Below are positions 1 through 64,000 of a DNA stretch of 64,000 nucleotides, in pieces. The notes beneath the pieces were generated by a model. It had not been told where the DNA came from, ran no database searches, and worked only from the letters and a program-made list of their open reading frames with translations. Source of the DNA: Lutimonas halocynthiae (GTDB lineage Bacteria > Bacteroidota > Bacteroidia > Flavobacteriales > Flavobacteriaceae); the NCBI RefSeq assembly GCF_030409835.1, contig NZ_JAUFQO010000004.1, positions 868,001 to 932,000 on the forward strand. Direction: 5' to 3'. The number at the start of each line of letters is the position of its first letter. Position 1 is the first letter of the stretch. The position numbers were made by a program, and so were the translations under genes.

Positions 1-2625
1 ACTTTCAACAATAATCTCACCCTTCATAAGGTCTACTAACGAATGGGTAATGCTCATACCCAAGCCGGTTCCTCCAAATTTTCTGGTAATTGAGGCATCT
101 TCCTGACTGAATTTTTGAAACAAATTTCTCACAAAAAGAGGATCCATTCCGATGCCGGTATCTGTTACACTGATTTCAACCTTTTGCTCCGCATTAATGT
201 CTTCCAAAACAATACAACTAATATCAACGCCCCCTTTTTCTGTGAATTTTATAGAGTTCGAAACCAAATTGAGTAAAATCTGATTTAAACGATAAGGGTC
301 TCCTATCAGCACATTATCCAAAGCTGGATCACAAAAATTATTAGTCAGTTTCAGTCCTTTCTCCTCTGCTTTGTACATCATCCCCTGGATGACTTTCTCT
401 ACCAAATATTTCGGGTCGAAACCAATATTCTCGACACTTAATTTTCCTGCCTCAAGTTTTGCAAGATCCAGCACATCATTAATAATTACCAATAAATTCT
501 CAGATGAATTCGTGATGGTTTCCAGATACACTTGTTGCTTTTCATTCAAGGAAGTTTTTTGAAGTTGACTGCTCAGCCCCATGATTGCATTCATCGGTGT
601 TCGAATCTCATGACTCATGTTTGCTAAAAAATTCTGTTTTGATCTGGCCAGATCCTCTGTCACCTTTTTTGCGATTTTTAGCTCTTTTTCTGCTAAAATT
701 CGATCGGTAATATCCACTGCAAAACCAATGACATAAGGCTCTTTTCCTGGTTCTTCTTTTAAAAAATTATTATATAGATTATAAACAATACTTCCGTCTT
801 TATGTCTAATTCTGAAAACCCCTGTTGCTTCTTTATCTTTTAATATTTTTTTCAAATACACATTGTGAAATAGTGATTTGTCAGCCTTAGGCATATAATC
901 AGTTAAGTAACGTCCAATCACCTCTTCATCTTTATATCCATACAATTTATAAACCATAGGGTTCACCGTAAGAAATCTTCCATTTAAATCATGGGTTGTG
1001 ACAATGGCCAAAGTGTTATCAATCACATCTCGATACCTTTTTTCGCTTTGCTCCTTCTCATGCTGAATCTCTTTGATATTTGTAATGTCGATTCCATAGC
1101 CAATTACAAGTTCTACTTTATCATCCCTGTTAATCACAGGGAACATATTTCTCATGATATAATGAATGCTATCATCTGGTTGTTTCAATTCTTCTTCCCA
1201 GCTTTTCAATTTTTTGGAATCCAAAACACTTTTGAAAACCTTCTTTCTGCCATCCAGAAGTGATAAGGGTTTATTACGCTTTTTAATATAGTCTTCATCT
1301 TTTTTACCAATCATCCATTTTCGCAGCACTGGATCTTTAATCCCTTTAGGGTTGATATATAAATACGTGTGTTCAGGATCAAAAACGGCAATATCTGTGG
1401 GGATATTATCCAATATCTGTTCATAAAACTTTCTTTGATTCTCGAGTTTTTCCTGTGCCTGCTTCTCAAAAGTAATATCTTCTTCAATGGCGAAAAACTG
1501 GCTCACTTCTCCTTGATCATTAAAAAGAGGTTGGGCATTGATTCGCAACCAATAACCTTCTCCTGTTTTTGTATAATTATAAATCTCGCAAGTAAATGGC
1601 TCCTTATTTTGGATCTGCCTTTTCATATAAGCGATGGTTTCAGGGTTTGTCTTTTCTCCCTGTAACAAGCTACCTGGTGTTTTGCCCTTTACTTCAAGCA
1701 ATTCATAACCAGTCATGTTCACAAATCCATTATTGATCCATTCAATTTTTCCATTGGCATCAGTGATAATAACTGCATTAACGGTTTTTTGAACAATCAA
1801 TGACAATTTCTCTAATTCGAGTTTATACTCTTTTTGTCTGGTAATATCTGTCCCATAGAAATTAATATAATCTTCTCCCAACACCGGAACACACGTGAAT
1901 GAATAATCTATATTATTTGAACTACATTCTAGTTCCCATTTATCTGATTTTTGCTCAAAATCCTTAACGATCAGCTTAAAAAACGCATCATTGCGATAGG
2001 TTACACCTTCATACTCAATGAAATCTAGTTTTGCCGCGGCCGGATTATTCTGAATTAAATTTCCTTTATGATCTATTCTTAATAGCGGGTCTGGATTTTG
2101 TTCGGTAAAAAGAGCAACATCTTTGAACTTGCTATTCGCTATTTTAAGCTCACTTTTTTGCTCGTTAATTGTACTGATTAATTCTTTAAGATCTTCATTG
2201 GTAAGCTCAACTGATTTTAATACATGAAGCAGATCAACCAACGGGTCATGGTTTGCAAAATCATTTATAACCAGGTTCTTTTCCGTAATTTGCGCCATTG
2301 AATTAAACCAAGGAGTGCCGACAAACAATATCTCGCCAGCTTCTTCTAACAGTTCAAACTGCCCGCGCAAGGTTAATTCGGTGTCTAAAGATGATTTCAG
2401 CACTATTAATTGATTCTGAACTGAGACCAAATCATCAAAATGCTTTATTTCAGTTCGAGGTCTTGGAATTGAAAAATAATCATTGAATAAACTCCCTTCA
2501 GAAAGAGGAATCACCTTGACTAGCGATCTTCCCAAACCGGTCACTTGCAGATCACGATTGATCTTTATGTAAAACGGGAATATCCTGTCAAGTTGTGCGC
2601 CGCTAAATGAAAAAGAATGGTTCAT
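1..2625 (-). CDS. HNOBA/multi-PAS sensor histidine kinase (partial, C-terminus off window)
   Basis: The reading frame is open from an ATG at 2625 to the window edge (875 codons seen). The first ~110 residues resemble an HNOB-associated (HNOBA) domain, the partner domain of H-NOX proteins. About four PAS domains follow, roughly residues 170-270, 275-400, 400-530 and 535-650. The HisKA box is NMSHEIRTPMN with H672 as likely phosphate acceptor, then the HATPase signatures NLVSNSIKF, DTGIGM and GGTGLGM. The protein has no predicted transmembrane segment in the part seen, so it is probably cytosolic. The start lies 3 bp after the H-NOX stop codon, so the two are almost certainly translated together. 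Inference: H-NOX binds the HNOBA domain and modulates autophosphorylation. A C-terminal receiver domain is possible but lies outside the window. Confidence 0.93.
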   Translation of the reverse strand, partial: MNHSFSFSGAQLDRIFPFYIKINRDLQVTGLGRSLVKVIPLSEGSLFNDYFSIPRPRTEIKHFDDLVSVQNQLIVLKSSLDTELTLRGQFELLEEAGEILFVGTPWFNSMAQITEKNLVINDFANHDPLVDLLHVLKSVELTNEDLKELISTINEQKSELKIANSKFKDVALFTEQNPDPLLRIDHKGNLIQNNPAAAKLDFIEYEGVTYRNDAFFKLIVKDFEQKSDKWELECSSNNIDYSFTCVPVLGEDYINFYGTDITRQKEYKLELEKLSLIVQKTVNAVIITDANGKIEWINNGFVNMTGYELLEVKGKTPGSLLQGEKTNPETIAYMKRQIQNKEPFTCEIYNYTKTGEGYWLRINAQPLFNDQGEVSQFFAIEEDITFEKQAQEKLENQRKFYEQILDNIPTDIAVFDPEHTYLYINPKGIKDPVLRKWMIGKKDEDYIKKRNKPLSLLDGRKKVFKSVLDSKKLKSWEEELKQPDDSIHYIMRNMFPVINRDDKVELVIGYGIDITNIKEIQHEKEQSEKRYRDVIDNTLAIVTTHDLNGRFLTVNPMVYKLYGYKDEEVIGRYLTDYMPKADKSLFHNVYLKKILKDKEATGVFRIRHKDGSIVYNLYNNFLKEEPGKEPYVIGFAVDITDRILAEKELKIAKKVTEDLARSKQNFLANMSHEIRTPMNAIMGLSSQLQKTSLNEKQQVYLETITNSSENLLVIINDVLDLAKLEAGKLSVENIGFDPKYLVEKVIQGMMYKAEEKGLKLTNNFCDPALDNVLIGDPYRLNQILLNLVSNSIKFTEKGGVDISCIVLEDINAEQKVEISVTDTGIGMDPLFVRNLFQKFSQEDASITRKFGGTGLGMSITHSLVDLMKGEIIVES

Positions 2626-2628
2626 AGT

Positions 2629-3171
2629 CTACCAGCTAACCTTAAATATTTCATGTGAATTACCTTCATCTCGAGTTTGCATCAAATCAATTGAAGTTTC
2701 AACACCATACATCTTGCCTAAACCGCTTAACAAACCCCTGACAAATTCCTGCAGACCTTCTCGCTTAGAAAAATAATGCACATGTATTGAGTTGTTTTCT
2801 ATATCAGAAACTTTAAACTCAGGTGGGGTCAACTTTGGGTACATCAACATGATTCGGTTATGGAACTGGGGCAGGTTAACCAGAAACTCTTTTAGATTAT
2901 TTCCTCCCGCCTCCATCAAGCCTCCATACTTCTCTTTTCCGGTTCTCAATATCCACCATTCGCCAAAAGCGTTCAATACCTGGCCAACAGTAATTCCTAT
3001 TATTTCAGATGTTGCTCCGGCCAGTTGAAAAGTTATGTCGTCGTCATATGGTTCATTACTTAAAAAGTAATCTACGTCAACACCACTCTTTTCTTTGATC
3101 AATTCCCATTTATCCGCACCGAAATTTTCAGTTACAAGATCTTGAATTGCTTTATTTACTATTCCGTACAT
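2629..3171 (-). CDS. H-NOX (heme nitric oxide binding) sensor protein
   Basis: 180 residues, full length for a stand-alone H-NOX domain. The proximal heme ligand is H104 (in LPQFHNRI), followed by P117 and the heme-propionate motif Y133-x-S135-x-R137 (YFSKR). The start MYGIVNKAIQ matches the family N-terminus. H-NOX proteins bind NO, and in some clades O2, at a ferrous heme and control a partner kinase or cyclase. No tyrosine is seen just after the YxSxR motif where O2-binding members carry their distal-pocket Tyr, so NO selectivity is the better guess. It lies between the FIST gene (27 bp upstream) and the HNOBA kinase (3 bp downstream), the expected partner. Expected location is the cytoplasm. 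Confidence 0.96.
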   Translation of the reverse strand: MYGIVNKAIQDLVTENFGADKWELIKEKSGVDVDYFLSNEPYDDDITFQLAGATSEIIGITVGQVLNAFGEWWILRTGKEKYGGLMEAGGNNLKEFLVNLPQFHNRIMLMYPKLTPPEFKVSDIENNSIHVHYFSKREGLQEFVRGLLSGLGKMYGVETSIDLMQTRDEGNSHEIFKVSW

Positions 3172-3198
3172 ATTATGATTTTAAGTTGAACAATTATT

Positions 3199-4338
3199 CT
3201 AGTCTTCATAAAATGAAGTAATGGTCATGGTTTGATTATGCAATTGACATTTCCCCCCTGACACAACCGGAGAAATTTCACCATAAGAATAAAACCCAGC
3301 CATGATGGTTTTGTGATCAAATGATTTACTAACAGACTTTATCTCTTCTTCAATTTTAGTATCTAAAATGAGTTTTCTTCCAACGCAACTTATCAGCAGG
3401 GCAAAATCCGGCTCATCTCTTCTTTCAATGATTGTTTGGTCTGCCGCGTTTGATGCAGCCTGAATGATCTTATCAAAATTTGCTTTCATAAATCTAACCT
3501 CAGAACCCACAGGAACATCACCCGCAAAAGTCATGCTTTTGTCTTCTTCATTTATTGATAAAATTGTTCTTACAATAGGTTCAGTAGCTCCTGGAATCGT
3601 AACAGATAATGGAAACAAAAGGGCTGATCCAGGTAATTTCTTAGATTCTTCTCCCAAATACTTTTTATAGAGATCTAAGGCGTTTTGATCTTCCAATTCA
3701 AGTAATACATTGCTGGCAGAATTGGTAACTCTCTTTTGCAAACCAAAGATGTCCCAGCCACCCTGAGATCCATGTGTCACCGTCAAACTATTTCCATAAA
3801 ACCCGATGGCCATGATTTCACCTTCTATCGGCTGCTTATTTAAACCAACCAAGGTAGATTCGAAATTTGCATCATCCCCGGCAAGACCTCCGGTAATCAA
3901 AATATTCTTAGCTACCTGCGTTGAAAGGCCTTTTACAAGTTCACTGCCATTGACCAAACTACCATCAGAAAATACCAAAATATAACTAAGATCATTCTTT
4001 GGTAATTTTTTACCCAAACTTATTGCGGCTTCATAGCTATTCTTGTAATCTTTGATATTCACAGTAGTCGATCGAATCACTGTTTTATCAAACTCCATGG
4101 CAACGACTACTACGGAATTATCTAAGACGCTTTCCTGACAAATCTCCCCGGCTGTGCTTGCCATGGCTATTTCTGCTGCTGGAAATTTTGCTTTGAAATT
4201 CTTATAGATGTTTTCATCTGAAAGATTAAATTTTGAAGCAAAGCATAAAACCAAGTTTACATTTTCATCATTAACGTCTTGACTCTTGGGGTCTTTCTCC
4301 CAACTATTATCATATACCTTATAAAGTGCTGTCTTCAT
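3199..4338 (-). CDS. FIST-domain protein, NosP-like candidate second NO sensor
   Basis: 379 residues with the FIST_N/FIST_C architecture: an N-terminal half with ASTAGEI and a glycine-rich ILITGGLAGDD segment, and a C-terminal half with LISCVGRK and a terminal MAGFYSYGEISP stretch that is characteristic of the family. FIST proteins are cytosolic ligand-binding sensors next to signalling enzymes; the NosP subgroup is known to bind heme and NO and to regulate kinases. It is the first gene of the operon FIST - H-NOX - HNOBA kinase and is preceded by a sigma54-type promoter (4386-4401) and paired operators (4463-4497). FIST membership is clear; the NosP assignment is from context, and a heme ligand cannot be picked out by eye. 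Confidence 0.88.
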   Translation of the reverse strand: MKTALYKVYDNSWEKDPKSQDVNDENVNLVLCFASKFNLSDENIYKNFKAKFPAAEIAMASTAGEICQESVLDNSVVVVAMEFDKTVIRSTTVNIKDYKNSYEAAISLGKKLPKNDLSYILVFSDGSLVNGSELVKGLSTQVAKNILITGGLAGDDANFESTLVGLNKQPIEGEIMAIGFYGNSLTVTHGSQGGWDIFGLQKRVTNSASNVLLELEDQNALDLYKKYLGEESKKLPGSALLFPLSVTIPGATEPIVRTILSINEEDKSMTFAGDVPVGSEVRFMKANFDKIIQAASNAADQTIIERRDEPDFALLISCVGRKLILDTKIEEEIKSVSKSFDHKTIMAGFYSYGEISPVVSGGKCQLHNQTMTITSFYED

Positions 4339-4385
4339 TTAAACTATTGAATTACATGGATTAGTATTCGATTCATCGAATAAGG

Positions 4386-4401
4386 GCCAAAATTGTGCCA
4401 A
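4386..4401 (-). promoter_or_regulatory. sigma54-type promoter of the FIST/H-NOX/kinase operon
   Basis: On the minus strand the element reads TTGGCACAATTTTGGC: -24 GG at 4399-4398, ten bases, then -12 GC at 4387-4386, the canonical GG-N10-GC. Transcription would start near 4374, about 36 nt before the ATG at 4338. The first G is exactly 64 bp from the near edge of the paired inverted repeat at 4463. Confidence 0.8.
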
Positions 4402-4462
4402 TTTAAAATTATAATCAAACTGCTGAATATCAGAGACTTATAATTATTTTTGATTATTATTT

Positions 4463-4497
4463 TTCCATATTATGGAAAATAATTCCAATTTACGGAA
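4463..4497. promoter_or_regulatory. paired inverted repeats, putative enhancer for the sigma54 regulator
   Basis: Two perfect copies of TTCC-N7-GGAA lie at 4463-4477 and 4483-4497, starting 20 bp apart (two helical turns). The same pair recurs before five other transcription units in this window. It sits between the regulator gene stop (4507) and the promoter of the NO-sensor operon, so it probably activates that minus-strand operon. Confidence 0.8.
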
Positions 4498-4506
4498 AAG
4501 CACTTT

Positions 4507-5853
4507 TTATTCTAGCTCACCCGCCTGCATCATTTTATAAATGGTGCTCTTACCAATATCTAAAACTTTAGAAGTCGCAATCACGTCATTATCGTTTTTG
4601 TTTAAGTAATACTTTATGATATCACAGGTATATTGTCTCAATGTTTTTTGTTCTGCCATAAACACTTCCTCCCGTTTAGTGGAAGTATAGGTAATATCAT
4701 CTGCATCAATTTCATTGTTCTCACACATCACCGCAGCGAGGTCAATCATCGCCTTGAGTTCTCTTACATTTCCTGGAAAATAATACTGCAATAATTTGTC
4801 TTTTGCTTCTTTGGTGAAATGAATACTGCCCAGGGCATTTTCCTTTGCAAAATCATCTAAAAAATGTTTGGCAAGAATCAACACATCCCCACCTCTTTCA
4901 CGCAAGGGTGGCAAGCTAATTGGCAAGCCCATAATTCTAAAATAAAGGTCTTCTCTAAATGTTTCTTTCCTTACCTCTTCGGCCAGATCTTTATGTGTAG
5001 CAACGATAAGGCGCACATCTAACTTAATATTTTCAGTACCGCCAACACGAACCAATTCTCTCTCTTGTAAAACACGGAGTAATTTAGATTGTATACTTAA
5101 ATCTAATTCTGCTATTTCATCTAAAAAAAGAGTTCCACCATTTGCTTCTTCAAACTTTCCAATTTTACGCGAAATAGCTCCAGTAAATGCTCCTTTTTCA
5201 TGTCCAAAAAGATCACTTTCAATTAACTCTAATGGAATAGCAGCCATATTCACCGCTATAAATTTCTTTTTCCTCCTATTACTATTATAGTGAATTGCTT
5301 TCGCAACCAATTCTTTACCCGTCCCTGTTTCACCTGAAACGGAAATATTGATATTGGTTTTAATAGCTTTTTCCATCATTCTAAAAACCTTCTTTAGCGC
5401 ATCACTTTGCCCTATGATAGACTTATCGAATGAATATTTCTGACCCAGTTCTTCTCTAAGATTGGCTACTTCCTTTTTTAGAGTTTGTGTCTCACGAATC
5501 CGCACAACACTGTTCCATAAAAGGTCTTTTGTAGCTTCATCCTTTATCAGATAGTCACTTACCCCTAATTTTAAGAGGTTAACCGCCACAGAAATATCTT
5601 CTTGTGAACTGATCATAATAACCGGTAATTGAGGATTGATATCCCTTATCTTTTTAAAGAGCTTGTCTCCGGTTAGATCTGGTAATGAAAAATCTAGGGT
5701 CACCAAGTCAGGTTGAAGTGACATATTTGAAAGACACTCTTTTCCAGTTTTAAAAAGTGTCACCTCATAATCTGGATTCAAACTAAGATGGTATTGCAAT
5801 ATTTCACCATACCATTCGTCATCCTCAACAATAAAAATTTTATATAAGTCCAT
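4507..5853 (-). CDS. sigma54-dependent response regulator (NtrC family)
   Basis: 448 residues from the ATG at 5853; an in-frame GTG at 5886 would add 11 residues before the conserved receiver start and is less likely. Receiver domain at 1-120 with acidic pocket E10-D12, phospho-acceptor D54 and K104. AAA+ domain ~145-370 with Walker A GETGTGKE (174-181), the sigma54-contacting GAFTGA loop (221-226), Walker B TLFLDEI and arginine finger region REDLYFRI. A Fis-type helix-turn-helix occupies ~421-445 (DVIATSKVLDIGKSTIYKMM). Activators of this class hydrolyse ATP to open sigma54 promoters from upstream enhancer sites. It lies between the NO-sensor operon and the polysaccharide locus, and paired TTCC-N7-GGAA sites plus sigma54 elements flank both, so it is the likely regulator of all of them. 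Confidence 0.95.
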   Translation of the reverse strand: MDLYKIFIVEDDEWYGEILQYHLSLNPDYEVTLFKTGKECLSNMSLQPDLVTLDFSLPDLTGDKLFKKIRDINPQLPVIMISSQEDISVAVNLLKLGVSDYLIKDEATKDLLWNSVVRIRETQTLKKEVANLREELGQKYSFDKSIIGQSDALKKVFRMMEKAIKTNINISVSGETGTGKELVAKAIHYNSNRRKKKFIAVNMAAIPLELIESDLFGHEKGAFTGAISRKIGKFEEANGGTLFLDEIAELDLSIQSKLLRVLQERELVRVGGTENIKLDVRLIVATHKDLAEEVRKETFREDLYFRIMGLPISLPPLRERGGDVLILAKHFLDDFAKENALGSIHFTKEAKDKLLQYYFPGNVRELKAMIDLAAVMCENNEIDADDITYTSTKREEVFMAEQKTLRQYTCDIIKYYLNKNDNDVIATSKVLDIGKSTIYKMMQAGELE

Positions 5854-5901
5854 AATGATTAAAAAGCGTGCCTGAATATCAAGCACATTATTTTTCGCCT
5901 A

Positions 5902-5943
5902 TTCAATATATTGCAAATTAGAGAATATTTCCAATATATAGAA
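5902..5943. promoter_or_regulatory. degenerate operator-like repeats upstream of the response regulator gene
   Basis: TTCC-N7-AGAA at 5929-5943 and a weaker TTCA-N7-GCAA at 5902-5916 resemble the regulon operator, but the spacing is 27 bp and I find no matching sigma54 element at 54 or 64 bp. It may be an autoregulatory site of the adjacent regulator gene or chance in AT-rich DNA. Confidence 0.3.
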
Positions 5944-6156
5944 AAGTTATACAATATATAATTTGACGGAACACCATTCAAAGACTACACACTAAATTAA
6001 AAATATAATTTATTGTAAAACATATATTTAGAACTCTCTTGTGCCAAATATAAAAATTTGAATAGTCAGGCTTCGGCTACAATAAAAAGATATTACGCGC
6101 TCCATATTAAGTCAATTTCAACCAAATTAAAACGCATCATAAAATAAATTCTATAA

Positions 6157-6190
6157 TTACATTTTATGGAATTATTTCCATTATATAGAA
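6157..6190. promoter_or_regulatory. paired inverted repeats, putative enhancer of ugd
   Basis: TTAC-N7-GGAA at 6157-6171 and TTCC-N7-AGAA at 6176-6190, starting 19 bp apart. Each copy has one degenerate half-site. The near edge is 54 bp from the -24 GG of the ugd promoter, one helical turn shorter than the 64 bp found elsewhere in the window. Confidence 0.65.
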
Positions 6191-6240
6191 TAATTCTTAT
6201 ATTGATAAATTTTAAAGTACTGTAGTTCAAGTTATTATGT

Positions 6241-6257
6241 TTTGGCACCGCTATTGA
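6241..6257 (+). promoter_or_regulatory. sigma54-type promoter of ugd-uxs
   Basis: TTTGGCACCGCTATTGA: -24 GG at 6244-6245, ten bases, then GA at 6256-6257. The -24 box is perfect and the -12 box is weak (TTGA rather than TTGC). Predicted start of transcription is near 6268, 22 nt before the ATG at 6290. The element rules out translation from the earlier in-frame start at 6242. Confidence 0.65.
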
Positions 6258-6289
6258 AAAGACACTTAACAAATAAAATATATATCATT

Positions 6290-7663
6290 ATGAAAATTGT
6301 AATTGTTGGAAGCGGATATGTCGGACTTGTTACCGGAGCCTGCTTTTCAGAAGTAGGTATAGAAGTTGTTTGCGTCGATGTTGATCGTGAAAAAATTGAA
6401 AACCTAAACAAGGGTATTATCCCAATTTATGAACCTGGCTTGACAGATATGTTGACCCGTAACATGAAAAAAGGCCGAATAAGCTTTACCACAGATATCG
6501 CTAGTGCTGTAAAAGATTGTGAAGTTGTCTTTATTTCAGTAGGAACACCTCCAGACGAGGATGGTAGTGCAGATCTAAAATATGTTCTTTCAGTGGCCCG
6601 AGATTGTGGCAGGAATATGAAGGATTATTTACTGGTTGTCACTAAAAGTACGGTGCCTGTTGGAACTTCAAAAAAAGTTAAACTAGCAATTCAGGATGAA
6701 TTGAACAAACGAAATGCTGACATTAAATTTGATGTCGCATCAAACCCTGAATTTTTAAAAGAAGGCGCAGCGATTGCAGATTTTTTAAAGCCAGATCGAA
6801 TCGTTATTGGTTTAGAAACTCAAAGATCCGAGGAACTGATGAAAAGCTTGTACAAGCCTTTTACTATGAATGGGCATCCATTAATCTTTATGGATATCGT
6901 TTCTGCAGAGATGACCAAATATGCTGCAAATTCAATGCTTGCCGCAAAAATCAGTTTTATGAATGACATTGCCAATCTATCCGAAATTGTAGGGGCTGAC
7001 ATCAATCAGGTTCGAAAAGGGATTGGTTCTGACTCTCGTATTGGAAATAAATTTATTTATCCAGGAATAGGGTATGGCGGATCATGTTTTCCAAAAGATG
7101 TCCAGGCACTAATCAGAACAGCGGGTGAATACAATTATGACCTGCGTGTATTGAAAGCTGTTGAAGCCGTAAATAAGGATCAGAAATTGGTGCTCTTTAA
7201 CAAAATTAACAATTTCTTTGACGGAGATCTTAATGGCAAAACAATTGCCTTATGGGGCCTCTCTTTCAAACCTCAAACAGACGATATGCGAGAAGCGCCT
7301 TCTCTTGTCATCGTTCAGAAACTTTTAGAAGCCGGCGCAAAGGTCAGAGCTTATGATCCGGTTGCAGTAGAAGAAGCGAAACATCATTTTGGTGATAGTA
7401 TTGATTATTTTGATGACCAATACGAAGCCTTGATCGATGCAGATTGTGTTGCCATATTAACTGAGTGGCCTGAATTTAAATTCCCCAATTTCAAAATTGT
7501 AAAGAAACTTTTAAACTTTCCAGCAGTATTCGATGGCCGTAATATCTATGACAAAGATGATATGTTCGAAGATGGCTTTAATTATTTCTGTATTGGTATT
7601 GACACAAAGAAAATCACAACATCAAATGCTGCTCCCGTTCAGGTAATGGAGAGCTTGGTATAA
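6290..7663 (+). CDS. ugd: UDP-glucose 6-dehydrogenase
   Basis: 457 residues from the ATG at 6290, typical family length. The N-terminal Rossmann motif is [17 protein letters not shown]; the NPEFLKEG substrate-binding segment follows; the catalytic cysteine is in GGSCFPKD; the C-terminal domain has [17 protein letters not shown]. The enzyme oxidises UDP-glucose to UDP-glucuronate with two NAD+ in the cytosol. The next gene decarboxylates that product, so the pair supplies UDP-glucuronate and UDP-xylose for the polysaccharide genes downstream. An in-frame extension to 6242 is rejected because it would begin inside the sigma54 promoter. Confidence 0.97.
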
Positions 7664-7691
7664 ATCTAATAGTTCATCAAAAAATAAAATT

Positions 7692-8669
7692 ATGACACGT
7701 AAAAAAATATTAGTCACCGGAGGTGCTGGCTTTGTCGGATCACACCTATGTGAACGATTACTTAATGAAGGAAACGAAGTTTTTTGTCTCGATAACTTTT
7801 TTACCGGGCAAAAACAAAATATAGTACACTTACTTGACAATCCATTTTTTGAATTGATTCGTCATGATGTTACTGCTCCCTTTTTCATCGAAGCAGATGA
7901 AATTTACAATCTGGCTTGCCCGGCTTCACCGATTCATTATCAATATAACCCAATTAAAACCATGAAAACATCGGTAATGGGTGCCATAAATATGCTGGGG
8001 CTTGCTAAAAGAATAAAAGCGAAAATATTACAAGCCTCAACAAGTGAGGTCTATGGAAATCCGCTTGTGCATCCTCAACCAGAAGGATATTGGGGTCATG
8101 TGAATCCAATTGGAGAACGTTCTTGTTATGACGAAGGAAAAAGAGCTGCAGAAACTTTGTTTATTGATTACAACAAACAGAACCAAGTTGATATCAAGAT
8201 CATCAGAATTTTTAATACTTACGGGCCGCGAATGCATCCCAACGATGGCAGAGTTGTCTCAAACTTTATCGTTCAGGCACTACAAAACCAGGATATCACC
8301 ATTTATGGTCAGGGTCAACAAACAAGGAGCTTCCAGTTTATAGATGACTTGGTCGAAGGAATGATTAGGATGATGGCTTCCGGCGATCACTTTCCCGGCC
8401 CAGTTAATATTGGCAATCCGGTTGAATTCACCATTCTTGAATTGGCAGAAAAAGTCATACAACTCACAGGATCTCAATCAAAAATTATCCATAAACCTTT
8501 ACCATCAGATGATCCAATGATGAGACAACCAGATATAACACTTGCCAAAAAAGAGTTAGACTGGTCTCCAAAAATAGATCTAGATGAAGGCTTAATCAAA
8601 ACAATCGAATTCTTTAAGTCTGATCTGTTCAAACTTGAGCCTGAAAATATTTATGAAGAAATAATGTAG
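7692..8669 (+). CDS. uxs: UDP-glucuronate decarboxylase (UDP-xylose synthase)
   Basis: 325 residues, an extended SDR enzyme. NAD-binding motif [15 protein letters not shown] at residues 8-22, catalytic Tyr-Lys in [10 protein letters not shown], and the UXS-type HDVT, STSEVYG and [10 protein letters not shown] motifs. It converts UDP-glucuronate to UDP-xylose with tightly held NAD+. It follows ugd by 28 bp, so the two steps form a short pathway operon ended by the terminator at 8706-8747. The polymer made downstream therefore probably contains xylose, glucuronate or both. A related epimerase cannot be excluded, but the ugd neighbour supports this call. Confidence 0.93.
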
Positions 8670-8705
8670 ACTTCAAATCATTTAGTACCCCCTGATTTAA
8701 AAAAC

Positions 8706-8747
8706 AGAATCACTTTATAAAAGGCAATTAAAGTGGTTCTTTTTTTG
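8706..8747 (+). terminator. Rho-independent terminator after uxs
   Basis: An 11-bp stem (AGAATCACTTT pairing with AAAGTGGTTCT, one G-T pair) with a 13-nt loop is followed by a run of seven T. It separates the nucleotide-sugar operon from the next sigma54 promoter. Confidence 0.85.
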
Positions 8748-8908
8748 TCTTTTTTTGGTGGTTAAATACTGTCTTTTTACCCTGAATTTTTATCAATTTA
8801 ATCGATCAGACTTCATTCTAAAAAATGGAATTACCCTTCAATGATGTTCCTGACCATTTAAAAAACGCTTCTTACCTGATACTTCAATCTAACCAGTCTT
8901 AAACCTTA

Positions 8909-8943
8909 TTCCAATTTCGGGAAAGCAATTCCACATCGTAGAA
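8909..8943. promoter_or_regulatory. paired inverted repeats, putative enhancer of the HPt/transferase/export operon
   Basis: TTCC-N7-GGAA at 8909-8923 and TTCC-N7-AGAA at 8929-8943, starting 20 bp apart. The near edge is 64 bp from the -24 GG at 9007. The rest of 8748-9049 shows no gene. Confidence 0.78.
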
Positions 8944-9004
8944 CATTCATTTTATATCTATGTTATAATTATCTGTCTATCAATAGGTTAAGATCGTATT
9001 TCTT

Positions 9005-9020
9005 TTGGCACAACAATGGT
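9005..9020 (+). promoter_or_regulatory. sigma54-type promoter of the 9050-17149 operon
   Basis: TTGGCACAACAATGGT: -24 GG at 9007-9008, ten bases, GT at 9019-9020. Near-identical to the elements at 17329 and 23861. The expected transcript start is near 9031, about 19 nt before the ATG at 9050. Confidence 0.75.
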
Positions 9021-9049
9021 ATATGGTAAAGCAACACAAATAATAAATT

Positions 9050-9433
9050 ATGTTTTATCAAGTAAATACACAAACAAACTCGGAACAATTATACAACTTA
9101 ACTATGGTTGATAAAATGTGCCGTGGCAAACAGGAGACTGTCTTAAAAATGGTCAAGGTATTCATTAGCCAAATTTCAAAATCAGTTCAAGAAATAACAG
9201 AGGCTTATCAAATAAAAGACTTTCGAAAAATTAAAAATGAAATTCATAAAATAAAGCCAACACTCACCTATTATGGAACCGCCAAAATCAAAAAAGAATT
9301 ACTGGTGCTGGAAGAACTTGTAAATGGAATTTTTACAGCAGAAGAAATAGAAATAAACATCACCACACTTAATACAATAATAACACAAACTGTAGCTAAA
9401 ATGAAAATTGATTTTAGCATTTCAAACAACTAA
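9050..9433 (+). CDS. HPt (histidine phosphotransfer) domain protein
   Basis: 127 residues, all helical in character. The segment KNEIHKIKPTLTYYG matches the HPt active-site helix, with H66 the likely phosphate carrier. HPt proteins shuttle phosphate between hybrid kinases and response regulators. It is the first gene of a polysaccharide operon and overlaps nothing, with the next receiver gene starting 1 bp after its stop. Inference: it relays phosphate from the large HNOBA kinase (if that has a receiver domain) to the sigma54 regulator or the adjacent receivers. The usual HPt glycine after the lysine is replaced, so the match is moderate. Confidence 0.75.
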   Translation: MFYQVNTQTNSEQLYNLTMVDKMCRGKQETVLKMVKVFISQISKSVQEITEAYQIKDFRKIKNEIHKIKPTLTYYGTAKIKKELLVLEELVNGIFTAEEIEINITTLNTIITQTVAKMKIDFSISNN

Positions 9434-9434
9434 A

Positions 9435-9824
9435 ATGATGAAGAAAAAAATATTGATTGTAGATGACGAGATAAGTATCTGTCTTTTATTAGAAAACTTT
9501 CTTTCCAGAGACTATGATGTTTCAACCATTCAAGATGGACATGAAGCGCTCAAATGGCTTGAAGGGAATCTTCCTGACCTTATTATCAGTGATATTCAAA
9601 TGACCAAAATGGATGGATATGAATTCCTGACTGAAGTTCGTCAAAGAGGCTTTACCAAGCACACACCCTTTATAATGCTTTCTGCCAGATCAGAAAGTAA
9701 AGAGCGCATAAAATGCTACAAACTTGGTGCACAAGACTACTTGACAAAACCTTTCAACCCGGATGAGCTTGAAGAATTGGTTAAAAAGAACTTGTTCCCT
9801 ATTCACTACACAATTGAATGGTAA
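9435..9824 (+). CDS. single-domain response regulator (CheY-like receiver)
   Basis: 129 residues from the ATG at 9435 (a second Met follows directly). One receiver domain: acidic pair D10-D11 in LIVDDE, phospho-acceptor D53 in LIISDIQM, K105 in DYLTKPF, so all catalytic residues are present. No output domain. An upstream in-frame ATG at 9408 would overlap the HPt gene and is disfavoured. Stand-alone receivers act as phosphate intermediates or bind target proteins. Its place between an HPt gene and a receiver-like/transferase fusion suggests it conveys signal to the export machinery or acts as a phosphate sink. Confidence 0.93.
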   Translation: MMKKKILIVDDEISICLLLENFLSRDYDVSTIQDGHEALKWLEGNLPDLIISDIQMTKMDGYEFLTEVRQRGFTKHTPFIMLSARSESKERIKCYKLGAQDYLTKPFNPDELEELVKKNLFPIHYTIEW

Positions 9825-9872
9825 CCTATTCAGATAAAAAATATTGTCATTATTAAAAATACAACTATAAAA

Positions 9873-11072
9873 ATGAAAGCTTCACTAAATATACTCTATG
9901 TTGGTAATGAGACCAAGTCTTTGGAAAAAATCCGCTATCAGGATAACTGTTCACTGACTGTTCTTAATAACAACCTCAGTGCCGTAAATTATCTCAACAC
10001 AAATAAACAGCCAGATGCGATCATTTGTGACTATAACTTACCTGGCAATAATGGCATGTTTCTATTCGATTGGATTAGAGATCGCACCCTTTATAACAGC
10101 ACCCCCTTTATCCTCTTAGAACGTGAATTCAACAGCGACAATTTTAAACTGGCTTTCAAAAAACAAGTGGATGATTATTTTGTGACTTCAACTTTGTTAG
10201 CTAGCAATTTGCTGAATAGAATTCAATATTTATCTGACTTCAGAAACAAGCCTTCTTCTTTAGAAAAGGTTGTCCCTGTTCAGGAATCATACAAGATGCC
10301 ACTTTCAAAGCGCATTTTTGACATTGTACTGGCATCAACTGCCCTTTTATTTGCTGCCCCTTTTTTACTGCTCATTATACTTGCCATCAGACTTGAATCA
10401 AAAGGGAAAGTATATTATATCGCAAAAAGAGTTGGGCGTAAAACCTTTGATTTCTACAAACTTCGTTCCATGCGAACCGGCTCTGACGAATTACTCAAAA
10501 ATTTAGCAAAGGAAAAGAATCAATATAACAATGTCTCGAAACCAATTGATCATGATGCAGAGGCAACTTGCCCAAAATGCAAGAACTTACGCAATGGTAA
10601 AACCTGCTCTCCGGTAATGTATGTTGACACAAATGAAGTTTGTGAATACTGGCATAATTTTCAGCAAAATAAGGCGGCAGAAAACAGTGCTACTTTTGTA
10701 AAAATCTCTAACGACCCTCGTGTAACCAGAGTCGGTAAATTCATAAGAAACACGAGCATCGACGAATTACCTCAGCTTATCAATGTCTTAAAAGGTGACA
10801 TGTCTATTGTAGGCAATCGCCCCTTACCGGTTTACGAAGCTGAACTGCTTACTGAAGATACAATGTCCAAAAGATTTCTGGCTCCTGCAGGCATTACGGG
10901 CTTGTGGCAGGTAGAATTGAGAGGTCAAGGTGGTGTTATGTCTGAAGCTGAAAGAATGAAACTTGACAATGAATATGCCGACCATTTTAGAGGAGACAAC
11001 TTCTCGTTTTGGTATGATATAAAACTCATACTACGCACCATACCTGCCCTACTTCAAAAGGAGGCGGTTTAA
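9873..11072 (+). CDS. pseudo-receiver fused to initiating sugar-phosphate transferase
   Basis: 399 residues. Residues 1-125 look like a receiver fold (LNILYVGNET, DAIICDYNLPGNNG with D53) but the N-terminal acidic pair and the conserved C-terminal Lys (DYFVTS here) are missing, so it is probably a non-phosphorylatable receiver. Residues ~145-399 are a PF02397 bacterial sugar transferase: KRIFDIVLAS, a membrane helix at ~151-172, KLRSMRTGS, the RNTSIDELPQL motif, GNRPLPVYEAE and PAGITGLWQVELRG. Such enzymes move a sugar-1-phosphate to undecaprenyl phosphate at the inner membrane and start repeat-unit assembly. An insertion at ~230-262 carries C233, C236, C245 and C257, like a small metal or disulfide site, which is unusual. 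First assembly gene of the operon. Confidence 0.92.
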   Translation: MKASLNILYVGNETKSLEKIRYQDNCSLTVLNNNLSAVNYLNTNKQPDAIICDYNLPGNNGMFLFDWIRDRTLYNSTPFILLEREFNSDNFKLAFKKQVDDYFVTSTLLASNLLNRIQYLSDFRNKPSSLEKVVPVQESYKMPLSKRIFDIVLASTALLFAAPFLLLIILAIRLESKGKVYYIAKRVGRKTFDFYKLRSMRTGSDELLKNLAKEKNQYNNVSKPIDHDAEATCPKCKNLRNGKTCSPVMYVDTNEVCEYWHNFQQNKAAENSATFVKISNDPRVTRVGKFIRNTSIDELPQLINVLKGDMSIVGNRPLPVYEAELLTEDTMSKRFLAPAGITGLWQVELRGQGGVMSEAERMKLDNEYADHFRGDNFSFWYDIKLILRTIPALLQKEAV

Positions 11073-11096
11073 CCAATTGATTAAAATAAGAATAAC

Positions 11097-11846
11097 GTGA
11101 AACTAATTAATAAATACTTGCTGCTTATCATTCTTTACGGATGCTTTTGTTCGGATGCCTGGGGTCAAACCGATTCTATTACCAAGACAACCGACTACAG
11201 AAATGGAATCAAAATTCCTTCGCTGTATGTATTGATCGACTCAGCTATCAATCACAATGCCATGGTGCGTTACCGAAAGCAGACCATCGGAGTTAAAGAG
11301 GCTGACCTTAAATCTGAGAAGCTTGACTGGACAAGAAATTTTGGGATTCAAGCCGATGGACGATATGGGAACTTTAACAACAACTCCATTAGTGTTGATG
11401 AAGGAAATTCGAGCCTCCTTGCTTCATCGACCACTCAATTTAATTACGGGGTTGGTTTGTATTTAAAATTCCCGGTTTTTGATGGAATTAATCGTAGAAA
11501 TCAGGTTAAAAAAGGGAAGATAGAAATGGAGCAGGCAAAGAGTCTTGCAGAGGCCCAGAAAGATGAAGTAAGGCAACTTGTTATCAAACAATACCAGGAA
11601 CTCACACTAAAACAAAAATTATTAATTATCAATTCACAAAACCTGGGTAATGCTAAGGTAAATATGGAAATGGTAGAAAAAGAATTCAGAAGTGGCGTGA
11701 TTTCAATCTATGAATATGTGCGCCTGTCTGATATGACTTCGAGAATTGAATCTGACTATGAAAATGCAAAATCAGATTTTCTACTAGCAAAAAAGCTAAT
11801 GGAAAACTTAGTGGGATTCTCAATTACTAAATACCAATCAAACTAA
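11097..11846 (+). CDS. short TolC-family (outer membrane efflux) protein
   Basis: 249 residues from a GTG start at 11097. Signal peptide with the segment LLLIILYGCFCSDAWGQ, probably cleaved after GQ. The body has the OEP helix-strand-helix pattern (LIDSAINHNAMVRYRKQ, then a strand-rich FNYGVGLYLKFPVFDGINRRNQV, then a long coiled coil). Normal TolC proteins have two such repeats and ~420-480 residues; this has one, so it is either a half-size variant or a gene that dimerises differently. No frameshift or second half is visible. It is 24 bp after the transferase and 4 bp before the Wzc-like gene, so it is likely the outer-membrane or periplasmic export partner. Confidence 0.78.
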   Translation: MKLINKYLLLIILYGCFCSDAWGQTDSITKTTDYRNGIKIPSLYVLIDSAINHNAMVRYRKQTIGVKEADLKSEKLDWTRNFGIQADGRYGNFNNNSISVDEGNSSLLASSTTQFNYGVGLYLKFPVFDGINRRNQVKKGKIEMEQAKSLAEAQKDEVRQLVIKQYQELTLKQKLLIINSQNLGNAKVNMEMVEKEFRSGVISIYEYVRLSDMTSRIESDYENAKSDFLLAKKLMENLVGFSITKYQSN

Positions 11847-11850
11847 AAAG

Positions 11851-14265
11851 ATGAAAATAATTGAATTCATAAGATTACTAATTAAGCATAAGGTATTGTT
11901 GATTGCGATACCCTTGTTGCTGGCTGGTTTGGTTATTCTACTTACCCTCAAGCCAAAATTTATTTACGCTTCTCAAACGATCCTTTATACCGGGCTCGCT
12001 TCAGGGTCGTCTATTGAAATGGATAAGAAGTTTAATTATATGGCTACGAATACGGCATTTGACAATCTAATTAATATCATTAATTCCAGAGAAACCCAAG
12101 AGGAAGTTGCGATTAGACTTTTAAGTCAACACTTGCTTTTACCTGCTGCCGATCAAAAATATATTTCTTCCAAGCTCTTTGATGAATTACAGGAAAAAAT
12201 ACCCCAAGACCTTTATGACTATGTCGTTACGGATAGTATCGATTCTTCAAACGGGATGGGTTCTTTAAACCAAACATCCAATAACGATGAATCTTTATCA
12301 TTTGCTAATACTGAAAACAATCTCTTATTCCCTTCAGTTATAAATAGATACAATTACGAAAAAACGGTAGAGAACCTCACTGCACTAATGAAAAGCAGTA
12401 GCAACAATTTTGTATATGAATTACTTAATTATGAAGATGAGCATTATTCAATCAAAGCCATCTCTGAAGTCAAAGCTGTAAGAATATCCAATAGCGACTT
12501 GATAAAATTAAGCTATCAGGTAAATGACCCCGGTATTTGTCAACAAACACTTGCTATATACAACGAAGTTTGTATAAGAAACTATAAATACATCAAGGAG
12601 AATAGATCAGATGCTGTCGTGAAATACTTTGAGACACAGCTGGCCCATGCTAACAACGACCTTAAAGAGGCAGAAACTAAACTCCTGAATTTCAATAAAT
12701 CTTATAATATCATCAATTACTATGAGCAAAGTAAAGCCGTGGCTGTGGTAAAAGAAGAAATGGAAGTTGATTACAACAATAAAAAAGCACAACTGGCAGG
12801 TACTGAGGCAGCGACAAAAAGGCTTGAAGAAAAACTAGACATTCAACAAGATGTGCAGTTAAAAAGCGAAAAGATACTTGAGAAAAAGAAGGAACTGGGA
12901 GATCTAAATTTTCAAATTGCCATGGCAGAGGCAGCATCTGAAAACGATGAAAACAGCCTTCAAAGAATGGAATTGTTAACAAGTCAATCTGCAGCCCTTG
13001 AAAAAGAAATAAGTGAAGGTGTTACTGATTTATATAGTCATCAAAACAGTGTTGACGGAATGCCAATTAATGATGTACTTCCTCAATGGATGGATAATGT
13101 TATTGAATCTGAAAACCTAAAGGCAAAAATGGAGGTGATGGATCAACGGAATACTGATTTTCAAAAGCAATACGCCGTTTACGCCCCTGCAGGAGCTAAC
13201 ATCAAAAAAATTGAAAGGGAGATTTCAGTTTCTGAACAAGGCTACCTGGAATTACTCCACGGATTAAATCTAGCCAAACTTAAATCTCAGGATAATGAAT
13301 TGTCTTCAAATCTTAAGACCATTGACCCTCCTTTTTTTCCCTTATCACCCATCCCTACCAAAAGAAAGCTTCTCATCATTGGTGCTGTCTTCATCGGATT
13401 CATATTTGTTTTTGGAACTATTTTAGTTATGGAATATTTTGATGACACCCTAAAAAATGCGAAAAAAGCATCTGAAATTCTAAAGCTTCCGGCTCTTGGT
13501 ATGATGCCAAAAATATTGCTGAATCCAGGGCCTGTTAACATGCCCTTTATTCAAAAGCGTTTGACTGAGATTCTCACTCAAAATTTAAAACAATCCCTAG
13601 GCACTGACCCTTCAAATAATACTGCCAAAACAATTTTGTTTGTGAGTACTAATGAAAAAGAAGGCAAAACTGTGATGGCCTGCAATATTGCCAGGAAACT
13701 TATAGAACAAGGTAAAAGCGTATTGGTACTGAATTATTCAAAAGACCAACAGCGTATTGATCAAAAAGGAAAGTCTCATTTGATCAACAATCTAATGGGC
13801 TATCCTGACCCAAGGATAGATATTGATAATGCATTTCTTGACAATGCATCAAATTATCTGCAAGCCACAACCTATTTATCTTATCATATTGACGAGCAGT
13901 TTTATAAAACGACTGATTATAAAGATATTCTTGAGCAAAATGGTCTGAAGCTAAACTTTGTTCCTGACTATGTTTTTATTGAATTACCATCTTTGATTCA
14001 TCACAGTTACCCAACAGATTTAGTGGCTAAAGCCGATATGTCAATCTTAGTTTGTCGTTCGAACAGACTATGGACAGATGCAGATCAATCAGTTCTAAAT
14101 GGCCTAAATCAACTGACAGCATCAAAAACAGGGTTCATAATCAACGGTGTCGAAATCAAAGAGGTAGAAACTGTGTTAGGTGATTTGCCTAAAAAAAGGA
14201 CGCGGTTAAGAACAAAAATTAAAAACGTCTTCCAGTTTCAATTCTATTCTAAAAATCACATATAA
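11851..14265 (+). CDS. Wzc/GumC-like polysaccharide co-polymerase with degenerate tyrosine-kinase domain
   Basis: 804 residues. A Wzz-type N-terminus with a membrane helix at ~14-32, a long periplasmic part rich in coiled coil (~260-480), a second helix at ~505-525 preceded by the proline-rich PPFFPLSPIPTKRK, then a cytoplasmic ATPase-like domain. That domain is degenerate: the P-loop region is TNEKEGKT (600-607), Walker A-prime Asp is N628 (LVLNYSK) and the Walker B Asp is E711 (VFIELP). There is no C-terminal tyrosine cluster. In the family such proteins set chain length and join the inner-membrane assembly complex to the exporter. This one is probably a structural co-polymerase with little or no BY-kinase activity. 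Confidence 0.9.
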   Translation: MKIIEFIRLLIKHKVLLIAIPLLLAGLVILLTLKPKFIYASQTILYTGLASGSSIEMDKKFNYMATNTAFDNLINIINSRETQEEVAIRLLSQHLLLPAADQKYISSKLFDELQEKIPQDLYDYVVTDSIDSSNGMGSLNQTSNNDESLSFANTENNLLFPSVINRYNYEKTVENLTALMKSSSNNFVYELLNYEDEHYSIKAISEVKAVRISNSDLIKLSYQVNDPGICQQTLAIYNEVCIRNYKYIKENRSDAVVKYFETQLAHANNDLKEAETKLLNFNKSYNIINYYEQSKAVAVVKEEMEVDYNNKKAQLAGTEAATKRLEEKLDIQQDVQLKSEKILEKKKELGDLNFQIAMAEAASENDENSLQRMELLTSQSAALEKEISEGVTDLYSHQNSVDGMPINDVLPQWMDNVIESENLKAKMEVMDQRNTDFQKQYAVYAPAGANIKKIEREISVSEQGYLELLHGLNLAKLKSQDNELSSNLKTIDPPFFPLSPIPTKRKLLIIGAVFIGFIFVFGTILVMEYFDDTLKNAKKASEILKLPALGMMPKILLNPGPVNMPFIQKRLTEILTQNLKQSLGTDPSNNTAKTILFVSTNEKEGKTVMACNIARKLIEQGKSVLVLNYSKDQQRIDQKGKSHLINNLMGYPDPRIDIDNAFLDNASNYLQATTYLSYHIDEQFYKTTDYKDILEQNGLKLNFVPDYVFIELPSLIHHSYPTDLVAKADMSILVCRSNRLWTDADQSVLNGLNQLTASKTGFIINGVEIKEVETVLGDLPKKRTRLRTKIKNVFQFQFYSKNHI

Positions 14266-14275
14266 AGCTTCGACT

Positions 14276-15667
14276 TTGAAAAAAACAATAAGAAATATAA
14301 TACATGAAGATAATTTTCTTTCTCTGGCAGGAAATGTAGTCATTGCCATTTTAGGAATTGCAGGTTTCGCAATACTTGCCCGTAGCTTCTCACTGAACAT
14401 TTTCGGTGAATGGGTATTATTTATTACTGCGGGATCGTTTATCGAAATGTTCCGATTTGGTATTACCAACACAGGCTTAATAAGATACCTGTCTGGAGCA
14501 GATCAAGATGAAAGAATTAAATATATAGGATCAAATGCGCTTATAAGCTTAGGTGTTACTGCATTGATAGCAGTGGTTTTAATACTTTGCAATATTGTAT
14601 TTTATGAAGCCATAAAAAATTCTGGTTACCAACTTTTCTTTACCTGGTACCCTATTCTGGCTTTTCTAAACCTTCCATGGAATATCGCATTGGTGGTGCT
14701 CCAAGCCGACAGTAAGTTCGGAAAGATACTAGCATTGAAATCGATCAATAGTATTTCTTTTTTCATTGTGCTGGCAGCTAATTTCTTCTTTTTTCAAATG
14801 ACACTGACCGAATTGATATGGGCCTTGTTATTTATTAATGCCATGACCTCTATAGTAAGCATTCTCGCTGGATGGGATGGACTAAATCATATCCGAAGGG
14901 CCAGTATTGCTACGAATAAGAAGTTACTGGATTTTGGAAAATACACCACGTTTACACTAATAGGAACGAACCTATTACGGAGTGCAGACACCCTGATTAT
15001 CAGCTTAAGTCCTCTGGGTAACGAAGCTGTTGCATTGTATAGTATTCCACTCAAATTAACAGAATTACAACAAATACCCTTAAGAAGTTTTGTCGCGACG
15101 GCTTTCCCTAAAATGTCGAAGGCAAGTATCAACGGAAAAGTATCAGAAGTAAAAGAGCTTTTTTATACCTATTCAGGAGCTATTAGCTTTTTATTTATTT
15201 TCATAAGTCTTTTCACTTTTATTTTTGCCGATTTATTTGTCATGCTTCTAGCTGGCGATAAATTCTTGCAAAATGATCCGGTGACCGGATTCAACGCTGC
15301 TGACATTGTTCGTGTATTTTCCTTTTACGGATTGCTATTACCTATTGATAGAATGACTGGTATAGGACTCGATAGTATCAATAAGCCCAACATAAATGCC
15401 CTGAAGGTTTTACTTATGGTTGTGGCCAATGTTACCGGAGATCTTATTGCCATTTTTATCTTCAAGTCATTAATTCTGGTTGCAGTATCCTCGATCATTT
15501 TCACGGTACTTGGTATCTGGCTAGGCATGTATTTCTTAAGTCGTGAACTCTCTTTACAATACAAGCAAATCTTTATTGCAGGGATACAATTTTATAAATC
15601 ACTTTTTCATCAGCTTATGACTAAAAAACCAGCTCAAAGCATAAACGCCTATCACAAATACAATTAA
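14276..15667 (+). CDS. Wzx-like polysaccharide flippase
   Basis: 463 residues from a TTG start at 14276, 10 bp after the co-polymerase. About 12 hydrophobic segments spread over the whole length with few motifs, typical of MOP-family oligosaccharide flippases. The next in-frame Met lies near residue 59, inside the membrane region, so the TTG is the best start. It would move the undecaprenyl-linked repeat unit across the inner membrane. It precedes the polymerase gene by 3 bp. Family is clear from hydropathy and context rather than from a fixed signature. Confidence 0.88.
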   Translation: MKKTIRNIIHEDNFLSLAGNVVIAILGIAGFAILARSFSLNIFGEWVLFITAGSFIEMFRFGITNTGLIRYLSGADQDERIKYIGSNALISLGVTALIAVVLILCNIVFYEAIKNSGYQLFFTWYPILAFLNLPWNIALVVLQADSKFGKILALKSINSISFFIVLAANFFFFQMTLTELIWALLFINAMTSIVSILAGWDGLNHIRRASIATNKKLLDFGKYTTFTLIGTNLLRSADTLIISLSPLGNEAVALYSIPLKLTELQQIPLRSFVATAFPKMSKASINGKVSEVKELFYTYSGAISFLFIFISLFTFIFADLFVMLLAGDKFLQNDPVTGFNAADIVRVFSFYGLLLPIDRMTGIGLDSINKPNINALKVLLMVVANVTGDLIAIFIFKSLILVAVSSIIFTVLGIWLGMYFLSRELSLQYKQIFIAGIQFYKSLFHQLMTKKPAQSINAYHKYN

Positions 15668-15670
15668 GAC

Positions 15671-17149
15671 ATGACGATAGACAATAACATAAATCCATTT
15701 GAAAAGCATTCAGGCTCAGCCAATATAGCGAACCTAAGGGCGATTGTATTGTTATTGATAATGGTAGGTTTATTCGCAGTATTACTTGCTAAATTGGAAA
15801 TAATAGGTGTAGGTCTTTTATTTGCTATTTTCTTTGGAAGTATCTATTTGTACATATTGTTTAAAAACCCAATAGTTGGTTTTTACACCGCAATAGGCCT
15901 TAATTTTGTTTTACTTGGAATTGGGCGCTACGTTCAAGGCTTACCCCTAGGTTTTGGTATAGATGGGATTATAGTTTTAACCTTTCTTGCCTTGTTTTTT
16001 TCAAAATTTAAAGAGCGAATTAATTGGTCTCCTGCCAATAAAGACATTACGCTTTTTGCTGCGATATGGTTGGGGTATTGTATTTTCCAAATCGTTAATC
16101 CAGAGGCTCAAAGTATATCCGCCTGGATATCTGGCAGAGGTATAGGGTTTTATTTCTTTCTGTTTATTGTGCTCACTTTTATGCTTATCGATACCAATAA
16201 AAAATTAGATGGGCTTCTATATGTTTGGGGCGTTTTTTCAATAATTGCAACCCTGAAAGGGATGATGCAATTGTACATCGGAGTAGATGCAGCAGAACAG
16301 GCATGGCTAAATGCTGGAGGTGCCGAAACACATGTTTTATTTGGCAAATTAAGAGTTTTCTCATTTTTCAGTGATGCCGGGCAATTTGGGGCTAATCAAG
16401 GCTATTCTGGAGTAGTAGCCATTATTTACTCGATGACTAAAAAAGGCTTACCTAAAATTTTCTTTATAACAGTTGGCATATTAGGCTTATATGGAATGAT
16501 GATTTCAGGAACCAGAGGGGCAATTAGTGTACCTGTAATTGGGTTTATGACATTTTTTGTTTTAAGAAAAAACATTCGCATACTAAGTTTTGGAATGCTC
16601 ATCATGGTATGTTTATTTGTTTTTTTTAAGTACACCACAATTGCACAAGGTAATGATCAAATAAGAAGAATGAGAGGCGCTTTTGATCCTAATAACAAAT
16701 CATTACAAGTAAGACTCGATAATCAAAAAATTATGAAGGGTTATTTGGCTTCAAGGCCTTTTGGAGGCGGTATTGGCCATGCTGGAGACAAGGCACAACG
16801 TTTTTTACCAAATGCATTTCTGTCTCATGTTGCTACAGACAGCTGGTATGTTTTAATATGGGCAGAGCTCGGTATTGTAGGCTTGGTTTTACACTTATTC
16901 ATTTTGTTTTATGTGATTGGAAAGGCAGCTTACAAGGTCATGTTTAAAATTCGAGATCCGATAACAAAATTGAAGATAGGAGCCCTGATCTCTGGAATGG
17001 CAGGTGTCATGGTCGCATCCTATGGCAATGCCGTATTTGGAGGCATGCCAACAGCTTTATTAATGTATGCTTCTATGGCAATTATGTCAAATCCAGAGAC
17101 ATTTGAAACCAATATTGAAGAAAAAGATGTTGAATTAATTAAAGCTTAA
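15671..17149 (+). CDS. O-antigen ligase/Wzy-like polymerase
   Basis: 492 residues with about 11-12 transmembrane segments. The central GMMISGTRGAIS motif and the large loop with GGGIGHAGDK followed by SHVATDSWYVLIWAELGIVG match Wzy/WaaL-type enzymes, which polymerise or transfer lipid-linked glycans on the periplasmic side. It ends the operon starting at 9050: HPt, receiver, initiating transferase, TolC-like, co-polymerase, flippase, polymerase, the complete set for Wzy-dependent synthesis apart from the sugar-adding transferases, which are in the next unit. Confidence 0.9.
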   Translation: MTIDNNINPFEKHSGSANIANLRAIVLLLIMVGLFAVLLAKLEIIGVGLLFAIFFGSIYLYILFKNPIVGFYTAIGLNFVLLGIGRYVQGLPLGFGIDGIIVLTFLALFFSKFKERINWSPANKDITLFAAIWLGYCIFQIVNPEAQSISAWISGRGIGFYFFLFIVLTFMLIDTNKKLDGLLYVWGVFSIIATLKGMMQLYIGVDAAEQAWLNAGGAETHVLFGKLRVFSFFSDAGQFGANQGYSGVVAIIYSMTKKGLPKIFFITVGILGLYGMMISGTRGAISVPVIGFMTFFVLRKNIRILSFGMLIMVCLFVFFKYTTIAQGNDQIRRMRGAFDPNNKSLQVRLDNQKIMKGYLASRPFGGGIGHAGDKAQRFLPNAFLSHVATDSWYVLIWAELGIVGLVLHLFILFYVIGKAAYKVMFKIRDPITKLKIGALISGMAGVMVASYGNAVFGGMPTALLMYASMAIMSNPETFETNIEEKDVELIKA

Positions 17150-17154
17150 AAAGT

Positions 17155-17169
17155 TATGAATTACAGAAT
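17155..17169 (+). repeat. 15-bp copy of the downstream gene start
   Basis: TTATGAATTACAGAA occurs here and again at 17369-17383, where it holds the ATG of the phosphoribosyltransferase-HAD gene. The first copy opens a 21-codon frame that ends quickly. It may be a remnant of a small duplication around the regulatory region or chance. Confidence 0.4.
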
Positions 17170-17232
17170 CGTTTGCGATGCACACAAAACCAAATATTTC
17201 AGATCAACTTTTCATTCCTAATTAGCGACTCA

Positions 17233-17267
17233 TTCCGCTTTCTGGAAAATAATTCTCTTTAATAGAA
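17233..17267. promoter_or_regulatory. paired inverted repeats, putative enhancer of the glycosyltransferase operon
   Basis: TTCC-N7-GGAA at 17233-17247 and TTCT-N7-AGAA at 17253-17267, starting 20 bp apart. The near edge is 64 bp from the -24 GG at 17331. Confidence 0.76.
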
Positions 17268-17328
17268 TTGTCTCAAAAAGATTACAAATTAAATATCTGA
17301 TTATCAACATATAGGCTCCTATTTTTTT

Positions 17329-17344
17329 TTGGTACGAGTATGGT
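17329..17344 (+). promoter_or_regulatory. sigma54-type promoter of the 17371-23743 operon
   Basis: TTGGTACGAGTATGGT preceded by a T-run: -24 GG at 17331-17332, ten bases, GT at 17343-17344. The -24 box has GGTAC rather than GGCAC. Transcript start is expected near 17355, 16 nt before the ATG. Confidence 0.7.
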
Positions 17345-17370
17345 ATAGTCACTAACAAATAAAACCAATT

Positions 17371-18315
17371 ATGAATTACAGAAATATAAAAGATTTAAAT
17401 AATGTGATACTTAAAAATCTAAGTATCATTCCCCGTGATTTTGATTTGATTATCGGAATACCGCGAAGTGGTATGTTACCAGCCAATTTATTGTCTTTAT
17501 ATCTAAACAGACCTTATACAGATTTACAATCTTTCTTAAACGGTCATATTTATAAAGCGGGTGCAAGAAGTCAGTTTTTTGACATTTCAGAATTCAAAAA
17601 TATTCTAGTGGTAGATGACAGCGTTGCATCTGGATCTGCCTTAAAACAATGTAAGGAAACGCTGAAGCCTCTATCTGCAAAATTCAACATTAAATATTGT
17701 GCGGTATATGTTGTTCCTGGAAAGCAAAAATTAGTCGATTATTATTTTGAATTGGTACCGCTTCCAAGGTATTTTCAATGGAACATTTTTAACCATACTA
17801 CCTTAGAAAAAGCCTGTTTTGACATTGATGGGGTTTTATGTCTAGATCCTAGCCCTGAACAAAATGATGACGGAGAAAAATACCTGGAATTCATTCTAAA
17901 TGCTCCCCCATTATTTATCCCAGGTTGCAAAATTGGAACCATCGTTACCTCAAGATTAGAAAAGTATCGCAAACCAACCGAGACCTGGCTAAAAGCCAAT
18001 CATATCGATTATAAGGAGTTGGTCATGCTTGATCTTCCCGATATGGAAGCCAGGCAAAAAGCGAACAATCATGGGGAGCATAAAGCCAAAGCCTATATGA
18101 AAAAACCATATATCCTTTTTATAGAAAGTGATTATTCACAGGCCATAGAAATCAACAGAATTTCAAAAAAGCCAGTTTTATGTACCGAAAATTTCGAAAT
18201 GATCTTTAAATCTGAGTCTATACTATACAATCTCAAGAGTGGAAAACACCTGCCTTTTCTCAGGAGGAGCGCGCTACAAGTAAGAGATAAATTGAGGCTA
18301 TTAAACCTCTTCTAG
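17371..18315 (+). CDS. phosphoribosyltransferase-like / HAD-like fusion protein
   Basis: 314 residues. The N-terminal ~135 residues are a type I PRTase fold: LIIGIPRSGMLPANL and the PRPP-binding loop VVDDSVASGS at 80-89. The C-terminal half begins with FDIDGVL (D151, D153), motif I of HAD phosphatases, and continues with IVTSRLEKYR and a FIESDYSQAIEI segment near the usual motif IV place. PRTases transfer ribose-phosphate from PRPP; HAD enzymes remove phosphate. Together they could make a ribosyl or other phosphorylated donor for the glycan, but the substrate is unknown. First gene of the glycosyltransferase operon, 41 bp before the next gene. Confidence 0.82.
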   Translation: MNYRNIKDLNNVILKNLSIIPRDFDLIIGIPRSGMLPANLLSLYLNRPYTDLQSFLNGHIYKAGARSQFFDISEFKNILVVDDSVASGSALKQCKETLKPLSAKFNIKYCAVYVVPGKQKLVDYYFELVPLPRYFQWNIFNHTTLEKACFDIDGVLCLDPSPEQNDDGEKYLEFILNAPPLFIPGCKIGTIVTSRLEKYRKPTETWLKANHIDYKELVMLDLPDMEARQKANNHGEHKAKAYMKKPYILFIESDYSQAIEINRISKKPVLCTENFEMIFKSESILYNLKSGKHLPFLRRSALQVRDKLRLLNLF

Positions 18316-18355
18316 CCCCATTAATTAATCTCAATCAACATCTTTTAAACACATC

Positions 18356-19567
18356 ATGATGAACCAAATAATAGACTCTTTACTACAAATCCTCGAATAT
18401 ACCCTGCTTGCTTATTTTGGATTCGCCAGCATCTATATTTTCATTTTTTCATTTGCCGGTCTTTGGTACCGACCTCGAACTCAAAAAATACGCGGAAAAA
18501 TAAGAAAAATAGCCATACTGATTCCCGGATATAAGGAAGATCAGGTAATCATTGAAGTGACCAAATCAGCTTTACTTCAAAGGTATCCCATGAATCTATT
18601 TGATGTTGTTGTGATCGCTGATTCATTTCAAAGAGAAACCATGGATCAACTCAGAGCGCTACCCATTAAACTGGTTGAAGTACAATTTGATCAGAGCACC
18701 AAATCCAAAGCCCTTAATAAAGGAATTGAGGCAATCGGGGATCATTATGATGTAGCCATAGTATTAGATGCTGATAATATTATGGAACCTAATTTTATAT
18801 CAAAGATTAACAAAGCCTTTAACAATGGATACATGGTAGTACAAGGTCACAGGGCTGCAAAAAACGAAAACACATCGTTCGCTATCCTTGATGCTATTAG
18901 TGAAGAAGTAAACAATCATATCTTTAGAAAAGGACATCGGGCCTTAGGACTTTCATCTGGCTTGATAGGCTCAGGAATGGCATTCGAGTATCATTTTTTC
19001 AAAAATACTATGGCTAAAGTGAATGCTGTAGGCGGTTTTGATAAAGAGCTCGAATTACGATTATTAAAGTCTGGAGAAACCATAGAATATTTGAATGACG
19101 CCATGGTTCTTGATGAAAAAATTCAGAAATCTCAAGACTTTCAAAATCAACGTAGGAGGTGGATTTCAACTCAATTTGTATATTTTAAAAAATACTTTTT
19201 ATCAGGAGTAAAAGAACTGGTCTTAAGAGGAAATATAGACTTCTTTGACAAGGTTTATCAAATGGTATCACCTCCCAGAATTTTACTCTTAGGTATTGTA
19301 TTATTCATCACATTGATATATGGTGCAATTGATCTATTTGCTGAATCAATCGTACCCCATCTCGATCCGTCATTTTGGTATATAACCCTTATGATTACCG
19401 TATTGGCATTTCTTATGGCCATTCCATTTAAGTTTTATAATTCAAAAACATTGATCGCCATGCTCACCTTACCTAAAGCTTTTAGCATCATGTTTCTATT
19501 GCTTTTTAAATTAAAAGGAGCCAATAAGAAATTTATTCACACCAGTCACGGAACTGTAAATTCTTAA
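18356..19567 (+). CDS. membrane glycosyltransferase family 2 (processive type)
   Basis: 403 residues, with a Met-Met start. One N-terminal membrane helix (~15-35), a GT-A domain with LIPGYKEDQVI, VLDADNIMEPNFI (DxD metal site) and the QNQRRRWISTQ (Q/RxxRW) motif that marks processive synthases, then two or three C-terminal membrane helices. The layout matches cellulose- or hyaluronan-synthase-like GT2 enzymes acting at the cytoplasmic face. It belongs to a unit of four glycosyltransferases; donor and linkage cannot be told from sequence alone. Confidence 0.88.
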   Translation: MMNQIIDSLLQILEYTLLAYFGFASIYIFIFSFAGLWYRPRTQKIRGKIRKIAILIPGYKEDQVIIEVTKSALLQRYPMNLFDVVVIADSFQRETMDQLRALPIKLVEVQFDQSTKSKALNKGIEAIGDHYDVAIVLDADNIMEPNFISKINKAFNNGYMVVQGHRAAKNENTSFAILDAISEEVNNHIFRKGHRALGLSSGLIGSGMAFEYHFFKNTMAKVNAVGGFDKELELRLLKSGETIEYLNDAMVLDEKIQKSQDFQNQRRRWISTQFVYFKKYFLSGVKELVLRGNIDFFDKVYQMVSPPRILLLGIVLFITLIYGAIDLFAESIVPHLDPSFWYITLMITVLAFLMAIPFKFYNSKTLIAMLTLPKAFSIMFLLLFKLKGANKKFIHTSHGTVNS

Positions 19568-19573
19568 CATATC

Positions 19574-20731
19574 ATGAAAATAGGAATAGAAGGACAAAGA
19601 TTATTCAGAACAAAAAAGCACGGTATGGACATCGTGGCATTAGAGTTAATTAGACATCTTCAAATAATCGACAAGCAGAACGACTACTATGTTTTTGTAA
19701 AAAAAGATGAAGACACAGCAGCATTAAGCGAAACCCCCAATTTTAAAATTATCACACTTGAGGGAGGCTCATACCCAATATGGGAACAATTTGTATTACC
19801 GAAGGCCGCTAAAAAATATGGCTGCGAAGTATTGCATTGCACCAGTAACACGGCCCCTTTATACTGTGATATCCCAACTGTTACTACGCTCCATGATATT
19901 ATCTATATGGAGAGTGCCTATGCTAAAATTCTGACAAGTGACGCCACAAACTATCAAAAATTTGGTAATGCTTATCGCAAACTTATAGTTCCTCAGGTAG
20001 TTAAAAACAGTCAGAAAATCATCACAGTATCCAATTTTGAGAAAAACAGAATTGCTGATTTCTTCGGCATGAAAGGAGATGATCGATTAACAGCAGTTTA
20101 CAATGGTGTTAGTGCTCATTTTAAACTAATTTCAGATACATCAGAACTAAAAAGAGTTAAAGAAAAATACAGCCTGCCTGATCAGTTTTTCTTTTTCCTT
20201 GGGAATACAGATCCTAAAAAAAATACAAGAGGCACTTTAAAAGCTTTTTCTGATTTTCTAAAACAAACCAGGTCTGATTACAAATTGGTCATGCTCGATT
20301 ACGACAGAGTCGAGCTAGAAAAATTATTGGATGAAATCGGCGATAAACAGCTCATCGATAAAATTGTTTTAACCGGTTATGTTACCAATACCGATTTACC
20401 CGCTATTTACACGCAAAGCGCTATTTTTCTCTACCCATCATTGCGTGAAAGCTTTGGTATTCCTATGCTTGAAGCCATGGCATGTGGAGTTCCTGTGATC
20501 ACCTCAAATACCTCATCAATGCCTGAAGTTTCAGGAGATGCGGCACATGTTGTGAATCCTTTCCACCCTGAAGAGATTACTGCAGGGATGATTAAAATTC
20601 TCTCAGAAAAAGAATATTCAGAAAACCTCTGTCAAAAAGGAATAGAAAGAAGCAAGTTGTTTTCTTGGAAAAACATGGCTGAACAAGTGCTTGTATTATA
20701 TAATGAAATCAAAACGCAACATCATGATTAA
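19574..20731 (+). CDS. glycosyltransferase family 4
   Basis: 385 residues, GT-B fold without membrane helices. The C-terminal donor site has FFLGNTDPKKNTRGTLKAF, IFLYPSLRESFGIPMLEAMACG (E-x7-E type signature) and TSNTSSMPEV. Retaining transferases of this class add sugars such as mannose or glucose to lipid-linked intermediates in the cytosol. It starts 6 bp after the GT2 gene and overlaps the next gene by 8 bp, showing translational coupling. Confidence 0.93.
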   Translation: MKIGIEGQRLFRTKKHGMDIVALELIRHLQIIDKQNDYYVFVKKDEDTAALSETPNFKIITLEGGSYPIWEQFVLPKAAKKYGCEVLHCTSNTAPLYCDIPTVTTLHDIIYMESAYAKILTSDATNYQKFGNAYRKLIVPQVVKNSQKIITVSNFEKNRIADFFGMKGDDRLTAVYNGVSAHFKLISDTSELKRVKEKYSLPDQFFFFLGNTDPKKNTRGTLKAFSDFLKQTRSDYKLVMLDYDRVELEKLLDEIGDKQLIDKIVLTGYVTNTDLPAIYTQSAIFLYPSLRESFGIPMLEAMACGVPVITSNTSSMPEVSGDAAHVVNPFHPEEITAGMIKILSEKEYSENLCQKGIERSKLFSWKNMAEQVLVLYNEIKTQHHD

Positions 20732-21938
20732 AGGAAAAGATATTATAGTAGTAGGCATACAGGCTTGGGACATAGAAATTGGAAGTAACTGTAAAAATAT
20801 AGCATTAGAATTTGCTAAAAACAACCGTGTTCTATACGTGAATCCTCCAATGGTCAGGTCTACAATGCGCAAGGATAAACACAAAGAAAGCATTCAAAAA
20901 AGAATAAAAATAAAAAATGGATTAGCTCCAGATATAGTTGAAATAGGAGCAAATTTATGGAACTTATATCCCAAAAATGTAGCAGAATCTATTAATTGGA
21001 TTGGTTCACAGGCCATTTTTAAAATTTTGAATAAAAGAAATGCGCGTTTATATACAGACAATATCAAATCAGCTGCAGCGCGATTACGTTTTAAAGATGT
21101 AATTCTGTTTAACGATAGTTCTATGTTTTTAGGACTTCATTTAAGAAAATTCTTACAGCCAGACATCTATGTTTATTATATGAGAGATTATCTTGTAAAG
21201 GTGCCTTATTGGCAAAAACACGGAGAACGATTAGAACCTGAAGTTGTAAAAGATGCGGATGTGCTTACAACGAATTCTGAATTCTTTTCAGAATTTGGTT
21301 TACAATACAATTCTCATAGCTATATGGTGGGTCAAGGATGTGATGTATCACATTTTAGTGATGAAGATGATACCATAAAAATACCCGATGAATTCAAAAA
21401 TATTCCAAAACCTGTTATTGGATATGTAGGCTCTCTAACAACGCTGAGACTCGACATTGAATTACTGGAGCATATGGCAAATAAAAGAAAAGACTGGAGC
21501 ATTGTATTGGTTGGGCCTGAAGATGACGATTTCAAGAATTCTGACTTACATAATCTATCCAATGTCTATTTTCTAGGAAGAAAAAATGAATCAGAACTTC
21601 CAAATTATGTAAAAGGCTTTGATGTAGCTATGAATCCACAATTATCAAACAACTTAACAATAGGTAATTATCCTCGAAAAATAGATGAATATTTAGCGAT
21701 GGGCAAACCTATAATTGCCACCAAGACCAAAGCAATGGAAATGTTTAGAGACTGTGTTTATTTAGGTCAATCAAAAGAAGAATATATCACTTTAACAGAG
21801 AAAGCCTTAACTGAAAACGCTCCGGAGCTTGAGAATAAAAGAATAAATTTTGCTAAAAGTCATACATGGACTAATAATGTGCAGGCTATTTATGGCGCTA
21901 TCATAAAAGCCTCTAAACACAGGATAAAATGGGCTTAA
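20724..21938 (+). CDS. glycosyltransferase, GT4-type
   Basis: 404 residues from the ATG at 20724, which overlaps the previous stop by 8 bp; in-frame starts at 20691 and 20703 overlap more and precede the natural protein start. Motifs: WDIEIGSNCKNIALEFA, VIGYVGSLTTLRLDIELLEHMA, VYFLGRKNESELPNYVKGFDVAMNP and YPRKIDEYLAMGKPIIATKT, typical of the TuaH-like GT-B group. No membrane helices. Cytosolic; donor unknown. It overlaps the acetyltransferase gene by 10 bp. Confidence 0.9.
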   Translation: MIKGKDIIVVGIQAWDIEIGSNCKNIALEFAKNNRVLYVNPPMVRSTMRKDKHKESIQKRIKIKNGLAPDIVEIGANLWNLYPKNVAESINWIGSQAIFKILNKRNARLYTDNIKSAAARLRFKDVILFNDSSMFLGLHLRKFLQPDIYVYYMRDYLVKVPYWQKHGERLEPEVVKDADVLTTNSEFFSEFGLQYNSHSYMVGQGCDVSHFSDEDDTIKIPDEFKNIPKPVIGYVGSLTTLRLDIELLEHMANKRKDWSIVLVGPEDDDFKNSDLHNLSNVYFLGRKNESELPNYVKGFDVAMNPQLSNNLTIGNYPRKIDEYLAMGKPIIATKTKAMEMFRDCVYLGQSKEEYITLTEKALTENAPELENKRINFAKSHTWTNNVQAIYGAIIKASKHRIKWA

Positions 21939-22543
21939 AAGAGAAAATAAAATCGAATGATCGATTGGCAAAATTAGTGCATTGGTCTATTCTTATTCCA
22001 AAACACACAAGACCAAGATTATGGATAAAATGGTTTGTAAATCCATTTTATCACAATAAAGGAAAAGGTGCTTGCATAAGAAGAAGAACTCGCATGGATG
22101 TAGTTCCATGGAACAAATTTGACTTGGGTGATTTTTCGACCGTTGAAGATTTTTCAGCCATTAATAATGGCGTTGGCCCGGTAATTATTGGAGACCGAAC
22201 TAAAATAGGCTTAAGCAATACAATTATAGGCCCGGTTACCATAGGCAATGATATACGCCTTGCTCAGAATATTACACTTTCTGGCTTAAATCATAGCTAT
22301 ACTGATATAAACCTGCCCATTCATGCGCAAGGCGTAACTACCGCTCCAATTATTATTGAAGATGAGACCTGGATTGGCGCTAATGTTGTCATTGTGGCTG
22401 GGGTCACTGTTGGCAAACATTGCATCATTGCTGCCGGAAGCATCGTTACCAAAAATATTCCTCCTTATTCAGTAGCCGTAGGCAACCCTGCAAGGGTAAT
22501 CAAACAATATAACCACCAAACTAATAGTTGGAACAAAATTTAA
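21929..22543 (+). CDS. hexapeptide-repeat acyltransferase (WcaF/LacA type)
   Basis: 204 residues with a left-handed beta-helix made of hexapeptide repeats (IIGDRTKIG, TIIGPVTIGNDIRLAQN, IIIEDETWIGANVVIVAGVTVGKHCIIAAGS) and the terminal VAVGNPARVIK. H in SGLNHSY is the likely catalytic base. These enzymes O-acetylate sugars from acetyl-CoA. It overlaps the preceding transferase by 10 bp and precedes the GT2 gene by 9 bp, so it probably modifies the repeat unit. Confidence 0.93.
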   Translation: MGLKEKIKSNDRLAKLVHWSILIPKHTRPRLWIKWFVNPFYHNKGKGACIRRRTRMDVVPWNKFDLGDFSTVEDFSAINNGVGPVIIGDRTKIGLSNTIIGPVTIGNDIRLAQNITLSGLNHSYTDINLPIHAQGVTTAPIIIEDETWIGANVVIVAGVTVGKHCIIAAGSIVTKNIPPYSVAVGNPARVIKQYNHQTNSWNKI

Positions 22544-22552
22544 GAAATCATC

Positions 22553-23743
22553 ATGGAAGTTTTAAAAATTATTTTCTGGATATTCATCTTTATCATATTC
22601 TATACCTACATCGGATACGGAATTTTACTGTTTTGTCTCATAAAAGTCAAACGGATTTTTAATAAAAAACCTAAAGCGAGCATCGACTCCACATATGAAC
22701 CAGAGGTAACGCTGTTTATAGCGGCATACAATGAAAAGGACTATGTAAAAGACAAGATGAGGAACACTTTAGAGCTTGATTACCCAAAAGACAAATTAAA
22801 CATTGTCTGGGTAACCGATGGATCTGATGATGGCACGCCAGAATTGCTAAGCGGATATCCAAATACGACTGTTCATCACCTGGACGCCAGAAATGGAAAA
22901 ATCGGAGCTATGAATCGCGGAATGGAGTTTGTAAAAACACCTATTGTAATTTTTAGTGATGCAAATACGAATCTAGGAAAAGAATCCGTCAGACGTATTG
23001 TAAATCTCTTTAGCAGCCCTACTGTTGGTTGCGTTTCTGGAGAAAAACGCATCGTTGATAAAGAAAGTGATGTGGCATCTGGCGCCGGTGAAGGCTTGTA
23101 TTGGAAATACGAATCTGCTTTAAAGAAATGGGATGCTGAGCTCTACTCGGTAGTTGGAGCCGCAGGTGAATTGTTCGCCATTAGAACTGAATTGTACCGC
23201 CATGTTGAAAAAGACACTTTACTGGATGACTTTATCATTTCATTACGTGTTGCACAAGATGGATATACCATACAGTATGATCCTGAAGCTTATGCTATTG
23301 AAACAGCATCCGCAAATGTAAAAGAAGAATTAAAACGTAAAATAAGAATTTCGGCAGGTGGAATTCAGTCAGTTATAAGGTTAAGATCGTTGCTAAATAT
23401 TTTTAAATATGGAACACTTTCGTTTCAATACATTTCACACAGGGTTTTACGCTGGACATTGACCCCACTTTGTCTGGTCCTATTAATTCCCGTTTCATTT
23501 ATACTCGCCTACAACGAAGGCATTTTCGATTTCGGATTGTATTCAGTTTTATTTTGGTTACAACTTTTCTTTTATGCTGCCGCATTATTAGGGTGGTTCT
23601 TAGAAAACAGGTCGACAAGTATCAAAGCATTATTTGTTCCGTATTACTTCTTTATTATGAACTTATCGGTTGTCCTTGGATTTTTTCGATATATGAAAAA
23701 ATCACAATCGGTGAACTGGGAAAGAGCTAAAAGAGCCAGTTAA
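22553..23743 (+). CDS. membrane glycosyltransferase family 2
   Basis: 396 residues. N-terminal membrane helix (~5-30), GT-A domain with VTLFIAAYNEKDYV, WVTDGSDDGTPEL, VIFSDANTNL and LLDDFIISLRVA, an RKIRISAGG segment, and three C-terminal hydrophobic helices. This is the architecture of inner-membrane GT2 synthases that act on growing chains at the cytosolic face. It is the last gene of the unit that begins at 17371; a new enhancer-promoter pair follows at 23765. Confidence 0.9.
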   Translation: MEVLKIIFWIFIFIIFYTYIGYGILLFCLIKVKRIFNKKPKASIDSTYEPEVTLFIAAYNEKDYVKDKMRNTLELDYPKDKLNIVWVTDGSDDGTPELLSGYPNTTVHHLDARNGKIGAMNRGMEFVKTPIVIFSDANTNLGKESVRRIVNLFSSPTVGCVSGEKRIVDKESDVASGAGEGLYWKYESALKKWDAELYSVVGAAGELFAIRTELYRHVEKDTLLDDFIISLRVAQDGYTIQYDPEAYAIETASANVKEELKRKIRISAGGIQSVIRLRSLLNIFKYGTLSFQYISHRVLRWTLTPLCLVLLIPVSFILAYNEGIFDFGLYSVLFWLQLFFYAAALLGWFLENRSTSIKALFVPYYFFIMNLSVVLGFFRYMKKSQSVNWERAKRAS

Positions 23744-23764
23744 CAACATTTAGAAAAGTCTTAG

Positions 23765-23799
23765 TTCCGTTTTCAGGAAAGTAATTCCGTCAGGTGGAA
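23765..23799. promoter_or_regulatory. paired inverted repeats, putative enhancer of the GMC oxidoreductase operon
   Basis: Two perfect TTCC-N7-GGAA copies at 23765-23779 and 23785-23799, starting 20 bp apart. The near edge is 64 bp from the -24 GG at 23863. Confidence 0.8.
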
Positions 23800-23860
23800 C
23801 AGTCAATATAATGATTAAAAATAATTCGTTGATATACAGGCTTTTACCTAGATTATTTTT

Positions 23861-23876
23861 TTGGCACAACTATGGT
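23861..23876 (+). promoter_or_regulatory. sigma54-type promoter of the 23943-27252 operon
   Basis: TTGGCACAACTATGGT after a T-run: -24 GG at 23863-23864, ten bases, GT at 23875-23876. Expected transcript start near 23887, leaving a leader of about 56 nt. Confidence 0.77.
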
Positions 23877-23942
23877 CATACTACTATTGAAAATAAATTT
23901 TTCTTACAAAATACAAGGGGATTAATCCTCAAAAAACTATAG

Positions 23943-24515
23943 ATGAACAGAAGAAAAGCAATTGGAGGGATTTTAGGCCTGGCAGGAGTAAGTTATGCTT
24001 CAGTTATTGGCGTATCTCATTTCAAAGAAAATTCAACGGAAAGCAGGGGGAAGTTAGCAGCCCATGCCAACTTCCTGGCTGAATTAGTTGATGTGATCAT
24101 TCCCGCCACATCAACTCCTGGCGCGAAAATGGCTGGAGTACAAGATTACATCATCAACTATATGGAAGACTGTTCTTCAAGCAAAGAATATACTAATTTT
24201 TTAAACGGCTTAAACGACCTTCATGAGCGCTGTGAAAACGCTTATGGCTGTAATTTTGAAGACTGTTCAGCATCTCAAAAAAACGAGCTATTAGAAAATT
24301 TAGACAATAGTTGGTATTCCAAAGGCTTACTCATGAAAATTAACAATAAGTTGCTGGGACGTTCTTTTTTTAACCTCCTTAAAACCTTAACCATTGAGGG
24401 ATATTGCACTTCTTTTATGGGTGCTACAAAACACTTGGAATACTTACCTATACCCGGCAGGTATAAGGCCATTACTTCACTACAGACAAATCAAAAATCA
24501 TGGGCCACAAAATAA
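23943..24515 (+). CDS. gluconate 2-dehydrogenase subunit 3 family protein
   Basis: 190 residues. It starts MNRRKAIGGILGLAGVSYAS, a twin-arginine-like signal followed by a hydrophobic stretch. The body has LAELVDVIIPATSTPGAKMAGVQDYI, the hallmark of the small subunit that pairs with GMC-type dehydrogenases. The large subunit gene follows 8 bp downstream, so the two form a complex. Members are usually exported with their partner via Tat and act in the periplasm. Role in this locus is inferred: oxidation of a sugar or of the exported glycan. Confidence 0.92.
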   Translation: MNRRKAIGGILGLAGVSYASVIGVSHFKENSTESRGKLAAHANFLAELVDVIIPATSTPGAKMAGVQDYIINYMEDCSSSKEYTNFLNGLNDLHERCENAYGCNFEDCSASQKNELLENLDNSWYSKGLLMKINNKLLGRSFFNLLKTLTIEGYCTSFMGATKHLEYLPIPGRYKAITSLQTNQKSWATK

Positions 24516-24523
24516 TCTAAGCT

Positions 24524-26209
24524 ATGACAAATCAAACAGCAAAAAATACATTTGATGCCATCGTTGTTGGCTCAGGTATTAGCGGAGGCTGGGCCGCAAA
24601 AGAACTCACCGAGGGCGGATTAAAAACAATGGTATTAGAAAGAGGTCGAAATGTAGAACACATTATCGATTATACCACAGCCTTGAAACATCCCTGGGAG
24701 TTTAAAAACAGATCTCATTTAAGTAATAAAGATACAGCTGAAAGACCCATCCAAAGCAGTCATTGTGATGACACAAATAAACACTTTTTCGTCAAAGACA
24801 GTGAGCATCCCTATGTTCAAATCAATCCTTATAAATGGATCAGAGGTTATCAGGTTGGTGGTCGTTCATTGACCTGGGGTCGTCAGTGTTATCGCTTTTC
24901 TGATCTAGATTTTGAAGCAAATAAAAAAGACGGGCACGGGGTTGACTGGCCCATTAGATATGACGATTTAGCGGAATGGTATGATTATGTTGAAGATTAT
25001 GTCGGTATCAGCGGAAGAGCTGAATCCCTGCCGCATTTACCTGATGGCGTTTTCTTACCAGCCATACCTATGAATGCGATTGAATTGCATTTACAAGAAA
25101 AGGTAAGCAAAGAGTATTCAGATCGTGTTATTATCAATGGTAGAGTGGCAAATTTAACCAAAGCTAAAAAAGGCAGAGGGCCTTGTCAGTACCGTAATCT
25201 ATGTAGCAGAGGATGCCCGTTTGGCGGTTACTTTAGCAGTAATTCATCCACCTTGCTGGATGCTCAAGAGACGGGGAATCTAACGCTTAGGGCAAATTCC
25301 ATTGTAAAAGAAGTCATTTACGATGAAGATCAGAAAAAAGCCATAGGCGTTGTGATCATTGATGCCATCACGAAGGAAGAAACAAACTATTATGCTGCCA
25401 TCATTTTCTTAAATGCATCGGCAATAGCAACAACTTCTATCCTTTTGAATTCTGTCTCGCCATCTTTTCCCAATGGGCTAGGCAATTCCAGCTTACAAGT
25501 TGGGCACAATCTTATGGACCATGTGGTCAATGAAGGCTCCTACGGAACTTATGATGGCTTACAAGACAAATATTATGAAGGTAAATCTCCCGGAACTATT
25601 TATATACCAAGATTTCAGAATTTAAAGGAGAAAGCTCAAAATAAAGATTTCATCAGAGGTTATGGTATTCAGGGAAAAGGAGAAAGAGAAAATTGGCAGA
25701 CAGTATCAACTTCTGGCTTTGGAACTTCATTAAAAGAACAATTGGCAGCTCCCGGAAATTGGAAAATTTCTTTGGGTGGTCGAGGCGAAACATTGCCTAA
25801 CTACGAGAACAAGATTACACTAGACACTGAAAATAAAGATCAATGGGGGCTACCATTGGTTAAGGTTGATTTTACATACGGCCCCAATGAAATGGCCATG
25901 ATGGAACATATGACTAAAGCAAGTGAGGAAGTATTAATCAAAGCCGGCTTTAAAAATGTGGGGAGTTACAGAACCAGCCCTGCTCCGGGCTCTGCAGTGC
26001 ACGAAATGGGAACCGCAAGAATGGGACATGATCCCAAAACTTCTGTTCTAAATAAACACAATCAAATGCATGATGTTAAAAATGTTTTTATAACCGATGG
26101 GAGTTGCATGACTTCTTCAGGTTGTCAAAACCCTTCTTTAACCTATATGGCCATTACGGCTAGAGCATGTCAGTTTGCAATTAAACAATTTCAATCAAAT
26201 CAATTATGA
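24524..26209 (+). CDS. GMC-family FAD oxidoreductase (dehydrogenase large subunit)
   Basis: 561 residues. N-terminal FAD motif VVGSGISGGWAAKEL (~15-29), RGYQVGGRSLTWGRQCYR, a cysteine-rich stretch CQYRNLCSRGCPFGG at ~223-237 found in membrane-linked GMC enzymes, and the C-terminal SAVHEMGTARMG and NPSLTYMAI motifs with the catalytic His region. There is no signal peptide, in line with export as a complex with the subunit 3 partner. It oxidises an alcohol group of a sugar or polyol; substrate unknown. The stop overlaps the next gene start by 4 bp. Confidence 0.95.
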   Translation: MTNQTAKNTFDAIVVGSGISGGWAAKELTEGGLKTMVLERGRNVEHIIDYTTALKHPWEFKNRSHLSNKDTAERPIQSSHCDDTNKHFFVKDSEHPYVQINPYKWIRGYQVGGRSLTWGRQCYRFSDLDFEANKKDGHGVDWPIRYDDLAEWYDYVEDYVGISGRAESLPHLPDGVFLPAIPMNAIELHLQEKVSKEYSDRVIINGRVANLTKAKKGRGPCQYRNLCSRGCPFGGYFSSNSSTLLDAQETGNLTLRANSIVKEVIYDEDQKKAIGVVIIDAITKEETNYYAAIIFLNASAIATTSILLNSVSPSFPNGLGNSSLQVGHNLMDHVVNEGSYGTYDGLQDKYYEGKSPGTIYIPRFQNLKEKAQNKDFIRGYGIQGKGERENWQTVSTSGFGTSLKEQLAAPGNWKISLGGRGETLPNYENKITLDTENKDQWGLPLVKVDFTYGPNEMAMMEHMTKASEEVLIKAGFKNVGSYRTSPAPGSAVHEMGTARMGHDPKTSVLNKHNQMHDVKNVFITDGSCMTSSGCQNPSLTYMAITARACQFAIKQFQSNQL

Positions 26210-27252
26210 AAATTATTAAAATTTTAGTCGCTCTTTTTGGATTATTTTCCATCCTTGGCGGAATAGTCCTTTTTATTGTAAGAACCCCATCTTATGACAT
26301 TCAAACCAATGGGAAATTATACATTGTCAATAAGCTCAGCAAGAGCATTACTGTTTTTGATCTTTTCAATGGGAATACAATCATAGAATTTCCTATGGAT
26401 ATTGAACCACATGAGGCAACAACTTTGACTGGCCAAGATAAAGTTATCGTTACTAATTACGGAGCCCCGAATGTTATCGGTAAAAGTATATCAGTGATCA
26501 ATACGAAAACGAATAAAATCGAAAAAACTATTGCGCTTGAAGAAAGTTTAAGACCGCATGGAATCATTTCATTTCCTGAATCGAATAAAGTTGGAGTGGT
26601 CACTGATGTTGGTAATGATTTAGTAGTAGTTAACATAGAAACTGGGCTCGTTGAAAAAAAGATACCAACCCAACAAATAGTCAGTCATTTACTGGTACTG
26701 CATCCAAATAGACCATTGGCTTATGTTACAAATATTAATTCAAATTCAGTTAGTGTTATTGATCTTAATCTAAATCAGGTCATTAAAATTATTCCTTGTG
26801 GTTTAGGAGCAGAAGGTATCGATATTACACCTGATGGCCTTGAAATTTGGGTGACGAATAATAAAGAAAATACGATTTCTGTTATCAATACAGATACCAA
26901 TGAAATTACAAATACTATTCCGAGTGGAAAAGAGTCATTAAGACTTAAATTTTCTGTTGATGGCAAGCACTGCTTGGCTACGAATGCCAGCGATGGAACC
27001 ATTTCTGTTTATGATCAACAGTCCAAAAAACAAATTAAAACCATTAAGATACCGGGTAAAACAAGCCTTTTAGAAAGAGCGCTTTACCATACTCCCCGCC
27101 CGGTTGGTCTTTTAATACATCCCAATGGATTGTATGCCTTTGTTGCAAATTCTAATGCGGATAGAATTGAAGTAATTGATATGAAAACATTTACAATTGT
27201 CAGCACTATTGGAACAGGTAGGGTTCCAGATGGATTGACATTTGTCGAATAG
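26206..27252 (+). CDS. YVTN/YncE-like beta-propeller protein, membrane-anchored
   Basis: 348 residues. An N-terminal hydrophobic segment (~4-26) acts as signal or anchor. The rest consists of ~42-residue repeats with patterns such as GKLYIVNKLSKSITVFD, RPLAYVTNINSNSVSVID, LEIWVTNNKENTISVIN and LYAFVANSNADRIEVID, the YVTN seven-blade propeller family. ATG overlaps the GMC stop by 4 bp, so expression is coupled. No cytochrome CxxCH is present, so it is not the usual electron-acceptor subunit. It may bind a glycan or take part in assembly of the dehydrogenase. Confidence 0.88.
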   Translation: MKIIKILVALFGLFSILGGIVLFIVRTPSYDIQTNGKLYIVNKLSKSITVFDLFNGNTIIEFPMDIEPHEATTLTGQDKVIVTNYGAPNVIGKSISVINTKTNKIEKTIALEESLRPHGIISFPESNKVGVVTDVGNDLVVVNIETGLVEKKIPTQQIVSHLLVLHPNRPLAYVTNINSNSVSVIDLNLNQVIKIIPCGLGAEGIDITPDGLEIWVTNNKENTISVINTDTNEITNTIPSGKESLRLKFSVDGKHCLATNASDGTISVYDQQSKKQIKTIKIPGKTSLLERALYHTPRPVGLLIHPNGLYAFVANSNADRIEVIDMKTFTIVSTIGTGRVPDGLTFVE

Positions 27253-27363
27253 TAAATCGTAGTTTGATCTAATAAGCGCTTACCCGTTGCTCATAAATCA
27301 TGGAATTGCTTTGTTAGTATCTGCATAAGCGAAATGACATTGCCCTATCAACAGATTGTTATC

Positions 27364-28959
27364 TTATCCTGGCAGTAAATCTTTGTCACAAAGATGCTCC
27401 TCTTTTAATAAATCACCTATTTTTTTTACGGGAGCAAATGTTGAAACCGGAACTTCAACAAATACAGTATTCCAATTGGCCATAGCTCCATTCCACAAAC
27501 CAGGTAATTCCAGCGCTTTTAAAGCGCTTCCCTGCAGCGATTTTTCGCTAATAAAACCAGTATCCCGATCAGTATATTTATTTAAATCGAACTGTTTACC
27601 CTCATAATCACTAATCGAGCACACTAGATCTACAGAATTGAAATGCGTGGCATTTTTCATCAAATCCTTTTTGTCTTCATCAATTTGCGAACTTTCTACA
27701 ATTTGTAACGACACTGAATTATCATTATTTTCAACCCAAAAAGGACCTCCACCAGGCTCACCTTCATTCTTAACCATTCCACATATACGAATCGGTCGAT
27801 TTAATTTTTCAAGCAAAAAACTAATTTTCTGAATTTCGGATCGCGCTTCAAAACCACCGGGTAATTTTATATTTAAACTGTGAGAAACAAAAAATATCGC
27901 CTCACTAATATATTTTGATGCATTGTGCTCATTTAGTTTTATTATCCAATCAAAAGTTTCTTTCCTAAGTTTTATCAACAAACCAGCCAGGGCTTTTTTG
28001 TATAAAATAGTGTCTTTTTTTGCTCTATCCTGAACTACATTGTCAATATTTTTTACAAAAATTAAATCCGCAAAAGTATCATTCAAATTCTGCAACAAAG
28101 CGCCATGACCACCTGGTCTGAAAACCAAATTTCCGGCATTATCTCTAAATGGATTATTATCTAAATCTACGGCAATCGTATCGGTGCTTGATTTTTGAAT
28201 ACTTAAATTGATATTATATATTGTGTTGAATTTTTTCTCATACCAACCAACAACTTCTTCCAAATGGGTTCTAAATAAGTCTAAATGGTTTTCAGATACT
28301 GTAAAATGCAAATTCACTTCTTTTCCGCTTTTTGCATAGCGAGCTCCTTCAACCAAATGCTCTTCAACAGAAGTGCGTGATCCGTTATCTTGCTTATGAA
28401 ATTTCAAAAGTCCCTTTGGCAAGTTTGCATAATTAAGGCCATCAACAGTTAGTAAATTTTTCAAAAAGTTTAAAATATCTTTACGATTTGAAACTTCATC
28501 ATCACTAGAATGTTTTGAATTCAAAAGCCCCTCCAATTCGTTAAAAAATGCAAATTTCTTCCTGTTTTGATAGATATAATCAAAAGATCCAAAACTTTGA
28601 TTTTCCATTATTTTGAGATACTCTTTTTCGCTTCTGTCAACGGATTCTAAAACCTCGAACAAATACTTAAACATACGTGAGGCAGCGCCCGAAGCTGGCA
28701 CAAACTTTACCTTTTTTAAAAATTTCGAATCTTCCTCGTAATAATCAACCAGCTCAGACAACTCATTGTCATTTAAAGCTGTAATTCCGTAGTTAACGGT
28801 TGCAGCTTTGATGATTTTTAACGATGGATAGCCATGCTTAAAACGGTTAATTTGCTCCATTACTAGTGATTCAGTTAAGCCCTTGGCCGAAATCTGGCTT
28901 ACATCTTTTTCAGAAAACATATTATCAGAATGGTTTGATGATTTTTTTCGTATTTCCAT
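27364..28959 (-). CDS. DUF4301 family protein
   Basis: 531 residues, the size of DUF4301 proteins, a Bacteroidota family of unknown function. The segment FVPASGAASRMFKYLFEVLE near residue 95 is the family's hallmark and looks like a nucleotidyltransferase-style loop; PGGHGALLQNLND is a second conserved stretch. No signal or membrane helices, so cytosolic. An in-frame ATG at 28920 (MFSEKDV) matches the usual family start better than 28959 and may be the real one. It is convergent with the propeller gene. Confidence 0.85.
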   Translation of the reverse strand: MEIRKKSSNHSDNMFSEKDVSQISAKGLTESLVMEQINRFKHGYPSLKIIKAATVNYGITALNDNELSELVDYYEEDSKFLKKVKFVPASGAASRMFKYLFEVLESVDRSEKEYLKIMENQSFGSFDYIYQNRKKFAFFNELEGLLNSKHSSDDEVSNRKDILNFLKNLLTVDGLNYANLPKGLLKFHKQDNGSRTSVEEHLVEGARYAKSGKEVNLHFTVSENHLDLFRTHLEEVVGWYEKKFNTIYNINLSIQKSSTDTIAVDLDNNPFRDNAGNLVFRPGGHGALLQNLNDTFADLIFVKNIDNVVQDRAKKDTILYKKALAGLLIKLRKETFDWIIKLNEHNASKYISEAIFFVSHSLNIKLPGGFEARSEIQKISFLLEKLNRPIRICGMVKNEGEPGGGPFWVENNDNSVSLQIVESSQIDEDKKDLMKNATHFNSVDLVCSISDYEGKQFDLNKYTDRDTGFISEKSLQGSALKALELPGLWNGAMANWNTVFVEVPVSTFAPVKKIGDLLKEEHLCDKDLLPG

Positions 28960-29010
28960 AACTCTTAAAATAGGTAATCTTTATATTATTCTCAGGATTA
29001 TAAACGTATT

Positions 29011-31017
29011 TTAATTTTCAATATTACCCGTATTCCGATAACCTGGATTGTCTTTATACCAATCTTTGTATTGGCTTCCTCCAGAGATGGCCCATTTATC
29101 AAAATGATTATACGCTTGGATAACTGATATTTTTTCTTTCGGGACTTTGAAGTCGTGTACAATGTTAATAGCCCATGGCAACCCATTATCGTTTAGATAA
29201 TTTCCGTCTTCATCGCGGTTAACCCCATTTATTTGATAATTTTTAGTACCTAATGAAGTAGTCGCCATATTCGCCAAATGTACTTCTCTTGCCCTTGTTT
29301 TATCAATAATCAAAAATGGATTAAATGGTGCCGATCCTAATTCACTAGTGGTTAAAGGCGTTGTGAATTTAATGGATATTCTCGTTTCATTGTTCCTCAT
29401 TTCATATGGATCATCGAAGATGATGATTACTGCGTTTTGTTGTCCTGCTTCTGTTCCATTAGCGCTTTGAGAGATGTAATTATGTTTCAAAATATTCCCT
29501 GATACACTTTGGATCTGTGATGGTGATATACTTTCCAATTCAATACCAAATCCATTTGTAAAAGCTGCCCTAATCGAGGTTACGTTGATCAAAAAATCTA
29601 ATTGAACCGCTAAGTTTTGAGCATTTAACACTGCGACAGCCCTGTAATTTACGGCCAGATCATTCAGGTCATAATCACCATTAGATGGCCATAAATCTTC
29701 AAAAGCAACTGTTCCCCAACCATATTTACTCGGTGTAAACATTTCGAAAGCTTTATCTGCCTCTTCAGGATAACTGTCATCTCTGTCAAGAATTCCATCT
29801 CCATCTGTATCTGGATCTACCAATAATTCTGTAAAAACCCTGAAGGTCGTCAAATCATTTATGGTTCTACCCAAATCAGAGTTGTTATTTGCGCTAACAC
29901 CAAAATTATATTGCCATCCACCTGTTTGTGTGTCCATAATAATCAAATCAGAGCTACTGGCATTATTAGCAAGCCATAATTCTTGATTTGAATCAAAGGT
30001 CATAGAAGTTGGTTGAAATGGCAAATTATCCGCACTTATTCGGGTACTTTGATATTCATTGTTGGCATCTAATTCTAATCTATATAACCCAGAAAAAGTA
30101 CACATATAAAGGGTGCCATCATCAGCAAAAGCTAAATCACCTCCACTCTTATTATGTAATCCATTGATGGTCCAGGTACTTATGTTTGCTCCATTACTGG
30201 GATTATAAGTAAACAACTTATCTCCGGTTGAAAAATAAAGTAAGCCATCTCGGTAATTATAATCCAATCTTGGCCCTCCTTTACCAATGTTAGCAACGGT
30301 TTCCCAGGTATTGCTTGTAATGGAATATTTCATCAAAGGAAAAGGACTACTTCTCCCTATTGAATACAAGGTTTTGTTTTCTTGATCAATGGCTGCTGTC
30401 CAACTACCCATAGGCATGTCAGATAGATAAGTCAGGTCTCCATTTAATGGATCAACTTGAAACAATTCTGCTGCACCATTTACGCAGTATAAAAAATCAT
30501 CTACTTTGGTATTGGATGATTTAGCAAAATCTTGTTTATGGGTATAACTTACTTTTTGACCAACGATATTTTCAATAGAGGAATCGTATTTTAAATTATC
30601 ATTTCTACGAATATAGAGTTTGTCATAATAACTCGGTATGGTAATCTTCTGAGTCAATTTCCCATTTTGAGGAACTCCTGTGAATACCAAATTATCCAAT
30701 ACATCATTTTTATAAACAGCCTCAGTTACTATTTCACCTTCCTGATTTTCAAAGGTCTCGGTGCCTGCCAAATATTTCTCATCTGAATAAGCATAAATTT
30801 CATATTTAGCATAACTCACATTATCATTAATTGTAACCGTAATTTCTTGTTTGGTGCTGAAATCAAATCCATCTGGTATATTCAAATTTTGAATCCCGGA
30901 GTCAGTCGTCTCAACAACTGCAACTTCCTTGACAATCAAGTCTGCATCAGGCGAGCACGAACTACTGAGAAAAAAAATACTACTAATTGTTACTAAAACT
31001 GGCTTGATACTTTTCAT
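29011..31017 (-). CDS. LruC-domain surface lipoprotein
   Basis: 668 residues. Lipoprotein signal with lipobox LSSSC (C21). Residues ~160-390 contain propeller-like repeats (DGTLYMCTFSGLYRLELD, QELWLANNASSSDLIIMD). A Ca2+-binding type 3 repeat, DPDTDGDGILDRDDSYP, at ~410-427 leads into a C-terminal LruC domain (WGTVAFEDLWPSNGDYDLNDLAVNYR through the end). It has no type IX tail and no PEP-CTERM-like tail. Likely anchored to the outer membrane and possibly surface-exposed. A sigma54-type promoter and paired operators lie upstream with the same 64-bp geometry as the polysaccharide operons, so it is probably co-regulated with them and may be a glycan-associated matrix protein. Confidence 0.88.
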   Translation of the reverse strand: MKSIKPVLVTISSIFFLSSSCSPDADLIVKEVAVVETTDSGIQNLNIPDGFDFSTKQEITVTINDNVSYAKYEIYAYSDEKYLAGTETFENQEGEIVTEAVYKNDVLDNLVFTGVPQNGKLTQKITIPSYYDKLYIRRNDNLKYDSSIENIVGQKVSYTHKQDFAKSSNTKVDDFLYCVNGAAELFQVDPLNGDLTYLSDMPMGSWTAAIDQENKTLYSIGRSSPFPLMKYSITSNTWETVANIGKGGPRLDYNYRDGLLYFSTGDKLFTYNPSNGANISTWTINGLHNKSGGDLAFADDGTLYMCTFSGLYRLELDANNEYQSTRISADNLPFQPTSMTFDSNQELWLANNASSSDLIIMDTQTGGWQYNFGVSANNNSDLGRTINDLTTFRVFTELLVDPDTDGDGILDRDDSYPEEADKAFEMFTPSKYGWGTVAFEDLWPSNGDYDLNDLAVNYRAVAVLNAQNLAVQLDFLINVTSIRAAFTNGFGIELESISPSQIQSVSGNILKHNYISQSANGTEAGQQNAVIIIFDDPYEMRNNETRISIKFTTPLTTSELGSAPFNPFLIIDKTRAREVHLANMATTSLGTKNYQINGVNRDEDGNYLNDNGLPWAINIVHDFKVPKEKISVIQAYNHFDKWAISGGSQYKDWYKDNPGYRNTGNIEN

Positions 31018-31076
31018 TTACTAATATTTTAAAATTGAAATCTTTATTGATCTTATATTATTGTACCAAGCCTAAG

Positions 31077-31092
31077 ACCAAAACCATACCAT
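31077..31092 (-). promoter_or_regulatory. candidate sigma54-type promoter of the LruC gene
   Basis: Minus-strand ATGGTATGGTTTTGGT: -24 GG at 31090-31089, ten bases, GT at 31078-31077. The -24 box is weak (GGTAT instead of GGCAC). Its distance of exactly 64 bp to the operator edge at 31154 is the main support. Expected start near 31066. Confidence 0.55.
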
Positions 31093-31153
31093 TAAAAAAA
31101 TAATTATAACAACCTGTATATTAGCTCTTTAAAAATTTGGAGATTTAGAAATA

Positions 31154-31187
31154 TTCCATATTTTGGAATCAATTCCCTTTTAAGGAC
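31154..31187. promoter_or_regulatory. paired inverted repeats upstream of the LruC gene
   Basis: A perfect TTCC-N7-GGAA at 31154-31168 and a partial TTCC-N7-GGAC at 31173-31187, starting 19 bp apart. Same architecture as the sites in the polysaccharide locus. Confidence 0.68.
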
Positions 31188-31243
31188 AATTTATGGGCTA
31201 AAACGGGTGATATTCATGTTTTTTTAAGCCTTGGTTTTGAATA

Positions 31244-31420
31244 TTGAATGCCTACCTCGCCGGTAGGCAGGCTGAATTGCGGAGTGAAAAATTGACTGGC
31301 CCCACCTAACCACAAGAAGGGATTGCAGATTGGAGATTTGAGATTTTTGATTTTTGATTTTTGAAAAAAGATATTAAAACACACTCGGGGCCTCTCAAGA
31401 GGAGAGCTCATCTGATTAAG
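31244..31420. repeat. dispersed intergenic repeat remnants, copy 1
   Basis: A GCCTACC/GGTAGGC hairpin at 31250-31268, an AT-rich tandem GATTTTT stretch (~31337-31363), and at 31377-31420 a segment with CCTCTCAAGAGG and GAGCTCATCTGAT that recurs at 41666-41710. The related CTACCTACCGGCAGGCAG occurs near 36430. No coding potential seen; 31188-31598 otherwise holds no gene. Confidence 0.6.
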
Positions 31421-31598
31421 ATATAAGTACGAAGCCAATTAAACAAGTCCCTTCAAGTCTCCAGAACTCCCTCAATAGCAATAATATACGAAATATGCCG
31501 TTTAGTGAAAGGCCAAACAATAACAATAGAGAAGAAACTATAACTAAACAGGCGGTTCTTGAAAAGCCATATGAGTAGAGACAAAATAAAATACTATT

Positions 31599-31970
31599 AT
31601 GAAAAATATTAAAAAATTATTACTGATGTTCACCCTTGTATTCGCTGTTGCTTCATGTACTAGCGATGATGATGCTGGAATTGACAACAAACTTCTTGGA
31701 ACTTGGGAAGTAACAGAAGCAGAAGATGGAATGGAAGTTTCTATAGTTGCCAAATTCAATGCAAATGACACAGGTACTATGGCTACAGTTGCAACATTTG
31801 GCGGAGAACCATTTATCGATCAAACCTTTGATTTTACCTATAGTGTAGATGGAGACCAATTAACCATGACTATGGACGGAGATACTGAAATTTCAACATA
31901 TTCAGTCTCTGGTGACAGACTAACCATTACAGATAGTGAAGGTGACTCGTTTGTTTTAACAAAAGTATAA
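31599..31970 (+). CDS. small lipocalin-like lipoprotein
   Basis: 123 residues. Signal peptide with lipobox VASC (C20) and the acidic SDDD linker common in Bacteroidota lipoproteins. The body has LLGTWEVTEAEDG and alternating beta-strand pattern ending LTITDSEGDSFVLTKV, as in lipocalin-like small lipoproteins. Function unknown; expected in the outer membrane, facing periplasm or surface. Followed by a strong terminator at 32021-32053, so it is a single-gene unit. Confidence 0.85.
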   Translation: MKNIKKLLLMFTLVFAVASCTSDDDAGIDNKLLGTWEVTEAEDGMEVSIVAKFNANDTGTMATVATFGGEPFIDQTFDFTYSVDGDQLTMTMDGDTEISTYSVSGDRLTITDSEGDSFVLTKV

Positions 31971-32020
31971 AGAAATGAATTTGATGATCCTTTAAAAGGA
32001 TGAGATTTCACAAGAAATAT

Positions 32021-32053
32021 AAACCCCATTAATTCATTTTAATGGGTTTTTTT
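32021..32053 (+). terminator. Rho-independent terminator after the lipocalin-like gene
   Basis: AACCCCATTAA pairs with TTAATGGGTT across a short loop and is followed by a run of seven T. The remaining stretch to 32333 shows no gene. Confidence 0.85.
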
Positions 32054-32333
32054 AATTTGGTGATTTTGAAGCCTTAACAACAAACCTCGATAGCATAATC
32101 GAGTTAACAAAGCCTTCTAATCTATGCTTGATGGCATTCAGAATATCTGAAAACATTCCTTCCATAATGATTAAAATCACTCCAGACTCTGATGCGAGTC
32201 ATTGCAGTGAATTAGTATAATTACCATATTTATATTCAAACATATCAGGGTTTGTTTTGAACCTTGTTTTATCCAGAATTTCTATCCGAAAATCTCTGAC
32301 AAGGTGGGCGCTGATACTTTAAATAGGTGTTTC

Positions 32334-32843
32334 ATGAAAAGCATATCAACCTATAAGTATATCATGCTACTCGTTTTTACTGTAATTTTTTCTTGCACCG
32401 ATACAGGTGAAGACATTCAAACTATCAATATTGAAGATTTCCTTAAAAAAAATGATGGTACCGAGTGGCTTCTTTCAAATGATGATGTAAAAGTATACAT
32501 CCGATTAAATGATAATTTGGAACAATTGATCGAGCAATGGAGGTATGATTTAGAATTGAATTGTTATGAATACAATTCCAATATTTTTTCCCCGGGAAAT
32601 TTAAAAATCGTTGAAAATTCATCTTACGAATTAACTATTGAAGGTGACGCTGTCTTGAGTGACTATGAACAAATGACCCTAACAAGGGAGGGTAACACCT
32701 TAAAAGTGCTTATTACAATCACTGAATGGCAAGAAGAAGCAGTTTATTTTACCAAGGCAACATTACAACTTGAGGATTTGGAAAGATGTACTGATCAAGG
32801 TGAAAATAAAACAGATTGGCTCGATTTATTCTTGAATAGATAA
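32334..32843 (+). CDS. hypothetical lipoprotein
   Basis: 169 residues from the ATG at 32334; an in-frame start at 32304 would put charged residues before the signal peptide. Signal MKSISTYKYIMLLVFTVIFS with lipobox IFSC. The body has strand-rich segments (VKVYIRLNDNLEQLIEQW, LKIVENSSYELTIEGD) reminiscent of small lipocalin-like lipoproteins, but I do not recognise a family. It is convergent with the DUF2202 gene, 8 bp apart. Confidence 0.75.
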   Translation: MKSISTYKYIMLLVFTVIFSCTDTGEDIQTINIEDFLKKNDGTEWLLSNDDVKVYIRLNDNLEQLIEQWRYDLELNCYEYNSNIFSPGNLKIVENSSYELTIEGDAVLSDYEQMTLTREGNTLKVLITITEWQEEAVYFTKATLQLEDLERCTDQGENKTDWLDLFLNR

Positions 32844-32851
32844 ACAAAAAA

Positions 32852-33460
32852 TTATTGACCACAGCGTTCTCTGTCGCTGCTTATAATCGAAGTAAATTCT
32901 TCTAAAGAAATATATGTCGGGACGTAGTCTTCTCCCAGGTTAATCAACCTATCGGTATAACTTCTCAAGTGATTTTCTGATCCGCATTTCAGAAGGTCAT
33001 ATACTTCCAGGATGTCTGTTTTTTCCGTTTTTTTTTCAAAGAGTGAAATATCATTAATATCCAAATCTTCAATTACGGCGCCAACACTCAGGGCATGAAG
33101 CAAAGATAAGGCAGACTTAGCCGTAAGCTCGTTATACAGCTCCTGAAGAACCTGGTTTTCAAAGACACCTCTTTCTGAACTGGCTGGATCAGTTAATCCA
33201 TAGTTATTCAACAAGACCAGTACCTGATCCATGTGCTGCTGCTCACTCGAAGCAATGCTACTAAAAATTTTGTCCTTATATATATCGAATGAAAATAGGT
33301 AAACGTCTCTGGCCAGTTTCTCTTCTTCTCTAAAAAATAACAGATCATTCTTCTCTTGTTGGGTCAATGCTAAAAATTGACCTTCTTCAATAGTGTCGTC
33401 TGAACATGCTCCGCTAAAAAGGGCTGCTATTGCTAAAATAAAAAGGACTCGTTTCTTCAT
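32852..33460 (-). CDS. DUF2202 ferritin-like lipoprotein
   Basis: 202 residues. Signal with lipobox SGAC. The body is helical and matches DUF2202: LLFFREEEKLARDVYLFSFD, SSEQQHMDQVLVLLNNY and a distal CGSENHLRSY, giving the Glu/His pattern of a ferritin-like four-helix bundle (E in EEEKLARD, E-x-x-H in SEQQH, E-x-x-H in SENH). Family function is not established; metal binding is likely. Separate from the protease gene upstream by about 100 bp. Confidence 0.88.
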   Translation of the reverse strand: MKKRVLFILAIAALFSGACSDDTIEEGQFLALTQQEKNDLLFFREEEKLARDVYLFSFDIYKDKIFSSIASSEQQHMDQVLVLLNNYGLTDPASSERGVFENQVLQELYNELTAKSALSLLHALSVGAVIEDLDINDISLFEKKTEKTDILEVYDLLKCGSENHLRSYTDRLINLGEDYVPTYISLEEFTSIISSDRERCGQ

Positions 33461-33563
33461 GATGAGCAGGGGTATTTATGCGTTTATAAAACGCAAAAAC
33501 TATACCTGAATCATTCAATTTTGGTGACCTGGGTTGCATTGGGCCTGATTTAAACTAGTCATA

Positions 33564-36314
33564 TCAATTGATATGAATCTTTTGAGAAGAAATCTTGTTT
33601 CCTCTTTTAACCCTCAAAATATACATTCCTTTGGATACCTGAGACAAATCCATCTGTTCTTCAAAACTATTTTGCTGGCTTTTATAGGTATGGTCTGAAA
33701 CCATCCTGCCTAAAATGTCATAAACCGTTATGTCAACATCTCCCAGGTTTTCTGATCTGAATTTTACTGTAAAAATGCCCTCTGTTGGGTTTGGAAATAG
33801 TTTGAAATCATCAAACACATAATTATTGACGTCAAGTACTGATTTAGAACTGCAAATTTCAAGCCCCCAACTTTCCAAAAAACCCGTATCAACCGTTTCA
33901 TGGTCAATTACCTTTAGAATCCATTTTCCTTGAGCGTCTTCGCCATTAAACGCAGATAACTCCTGTGCAGGTTTTAAAGTGCCTGAAATTCCCGGACTAG
34001 AAAAATTACAGCTTAGACCTTCCCCATCATCAGAAAAAACGGCTTCTATATCGTCACTTTCATCACATATTCTATTGACCAATTCGACAACAGTTCCTTG
34101 CGGACTCTCGAGGCTTACCGACAAGTCTTTCAAAAAAGAATGTGTTATACCAGGGCTAATTAAAGATGAACCTTGCTCATTAATAAGCCTTACTTTAATA
34201 CTCTCAACACTAACATCCTCAGAAATCAAAATATTTGAACTAACACCATTTACATCGCCATCCGGAATGGCTAAAGGGGTGTCTTCTGCAGTATACACCT
34301 TACATATTTCATTGTACTCACCAATTGAAAAAGGAGCCATATTCATTGAAAAGAAAATGTTTCCAATGGCCTCAATCATTACAAAACACTGAGCAACTTG
34401 TACATCTGGCACAGTAATAATTTGACTCCCGTCATTGGCGACGTTTGCTTCCAGAACGGTTGGAAATGTATTTCCTCCATCTGTGGATAATAATATATTT
34501 ACAGTAGGAACATTGACACCGTTTCCTGTTGTTCCGGCAACATCCCAGCTAATGATTTCCTTGGTATTTGCAGTCCAGGCCAGCCCCTCAATATTTTGAG
34601 AACTAACTTTAAAAGGACCTGCTGCATCTGTTACTTTCACCAGCATTGCATCAGAAGCTACTTGACCCGCTTCTATATGATTATCCCTCGCAGTCAAAGC
34701 AAAATTGATCTCTCTGCTCACCTCCGGAGTTACTTCCCATCTCGAAGAAATCACACCATTCTTCAAGGTATTTAAACTCGGCATATAACGCTCCGGCTTA
34801 GGGTTCGGAAGCACTGATCGATAAAGCGCTCCTCTTTTGGCATTAGAAATTGGAGGTACTGCTGTGAGCTCGTTGTCTGTTTGCTCCCAGGTAAAACTTA
34901 GCTGGTCACCATCAGCATCACTGCCCGTACCATTCAATTTAAAGGGAGTTCCTATTGGAATCGTCATGTCGTCTCCGGCATCGACCTCTGGGATGAACTT
35001 ATTTAAAACCAATTCCGTTGGAATGGCGCAGGGATTTCCAGCGCCATTCGTCACATACGCTCTAATCTCTTGTATACTAATAATATGAAAGTACGGATCA
35101 CTGTTCAATTGGACATTTTGAGGCGCGCAGAGTCCGGCATAAGCCATAATGGTGGATCCACTACCTGGCTCAACCGCAGTTTCCTCAATTCTTTGATTGT
35201 CTTCCCCACAGAGATCTGCATCTCCGTTAAATGTATGGTTGGCCCCAAATTGGTGTCCAAATTCGTGGGCAACCATATCGAAATAAAAAATGTCGCCACC
35301 CGGATTTTCAGAACCCGTTGTCGCTTTTGCTTTCAAGCCGGCTCTGCAAACAATCCCTGGAAAGGCCACAGCCCCTCCAAATCCTGTAGTAAAAACGTGC
35401 CCTATATCATAATTATCCGGTTTGATGACATTATCAATATTGATTTGATTCTGATTATATAAAATACTAAGGGTATCAGTGAAATTGGAATAAGGATCTG
35501 TATCCGGATCAAGATAAATCAGCTCATCATTATTATCTACCAACATCAAACTAATAGCTAGGTCATTTTCAAACAGCGCGTTTACCTGGGTAATAGCAGT
35601 TGTCATGGCTGCCATTACTCCTGCCTTTTTTTTTGCATCCGAGGCATTTTCAAGCCCTTGTTCAATAATGTGATAAGTTGAATACTCTCCCGTACCGGCC
35701 AGTGCCAACTTATAGGTTCTCAATACCTGGTCATCAACAACTTTAGCGGTCTGGACTTTTTTATAAGAACTTTCTATATTCTCCGTCAAGCATTGAAAAG
35801 ACGAGGCGTTGTCCAATTCACTCCTGTCATAAACTCTATACTTTCTATAGTTTTTACTAAGCGGTTCAATGTATTGGGTAGCGCCATTATTATCCATTAT
35901 TATGGCATATAATCCAATTTCATTCAAGCTAAAACGAATCCTTTTTGATGGATCCTTGACGCTAACACCTATAAACGATCTATTATTTGGAAATTGCTTG
36001 GCCAAGTCAGGATGCATGACGGCTGCTTCTTTTATAAAATAACTTTCCAACTTGCCATTTTTATCTGGAAAATTTATTTTAAATGAGGAGTTTCCTTTAA
36101 ATATCGCTCTATCAGGGGCAGTATTCAGAGCTGTAGACAAAGCTTCTAGCTTTAAATCATAAGCTTCGTATTTCTTAAGATGTGCCGTTTTTCTTAATTC
36201 CGAGGAAGTTGTTGCAGCATCTGTTTTTGTCCAAAACGCTTCCTGCTGTGCATAAAGAGAAGTTGAAAAAATTAGCAGAAAAACAATGAGAAATCGCGTG
36301 TAATTTTTTACCAT
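33564..36314 (-). CDS. secreted reprolysin-like zinc metalloprotease with P-domain and type IX sorting tail
   Basis: 916 residues from the ATG at 36314 (a TTG two codons earlier is less likely). Signal peptide to about residue 24. Zinc site HEFGHQFGANH at ~347-357, the metzincin HExxHxxGxxH motif, followed by a downstream Met-turn in GSTIMAYAG. Then an Ig-like/PKD region (DAGDDMTIPIGTPFKLNGTGSD), a proprotein-convertase P-domain (~690-810, ISGTLKPAQELSAFNGEDAQGKW) and a C-terminal T9SS type A signal (LFPNPTEGIF ... GMYILRVKRGN ... KIHIN). The protein is exported by Sec, then type IX secretion, to the surface or medium and degrades proteins. Single gene. Confidence 0.95.
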   Translation of the reverse strand: MVKNYTRFLIVFLLIFSTSLYAQQEAFWTKTDAATTSSELRKTAHLKKYEAYDLKLEALSTALNTAPDRAIFKGNSSFKINFPDKNGKLESYFIKEAAVMHPDLAKQFPNNRSFIGVSVKDPSKRIRFSLNEIGLYAIIMDNNGATQYIEPLSKNYRKYRVYDRSELDNASSFQCLTENIESSYKKVQTAKVVDDQVLRTYKLALAGTGEYSTYHIIEQGLENASDAKKKAGVMAAMTTAITQVNALFENDLAISLMLVDNNDELIYLDPDTDPYSNFTDTLSILYNQNQINIDNVIKPDNYDIGHVFTTGFGGAVAFPGIVCRAGLKAKATTGSENPGGDIFYFDMVAHEFGHQFGANHTFNGDADLCGEDNQRIEETAVEPGSGSTIMAYAGLCAPQNVQLNSDPYFHIISIQEIRAYVTNGAGNPCAIPTELVLNKFIPEVDAGDDMTIPIGTPFKLNGTGSDADGDQLSFTWEQTDNELTAVPPISNAKRGALYRSVLPNPKPERYMPSLNTLKNGVISSRWEVTPEVSREINFALTARDNHIEAGQVASDAMLVKVTDAAGPFKVSSQNIEGLAWTANTKEIISWDVAGTTGNGVNVPTVNILLSTDGGNTFPTVLEANVANDGSQIITVPDVQVAQCFVMIEAIGNIFFSMNMAPFSIGEYNEICKVYTAEDTPLAIPDGDVNGVSSNILISEDVSVESIKVRLINEQGSSLISPGITHSFLKDLSVSLESPQGTVVELVNRICDESDDIEAVFSDDGEGLSCNFSSPGISGTLKPAQELSAFNGEDAQGKWILKVIDHETVDTGFLESWGLEICSSKSVLDVNNYVFDDFKLFPNPTEGIFTVKFRSENLGDVDITVYDILGRMVSDHTYKSQQNSFEEQMDLSQVSKGMYILRVKRGNKISSQKIHIN

Positions 36315-36495
36315 AAGCAAAGAGCAATATCTTCATTTTTTCTAAAGAATCAAATTGATTTTAAACATTAAGTTGAAAAATACCCCGGTAAGGGTATGTC
36401 CTCTGAATGATAAGTCGAACAAGTAAAGTCTACCTACCGGCAGGCAGATCAAATTTTGATGCCCTATTAAACCAAAGTCATGAAATGAACCCTAA

Positions 36496-36760
36496 CCGGC
36501 CTTTTTAATTTTTCGTCTTGCATCCTGGTAATTTTAGCAAGGCAGGAGCAATAGCCCTCGAGTGAAACGGCTAGGGCTATGGTGGAGTAAAATTTTCAGC
36601 TAGATGCACAGAAAAATAAAAATCAGCCTTGAATTTTTCGTTCTTTTGTTTCAAGACAAATGAAGCGATAGCGAATTCACGAATTCCTTAATAAAAAATA
36701 AAAGATAGATGAGTAAAAGGACAAAGAAAAATATCAATAAATCATTTTTGGAGAAGCAAC
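36496..36760. repeat. dispersed intergenic repeat remnants, copy 2
   Basis: Three blocks also found at 41528-41638: CGGCCTTTTTAATTTTTCGT (36497-36516), a CACGAATTCCTTAATAAA...GATGAGTAAAA block (36679-36735) and TTTTTGGAGAAGCAAC (36745-36760). Block order differs between copies, so they look like decayed and rearranged remnants. The gap 36315-36806 holds no gene otherwise. Confidence 0.6.
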
Positions 36761-36806
36761 AACACCAATTGTATCGAATACTTATTAGAATTATTAATGG
36801 CTTAGC

Positions 36807-37790
36807 CTACAAAATAAGATTAAAAACATACCCTGAAATAATAATACAGATGGTGACAACGGCAAAAAAGATGGCAATCAGTTTGAATGTCATTACTTTT
36901 TTTAATAACATCGCCTCTGGAAGAGAAAGCGCCACAACACCCATCATAAAAGAAATCGCAGTGCCCAATGCGACACCTTTTGCTACTAAAACCTGCACTA
37001 CCGGCAATATACCTGATGCGTTAGAATACATGGGTATGGCCAGAATGGTGGCGATGGGAACAGCAAAAAGGTTGTCTTTGCTCATATACTGTTCAAAAAA
37101 GCCTTCTGGAATATAACCGTGCATCAAGGCCCCAATGGCGATACCTACAACAACATAAGGAACAATCCCTTTGATAATTTTAATGGCTTCGGCCCAAATA
37201 ATGGGTAGTCGTTGTTTAAAATTTTGCTGCTCTTCTTGAAATTTATCCTGATCTCTTTGGGCAGTTGCTAAGACATCTTGTACCCAAGGGGTCAAATAGG
37301 GTTCTAATTTTAGTTTTTGGAGAATTGCACCAGAAATGCTGCCTAATAAAATACCACTGATCACATAAATAACGGTGACTTTAATACCAAATAAGCCTAT
37401 GAATAAACCTATGGCTACTTCATTAACTAATGGCGAAGTAATCAAAAATGCAAAGGTTACGCCTAGTGGGATACCTCCTTTTACAAAACCAATAAACAGT
37501 GGCACTGAAGAGCAGGAGCAAAAAGGAGTAACGACACCAAAAAGACTTGCCATCAGGTATTCCAGACCGTACAGTTTTTTACGTGATAAATAGTTTTTTA
37601 CCTTGTCTATCGGGAAATAACTATTCACAATGCCCATAAAAAAGATCACCACAAAAAGTAGGATCAAGATTTTAAAGGTATCATAAATAAAAAAGCGCAA
37701 GGCTTCTGTTAAGTGTTGACCTTGGTCTAAATGCAAGACATCATACACCAGCCAATCTGCGATATTTTCCAGCCAATCAAACACTATCAA
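36807..37790 (-). CDS. ArsP/DUF318-family permease
   Basis: 327 residues with about 8-9 transmembrane segments. The motif PFCSCSSVPLFIGF (C91, C93) is the signature of ArsP/PF03773 permeases, known for methylarsenite or related metalloid export, although many members have unproven substrates. A large cytosolic loop lies around residues 160-200. The gene follows a thioredoxin-like disulfide protein by 5 bp, a common pairing. Together with the DUF2892 gene they make a metal/metalloid-resistance-like set. Confidence 0.9.
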   Translation of the reverse strand: MIVFDWLENIADWLVYDVLHLDQGQHLTEALRFFIYDTFKILILLFVVIFFMGIVNSYFPIDKVKNYLSRKKLYGLEYLMASLFGVVTPFCSCSSVPLFIGFVKGGIPLGVTFAFLITSPLVNEVAIGLFIGLFGIKVTVIYVISGILLGSISGAILQKLKLEPYLTPWVQDVLATAQRDQDKFQEEQQNFKQRLPIIWAEAIKIIKGIVPYVVVGIAIGALMHGYIPEGFFEQYMSKDNLFAVPIATILAIPMYSNASGILPVVQVLVAKGVALGTAISFMMGVVALSLPEAMLLKKVMTFKLIAIFFAVVTICIIISGYVFNLIL

Positions 37791-37795
37791 TTATT

Positions 37796-38032
37796 TTATT
37801 GTAACAAAGTCAACAATTCTTCTTTTGAAGGTATTCTTCCTTTTAAGGTAACTACATCATCTATAACCAAAGCGGGCGTTGTCATGACGTCAAATTTCAT
37901 AATCTCAATAATGTCTTCCACCTTTTCAATGGTTGCATCGATATTATTTTCTTTTACTACTTCTTCAACAATGCCTGTCATCGATTTACATTTTTGACAT
38001 CCTGTTCCTAATATCTTAATTACTTTCGACAT
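37796..38032 (-). CDS. thioredoxin-like small redox protein (redox-active disulfide 2 family)
   Basis: 78 residues with a C12-x-x-C15 active site in LGTGCQKCKS, and the thioredoxin-fold ending (TTPALVIDDVVTLKGRIPSKEELLTLL, with cis-Pro region TPA). Family TIGR00412-like. Small proteins of this group sit beside ArsP-type permeases and presumably reduce or present the metalloid substrate. It ends 5 bp before the permease gene, so the pair is co-translated. Confidence 0.93.
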   Translation of the reverse strand: MSKVIKILGTGCQKCKSMTGIVEEVVKENNIDATIEKVEDIIEIMKFDVMTTPALVIDDVVTLKGRIPSKEELLTLLQ

Positions 38033-38149
38033 GCTATTTTTGTTTGTTCATTACAAATTTGCAACTAGTTTGGCTGGATATCTTTGATATATGTCATGTT
38101 TAGTTGATTTTTTATACAAATGAAAATGATAGCTTACAGCATATCATAA

Positions 38150-38184
38150 AAGAAAAAGCGACTTAAGCTTGTGCTTAAATCGCT
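38150..38184 (-). terminator. Rho-independent terminator after the DUF2892 gene
   Basis: On the minus strand AGCGATTTAAGC pairs with GCTTAAGTCGCT around an ACAA loop and is followed by TTTTTCTTTT. It separates the DUF2892 gene from the permease pair. Confidence 0.85.
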
Positions 38185-38213
38185 ATTACTAATACAACTT
38201 GTTGTATACTTTG

Positions 38214-38426
38214 TTACTTCTTTTCTTTTACTGAACAAGTAGACAATCCAAATGGTGCATAAAGGGGGCAAAAGCTTATAAAGCTCGTCAAAACAAATAC
38301 ACCCGCTAAGACCAAAAGCACAATACCTAAAGTGCCTGAAACAGTTCCTGTATAATAAAGAATTCCAACTATTACAGCCACTATTATTCTAATAATTCTA
38401 TCTGCCGATCCCATGTTTTTTTTCAT
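38214..38426 (-). CDS. DUF2892 (YgaP-like transmembrane) protein
   Basis: 70 residues with two membrane helices, starting MKKNMGSADRIIRIIVAVIVG and ending SFCPLYAPFGLSTC, typical of DUF2892 proteins, which often accompany rhodanese, thioredoxin or metal-transport genes. It has its own terminator, yet its neighbours are the redox protein and permease, suggesting a shared role in sulfur or metalloid handling. Molecular function unknown. Confidence 0.9.
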   Translation of the reverse strand: MKKNMGSADRIIRIIVAVIVGILYYTGTVSGTLGIVLLVLAGVFVLTSFISFCPLYAPFGLSTCSVKEKK

Positions 38427-38611
38427 CTTTTTATAATTTAATGGTTTAACAATACTTAGACTTCTAAGGCGAGGTGTCTTTTATGACTTTAATGTGACCG
38501 AAATCACTACTCACTTATATTTTTATTCTGACTGAATCTAATTCGACCTCTCCATCCGATTCAAATAATTATGATTTCAGAAAGGGCTATATTTTTTGTT
38601 TTAATAGCTTA

Positions 38612-39064
38612 TTAGCGGCTACCAAATTGTTTTAAATGATGATCAAAATGCTTATAAATTAACCTACCCCACTCCTTCCTGCTAAGGTCACCAAAAAAAG
38701 GATGACTCTTTAATTCCGATTCTAGGCTCACCCTTTCCAAGTAAGATAATAGCTCTCTTTTTCCATTTTCCAAATCTGTTTGCGAAAAAGATGCCAACTC
38801 GGTATTCATTTCAGCTGGAGTTTCAGCACCTTTAGGCCATGGTATGTTTGAGAATAGAAGCCACTTCCCCAACTTTGATCTCATGAAGGAAGGGCCTTGT
38901 TGCTCAAAAGGAATTTCACCCAAAGCAAGTTTTAGCTGTGTCGCACAATGTATGAGCATTTGATGTGTATCCATTTTACCCCAAAGCCGCGTATTTGTAT
39001 CAGAGAGCTTTTGTATTCTGCCTGAAATTTCTAAATAATCAGATTTATTCAAAATATTTTTCAT
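38612..39064 (-). CDS. DUF1569 family protein (DinB-like fold)
   Basis: 150 residues from the ATG at 39064; a TTG at 39115 would give 17 further residues with no family resemblance. Segments LWGKMDTHQMLIHCATQLKLALGE and HPFFGDLSRKEWGRLIYKHFDHHLKQF place it in DUF1569, with His residues set as in the DinB metal-binding helical bundle. Function not established. Stands alone; the ~350 bp upstream gap (39065-39416) shows nothing I can call. Confidence 0.88.
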   Translation of the reverse strand: MKNILNKSDYLEISGRIQKLSDTNTRLWGKMDTHQMLIHCATQLKLALGEIPFEQQGPSFMRSKLGKWLLFSNIPWPKGAETPAEMNTELASFSQTDLENGKRELLSYLERVSLESELKSHPFFGDLSRKEWGRLIYKHFDHHLKQFGSR

Positions 39065-39416
39065 GATTTCAGGTATTATCTGATTATCCAAAAGGCCTAA
39101 ACATAAAAGTTCCAATACAAAGAAATCATTTTGGCTCTGGTCATTTACCTGGTCATATTAGCCCCCAATTCTCAAAAAAAGATCATGGATTTTCGCATTG
39201 ACCAGCAACTAATTTACTAAAAGAAATGATAATAGCGTAGAAATGTAATTAGATTATTCTCGACCCTAATAGCGTCTTGAATGCTATTGCTTGGGTCAAA
39301 AACACTTATTCTCTTAACTTATCTCAATTTAATACAAGAAAACCAATTTAATCCCCTACTTAAACCGTCATTTTTTGTACGGTAATATGCTTAACTAGTA
39401 AGTTACTCCAATGACC

Positions 39417-40220
39417 TTATTGAGGTTGACGCAGGTTATTATTTATACCTAACGAGATTAAATGTCCATGGTATTTATTTGAAGAAGTAACTTTTATACC
39501 TTTTGCATATCCTTCAATTTCCAAAGGGTTTTTGACCCCATAAGTATAATTAAAATCCATATCAAATACCATCCGCCAATTCCAGTTTGTAAACCATTTC
39601 CAGACCCCTTGGGTATATTTTTCATGAACGCTGTCAAACACCAATTCTGTGTTGCTGAACCTGTCTGCAATGACCTGAATAAGTTTGACCACCTCTTCTT
39701 TCTGCAGATACATAAATAAGCCTTCTGCCAGTATTAAGAAATCTTCATTTCCTTTTTTAGTGACCTCATCAATCCATGAGGTATCCAAAACCGAAATACC
39801 CAGACATTCATAATTTATTTGCTCACCTAACAATCCCGCTTTTAAACTCATGACTTCAGGAAGATCAAGTTCAATGTATCTGTATTTCTCGCTGCGAATC
39901 CTCCAAAAACGTGTGTCAAAACCACAGCCCAAATTGATAATGGTGCCTGAAGGATTGCGCTCGATAAAATCATTCGTGATTTTATCAAAAGTCTCAACCC
40001 TGTTACAAATAATTTTTACTGACTTTCTTGAAAGGCCTTTAAATTTCTTTTTTATACTTCCAATCCAGTGCCTTTCTGGCTTGGTTGAAGAAGCACAAAG
40101 CAGGTCATATATTTCTAGTGTCTTCTGATCATTGAATGAATAGCCTTTTTTTTCGGCCCCAACAGCTCTGCAGATTAAAGTTAAAATGCTCGTTTTGGAA
40201 ACCTCACTTAACTCTATCAT
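39417..40220 (-). CDS. class I SAM-dependent methyltransferase (leucine carboxyl methyltransferase-like)
   Basis: 267 residues. NLGCGFDTRFWRI is the SAM-binding motif I, with ELDLPEVMSLKAGLL as motif II and DFLILAEGLFMYLQKEEVVKLI as the motif IV region, the pattern of PPM1/LCMT-like methyltransferases. In bacteria this group acts on polyketides, small acids or unknown substrates. No signal or membrane helix. The final ~25 residues differ from the family. Single gene. Confidence 0.9.
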   Translation of the reverse strand: MIELSEVSKTSILTLICRAVGAEKKGYSFNDQKTLEIYDLLCASSTKPERHWIGSIKKKFKGLSRKSVKIICNRVETFDKITNDFIERNPSGTIINLGCGFDTRFWRIRSEKYRYIELDLPEVMSLKAGLLGEQINYECLGISVLDTSWIDEVTKKGNEDFLILAEGLFMYLQKEEVVKLIQVIADRFSNTELVFDSVHEKYTQGVWKWFTNWNWRMVFDMDFNYTYGVKNPLEIEGYAKGIKVTSSNKYHGHLISLGINNNLRQPQ

Positions 40221-40323
40221 ATATCCAATACTGTTTTATTAATGCTAATCGCTTTCAAATAAGAATACTTTTCTTTTAAACTAGAAGGCAGGGGTGCATT
40301 TTGAAGATTTAATTAAAAGAATG

Positions 40324-40764
40324 TTATACACCAGACACAACAGCTACGGTTGTAACGGTGGCGGCTGCTATTAAAACTATTCCCAATGTTAAACCAGCAA
40401 CTAACCATATTGTTCTGCTGGTTGATTTCTTTTTATCATACAGATTGATCTCTTTAACCGTCTCTCTTTTTATAGATACTTTTTCTAAGTTATGTCCTTC
40501 AGAATCTACAAATTTTTCTGAGGGGAGTGTGTTTGCTTCTTTTGATTGAGGCTTAGCAATGCCTATCAATTGCCCTTCCTCAATAATTAACTTTTTAAAT
40601 TTGTATGTTTTTCCATCAAGGGCGATCACCTTTACTTTTCTGGCAGATGCCACAGCATCCGCTTCTGAAGTATAACCAGTGTCATAAACTTTACAGCTTT
40701 GAATAGAAATGACGATAAAGAAAATGAAAAATAAATTTGAAGACTTAAGTAAACTTTTCCGCAT
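40324..40764 (-). CDS. hypothetical lipoprotein with C-terminal membrane helix
   Basis: 146 residues. Signal with lipobox IQSC (C24) followed by KVYDTGYTSEADAVASARKVKVIALDG. A small beta-rich region with GKTYKFKKLIIEEGQLIGIAKP, then a C-terminal hydrophobic helix (~119-143, TIWLVAGLTLGIVLIAAATVTT). A protein lipidated at one end and membrane-spanning at the other is uncommon. No family recognised. Confidence 0.78.
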   Translation of the reverse strand: MRKSLLKSSNLFFIFFIVISIQSCKVYDTGYTSEADAVASARKVKVIALDGKTYKFKKLIIEEGQLIGIAKPQSKEANTLPSEKFVDSEGHNLEKVSIKRETVKEINLYDKKKSTSRTIWLVAGLTLGIVLIAAATVTTVAVVSGV

Positions 40765-40968
40765 AAGAATTTAAATTAGGGTTTGATCTTAAGCACAATA
40801 CACCTTAACCTAGAGCGATATTACACGAAAAACATATAAATAAATACTTACTCGGGGGTTGCAATATGAAACAAATATTTAAAACAGCCTAACAATTCTG
40901 CTAATTTGATTATCTGCTGAGAAATTCTATATTTGAGAAATTATCCGAATAAAAAAATAAACCATCTT

Positions 40969-41406
40969 ATGAATACCAAAAGCTTTTTCCAATTTATTTG
41001 CATTTTTCTTATTTCCTGTTCAAGCCTTACGGCACAAGAACTAACTGAAAAACAAAAGGAATATCAAGAGAATAAGGTGCAAATATTTACTGTAGAAGAA
41101 AGAAATAACCTTCAAAACTGGATTCAAGAAGAATTTTCTCAGATGAACCTTTCTGAAGAAAAAGAAGCGCAATACAATACTATTTTATTGTCTTATATGG
41201 GAAAAATCCAAAGGCTGGATGACAAAGACATGGGCAACAGCAAAGAAGACATTATTCAAAAAATGGATGAAATGATTGTGAATCAAGATAAGGAACTGGA
41301 AAAAATACTCAGCCCTGAAGAGTTTGCTATGCACGTTAAAATCTATGACCAATTATTGCTAAGTGTTAAGAATAGAATCGCTGAAACAGACTACCCAAAA
41401 GAATAA
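40969..41406 (+). CDS. hypothetical secreted helical protein
   Basis: 145 residues from the ATG at 40969; an in-frame start at 40933 precedes the signal peptide with polar residues. Signal peptide to about SSLTAQ. The mature part is strongly helical and charged (LTEKQKEYQENKVQIFTVEERNN, MNLSEEKEAQYNTILLSYMGKI, ILSPEEFAMHVKIYDQLLLSV), resembling periplasmic Spy/CpxP-like or similar helical Bacteroidota proteins. Function unknown. Confidence 0.8.
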   Translation: MNTKSFFQFICIFLISCSSLTAQELTEKQKEYQENKVQIFTVEERNNLQNWIQEEFSQMNLSEEKEAQYNTILLSYMGKIQRLDDKDMGNSKEDIIQKMDEMIVNQDKELEKILSPEEFAMHVKIYDQLLLSVKNRIAETDYPKE

Positions 41407-41527
41407 TAAAGTCTTTTTTTGAATTTTGAAGTATTCTACATAACAGAATTGTCATCGGGAAGAATCTTTTACGTCAGTGTAGATTAAAAGCTTCGGTCCA
41501 ATTCATGATTGTGGTTTATACAGTGAG

Positions 41528-41710
41528 CGGCCTTTTTGATTTTTCGTTTTTTTTGGAGAAGCAACTGCGAAGCACATCACGAATCCCTAATGGAAATAAA
41601 AGAGGGATGAGTAAAAAAAATGAACAAAGAATATATCTAAAAGACTGCTTCATTTGAAGCAAGACAAAACACACCCCCAGCCCCTCTCAAGAGGGGAGCT
41701 CGTCTGATCA
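41528..41710. repeat. dispersed intergenic repeat remnants, copy 3
   Basis: Contains CGGCCTTTTTGATTTTTCGT (41528-41547) and TTTTTGGAGAAGCAAC (41550-41565) shared with copy 2, a GATGAGTAAAA block at 41578-41638, and at 41666-41710 the CCCCTCTCAAGAGGGG hairpin segment shared with copy 1. The gap 41407-41745 otherwise holds no gene. Confidence 0.6.
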
Positions 41711-41745
41711 ATGATATTTATCGGGAAGAAGGATTATAAAAAACT

Positions 41746-42735
41746 CTACCTCGCTAATTTCCTCAACGCAAGCCATTGTTTCAACATCTCTCTTGAATCA
41801 GTAGCTGGATAACCCAAAACTGTTTTCCCAGGCGCTACATCAGCCGCTACACCAGACCCTGCTCCAACCGTAACGCCAGAACCTAAAGTAAGGTGGTCTT
41901 TAATCGAGGCGCTACCACCAATAACAACTCCGTCACCTAAAGTAACGGATCCTGCTAATCCACTATGACCTGCCATGATACATGAGCGGCCCATAATAGA
42001 GTTATGTGCAATTTGAACCAGGTTGTCTATTTTACAACCGTCTCCCACAATAGTAGAGCTAAATTTACCGCGGTCTACGCAAGAATTCGCGCCAATTTCA
42101 ACCGCATTACCAATCACTACATTTCCTATTTGAGGGATTTTAACCAATCCCCTGCCATCCGGGCTTGGTCTAAAACCAAAACCATCTGCACCAATACTCA
42201 CATTGGTATGAAAAATACAAAAATGGCCTATTTCAGTACGTTCACGAATTACAGTTCCTGACCATATGATGCATCCATTCCCAATAGTTGTATCATCCAT
42301 GATGGTTACATTCGGATACAGAACCGTACCCTCACCCAGAACAACATTTTTCCCAACATAACAATTCGCTCCTATTTTGCAGCCTTTTCCAAGGCTTGCC
42401 GTCTCATGCACTACAGCGGTAGGATGTATTTCTTCTTCAAATGCCGGTAATCCCGGATCGAATAATTCTAAAATCTGAGCCATCGCCAAATCAGCATTAG
42501 GCACTCTAATTAAAACCCGATTGTCTCCTGGCTCTAAAGCTATTTTTTCATCAATAACGGCAGCACTTGCATTTGAATTCTCCCAAAGCTTGGCATATTT
42601 TCGATTTCCAATAACGGTAATTTCTCCTTCCTGTGCTTTTTCTAATTGCTCAGGAGCATTGATTTTTGCTGATGTTTCACCTACTAGTTCTCCCTTTACT
42701 ACTGAATTGATTTCTGCTATGCTATATGATTTCAT
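41746..42735 (-). CDS. lpxD: UDP-3-O-(3-hydroxyacyl)glucosamine N-acyltransferase (LpxD-like)
   Basis: 329 residues from the ATG at 42735; a GTG at 42765 would add ten residues. N-terminal uridine-binding domain (SYSIAEINSVVKGELVGET, ITVIGNRKYAKLWENSNASAAVI) and a hexapeptide beta-helix with the catalytic His in LVQIAHNSIMGRSCIMAGHSGLAGS. It adds the second acyl chain in lipid A synthesis in the cytosol. It is isolated from fabZ/lpxA-type neighbours, so it may be a second LpxD paralogue rather than the main one. Confidence 0.92.
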   Translation of the reverse strand: MKSYSIAEINSVVKGELVGETSAKINAPEQLEKAQEGEITVIGNRKYAKLWENSNASAAVIDEKIALEPGDNRVLIRVPNADLAMAQILELFDPGLPAFEEEIHPTAVVHETASLGKGCKIGANCYVGKNVVLGEGTVLYPNVTIMDDTTIGNGCIIWSGTVIRERTEIGHFCIFHTNVSIGADGFGFRPSPDGRGLVKIPQIGNVVIGNAVEIGANSCVDRGKFSSTIVGDGCKIDNLVQIAHNSIMGRSCIMAGHSGLAGSVTLGDGVVIGGSASIKDHLTLGSGVTVGAGSGVAADVAPGKTVLGYPATDSREMLKQWLALRKLAR

Positions 42736-42822
42736 AATGGATGGATTAACTGCTTTGTATATCACTACGAATATAGCTTTTTATCATAAGTAGTTTAAAA
42801 ATTATCGAAATTTTTGTACCAA

Positions 42823-42870
42823 AAAAGGTCAAATTATAAAAGCACTGAGGCAATTATAATTTGACCTTTT
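42823..42870 (-). terminator. Terminator with a 17-bp perfect stem
   Basis: AAAAGGTCAAATTATAA (42823-42839) and TTATAATTTGACCTTTT (42854-42870) are perfect inverted arms around a 14-nt loop. On the minus strand the stem is followed by a T-run. It ends the acidic-tail protein gene and insulates lpxD. Confidence 0.85.
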
Positions 42871-42890
42871 CATTTCAATTCTCAATCGTT

Positions 42891-44012
42891 TTAATAATCC
42901 ATCATATCCATTGATCCATCAAACGAATCCATACTATCCATGCTATCCATTGCAGGATAATCATCCATCATTTCATATTCCACTTGTGGTTGCATTGCAG
43001 GCATTTCCTGTTCTTGCATATAATCCATTTGATCAACTGCTTCAAAACTATCATTCGAATGGTCTTGATAGTCATTCACATCTGGCTGTGAATTATATGG
43101 CTCAGCCTCATATTCAACATCATTCATATAGTCATCCATTGTGTCGATATCCATATCATCTAAATCAACTTCCAGGTCATAATCGTAGCTATCAATGGCT
43201 CCATCTAAATAACCCCAGTCATAAGCATAATCATCATAAGCATGAACATATATGTCAATATACCCGTAATAAAAACCTGGGTACCATCCTCCATAAGGAC
43301 CCCACCAGTAATGTGCTCCCCACATCCATCCATTGATCATATTCATGGCTGACATGGCAAAGAAAAATCCAGCTGAGTTATTGTGACAATGCGTAACCTG
43401 ATTTGATTTTTCACGAATCTTTTTCAGCTTCTTGATCATTTTTTTATTGTCTCCAACCTTGGCTTCCATTTCAGTCAATTTACCTTGCAAGGCTTTGTTC
43501 TGGGCTTTCACCTCTTCCAGCTTTTCCTTTTCCTTAGTACTAAGTACTTCGCCTTCTTTCATTCTTAGCCCTTCTTTACTGTAGTTTTCATACAACAGAT
43601 CAATCGCTTTTGATGCCTTATCGAGTCCATCTTTGACTCCTGCATCTTCTGCGCCCAACAATTCATAGGTAGTAATCACCTCTTCCTTTGCGGTAACCGT
43701 CTCTCCAAGAGCCTTGTGAAAGGCATCATCTTTTAGGAACATATAATTGTTCAATTTCTCAACAGCTGTATTCAGCTTTTTTACCGACGACCAGAATGGT
43801 GCCGATGCCTTATTGTTGCGTTTAAGGTTTGCATCTTTTGTAGACTGACCAGATTTTACGATAAATGCTACCGCCCTTTCTGTTTTCGTCACAAGTTCAT
43901 TCGCATTAACTTGTTTGTCATTATTATTAATTGGATTTGTTAAAGAAGATGCGCTTGCGTTAAAGAACATAAACAGCATCAATAGTGTCAGGGTTTTAAA
44001 TATTGTTTTCAT
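42891..44012 (-). CDS. hypothetical secreted protein with acidic Asp/Met/Tyr-rich tail
   Basis: 373 residues. Signal peptide to about SASS. Residues ~30-205 are helical with a coiled coil (KEKEKLEEVKAQNKALQGKLTEMEAKVGDNKK). An aromatic/glycine stretch, GWMWGAHYWWGPYGGWYPGFYYGY, at ~225-250 is followed by a ~120-residue tail made almost entirely of D, E, M, Y, S and Q, including the short repeat DSMDSMDS. Such a tail could bind metal ions or be disordered. No family recognised. It has its own terminator at 42823-42870. Confidence 0.82.
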   Translation of the reverse strand: MKTIFKTLTLLMLFMFFNASASSLTNPINNNDKQVNANELVTKTERAVAFIVKSGQSTKDANLKRNNKASAPFWSSVKKLNTAVEKLNNYMFLKDDAFHKALGETVTAKEEVITTYELLGAEDAGVKDGLDKASKAIDLLYENYSKEGLRMKEGEVLSTKEKEKLEEVKAQNKALQGKLTEMEAKVGDNKKMIKKLKKIREKSNQVTHCHNNSAGFFFAMSAMNMINGWMWGAHYWWGPYGGWYPGFYYGYIDIYVHAYDDYAYDWGYLDGAIDSYDYDLEVDLDDMDIDTMDDYMNDVEYEAEPYNSQPDVNDYQDHSNDSFEAVDQMDYMQEQEMPAMQPQVEYEMMDDYPAMDSMDSMDSFDGSMDMMDY

Positions 44013-44147
44013 AATAAAAGAGTTTTAAATTTTTACGTCTCTATTTAGAACAGTGCTTTTATTACTCTAAAACCCTAATTGAAATTAAAATTAAATAAAA
44101 ATCCTTTCCGATATCTACAGCCCCTCTGCTATTTTAGCGCTTAACAA

Positions 44148-44357
44148 GTGTCAGATTATCAATACTATGTTGGCGATTATAAAAATGACAAATATTTGCA
44201 TTCAATTAAACGAGAAGACAAAGAAATCACGTTAATTATCAATGAAGGAAATGAAAGCCCTACAGAGATCGGCATTACGCCAGTTAGCAACACTCTTTTC
44301 TATCTTAATGATGGTTTCGGATATTTCAATCTTATACTTGTTGATGAAAAAGATTAA
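44148..44357 (+). pseudogene. possible gene fragment or small gene
   Basis: A 69-codon frame with a GTG start whose translation looks protein-like (YYVGDYKNDKYLHSIKRED, TLFYLNDGFGYFNLILVDE) and recalls the C-terminal beta-domain of some hydrolases or lipocalin-like proteins. There is no signal peptide and no clear RBS, and a stop lies just upstream, so a remnant of a larger gene is more likely than an intact one. Confidence 0.35.
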
Positions 44358-44437
44358 GCTCATTAGTTTATGGGGGTGAAGATCCAAAATTTGAGGTATA
44401 TCAAAGAGTGAAATAAGCATGTCTCTCAATAAGCAAT

Positions 44438-44465
44438 AAAAAGAGAGCCTTTCGGCTCTCTTTTT
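44438..44465. terminator. bidirectional terminator
   Basis: AAAAAGAGAGCC pairs with GGCTCTCTTTTT around a TTTC loop, with A-runs and T-runs on both sides, so it can serve the minus-strand DUF1254 gene (ending 44477) and any plus-strand transcript. Confidence 0.88.
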
Positions 44466-44476
44466 GATGTATTTCT

Positions 44477-46015
44477 TTAGTCTACAAGCTCAAAATCACT
44501 TGGTCTCCAGGTTTTATCAAACCATGATTCTAAAGGGCCATAAAGTCTAAAAATGGTATTCCAACCTTTACCTGGAACGGTCTGTATCCAATTATTTTCC
44601 ATTCCCTTAGGTGCTTTAGGGCCTATATAAATGTCATATGAACCATCTTTATTTACCTCCAAGCCTTTTTTATTACTATCTATACCTGGTAGTGGGTTGT
44701 CAGTTTGAAGCATAGATCTTGTTTGGTTGTCATAAATCGTAAATGACCAGAAATCTTTCATGGGTGCATTGGCAGGAACGTTAACCTTATAGGTTTTATT
44801 ACCGTCAAACGTATTTCCATCTTTATCAGAATAGGCAACAGCATACTGTGATCCTTTTCCAATTAATTTGAGCGACATGGCCGGGGTAATACCTGTAGCA
44901 TAAAAATGGAAAGCACCTCTGGCATCAATTAGCCTGGCACCTTCGTATTCAAATAAATAACTTCTATAGGCCAAGGGGTTTATCCATTGGCTATTTTCGT
45001 ATAAGTACATATAGTCACTTCTAGGCTTCGCCATTTGTGTCCGTACGATAGCCGCTCCGATTTTAGAGGCCTCTTCCAAAATCTTTTGCATGCGTTCATC
45101 TGGCTTAAATTCTTTACCTTTTTCAATGCCAATAGCCGCGAGACTTCCCAGGATTTCCTTGCTTTCACCAAATGAAGGTTCTGCTTGTACCACAGCATTT
45201 ATCTCCTCGAAAATATCAGCATTCATTCTGTGGATGGTATTGTTAACTTTCCCAGACATATTCACAAAATTCATCGCTGGCGGATTGTCTTTTTGTGACA
45301 AAGGATATATTTTAAACGTGGCTTTGGTTGCATCAACGGCTGGTTTAGGACTTCCATCTTTCTGGAATCCTCTCCATATGACCCAATGACCATGCGTGTT
45401 GGTTCTCGCTACATGGTATCCTTCAGGAATCTCTCCTTCATAATCTGAAGGAACTATTAAAAACTTTCCTCCTTCTGACTTATCTGGGCCCAGACGGCCA
45501 AAATCAATTACATATTTAAACCAATGGTCATTAATAAAACCCAACACGTCTGGTGGCGTTTCAACTACCATGGGCTCATCGCCAACTTCTAACCAGGAAG
45601 CCATATAAACAGATGTCGTATTGGGGGTTAACCAAAAAGCTTTTGAGTCCATCAATTCTTCAAACAAAAGTGCTGTTTTATTTGCCGGACCAAACGCTTC
45701 AATACCTCTTTTAAGACCTTCCATCGAGGCAATATGGATGCCATTTACATAAGCATTTACAGCATTGTGTAAATCGACATAGTCATAAACCTTATCAGCC
45801 GTTTCAGGTAAAGGCACCCCATCGAAAAAATTCAATTCACCTAATGCGCTTGAATTCAAAGTGTTTGGCGTTGAAATTCCTTCAGGAGTTTCTGTAGTCA
45901 TTTTCATTTTTTTGGGAACTGCTGTTGCAGATCCGGATGTATTTTTTGTCTGCGCTGTAAAAACAGTTGTAAAAAGAAAAACAATTGCAGTTAAAAAGTA
46001 ATGTGCTTTTTTCAT
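44477..46015 (-). CDS. DUF1254/DUF1214 domain secreted protein
   Basis: 512 residues. Signal peptide to about FTAQ. The N-terminal half is DUF1254 (LPETADKVYDYVDLHNAVNAYVNG, TPNTTSVYMASWLEVGDEPMVVETPP, GFINDHWFKYVIDFGRLG, ARTNTHGHWVIWRGFQKDG) and the C-terminal half DUF1214 (FHFYATGITPAMSLKLIGKGSQYA, FWSFTIYDNQTRSML, WIQTVPGKGWNTIFRLYGPL). Function is not established. Periplasmic or surface. Single gene with a strong terminator. Confidence 0.92.
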   Translation of the reverse strand: MKKAHYFLTAIVFLFTTVFTAQTKNTSGSATAVPKKMKMTTETPEGISTPNTLNSSALGELNFFDGVPLPETADKVYDYVDLHNAVNAYVNGIHIASMEGLKRGIEAFGPANKTALLFEELMDSKAFWLTPNTTSVYMASWLEVGDEPMVVETPPDVLGFINDHWFKYVIDFGRLGPDKSEGGKFLIVPSDYEGEIPEGYHVARTNTHGHWVIWRGFQKDGSPKPAVDATKATFKIYPLSQKDNPPAMNFVNMSGKVNNTIHRMNADIFEEINAVVQAEPSFGESKEILGSLAAIGIEKGKEFKPDERMQKILEEASKIGAAIVRTQMAKPRSDYMYLYENSQWINPLAYRSYLFEYEGARLIDARGAFHFYATGITPAMSLKLIGKGSQYAVAYSDKDGNTFDGNKTYKVNVPANAPMKDFWSFTIYDNQTRSMLQTDNPLPGIDSNKKGLEVNKDGSYDIYIGPKAPKGMENNWIQTVPGKGWNTIFRLYGPLESWFDKTWRPSDFELVD

Positions 46016-46222
46016 ATAAAATTTGAATTAGTTATGTATCGGTGGTCTCGTCATGCTAAAATAAGATTTTTTCAGAAAACCTGGGGATAACTACAGTAAA
46101 TCAAATCTAAAGCCTCGCTTTCTACAATCCCCTAAAAGCCGCATCAATAAATAGGCAGGCTCCCATTCCAGGCTCTTTAACTTACCTTTAACATGTATTA
46201 AGAAATATTTATATGTCTTTTG

Positions 46223-46252
46223 TTGCATGTTCTAATTTTTATTGTACTTTTG
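46223..46252 (+). promoter_or_regulatory. Bacteroidota housekeeping promoter
   Basis: TTG (46223-46225), 19 bases, then TACTTTTG (46245-46252), matching the TTG-N19-TAnnTTTG consensus of the Bacteroidota primary sigma factor. Predicted transcript start is a few bases on, about 15-20 nt before the ATG at 46275. Confidence 0.85.
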
Positions 46253-46274
46253 CACGCTTAAAAAAAAACTATTT

Positions 46275-46670
46275 ATGAAAAATTTACTTAGAGTATTAGT
46301 GCTAGTATTAGCAGTTGGAACAGCAAGTTTAACTTCTTCATGTTCAGACGACGACAAAAACCCACCAGTAATAACTTTTCCTACTAACGGAAATCAGTAT
46401 GAAGTGACTGTTGGAGAAACTATTAACTTTTCTTTCATCGTTGTGGCTGAAGGCGGATATGCAAGCCATACTTTAGCAGCAACTGCCAACCAAGGTGTTA
46501 TTGCTGAGACTACTGGATTAATTGATAGCGGTACTGAAAATTTCACAATTACAGGAGCTTATACTGCTGGTGATGTTGCAGGACCAGATGGTATCAAACT
46601 TACCGTAAAAGACAATGAAGGTGCTGAATCAAGTGCTACCATTAATGTTGACATTTTAAGCGCTCAATAA
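46275..46670 (+). CDS. Ig-like lipoprotein
   Basis: 131 residues from the ATG at 46275, just downstream of the TAnnTTTG promoter; an in-frame start at 46242 lies inside that promoter and is ruled out. Lipobox TSSC (C23) with the SDDD linker. One Ig/PKD-like beta domain (PPVITFPTNGNQYEVTVGETINFSFIV ... GIKLTVKDNEGAESSATINVDI). Surface or periplasmic; role unknown. Terminator at 46711-46742. Confidence 0.88.
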   Translation: MKNLLRVLVLVLAVGTASLTSSCSDDDKNPPVITFPTNGNQYEVTVGETINFSFIVVAEGGYASHTLAATANQGVIAETTGLIDSGTENFTITGAYTAGDVAGPDGIKLTVKDNEGAESSATINVDILSAQ

Positions 46671-46710
46671 GACCTTTGAATTATAGCTTTTAGGCTTAAA
46701 TTATATTATA

Positions 46711-46742
46711 AATCCCAGAATAAAATTCTGGGATTTTTTTTT
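46711..46742 (+). terminator. Rho-independent terminator after the Ig-like lipoprotein gene
   Basis: AATCCCAGAAT pairs with ATTCTGGGATT, followed by a T-run. The remaining gap to 47129 (nearly 400 bp) holds no gene that I can support. Confidence 0.9.
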
Positions 46743-47129
46743 GCTTACAGTTCAATGAACCTGAAATTGATATACTCTAACGCATAAATGCTGGCTTCTA
46801 TTCTCTTTCATGAACTTCATCAGGAAGCTTCTGACATTATTTTACCAATGTGATCCATAACTTCCCTACTAGTTAAAGATTAGTGACCCGAGAGGTGTGG
46901 CAAAATGGCAAGAAGTAAATAGTATAAATCACTGAATTTTAGTCAAAAATTTAAACACTGTCACTCCTATTTTATATGATCAGGCATAACTTGTCTTCAT
47001 TTTCCTTATATTTAACAGGCAACAACCAACCTTATGACCCCCTTTTAAAAAAATTCTCTAAGAAATAGATGATGAAAAGTAGTTCTTGATTTTTCAAGAT
47101 AGACAGTCAAGGTATGAAACCATAGCAAC

Positions 47130-49103
47130 ATGAAGTTTAACAAGTTTTTAAAAGAATGCCATCAAAAAGAGGTCTTCAAAAAACTGTCATTGTATGTTGT
47201 TACAAGTTGGGTTATCATTCAGGTGTTCGCTACCATCTGGGAGCCTTTAGGGCTGCCAAAAGCATCCGTTACCGTATTACTCATCATTCTCTTGCTCGGT
47301 TTTCCAATTAATGTTTATCTCGTTTGGCGATTGGATCTGGCGAAGCAGGAACCACGTACCTTAAAGATTAATAAAAAAGGACAGGAAGTACCTGGAAAAT
47401 ACCAAAAAAGCAAATTTCAAAAGGCCTATTTCTCTGTATTATCTGTACTGAGCGTCGCTTTTATGGGAATTGTAATGGTGATTATCTATAATAATTTCAT
47501 AGGCTCAATTGACATACAAGAATTGGAAGTTTCTGATAAAATCGCAGTAGAAATCTTTGGCAACAATACTGGAGATCCTGAAAATGACATCATTGGAAAA
47601 ATGACTGCAGACTGGATTATTCACGGCATCTCAGAGAATAATATAGGGCAGGTAATTTCACAAAAAACAGTTGATGACTATGCCGGAATTGTGATGGCTG
47701 GCGTGAACCCGTCAAGAAGCAATAATTTACTGAAAGAGTATTTCAAACCCGGAAAAACAATCAGTGGAAATTTTTACCAAAAGGATGACAAACTCTTATT
47801 TCAAGGCTCGTTGATAGAAACCAATAACAACAACAAACAAATGTCGTTTAAACTGGTTGAATGTAATTCTGACAGCCCCTTAGACTGCATTGAACAACTA
47901 AAGCAACTCATTTTGGGTTACCTGGTGATGAATGAAAACCCGTTGTTAACTTTAGAATCTAACCCCCCAAAGTTTGATGCATACCAGCATGTCATCACAG
48001 CAAGAGCCAATGCAAAAGATAATGATTTTTATATCGATAGAATTGAAAAAGCCATTGCAGCAGATCCAGATTATTTTGAACCCAAATTACTTCAAATTGT
48101 TTTCTATTACAACCGACAAGATTACCATAAATCTGACTCCTTATTAGGTCAAATTAAACCCAATTCAAACACTACTTCCAGGCAATTAAACCTACTGTAC
48201 ATGTATACATCCCTGCTGAAAGGGGAGAACAGAAAAGTATACGATTACATTGCAAAGGAATACAGCTATAATAAATTTGACTTAGAAACGAACCAAAGTC
48301 TAATGGTCATCGCGTTGCAGTTCTTAAACCGGCCAGAACTGGTTGAAGGTATTTATACAGAAATCCCTTCTGGTAATTTGATCGTAGAAAATTGTTTGTT
48401 TTGTGAGTATCGAAATTATGTGATGTCATTGGCAGACATACAATTGAAAAGATATGATGAAGCAATAACGCTACTTGATGAAACGATGAAAAAAATAGAC
48501 GAGTTTTATTTGAACAAACCACTGGCTTCAGCCTTTATCAGATCAAATAAGCTTGCTGAACTAGACCAATTAATTACTGGCGTTGAACTCACAGCTGAGG
48601 CCGAAGAGCTTATTGAATTATATCTTTTTATCGGTAATGAATTTTTGCTGCAGCAAAACAGAGAAATGGCCAACAAGTATTTTAATAAGGTAATTCAGAC
48701 TGAGAAAGTGCAAAACAATTCACTTGCTGAAAGCTATTACCTGCTTGAAGATTATAAAAATGCCGAATTGCTTTTCAAAAAACTTCACGATGAGGATGCC
48801 ACTAATTTAACCTATATCTCTCGCCTGGCTTCATGCCTGGCCATGAATCAAAAAGCCGATAAAGGAGCACAAATGATCGCCAAAATGGACGCTTTAAGAG
48901 GAGATTTTCAGTATGGAGAAGTTGATTATTTAATCGCCCAATACTATGCGTTAACAGCAGATGAGGATAAGATGTTTCAGCATTTGTTAAAGTCTATTTC
49001 ACAGGGAAACTATTATACCATCTCATCATTTCAAAATGATGCACATTTTGTAAATTATTTGGACAATCCTAAATTCAACACCATTCTGACCTATTGGCAA
49101 TAG
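47130..49103 (+). CDS. TolB-like/TPR membrane protein
   Basis: 657 residues. The N-terminus FNKFLKECHQKEVFKKLSLYVVTSWVIIQVFATI plus a second hydrophobic segment (VTVLLIILLLGFPINVYLVW) matches the N-terminal module of TPR proteins often fused to adenylate cyclases or found beside them. A third helix follows (~105-125), then a TolB-N-like segment (VAVEIFGNNTGDPENDIIGKMTADWIIHGI) and several TPR units up to the end. No cyclase domain. The catalytic cyclase gene lies a short distance downstream. Confidence 0.8.
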   Translation: MKFNKFLKECHQKEVFKKLSLYVVTSWVIIQVFATIWEPLGLPKASVTVLLIILLLGFPINVYLVWRLDLAKQEPRTLKINKKGQEVPGKYQKSKFQKAYFSVLSVLSVAFMGIVMVIIYNNFIGSIDIQELEVSDKIAVEIFGNNTGDPENDIIGKMTADWIIHGISENNIGQVISQKTVDDYAGIVMAGVNPSRSNNLLKEYFKPGKTISGNFYQKDDKLLFQGSLIETNNNNKQMSFKLVECNSDSPLDCIEQLKQLILGYLVMNENPLLTLESNPPKFDAYQHVITARANAKDNDFYIDRIEKAIAADPDYFEPKLLQIVFYYNRQDYHKSDSLLGQIKPNSNTTSRQLNLLYMYTSLLKGENRKVYDYIAKEYSYNKFDLETNQSLMVIALQFLNRPELVEGIYTEIPSGNLIVENCLFCEYRNYVMSLADIQLKRYDEAITLLDETMKKIDEFYLNKPLASAFIRSNKLAELDQLITGVELTAEAEELIELYLFIGNEFLLQQNREMANKYFNKVIQTEKVQNNSLAESYYLLEDYKNAELLFKKLHDEDATNLTYISRLASCLAMNQKADKGAQMIAKMDALRGDFQYGEVDYLIAQYYALTADEDKMFQHLLKSISQGNYYTISSFQNDAHFVNYLDNPKFNTILTYWQ

Positions 49104-49280
49104 ATGCTAATTTATATAGCCCTTCTTCAGTAATAGTCTGAAAGAAATTTAGCTCGAAAAGAATAACAGACCCTTCGGATGGAATTATTGGCTATTCGTC
49201 CTAGTCCGTTAGATGAGATAATTGTAAGAACGTATATTCATACTAAGAAAATAATTAATTAACCAAACTAAACAATTAAT

Positions 49281-49706
49281 ATGGCAGACATTACAATAAC
49301 GCTGAATGTTACTACAGCTTCGCTACCTCTTACGCAAGCTAAAATAGATGCAGATCCCAGTGCTGTTTTTTTTACTCCTCTCGAATTGGTAAGTAATGAA
49401 GATTATAGCACTTCAGTGAACGTAGGAGACAAGGTCACATGGGGTGGACAAATGACAGCAGGATCCAGTGACATAGTTGATATAACCCAAATAAATCACA
49501 AGGGAAGGCCTGGGCACAATGTGTTTCAAACAAACCCAATTAACGGATCAGGTAACCCTGAAATAGTGGTTGGAACTGTGCAGGATGGGACAGCTGGACA
49601 AGATGAAACTTATACATTAAAATTTAAACTAAAGGGAACTGGTCCAACTTTCCATGTTGACCCAATAATTAAAGTAAGACCCGCAGGATCAGGAAGCGTT
49701 GAATAA
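49281..49706 (+). CDS. hypothetical beta-rich protein
   Basis: 141 residues, no signal peptide, rich in Thr, Val and Gly with alternating strands (MADITITLNVTTASLPLTQAKIDAD, GDKVTWGGQMTAGSSDIVDITQINHKG, FKLKGTGPTFHVDPIIKVRP). It could be a small beta-sandwich protein. No family recognised. It is 16 bp before the cyclase gene and probably in the same transcript. Confidence 0.7.
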   Translation: MADITITLNVTTASLPLTQAKIDADPSAVFFTPLELVSNEDYSTSVNVGDKVTWGGQMTAGSSDIVDITQINHKGRPGHNVFQTNPINGSGNPEIVVGTVQDGTAGQDETYTLKFKLKGTGPTFHVDPIIKVRPAGSGSVE

Positions 49707-49722
49707 TTCATACCTTTAAACT

Positions 49723-51606
49723 ATGTTGCTAAAAAAAATAGCCCATTATTTGATAATGGGCTTATTTTGTTTCACTGCCAATTTTTCAATGGCCCAAGAT
49801 CAAAGGGTTGCGGATAGTCTTGTTCATATTTATCAAGAAAACAAACTAGAAGGAATTGATAAATTGAAATTGCTTGACGAACTATCTTTTAACGAATTGA
49901 ATGATCAAATCTTGCAAATAAAATATGCTGATGAAATGATTGTGTTGGCAAAATTAAACAATGATTCTTTATTCTTATACAGAGGATATTATTCTAGAGG
50001 TGTTGGCTATCAGCGGCAGGGAGAATTAAATAAGGCCATAAGTGATTTCTTTAGGAGTCTTAAAATAGCGAATAATATTAAAAATAAAAACTCCATCGGT
50101 TGGGAGGGAACTTCTTATATGTCAATTGGAAGTGTTTATAATAATATGGGTAACCATGTTAATTCAGAAAAATACTATTCTATTGCAATCGAGAAAATAC
50201 GAATAACCAAGGATTCTATAAGTTTAGGCTCTGTTCTTTTAAATGCTGGGGACGCCTCTTTTAACAATAATCAATATGAGAAGGCATTGCAATATTTTGA
50301 AGAAGCAGGAATTATATTTGAGAATATTGGTTTCAAAATAGGTACGGCTTATAATTTAGGGAACATTGGGATGGTTTATGCCGAGCAAGGAAAAGATGTT
50401 ATTGCGGAGAAAAACATTAATGAAGCGATCTTAATCCTGGAAGAAATAAAAGACTATTATCCAATCTCAGTATACTTGACTTATATGTCAGAAATTTATC
50501 TAAGAAAGAAAGATTATATTACAGCATTTAATTATGCCGAAAGGAGCCTTGAACTGGCTCAAAAATACAATTTAATAGAACAGATCAGGGATGCGAACCA
50601 TAATCTTTTTGAACTGCATGAATTGACCGGAAACTATAAAGATTCTAATATTTTTTTAAAAAATTATTACATCTATAGAGATAGCATAGTTGACATTAAA
50701 ACAGTGGAAGAATTGGCTGATTTGAGAACTAAATATGAAATTGAACAAAACCAAAAAGAGGCGAATTTAAAAATAGCACAAAAACAGATCGAAGTCGACC
50801 TCCTAGACCAACAAAAAAAGAACCAACAACTGATTTCTCTGGCTATTGGGATTGGTCTTTTACTCATCATCATTGTTGCCATTGGCTTATACCGTAGAAA
50901 TAATTTTGTCAATAAAGCCAAATTGCTCGTTGAAAAGGAAAAGGAAAAATCAGATTCACTTTTGTTAAATATTCTACCTGAACAAACCGCCGAAGAGCTT
51001 AAATACAAGGGTAAAGTGCAAGCCAAACGCTTTGAGTCAGTCAGTGTTATGTTCACTGACTTCAAAGGATTTACACAAAACTCGGCCAACCTTTCTCCAG
51101 AAAAACTTGTTGAAAGTGTAAACTACTATTATTCAAAATTTGATGATATCATTGACAAGTATGGTCTCGAAAAGATCAAAACTATGGGAGACGCTTATAT
51201 GTGTGCCGGAGGGCTACCCTTTCCAACCAAAGACCATCCCATTCAGATGGTGGAGGCCGCTCTCGAAATAGCAGCGTTTGTAAATGAATCCAAAAAGACT
51301 GACCCAGATGCCATGAGCCGTTTTGACATCCGAATCGGCATCAATACAGGGCCGGTTGTAGCCGGTGTTGTGGGTAAAAAGAAATTTGCCTATGATATCT
51401 GGGGTGATACCGTGAACATTGCTTCACGCATGGAATCAAATTCTGAGCCCGGTAAAGTCAATATTTCAGACAACACTTATCAACTCATCAAAGACCAATA
51501 CCAATGTTCTTATAGAGGAGAAATAGACGCCAAAAACAAAGGTATGATGAAAATGTATTTTGTAGAAGGAATACTTCAAAATCAAACTTCAAATGCAGGG
51601 GTATGA
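49723..51606 (+). CDS. TPR-containing class III adenylate cyclase
   Basis: 627 residues. Signal peptide to about SMAQ, then TPR repeats at ~60-320 in the periplasm, a coiled coil, a single membrane helix at ~370-390, another coil, and a class III cyclase domain at ~435-615. Catalytic metal residues are D446 (VMFTDFKGFT) and D490 (KTMGDAYM). The purine-specifying positions are K486 and D558 (YDIWGDTVNIASRM), the adenine-type pair, so cAMP is the likely product; guanylate cyclases have Glu and Cys. The extracytoplasmic TPR part would sense a ligand and the cytosolic domain makes the messenger. Confidence 0.93.
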   Translation: MLLKKIAHYLIMGLFCFTANFSMAQDQRVADSLVHIYQENKLEGIDKLKLLDELSFNELNDQILQIKYADEMIVLAKLNNDSLFLYRGYYSRGVGYQRQGELNKAISDFFRSLKIANNIKNKNSIGWEGTSYMSIGSVYNNMGNHVNSEKYYSIAIEKIRITKDSISLGSVLLNAGDASFNNNQYEKALQYFEEAGIIFENIGFKIGTAYNLGNIGMVYAEQGKDVIAEKNINEAILILEEIKDYYPISVYLTYMSEIYLRKKDYITAFNYAERSLELAQKYNLIEQIRDANHNLFELHELTGNYKDSNIFLKNYYIYRDSIVDIKTVEELADLRTKYEIEQNQKEANLKIAQKQIEVDLLDQQKKNQQLISLAIGIGLLLIIIVAIGLYRRNNFVNKAKLLVEKEKEKSDSLLLNILPEQTAEELKYKGKVQAKRFESVSVMFTDFKGFTQNSANLSPEKLVESVNYYYSKFDDIIDKYGLEKIKTMGDAYMCAGGLPFPTKDHPIQMVEAALEIAAFVNESKKTDPDAMSRFDIRIGINTGPVVAGVVGKKKFAYDIWGDTVNIASRMESNSEPGKVNISDNTYQLIKDQYQCSYRGEIDAKNKGMMKMYFVEGILQNQTSNAGV

Positions 51607-51747
51607 TTCCTTTTTTTAGAGGACAAAGCCTCAAGAAAATACCTACTAGACATTTTTAGCGCATGGGCCCAGATGGCTTGCGATAGCATTATTAGTAATA
51701 ATCGACAAGGAGTTAGAAAAAAACTAATCCTGCTAAGAAACTGTCAT

Positions 51748-52509
51748 TTATTTCTTTCTCGGTTTGGCCGCATGCCTTTCTTTATTTTTTACAAAAATCA
51801 ACTTGTGCCTGCTTTTAGGATTTTCTCTTTGTTCTAAGTCAAAGCTTCCTATTGATTTAATCAAAGGTGTAAGCTTGTCAAATCCGTAATTTCTTGAATC
51901 AAAATTAGGTCGCTTCTTTTGCAAGAGACTTCCTACATCTCCTAAGAAAGCCCAACCATCCTCATCAGAAAGATCTGTGATCGAAGTGCTAATCAGGTTA
52001 ATTTCTTTTCTTGTTATTTTATCGACACTAGATTTAGCCGATTCTATGGTATCATCGTCTTTCTTCTCTGTTTGTTTTTTCAATACTTCGATATAAACAA
52101 ATTTATCACAGGCCACGATAAATGGATTCGGCGTTTTCTTTTCACCTATTCCAATGACCTGCATGCCAGCTTCCCTTAAGCGTGTTGCCAAACGGGTAAA
52201 ATCACTATCGCTTGACACCAGACAAAAACCATTTACCTTGCCGCTATACAAGATATCCATGGCATCAATGATCATCGCCGAATCCGTAGCGTTTTTACCG
52301 GTTGTATACCCATATTGTTGAATGGGCGTAATGGCATTTTCTAACAATAGGTTTTTCCATTTTGTCAGGTTGGGTTTGGTCCAGTCACCATAGATCCTCT
52401 TGATGGTTGGGTTTCCGTATTTTGTTATTTCTTCCATCATTTCCTTTACATGGGCAGATGGAATATTATCACCGTCTATAAGTACGGCTAAGTTTATATT
52501 TGTATTCAT
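51748..52509 (-). CDS. NYN-domain (LabA/DUF88) protein with OST-HTH domain
   Basis: 253 residues from the ATG at 52509; an in-frame ATG at 52521 is also possible. NYN domain with catalytic-type acidic residues: VLIDGDNIPSAHV, NATDSAMIIDAMDILYSG, CLVSSDSDFTRLATRLREAG. The C-terminal part (ISTSITDLSDEDGWAFLGDVGSLLQKKRPNFDSRNYGFDKL) is an OST-HTH/LOTUS RNA-binding domain. Such proteins are putative ribonucleases. The 630 bp after it (52522-53152) shows no gene or clear signal. Confidence 0.92.
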   Translation of the reverse strand: MNTNINLAVLIDGDNIPSAHVKEMMEEITKYGNPTIKRIYGDWTKPNLTKWKNLLLENAITPIQQYGYTTGKNATDSAMIIDAMDILYSGKVNGFCLVSSDSDFTRLATRLREAGMQVIGIGEKKTPNPFIVACDKFVYIEVLKKQTEKKDDDTIESAKSSVDKITRKEINLISTSITDLSDEDGWAFLGDVGSLLQKKRPNFDSRNYGFDKLTPLIKSIGSFDLEQRENPKSRHKLIFVKNKERHAAKPRKK

Positions 52510-53152
52510 TTTTTTGAGCATCCTTCGATGCTAAGTTTTAATTGTATGCAATGATTATATGATGCATATTGTATTTTTCTTTATCCTATAAAGCTAAGAA
52601 TTTGTAGGCAAGTAATATGCCCTTAAATCGTTAAAAATGCTAATATATTGCTCTAATTTTCTAATCTTTTCTTTGAAAATAGACATCCAGCGTTCTACCA
52701 GAATTAACACTCAGACCTGAAATTTATTCCTTAGCATTGCGGATAAATCTTATATAATAAACCCATTCAGTCTTAAAAATGTCTTTGGCAATTGGTTCTA
52801 ATATGATGTCTTCTAACCAGCGATGTTGATCAATTGATGTCAACTAAGATAGACAAATTCAACATAGAGAAATTAAGAGCAACATCTCAAGGCTGTTCTC
52901 ATTATAACCCAGAAATCAATTTATCAACATGTTGATTCGATAAATAAAAAGTAGGTTTCGGACAATAATTTGACCGTTTGGTCCTAATCTGCGAATTACT
53001 CATCCCAATAAAGATTAAATTCGGATCAATGATTCTAAGATAACAACACTTTTAAGCAGCTGTGCAAAAGGCTTTACAAAATTTACCATAAACTTCTAAG
53101 CACACGCCTGAAATGTCTTGTTATATGATTAACCAAATTAATAATTAAAACA

Positions 53153-53857
53153 ATGAAAAAATTAATTACATGTTTATTGCTGCTGACAGTTTTTACAATC
53201 AGCGCCCAACAATCTTACTGGACCAATTACACCTTTATCGTAGAACCTGAGAACGAGTCTGTCGTTTTCAAATTGATAGACGATTATTTTAAGGAACACA
53301 AAACAGAAGGCGTAACGGTGAGTTTGTATGCCAATCACTTTCACGATGAGGAAAATACGGCTACCCATATGATTGTTTTTGCTGGTTCTTTAGATGCACT
53401 GGGAGCGATGTATGCAAATGATGGTGGCGATGCCTGGGATTTACTGGGAGCAAGATTAGACCACCATATTAAAGACGGATCTGGTGCCAGAATGGGAACC
53501 ATGAAAAAAGCATTTGGAGAAACTGATGGTGATTTCCCAATACAACGATACTTTATTTTAGATGTTGAAGATACTGACGCCTTCGAAGCAGGTTATTCAA
53601 AATTTAATACTGATCATAAACCAGCAGGAAGAATGGTTATGATGGGGAATATTACCTCAGGAGTCTCTCCTGAAGGCGAAAATCATTGGGTTATTGCTGC
53701 CTATAAAGATTTTAAAGGTGCTATGGGAGGCGCAAGTGCTGGCCTATCAGATGACCAACGTGCTGCTAGAAAAACAGATTGGAAAACCTTCCAAGACAAC
53801 AATGGAGGCGTCCGCATGGTGCGTTCTGGCCTCAGGGTTCGTTTAGGGCAATGGTAA
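53153..53857 (+). CDS. hypothetical secreted protein
   Basis: 234 residues. Signal peptide to about ISAQ. The mature part has alpha-beta pattern with NYTFIVEPENESVVFKLIDDYFKEH, THMIVFAGSLDALGAMYANDGGDAW, FILDVEDTDAFEAGYSKFN, recalling two tandem ferredoxin-like (EthD/dimeric alpha-beta barrel) halves with two matching segments. No family named with confidence. Strong terminator follows at 53882-53912. Confidence 0.78.
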   Translation: MKKLITCLLLLTVFTISAQQSYWTNYTFIVEPENESVVFKLIDDYFKEHKTEGVTVSLYANHFHDEENTATHMIVFAGSLDALGAMYANDGGDAWDLLGARLDHHIKDGSGARMGTMKKAFGETDGDFPIQRYFILDVEDTDAFEAGYSKFNTDHKPAGRMVMMGNITSGVSPEGENHWVIAAYKDFKGAMGGASAGLSDDQRAARKTDWKTFQDNNGGVRMVRSGLRVRLGQW

Positions 53858-53881
53858 ACGATATTTAAATGCTAAAACAAA

Positions 53882-53912
53882 AAATACCCTCTGAAATAGA
53901 GGGTATTTTTTT
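53882..53912 (+). terminator. Rho-independent terminator
   Basis: AAATACCCTCT pairs with AGAGGGTATTT around GAAAT, followed by a run of T. Confidence 0.9.
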
Positions 53913-54010
53913 TGACTAGAATTAGCCTCTCATTTTACCAGAAGCATCATTTTAATTTTACCAACTTCCTTTGAGCTAAAATGGGGTGATTAGCAAATGA
54001 ATAATAACAT

Positions 54011-55495
54011 TTAAATCATGTCTTGCATGTACATTTTGATATTGGCATCCTTATAAATTTTCTGAACCATATTGGTATATAACTCGGCAAACCCCTTGTT
54101 CTTGGCAAGATTACCAAAAAGAGATTTCTGTTTGATAAAAGCCAGCGGGTCTGTATTGGTTAGCTGTGCTGCTTGTCGAAGTTCCTTTTGCATAGCATCT
54201 ATAACTTCAAGAGGTTGATCATTTTTATCGGTTTGTATATCACTATAATAGCACCAGGCAGCAAGAACCAATGTTACGAATTCAATACTTCTTCCTTCTT
54301 CTAAATTTTCCTCAAGCGTGGCGATTAAAAATTTTGGCAATTTGGCTGAACTTTCCGAACAAATACGGCTTACACTATCCTTGATGTTAGGATTGGCAAA
54401 GCGTGCCTCCAAACTGTCTTTGTATACATTTAAATCTATCCCTTTTACCTCATCCAATACCGGGGTTGCTTCCTTATCCATAAACGCTCTTAAATAGGTA
54501 ACGAAGGTTTCGTCTTCCATACAGGCATTAATGGTTTTGTGTCCATGTAAGGCGCCCAATATCCCCAGAACAGAGTGACCTGCATTTAATAAACGAAGTT
54601 TCATTTTTTCATAGGGCTTCACGTCAGGAACAAACTGCACTCCTACTTTTTCAAATTCAGGCCGACCACAAGAAAAATTATCTTCTACGACCCATTGTAT
54701 AAATGGCTCACAGGTCACGGGCCACTCGTCTCTAATTTCATAGGTTTTTGCTAAATAATCAATGTCAGATTGAGTAGTTACTGGGGTTATACGGTCAACC
54801 ATACTATTAGGAAAGCATACCTCTTGTTCTATCCAATGTGCCAAGTCTTCATCTTGTTGCCTGGCATAAGCCAATAACATATTACGCGCCACATCACCGT
54901 TGTGCTGAATGTTATCACAAGACATGATGGTAAAGGCAGGTAGTTGTGCTTCACGACGCTTCTTTAGAGCAGCTGTTAAAAACCCATATACTGTTTTTGG
55001 ATTATCAGGATACTTTAAATCATGCTTTATGTCGCTATTTTCAATATCAAACTCACCGGTTGAAGGATTAAAATTATAGCCTCCCTCAGTAATCGTCAGG
55101 GATACAATTTTAGTAGATGCTAGAGCCATCAAGTCTATTACTGCTGCAGCATCATCCACACCTAGTAAAACATCACGAATTGAACCAATTACACTAGGTA
55201 ATATCTTTCCATCAGGTTCCTTTACAATAAGTGTATAAAGACCGTCCTGTTTCGCTAAAACATCGTGTATTTTTCTATCTGCCTCGCGCAAACCAACACC
55301 AGATATACCCCATTCAGGAGCATAGTGTTCTTCTTGAAGCTTTTGTGTGTAAAAAGCTTGATGCGACCGATGAAAACCACCAACGCCAATATGCACCATA
55401 CCTGAGATTAGCTCGTTTCTGGCATATGTAGGGCATGGCATTTTATTGGCAATAAGTGCTAAGTTTTTTTGGTTAAGTAACAGGGGATTTTTCAT
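54011..55495 (-). CDS. mannitol dehydrogenase family polyol/hexuronate dehydrogenase
   Basis: 494 residues from the ATG at 55495, 2 bp after the permease stop; an upstream in-frame start at 55540 would overlap that gene. NAD motif VHIGVGGFHRSHQAFY near the start, and the catalytic region KMRLLNAGHSVLGILGALHG (Lys, Asn and His of the family). It oxidises sugar alcohols such as mannitol or arabinitol, or interconverts fructuronate and mannonate; the substrate cannot be fixed. Cytosolic. Its partner permease suggests uptake followed by oxidation. Confidence 0.93.
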   Translation of the reverse strand: MKNPLLLNQKNLALIANKMPCPTYARNELISGMVHIGVGGFHRSHQAFYTQKLQEEHYAPEWGISGVGLREADRKIHDVLAKQDGLYTLIVKEPDGKILPSVIGSIRDVLLGVDDAAAVIDLMALASTKIVSLTITEGGYNFNPSTGEFDIENSDIKHDLKYPDNPKTVYGFLTAALKKRREAQLPAFTIMSCDNIQHNGDVARNMLLAYARQQDEDLAHWIEQEVCFPNSMVDRITPVTTQSDIDYLAKTYEIRDEWPVTCEPFIQWVVEDNFSCGRPEFEKVGVQFVPDVKPYEKMKLRLLNAGHSVLGILGALHGHKTINACMEDETFVTYLRAFMDKEATPVLDEVKGIDLNVYKDSLEARFANPNIKDSVSRICSESSAKLPKFLIATLEENLEEGRSIEFVTLVLAAWCYYSDIQTDKNDQPLEVIDAMQKELRQAAQLTNTDPLAFIKQKSLFGNLAKNKGFAELYTNMVQKIYKDANIKMYMQDMI

Positions 55496-55497
55496 TA

Positions 55498-57219
55498 CTA
55501 CGTGTTTGATTGTTTTTGTTTTCTGCGTTGTAAGGCCCAATAATCAGCAACGAAATAGCAAATTGTACAGACAAATGCATATGTATAGAATTGTGCTCTA
55601 TTGGCTTCATAGATATCTTCATTAGCGCTTCCAAAAAGCACAATACCAGCTAGTATCAAAGTAATGATGAGCGCACTAATCGCTATGATTTTTAGTATCC
55701 TTGAGAAGATAGAATTATCAACCACATGCTTTGGTTCTAACTTTGCTTTTTGTTCTTGAAAATTTTCAATGTTTTCGTTGCGTTGTTTTTCTTTTGCTTC
55801 TTCTTCAGGATATGGCTTATTCGCTCCATATTGTTTGGCAAGGAAAGTATAGACCAGTATGGTAAAAATCCATGTAGGAATAAATAAATAAAAGAAGGAA
55901 ATCACATTTATTGCGTTCAATCCGAAACCAAATAGCAGACCCAATGCCCATGAAGCAATGGCCGGGGTACTAAAAGTCAAATTACGATATGATGACCAAT
56001 ACCGTGTATAACCAATTCTCGGAAATATTTGATGTTCAGCAAAGACGATTGCTCCTACTGGCACTACAATAAGACCCGCATAAGTTAACAACGGCAGTAT
56101 CTGTGAAAAAACGAACGGAAAACACGCTATGATTATCGTTACTAAACCTACCGTGAGGGTCGTTTTTTTTCGTGAATGGTTATAGAAGATGGCTTGCGCC
56201 GCCAAGCCTGCCCGATAAAGGTTTGTAATGGCTGTGGTCCATCCGGCTACGATCACAATTACAAATCCAGACCAACCTAGTGCATAATAGGCAACATCAC
56301 CAGGGTCGAGCTCGACTATTGATTTGCCAAGAATTACGGCAGCTCCTGCTCCCATAATTCCGGCGGCGACCCAGGCGACATAGTGTCCGAACATCATTCC
56401 TGTGCTGGTTGCCAGACCGTAGATTTTCTTTTTAGCGAAACGCAGCAGCGCCATATCAATTAATCCGAAATGGGTAATCGTATTGGCCGCCCAGGCAAAC
56501 CCAATTACTTCGACCAAACCAATGCCGGGTTCTCCATTACTATCAATTCCGGTCCAGATTGATTGATCGCCCAATTCCATAAAATCATTCCACCCAACCG
56601 GTAAGGTCTTTCCCAAAACGTCAAGTGACAATGCCGGCAAAAGCACCATTGCTCCGCTTGTAAACATCACGAATAACCACGGAGCACAAACTCCTGAAAA
56701 CTCAGAAACTGCGTTAAAACCATAAATAGCTATTGACACCACCACGGCGCCAACACAAAATACAATCAATACAAACCAAAGATTTGTTGGGTACCAGTTT
56801 AATTGGGCCGGCACATTAAAGGCAAAGCGAACAGCTGTAGCCGATACAGTAATCATAGCTGCTGATATAACTGAAAAAATGACAACATTCGCCCAATTGT
56901 ATAGCTTGGTCATTGAATCTCCGGCAATCTTATTGAGATAGGTATAGAGACTTAGGCGCGTATCAACGGCAATAGGCGAAGTAATCAGCGTCCAGCTAAG
57001 TACAGCTAAAACATTACCGATGAGTAGACCCAGCAGAATATCCATTGTTTTAGCTCCCAAGGCGACAAATGTCGCACCAATGACAAACTCAGTTGCGGCA
57101 ACATGCTCTGCAGCATAAAGGCCTGCAAAATGGGTCCAATCGTGTAATTTATTTTTAGCAATGGGTAATTGCTCTTCGTCTATGTTTTTAAATTGCTGAA
57201 AATCGTTGTTTGTATTCAT
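55498..57219 (-). CDS. NCS1-like (cytosine/purine/allantoin) symporter
   Basis: 573 residues with about 12 transmembrane helices (from ~36 onward) and a charged C-terminal loop (~475-515). The segment EFVIGATFVALGAKTMDILLGLLIGNVLAVLSW and GWTTAITNLYRAGL fit the NCS1 family. Such carriers import nucleobases or related compounds with H+ or Na+. Its co-translation with a polyol dehydrogenase is unusual and suggests a different substrate here. Inner membrane. Confidence 0.85.
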   Translation of the reverse strand: MNTNNDFQQFKNIDEEQLPIAKNKLHDWTHFAGLYAAEHVAATEFVIGATFVALGAKTMDILLGLLIGNVLAVLSWTLITSPIAVDTRLSLYTYLNKIAGDSMTKLYNWANVVIFSVISAAMITVSATAVRFAFNVPAQLNWYPTNLWFVLIVFCVGAVVVSIAIYGFNAVSEFSGVCAPWLFVMFTSGAMVLLPALSLDVLGKTLPVGWNDFMELGDQSIWTGIDSNGEPGIGLVEVIGFAWAANTITHFGLIDMALLRFAKKKIYGLATSTGMMFGHYVAWVAAGIMGAGAAVILGKSIVELDPGDVAYYALGWSGFVIVIVAGWTTAITNLYRAGLAAQAIFYNHSRKKTTLTVGLVTIIIACFPFVFSQILPLLTYAGLIVVPVGAIVFAEHQIFPRIGYTRYWSSYRNLTFSTPAIASWALGLLFGFGLNAINVISFFYLFIPTWIFTILVYTFLAKQYGANKPYPEEEAKEKQRNENIENFQEQKAKLEPKHVVDNSIFSRILKIIAISALIITLILAGIVLFGSANEDIYEANRAQFYTYAFVCTICYFVADYWALQRRKQKQSNT

Positions 57220-57435
57220 TTGTTAGGTTGGTGTTGTAAATATCTACTCATAATACAGCAATCTTTTCATAAGATGAATCAATCTACTGAAACACAAAAT
57301 GTCATATTAAAACAAAAATAACTAATTATTATAAACTGCATTTTTGAACATTGCTATTGGCGAATTATCCTGCTGTTATTACACTGAGAGTTGCCAGAAC
57401 TTAGGATCAAGATTGTTTGAGTGGATTCTAAAAAG

Positions 57436-57465
57436 CATAAAGGGCCTTAAAAGGCCCTTTATTTT
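57436..57465 (-). terminator. Rho-independent terminator
   Basis: AAAGGGCCTT pairs with AAGGCCCTTT in a compact hairpin with A/T runs on both sides. It lies downstream of the sulfatase gene; it is bidirectional in form. 57220-57527 otherwise holds nothing I can call. Confidence 0.85.
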
Positions 57466-57527
57466 GTTGGTATTTTTCTTCTGACTCATGCTAAACACAA
57501 AGACAAATGACATTTAATTTGCGCGTT

Positions 57528-59054
57528 TTAGTTCTTTTGACTTGCTTCTATTTGTTGTAAAACTTTGTCAAGACTAAAACTACCTATTTCCTGTCTTTGT
57601 GGAAAATCTTTAAAGGTCATTAGAAAGTCTTTAATTTTAGCTTGTGCCGGCACCAAAACAAACATTCGTTCAGCCATCCAATGGTTATAATCTTCAGAAT
57701 CATGTGGTGCTCTTTCATAAGGGTCACCTTTAAGGTCAATCAATTGAGGAAACCTCAAGTCAGTATACCCTTTTTGCCATACATCAAATCCGTGATTTTC
57801 CTGAATTCTAAAATGAAGCTTCCATCTGTTGTATCTGTAGGCATTTAAGTTCCCATCATCATCAAAATAAAATATTTCTTTTCTAGGACTTTTCTCAACC
57901 TCACCGGTTAACATAGGCAGCATATTGTATCCATCTAAATGTACTTTGAAATTTTTACCGTTGGCGCTATGCCCCTTTAGTAATTTTTCTTTTACATCAG
58001 TTTCTCCTGCAGCAGCAAGAAAAGTTGGCAACCAATCTTCACCAGAAATAATTTCATTACTAACTTGATTTGGTTTTATTTTGGCCGGCCATTTAATTAA
58101 ACAAGGTGCTCTAAAACCGCCTTCCCAGGTAGTTGCTTTTTCACCTCTAAATGGTGTCATACCACCATCTGGCCAAAAAATAATTTCTGCACCATTATCA
58201 GTTCCAAAAATTACGATTGTATTTTCTTCAATGCCTAGATCGGTTAATGTTTGTGTTAACTCACCAACAATTTTATCAAGTTTGGTCATGCCGTCTGCAT
58301 ACAAACCCAAACCGGTTTTATTCGCTTCATCATCAGTTAAGTGCGTCCAAACATGCATTAATGTAGAATTGTACCAAACAAAAAATGGGTCGTCATTTTT
58401 AACCGATTTTTTCATGAAATCTATTGCCGCTACTTTGGTTTCCTGATCAATAGTTTCCATCCTTTTTTTAGTTAAGGGGCCCGTATCCTCAATCTTTCCA
58501 TCCGCGAAGGAGTGAATCACTCCTCTTGGGCCGAATTTTTTCTTAAATTCCGGATTTTGTGGATAATCTTCATTCTCAGGTTCTTCTTCTGCATTTAAGT
58601 GGTATAAGTTCCCTAAAAATTCGTCAAAACCATGATTAGAAGGTAGGTGTTCATCTCTATCTCCCAAATGGTTTTTTCCAAATTGACCGGTTGCATAACC
58701 ATGATTTTTTAGTAATTCTGCAATGGTTGGGTCTAAGGCACTCAAGCCTTCTTTTGCTCCGGGAAGTCCTACTTTAGTCAAGCCTGTTCTATATGGTGAT
58801 TGTCCGGTTATAAATGCTGATCTACCAGCCGTACAGCTTTGTTGTGAGTAATAATCGGTAAACATGATCCCATCATGTCCTATTTTATCAATATTTGGTG
58901 TTTTATAACCCATCATTCCTCTGTTGTAAATACCCGGATTGTCCCAGCCGATGTCATCACCCCAGATTACCAGGATATTTGGTTTCTTTTCTTTTTGAGC
59001 GAATGATACTAAAGGAATCATTAGTATTAATGCTAACATTAGAATTTTTCTCAT
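57528..59054 (-). CDS. secreted arylsulfatase-family sulfatase
   Basis: 508 residues. Signal peptide to about FAQ. Sulfatase signature SCTAGRSAFITGQ with C74 as the formylglycine precursor (C-x-A-x-R, as in the type I sulfatases), metal-binding WGDDIGW, GTDNGAEI and the downstream K and H motifs (FGKNHLGD, LMHVWTHL). It removes sulfate from sulfated carbohydrates or aromatics. In flavobacteria such enzymes often serve the use of algal polysaccharides. Needs a maturation enzyme not seen in this window. Single gene between the permease unit and the 1397-residue transferase. Confidence 0.95.
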   Translation of the reverse strand: MRKILMLALILMIPLVSFAQKEKKPNILVIWGDDIGWDNPGIYNRGMMGYKTPNIDKIGHDGIMFTDYYSQQSCTAGRSAFITGQSPYRTGLTKVGLPGAKEGLSALDPTIAELLKNHGYATGQFGKNHLGDRDEHLPSNHGFDEFLGNLYHLNAEEEPENEDYPQNPEFKKKFGPRGVIHSFADGKIEDTGPLTKKRMETIDQETKVAAIDFMKKSVKNDDPFFVWYNSTLMHVWTHLTDDEANKTGLGLYADGMTKLDKIVGELTQTLTDLGIEENTIVIFGTDNGAEIIFWPDGGMTPFRGEKATTWEGGFRAPCLIKWPAKIKPNQVSNEIISGEDWLPTFLAAAGETDVKEKLLKGHSANGKNFKVHLDGYNMLPMLTGEVEKSPRKEIFYFDDDGNLNAYRYNRWKLHFRIQENHGFDVWQKGYTDLRFPQLIDLKGDPYERAPHDSEDYNHWMAERMFVLVPAQAKIKDFLMTFKDFPQRQEIGSFSLDKVLQQIEASQKN

Positions 59055-59256
59055 TGAGTTAAAATTTTAGGTTTAGTGTTACATTTGTTTTATCAGCACT
59101 AAGATAAGTAATTATTAGAATACCCTATACTTTGAAATCCTGACTTGAATCAATTTAATGAAACTCATAAGAATCACCTTCTGGTGAAACAGGGATGACC
59201 TTTGGATAAGTGCAAAGTCCATTTCTCATTACTCGCTACAAATCATGTCAGGCATA

Positions 59257-62200
59257 TTAATCTTCAATCCACCCCATAACAGTATTCGCTACAAAGCGTG
59301 GTTCAGGTGGTAAAGAATAGATGTCTTTTTCATAATTTTTGTTGTATGGTGAAATATTCATAATCTCACCATCCACAACCAAGGTACTGCTCCCGCCGGG
59401 GTCAAAGCCCATTGCTTTATCCATCCCATATTTTAAAAGAATATCAGCCATGTCAAAATGAGTCGCACCGACAGATTCTCTAATTCTACCATTTACCATA
59501 AGCACCATGAGTTTACCTTCTTTGGTAATCCCCACCGCTATTTTTGGCCCGCGCATATCCGTAAAATCTAATCTGGCAGCCTGCGTTTTAATAGAATTAG
59601 TTGTTTTCCATCCTTCCGCTTCCATGTTTAATATTTGCTTACCTTGATCTATGAGCATTGGCCCTGCTTCAATGGCATACAATATTTCATTCCAATTATA
59701 CGGATCCTTAGCCGGCTCCATCAACGCTATGGCTATCGGCTTTTCTTCTTGAAACAAATCACTTGAAAACAATTCTAAAGGAACAGACAAAGTGATTCCA
59801 ACTGGAATGATAGGTACAGTTTCTTTCGCTTTTGTCTCAATAATCTGTTTTACGGTATTCCCCGCTATCCTGATGATCACATTTCCATTACCTTCTATGG
59901 TGTCACTCTGATACGACAAATCATAATAGCAGGTTTCTGAACTACTGTGCTTATTATAATTAGCAGCCGCAAATACAAGGTTTTTTTTCTTTCCCTTAAC
60001 CTTAAAACCTGCCTGACTATTCACTTTCCTTATATCTACCTGGCCATTTTTATAAATAATAAAAGCTGGTTTATTAAAAAGTGGCGGACAAAACACTTTG
60101 TTATTCATGATCAATAATCCCAAGGGAGAACCAATATATGTTTCCGGTAAGCCCAACTTTCCTACTAATTCAGGGTTGAGTATATAGCCCCCATTCCATG
60201 CGAGCTCAATTTTATTTGAATTATTGTTTTTCTTTTTATATTCCTTGATTAAGCCAGGTACATTTTTCGGTTCTTTATTGGCGATATGTGCCGCAAACTT
60301 CCAGTTGTGTTCTTTGGTGTCAATTTCAGCCAATACCCCACTCCAAGGTAAACCATCTGCATACACGCCACCTGCAAATGACGATTTCACTTTATCTACC
60401 GTCTTATTTTCATTCATTTGTTGCTTCAATTGTTCCAAAAGTTTTTCTATAGGGGTACCATTTTCAGCAGCATCCTTAGAAATAATCTTCAACAATTTCT
60501 TCTCTCCAATTTCTTTTGCAAGTTTCTTATATAAATCGCCTTTTAAAGCCGTTTCAAAATCCTTTGCGGTTTGAATAGGCGTAGGATAGGCCAACGTGGT
60601 GCGAACACCTGCAGGTACAAATTGAATAAAACCACTGTCTATTGGGATTCCCATAATCCTGGCTGTCATTTCATTCAACACCTTCCCTATATGGAAATGG
60701 TCAATTTCGATAATGTCAGTCATCATAGCGGCCGACTCTCCATTTGTAATAAGAAAGCCATTTGCTTCTTTGATGTCTCTTAAAATGTTGATGGCCTTGG
60801 CACCCATTTGCGGAAAGTGAACCCCTTCTGACCATTGTTTAGTTTCAATTATCTGAACAACACCTGCTTTATATAACAATCCAAGTTCAGGCTCTTTTCC
60901 ACTCTCCAAATACTCTTTGATATTTGCGCTTGAAAACCATTTTGTAATGCGGGGCTCATGTATAAAAATATATATCTTTTCTAATTCCTGACCTCTAGCC
61001 TCGAGTATTTCGGAAGTCAGCTCTTCTTGTATGGTCAGTTTCAGTTGGGCACGAATAGGTTGCAAAACAAAATATTCTAACTCATGCTTTATAAAACGCC
61101 CTGGAAAATAACCTTTAGGTACTTTTTTCTTTAAATTTTTTGTCAATATTTTTCGGTCGTCAATTCCCAAAAATTTACTATTGGTTAATTGAAATAAAGC
61201 CAATTCCCAATCGGCAAAAAACTGTGGTGCCAAGGTTAAATCAGCTAAATTCTTTGGCTTAAAAACATCGTTATAGATCATATTGACCAAACCAGTCACT
61301 TCATGGGCAGTAAAGGCCTGATAGGTATAGGATTTTTTATTTCTATGCCTGTAGGCAAGGGCGTGGTCATGCCTTATCGAAAATTCTCCATCAACATATT
61401 TAAAAATATCATCAATGGCATTATAGTACTTATGGATGAGCTCTAAATTTGTGTTGGCCATATCTGGAATATCATTTTCCATCCTTCTGGCGTAGCCCAT
61501 TATTCTCCCTTTTACCAGTTGCTCTTCAACTCTAAAAAAACTTGGGTCAATTAATGATTTAAGATAGAGCATAAAAGACAAGCGTCCATAACCAGGCAAA
61601 TAATGTCTTGTTTTTCTGTTGAGGATTGCATCGAGGTCATCATTAGAAAAGTTTACCATTTTTTTGTACTCCTCCAATAAAACAACAACTTGCGGATCAA
61701 CTTCAACTGAATTCGCACCCAATTGCATATGTAACCTTTTTAGAACATATGCCATGTTTTTCTGCAATGATTCAAGGCTATAGCGTTTATTAATAACGTT
61801 TCGGTTATGCGTTACATCTACCATCCTGTTTTGAGGATAAAACACATGGTCGCATATTCTTTCTGCCAATTTTTTTGGAATTTTAGAGCCCTTAAATTCT
61901 AAAACATTTAGACGCATTGATGCGTCCAAATGACGACCGATAACCTCGTCATACACCTCTCTTGGCTCATATTGTCTGCAAAATATGGGTGTGCCACATG
62001 CAGCAGCTTCGATTATTGGCAAGCCCCTACCCTCGGTTTGACTGGGTAATAAAATCAAAGAGGCTACATCGTATAATTGTTCAATGTCTAAGGGTTTTTT
62101 GTATTTTTTCTTGAACTCGTTTTTGTCGAATTCACTAAACAAAAAGCCGAGTAGCACCCTTGGTTTGAACTCTTTAGGAAGTCCTTCCAGGAATTTCTTA

Positions 62201-63450
62201 AAATCTTTTTTTAGTTCTTCATAGTAATCCTGTTGACCGTGTGGAATGGGCCCTGAAACAATTAAGGATAGTTTTAATTGGGGATTGGTGATGAATTTAT
62301 CATAAAACGGTTCATAAGAAAACAGCCGTTTTATAAGTTTAAAGTTAAGCTCAATTGACTTTCTGCTAATCACTCTTGTTGGCTGGAGAAATACGATATT
62401 GTTGTTTACAAAATCGAATTTGCGTATGGTTTTATAACCCAACAGGATGGGTTTTAAAGAACGTTCACTTTTGGTGTGCTTGGCTGCTGTATGAACGGTG
62501 ATGCTGTCTTTTTTATTTGCAAAAATAGTAGACACCTGCATAAACGCTTTTATGATATCACGTTTACTCATCTGGTGCATTTTCGTATCTACAGCCGTTC
62601 CTAATAAAGCAACATTTGCAGGGTTATGGCCGTTGATTTCTATGAGGTGATTTTGCTGAATTTTATTGATATTGACATTCATCCATGATCTGCTTTCCCA
62701 TGGATAAATCATTTCAATCAATGAAAAGAATTCGCCTACATGTGAATTGTGAAAAAAGAAATCTCTAGGCCCTTTTTTAAGGCCTTTCTTTTTTCTTTCC
62801 ACTTCTCGGTTACCGCCTTCCCAATAAAAATCATGGTTATTATTAATGACCGGAATCCCTAAATATTCTGAAATTAAAACCGTTGCCAAGGCCAAAGAAA
62901 CATTACCCGGATTTGAGCAAACATTGATTAGATAAAGTAATGATATTTCATTTTCTTCAATATAGGTTCCCAGTTTTTCAACCAGAACCAATACTTCTTT
63001 CCAAAACTTACCAATCAGTTCATTATACTCCTTACTGCCACGTTCCATTTTAATATTAAAAAAGTCATGATATAGCGGCCAGGCATCAAATGCCTCCATT
63101 TCTGGTATTACTTTTTTAAATGCATCTTTTGGAATTAATTCATCAGCTTCCTGCTTAATGTCACCTGCGATAAAATGAATAGGAATAGTTGGGTATATTT
63201 TTTTAAAGGTCTTGGCATACTTTTCTGTTTCTACAGTAATACCATCTATGGTAAAGTAAAAGGTAACAAATGCAATACCTCCTTTTTCAACAAAAGTGTC
63301 AAAAGCATTTGTATCACCTTCAAAAGATGATTTTAATTTCTCTTCTCTAAATCTGTCAATAAACAGACCCAGATCAAACCATGTATTTATTTTTTCGCTT
63401 TTTAATTCTTCTAAGACCTTTTTAATATTCACACTCTGTTTATCAATCAT
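59257..63450 (-). CDS. glycosyltransferase - phosphodiester glycosidase (NAGPA-like) fusion
   Basis: 1397 residues. The N-terminal ~590 residues are a GT4-like transferase: VSLALATVLISEYLGIP, LILLPSQTEGRGLPIIEAAACGTPIFC at ~474-500. A middle part (~600-1000) is of unknown family. The C-terminal ~390 residues are a NAGPA-type phosphodiester glycosidase domain: NKIELAWNGGYILNPEL near 1085 and KAMGFDPGGSSTLVVDGEIM near 1350. NAGPA domains cleave sugar-phosphodiester bonds. No signal peptide or membrane helix. A transferase and a phosphodiesterase in one chain is unusual and suggests trimming or editing of a phosphodiester-linked glycan. It starts 12 bp after the stop of another GT gene, the partial one at the window edge. 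Confidence 0.85.
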   Translation of the reverse strand: MIDKQSVNIKKVLEELKSEKINTWFDLGLFIDRFREEKLKSSFEGDTNAFDTFVEKGGIAFVTFYFTIDGITVETEKYAKTFKKIYPTIPIHFIAGDIKQEADELIPKDAFKKVIPEMEAFDAWPLYHDFFNIKMERGSKEYNELIGKFWKEVLVLVEKLGTYIEENEISLLYLINVCSNPGNVSLALATVLISEYLGIPVINNNHDFYWEGGNREVERKKKGLKKGPRDFFFHNSHVGEFFSLIEMIYPWESRSWMNVNINKIQQNHLIEINGHNPANVALLGTAVDTKMHQMSKRDIIKAFMQVSTIFANKKDSITVHTAAKHTKSERSLKPILLGYKTIRKFDFVNNNIVFLQPTRVISRKSIELNFKLIKRLFSYEPFYDKFITNPQLKLSLIVSGPIPHGQQDYYEELKKDFKKFLEGLPKEFKPRVLLGFLFSEFDKNEFKKKYKKPLDIEQLYDVASLILLPSQTEGRGLPIIEAAACGTPIFCRQYEPREVYDEVIGRHLDASMRLNVLEFKGSKIPKKLAERICDHVFYPQNRMVDVTHNRNVINKRYSLESLQKNMAYVLKRLHMQLGANSVEVDPQVVVLLEEYKKMVNFSNDDLDAILNRKTRHYLPGYGRLSFMLYLKSLIDPSFFRVEEQLVKGRIMGYARRMENDIPDMANTNLELIHKYYNAIDDIFKYVDGEFSIRHDHALAYRHRNKKSYTYQAFTAHEVTGLVNMIYNDVFKPKNLADLTLAPQFFADWELALFQLTNSKFLGIDDRKILTKNLKKKVPKGYFPGRFIKHELEYFVLQPIRAQLKLTIQEELTSEILEARGQELEKIYIFIHEPRITKWFSSANIKEYLESGKEPELGLLYKAGVVQIIETKQWSEGVHFPQMGAKAINILRDIKEANGFLITNGESAAMMTDIIEIDHFHIGKVLNEMTARIMGIPIDSGFIQFVPAGVRTTLAYPTPIQTAKDFETALKGDLYKKLAKEIGEKKLLKIISKDAAENGTPIEKLLEQLKQQMNENKTVDKVKSSFAGGVYADGLPWSGVLAEIDTKEHNWKFAAHIANKEPKNVPGLIKEYKKKNNNSNKIELAWNGGYILNPELVGKLGLPETYIGSPLGLLIMNNKVFCPPLFNKPAFIIYKNGQVDIRKVNSQAGFKVKGKKKNLVFAAANYNKHSSSETCYYDLSYQSDTIEGNGNVIIRIAGNTVKQIIETKAKETVPIIPVGITLSVPLELFSSDLFQEEKPIAIALMEPAKDPYNWNEILYAIEAGPMLIDQGKQILNMEAEGWKTTNSIKTQAARLDFTDMRGPKIAVGITKEGKLMVLMVNGRIRESVGATHFDMADILLKYGMDKAMGFDPGGSSTLVVDGEIMNISPYNKNYEKDIYSLPPEPRFVANTVMGWIED

Positions 63451-63461
63451 CGTTTAATTTA

Positions 63462-64000
63462 TTAAACTATAAATAGCTGATTCAATTTTTCCTCAAGTAC
63501 TTCGAACGAGAAATGTTTTTTACCGAGTTCGAAATTAAATTCACCAATTTCTATGCATCTTTTTGGACTGTAAATGATGTCAGACATTTGCTGTACTTTT
63601 TCATTTGTTAGATTACTGTTTTCTATCATCACGGTTTCAAATCCTTTACTACCGATATCCTGCATATAAACCGGTTTATAGTCATTGACAAATATTGGCT
63701 TTTTCGCCAGAACCCCTTCAACAAAAGCATTGCCAAAACCTTCATAAGTACTAAAATAAGTGCAGGCCCTTCCATGGGCGTACACGTCTGATAAATCTTT
63801 ATGATCTAACACTTTATGGGCAGCAAATATGATTTGTCTCGAAAGATTCAACTCGTGAATCTGATCTATCAATTCATTATAGTACTCTTTATTCTCGTCA
63901 TCATTATTATTTCCGGTAATAACAAGTTTTAAATTTTTATCATTTAGCTTATCAATTAATGAAATAGCCGTTTCAATCCCCTTGCGTCTTACAATTCTGG
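63462..64000 (-). CDS. glycosyltransferase family 4 (partial, 5' end off window)
   Basis: The frame is open to the window edge, giving the C-terminal ~178 residues: RIVRRKGIETAISLIDKL, KNLKLVITGNNNDDEN, YFSTYEGFGNAFVEGVLAKKPIFVNDY (E-x-F-x-N-x-x-E type donor-site signature). No start is in the window; an internal TTG near 63872 is not the true start. It immediately precedes the 1397-residue gene, so both probably belong to a surface-glycan cluster lying mostly beyond this edge. Confidence 0.9.
   Translation of the reverse strand, partial: RIVRRKGIETAISLIDKLNDKNLKLVITGNNNDDENKEYYNELIDQIHELNLSRQIIFAAHKVLDHKDLSDVYAHGRACTYFSTYEGFGNAFVEGVLAKKPIFVNDYKPVYMQDIGSKGFETVMIENSNLTNEKVQQMSDIIYSPKRCIEIGEFNFELGKKHFSFEVLEEKLNQLFIV

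Follow-up and report, generated by a model that had tools for sequence, protein, structure and literature searches.

Gene content of the locus and the initiating transferase

The window, by which we mean the whole stretch of 64,000 nucleotides from Lutimonas halocynthiae analyzed here, carries a polysaccharide operon on the forward strand and, divergent from it, a cluster of nitric oxide (NO) genes on the reverse strand that spans positions 1-5886 (Table 1). Within the operon, the sugar-nucleotide epimerase/dehydratase is probably a UDP-glucuronate decarboxylase, and the transferase gene is followed by four genes for export and polymerization. The gene for an LruC-domain protein (TIGR04456, E 1.5e-58; positions 29011-31017, reverse strand) also lies near the polysaccharide cluster.

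Table 1. Genes and sequence features of the locus, in window coordinates
Feature	Position	Strand	Evidence or remark
Hybrid kinase HNOBA-PAS-HisKA-HATPase-REC-Hpt, C-terminal part	1..2625	-	Entire gene in L148:9155-12625
H-NOX heme NO-binding protein	2629..3171	-	PF07700, E 1.8e-46
FIST-domain protein, NosP-like	3199..4338	-	68.3 bits, far under NCBIfam NosP cut-off of 450
Sigma-54-dependent response regulator	4507..5886	-	Divergent from the operon
UDP-glucose dehydrogenase (Ugd)	6242..7663	+	MKIVIVG start at 6290
Sugar-nucleotide epimerase/dehydratase	7692..8669	+	Pfam epimerase families
Hpt-like phosphotransfer protein	9050..9433	+	PF01627, E 0.0042, below cut-off; C-terminal region of BarA model, E 1.7e-5
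Stand-alone single-domain response regulator, intact phospho-acceptor site	9408..9824	+	PF00072, E 8.8e-31
Receiver-fused monotopic phosphoglycosyl transferase (initiating sugar transferase), 399 aa	9873..11072	+	ATG start
Pseudo-receiver domain, residues 1-125	9873..10247	+	AF2 receiver fold; acidic pair replaced by G-N, Lys by T, D53 kept
Long N-terminal helix of transferase domain, residues 144-175	10302..10397	+	AF2 model
Insertion with four-cysteine motif, residues 219-274	10527..10694	+	Structure alignments, homologue alignment
C233 codon (knuckle, CPxC)	10569..10571	+	Alignment
C236 codon (knuckle, CPxC)	10578..10580	+	Alignment
C245 codon, directly ahead of hairpin	10605..10607	+	Alignment, AF2 model
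C257 codon, hairpin end/start of next helix	10641..10643	+	Alignment, AF2 model
Catalytic-type Asp-Glu pair D297-E298	10761..10766	+	Unchanged in 71/71 rows
Export/polymerization genes	11097..17149	+	Four genes
OEP-like	11097-11846	+	Family match
Chain-length determinant	11851-14265	+	Family match
Flippase-like	14276-15667	+	Name inferred
Wzy-like	15671-17149	+	Family match

A first-pass annotation of the DNA had described the transferase as an initiating sugar transferase carrying a receiver domain, and Pfam recovered both parts. The match to PF02397 (E 1.6e-52; 178.1 bits against a cut-off of 27) was split over two stretches, of which residues 268-394 formed the better one, and the Response_reg match (PF00072; E 4.5e-7) scored 30.5 bits, marginally over its cut-off of 30.2. 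Among solved proteins, the phosphoglycosyl transferases (PGTs) PglC and WbaP were the top relatives, and an AF2 model of the protein (mean pLDDT 86.4), built on an alignment of 71 rows, aligned with both (VIA Z 19.7 to PglC 8e37 and 19.4 to WbaP 8t53). The Asp-Glu pair was conserved throughout the alignment, and we assume its catalytic role from work on PglC. Helix 144-175 is presumed to be a re-entrant membrane helix, a role that we take over by analogy with PglC and WbaP.

By profile, Asp-Glu pair and fold, the protein is assigned to the PF02397 monotopic PGTs, with sugar-1-phosphate transfer to undecaprenyl phosphate as its predicted reaction, by which it would start Wzx/Wzy-type exopolysaccharide synthesis. 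The class of large monoPGTs, with a DUF and membrane helices, is excluded, since the 399 residues comprise the receiver and the catalytic domain only. The nearest relative found was a protein of Lutibacter agarilyticus (70% identity); over the last 250 residues, the transferases of two genomes of the window's family matched proteins of Algibacter pacificus and of a Flaviramulus MAG, on which ground we assign that family to Flavobacteriaceae.

The four-cysteine insertion in the catalytic domain

The cysteines that the first-pass annotation had numbered C233, C236, C245 and C257, and had placed in an insertion inside the PF02397 domain, were found exactly there. Alignments to the WbaP structures ended at residue 212-213 and restarted at 268 or 276, which set the boundaries of the insertion, and PglC aligned from residue 277. 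The cysteines are spaced C-x2-C-x8-C-x11-C, and only two more, at residues 26 and 52, bring the protein to six. Of simulated proteins with six cysteines placed at random, 0.9% had four of them inside a span of 25 residues; the conservation pattern is far stronger evidence for a real motif than this clustering figure.

Conservation was read from the 71-row alignment, which includes the window protein and omits transferases split into two ORFs in MAGs (L027, L029), duplicates (L108, L111, L112), the window's own gene retrieved again (L107), other PGT types (L002-L007, L089-L106), distant PGTs (L041-L087 bar L052) and some search matches to which no locus had been assigned. Eight of its rows (L109, L110, L113-L118) came from a query with the insertion only and are biased toward cysteine-bearing forms. 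The cysteine set was all-or-none, with 44 rows holding all four, 27 holding none and not one holding part of the set; leaving out the eight insertion-query rows, it was complete in 36/63 and absent in 27/63. Were the four sites independent, the probability of this pattern would be vanishingly small, a figure that is illustrative only, given the relatedness of the rows. The set was kept or lost as a unit in both Flavobacteriaceae and Bacteroidales MAGs. The transferases of L027, L029 and L229, each in two ORFs on MAG contigs, reflect a frameshift or an assembly error.

The residue after C257 was Glu or Asp in each of the 44 cysteine rows. At the C257 column of the 27 cysteine-less rows we found Ser (7), Asp (6), a gap (4) or another residue (10, Asn among them), and so no uniform replacement is claimed. 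Several cysteine-less relatives, for example L026, retained a similar LxYxDG...E stretch. A tree calculated by a quick method, with the receiver and insertion columns omitted, needed seven changes of cysteine state; its starred branches force only one, so that repeated gain or loss is not demonstrated.

In a wider and partly cysteine-selected set of 144 distinct PGTs, which also holds loci from further cysteine-biased queries absent from the 71-row count, the motif occurred in 64, with four cysteines in 62 and a fifth in 2. The remainder had a long region with no cysteine (28), a short one with none (44), or a short one with a single stray cysteine (7), plus one probable artifact. The row L041, scored as long with one cysteine, looked like an artifact of the search pattern; its matched stretch crosses a membrane segment. 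The motif is not tied to the receiver, being present in 4 of the 11 rows of the 71-row set that lack a fused one. Short transferases without a receiver and with the same four-cysteine insertion were seen in L131, L136, L137 and L139. The genome of the window itself holds five further PGT-like ORFs, and the four that were checked (L002, L003/L007, L004 and L006; L005 was left out) lack the motif. The cysteines had been called unusual for the family; this is true by comparison with WbaP, PglC and the more distant PGTs checked, but by these alignments many members of this Bacteroidota subfamily carry the set.

In the AF2 model, where the confidence across residues 231-260 was high (pLDDT about 91), the insert is predicted to consist of a short helix (234-237, the knuckle), two strands (248-251 and 254-257) and a longer helix (258-272), with C233 and C236 in the knuckle, C245 ahead of the first strand and C257 at the junction of the second strand and the helix. 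We take this order of knuckle, hairpin and helix to be that of a treble-clef finger; the predicted positions of the four conserved metal-type ligands, two in the knuckle, one preceding the hairpin and one where the helix starts, also agree with such a finger. Folded by itself, the insert gave the same elements at a mean pLDDT of 70.9.

Searches with the insert itself returned faint signals. Foldseek gave 35 matches, none of them significant (best E 2.7); 26 of these 35 weak matches were, by our own count, zinc domains (LIM, ZBD, RING), and many were copies of LMO2. VIA-align against 43 chains yielded no match reaching Z 2, and Pfam searches with the 44 inserts gave weak matches only, with zf-primase in 6/44 (best E 0.014; 15.6 bits against a cut-off of 28.8). 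A single disintegrin match in a sequence search against solved structures (E 6.2) was discarded as chance. Because of the conservation of the cysteines and their predicted layout, we consider that the insert probably holds a structural zinc ion in a treble-clef-like site.

The first-pass annotation had proposed a metal or redox switch. Its metal site survives as a prediction from the all-or-none cysteines and the treble-clef-like arrangement. A switch in which the four cysteines react with NO or oxidants, as a disulfide, a labile zinc or an iron-sulfur cluster, and so gate the transferase directly, could draw on the CPxC knuckle, but the cysteines were kept or lost jointly across 71/71 rows, in Flavobacteriaceae and Bacteroidales MAGs alike, and the model arranges them as in a structural zinc site. 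The NO genes bear on the same question and are taken up below.

The pseudo-receiver and the regulator encoded upstream

The N-terminal domain adopts a clear receiver fold in the AF2 model (VIA Z up to 18.6 across residues 1-124). As had been noted from the sequence, it lacks the acidic pair and the conserved Lys; D53 is kept, though. Sixty fused receivers were present in the set, and all but L088 (masked letters) and L125 (a gap) could be read at all key positions. A complete phosphorylation site, with acidic pair, Asp and Lys, was found in 0 of these 58, in line with the earlier doubt about phosphorylation. The receiver of L088 retains the Asp and the Lys, its acidic pair being masked. Of the 60 fused receivers, 23 had E at the phospho-Asp column, 15 had D and 7 had N. 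To judge from these residues, the fused domain probably accepts phosphate no longer.

The adjoining regulator gene tells a different story from the fused domain. In the window, it is an ORF of 138 aa that ends 48 nt ahead of the PGT, and among 54 adjoining upstream regulators, chosen by a pattern that favors intact sites, the phosphorylation site was complete in 49. Counting ORFs that match the window's regulator by BLAST at E 1e-4 or better, a response regulator lay within 900 nt upstream of 58/60 fused PGTs vs 4/11 unfused ones (Fisher p 8e-6, relatedness ignored), the two exceptions among the fused being L088 and L119. The gene order extends further: of 35 loci compared, 33 had the regulator before the transferase, 31 the OEP-like gene and 30 the chain-length protein, and in L032, L038, L039 and L040 the OEP-like gene was not seen.

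An intact regulator encoded next door to a fused domain that has lost its phosphorylation site points to docking between the two, and the same gene pairing agrees with the earlier proposal that the surface of the fused domain may bind partners. There is a precedent for such contact. According to PMC12802240, the phosphorylated single-domain regulator EpsW of Myxococcus xanthus activates the initiating transferase EpsZ post-translationally, as concluded from proximity labelling and heterologous activity. By analogy with EpsW on EpsZ, the likeliest role of the pseudo-receiver would be docking of the upstream regulator, and control of the EpsW-EpsZ type here, through contact and activation by a regulator encoded with the PGT, is what we infer. 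The same paper weakens the precedent, since it describes EpsZ as a large monoPGT whose activation is thought to go via dimerization, and small monoPGTs as functional monomers. It also states, with reference to O'Toole 2021 (PNAS), that some small monoPGTs contain receiver domains, so that the receiver-PGT architecture is not new.

The pseudo-receiver could instead be a remnant of the fold, or an oligomerization module, that makes no contact with the regulator, which would then act elsewhere in the operon. The loss of the phosphorylation site fits such a remnant, and a fusion and its neighbor gene can be co-inherited with no contact between the products. We nevertheless think it improbable, because the regulator ORF tracks the fused form in the comparison above, which ignores relatedness, and because PMC12802240 already describes a receiver protein acting on a PGT.

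Nitric oxide genes beside the operon and a combined reading

The hybrid kinase of the NO cluster has 1156 residues, with a clear HNOBA domain (PF07701, 4.8e-21) and a weak Hpt domain, and the H-NOX gene adjoins it, the arrangement of an H-NOX signaling kinase pair. We searched for H-NOX in 64 genomes (38 + 26), all picked for holding a transferase relative, and found a match in 25/38 and 5/26, that is, in 30/64, and none in the other 34 of the 64 searched. In 16 of the 30 genomes with both genes, no more than 25 kb separated H-NOX from the transferase (14 genomes from the first batch of 25, and 2 of the other 5, G196 and G812); it lay at about 10 kb or less in 15 of the 16 and at 21.5 kb in one. 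The remaining 11 of the 25 in the first batch had it 56 kb or more off or on another contig; in the second batch it was distant in G650 and on another contig in G594, and G819 was left out of the comparison. By a rough estimate that ignores relatedness, chance would give fewer than one linked genome. Fourteen of the 16 linked genomes belong to the window's family or to named Flavobacteriaceae genera, and G533 and G555 belong to another family of the class. In L178 (G742), genes for a kinase, a FIST protein, a second kinase and H-NOX stand immediately upstream of the transferase, and the stand-alone regulator between them is missing.

This linkage bears on the redox- or NO-reactive switch introduced above in two directions. 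NO-sensing genes lie upstream of a transferase with a CPxC knuckle, and H-NOX was found in 25/41 genomes with the four-cysteine form vs 5/23 with the cysteine-less one (relatedness not corrected), a higher frequency that speaks for some link. Against this, 3 of the 16 H-NOX-linked clusters (L025, L126 and L029) have transferases without the cysteines and 16 of the 41 four-cysteine genomes have no H-NOX match, and so the linkage does not require the cysteines. We regard direct gating by reactive cysteines as very improbable, and this part of the earlier proposal is not supported. Its suggestion that NO controls the first step of the pathway finds independent support in the gene neighborhood, and NO control, if real, need not use cysteines: the kinase, the Hpt protein and the regulator, or transcription, could provide the route.

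Transcription could even be the only level at which NO acts. The NO gene cluster is divergent and holds a sigma-54 regulator, so that H-NOX, the kinase and this regulator might switch the operon, with the Hpt and regulator pair answering another signal. Perfect TGGCAC elements with a partial -12 element were found at window positions 4385, 6243, 9006 and 23862, each with its end some 28-65 bp upstream of a gene start, namely those of FIST, Ugd, the Hpt-like gene and ORF 23943 (about 28 bp for the Hpt-like gene, 31 for Ugd and 46 for FIST), and by position they are suggestive of sigma-54 promoters. Their number is within chance, however: the strict -24 scan gave 4 sites in the window, and 30 simulated sequences gave a mean of 2.5 and a maximum of 8. 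A loose scan gave 75 matches vs a shuffle mean of 63.5, with 4 shuffles getting to 75. In seven related stretches, an overlapping pair included, the scan found either no -24 site at all (two stretches) or none before the matching genes (the others), and a close homologue of the sigma-54 regulator was present in only 4 of the 16 H-NOX-linked clusters. The possible sigma-54 promoters are accordingly kept as a side observation only, and we rate an action of NO on transcription alone as somewhat unlikely.

The reading to which we incline, by a little, joins these elements. An initiating PGT would carry a pseudo-receiver on which the upstream single-domain regulator, when phosphorylated, docks and sets transferase activity; we would place the route of phosphotransfer and the direction of the effect at the same conditional level as the docking. 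A treble-clef-like zinc site would stabilize the hairpin and helix within the catalytic domain, and cysteine-less relatives would retain the insertion with the metal site missing. H-NOX and the HNOBA hybrid kinase would probably pass NO information to the relay. The weak structural and Pfam matches of the insert, the D53 kept in the window protein, the Asp and Lys of L088, the divergent orientation of the NO cluster and the genomes in which H-NOX is unlinked or missing all count against this reading. A bolder version, in which NO would gate exopolysaccharide synthesis in Bacteroidota post-translationally at its first step, along a route from H-NOX and the HNOBA kinase through Hpt and the regulator to the pseudo-receiver, with the zinc hairpin relaying the signal to the active site, strikes us as distinctly unlikely.

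Undecaprenyl phosphate is scarce, and bacteria must time its allocation to any one polymer. If the joined reading holds, fusing a docking receiver to the transferase and encoding a dedicated regulator beside it would be a widespread means of controlling that timing in Bacteroidota. With H-NOX linked to such loci, an effect of NO on the first step can be put to a direct test. In the literature searched for the insert or the fusion, with the O'Toole 2021 survey outside that search, we found no description of the four-cysteine insert, and for a link between NO and polysaccharide in Bacteroidota the literature searched gave nothing. The insert is a candidate zinc site, and the linkage of H-NOX together with the pair of regulator and pseudo-receiver is the most interesting lead.

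Several known systems share parts of this arrangement. Histidine kinases associated with H-NOX have, as here, the H-NOX gene next to an HNOBA kinase gene, and the window differs in that the two are linked to an operon for exopolysaccharide that includes a regulator and a transferase with a pseudo-receiver. LIM, ClpX ZBD and RING, which we group as treble-clef zinc domains, resemble the predicted insert in the order of knuckle, hairpin and helix and in cysteines at matching places, whereas the insert has its own spacing and its structural matches to them are insignificant. With the PF02397 PGTs PglC, WbaP and WcaJ, the window protein has the catalytic domain, the Asp-Glu pair and the long N-terminal helix in common; an N-terminal pseudo-receiver replaces the membrane/DUF part of WbaP, and the four-cysteine insertion is passed over by the alignments to WbaP and PglC. 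The small monoPGTs with receivers mentioned in PMC12802240 (after O'Toole 2021) have the same make-up of receiver and small monoPGT. In EpsW-EpsZ, as that source describes it, a Wzx/Wzy pathway likewise pairs its initiating monoPGT with a single-domain regulator, but EpsZ is large, whereas the window PGT has a pseudo-receiver of its own and the regulator gene directly upstream.
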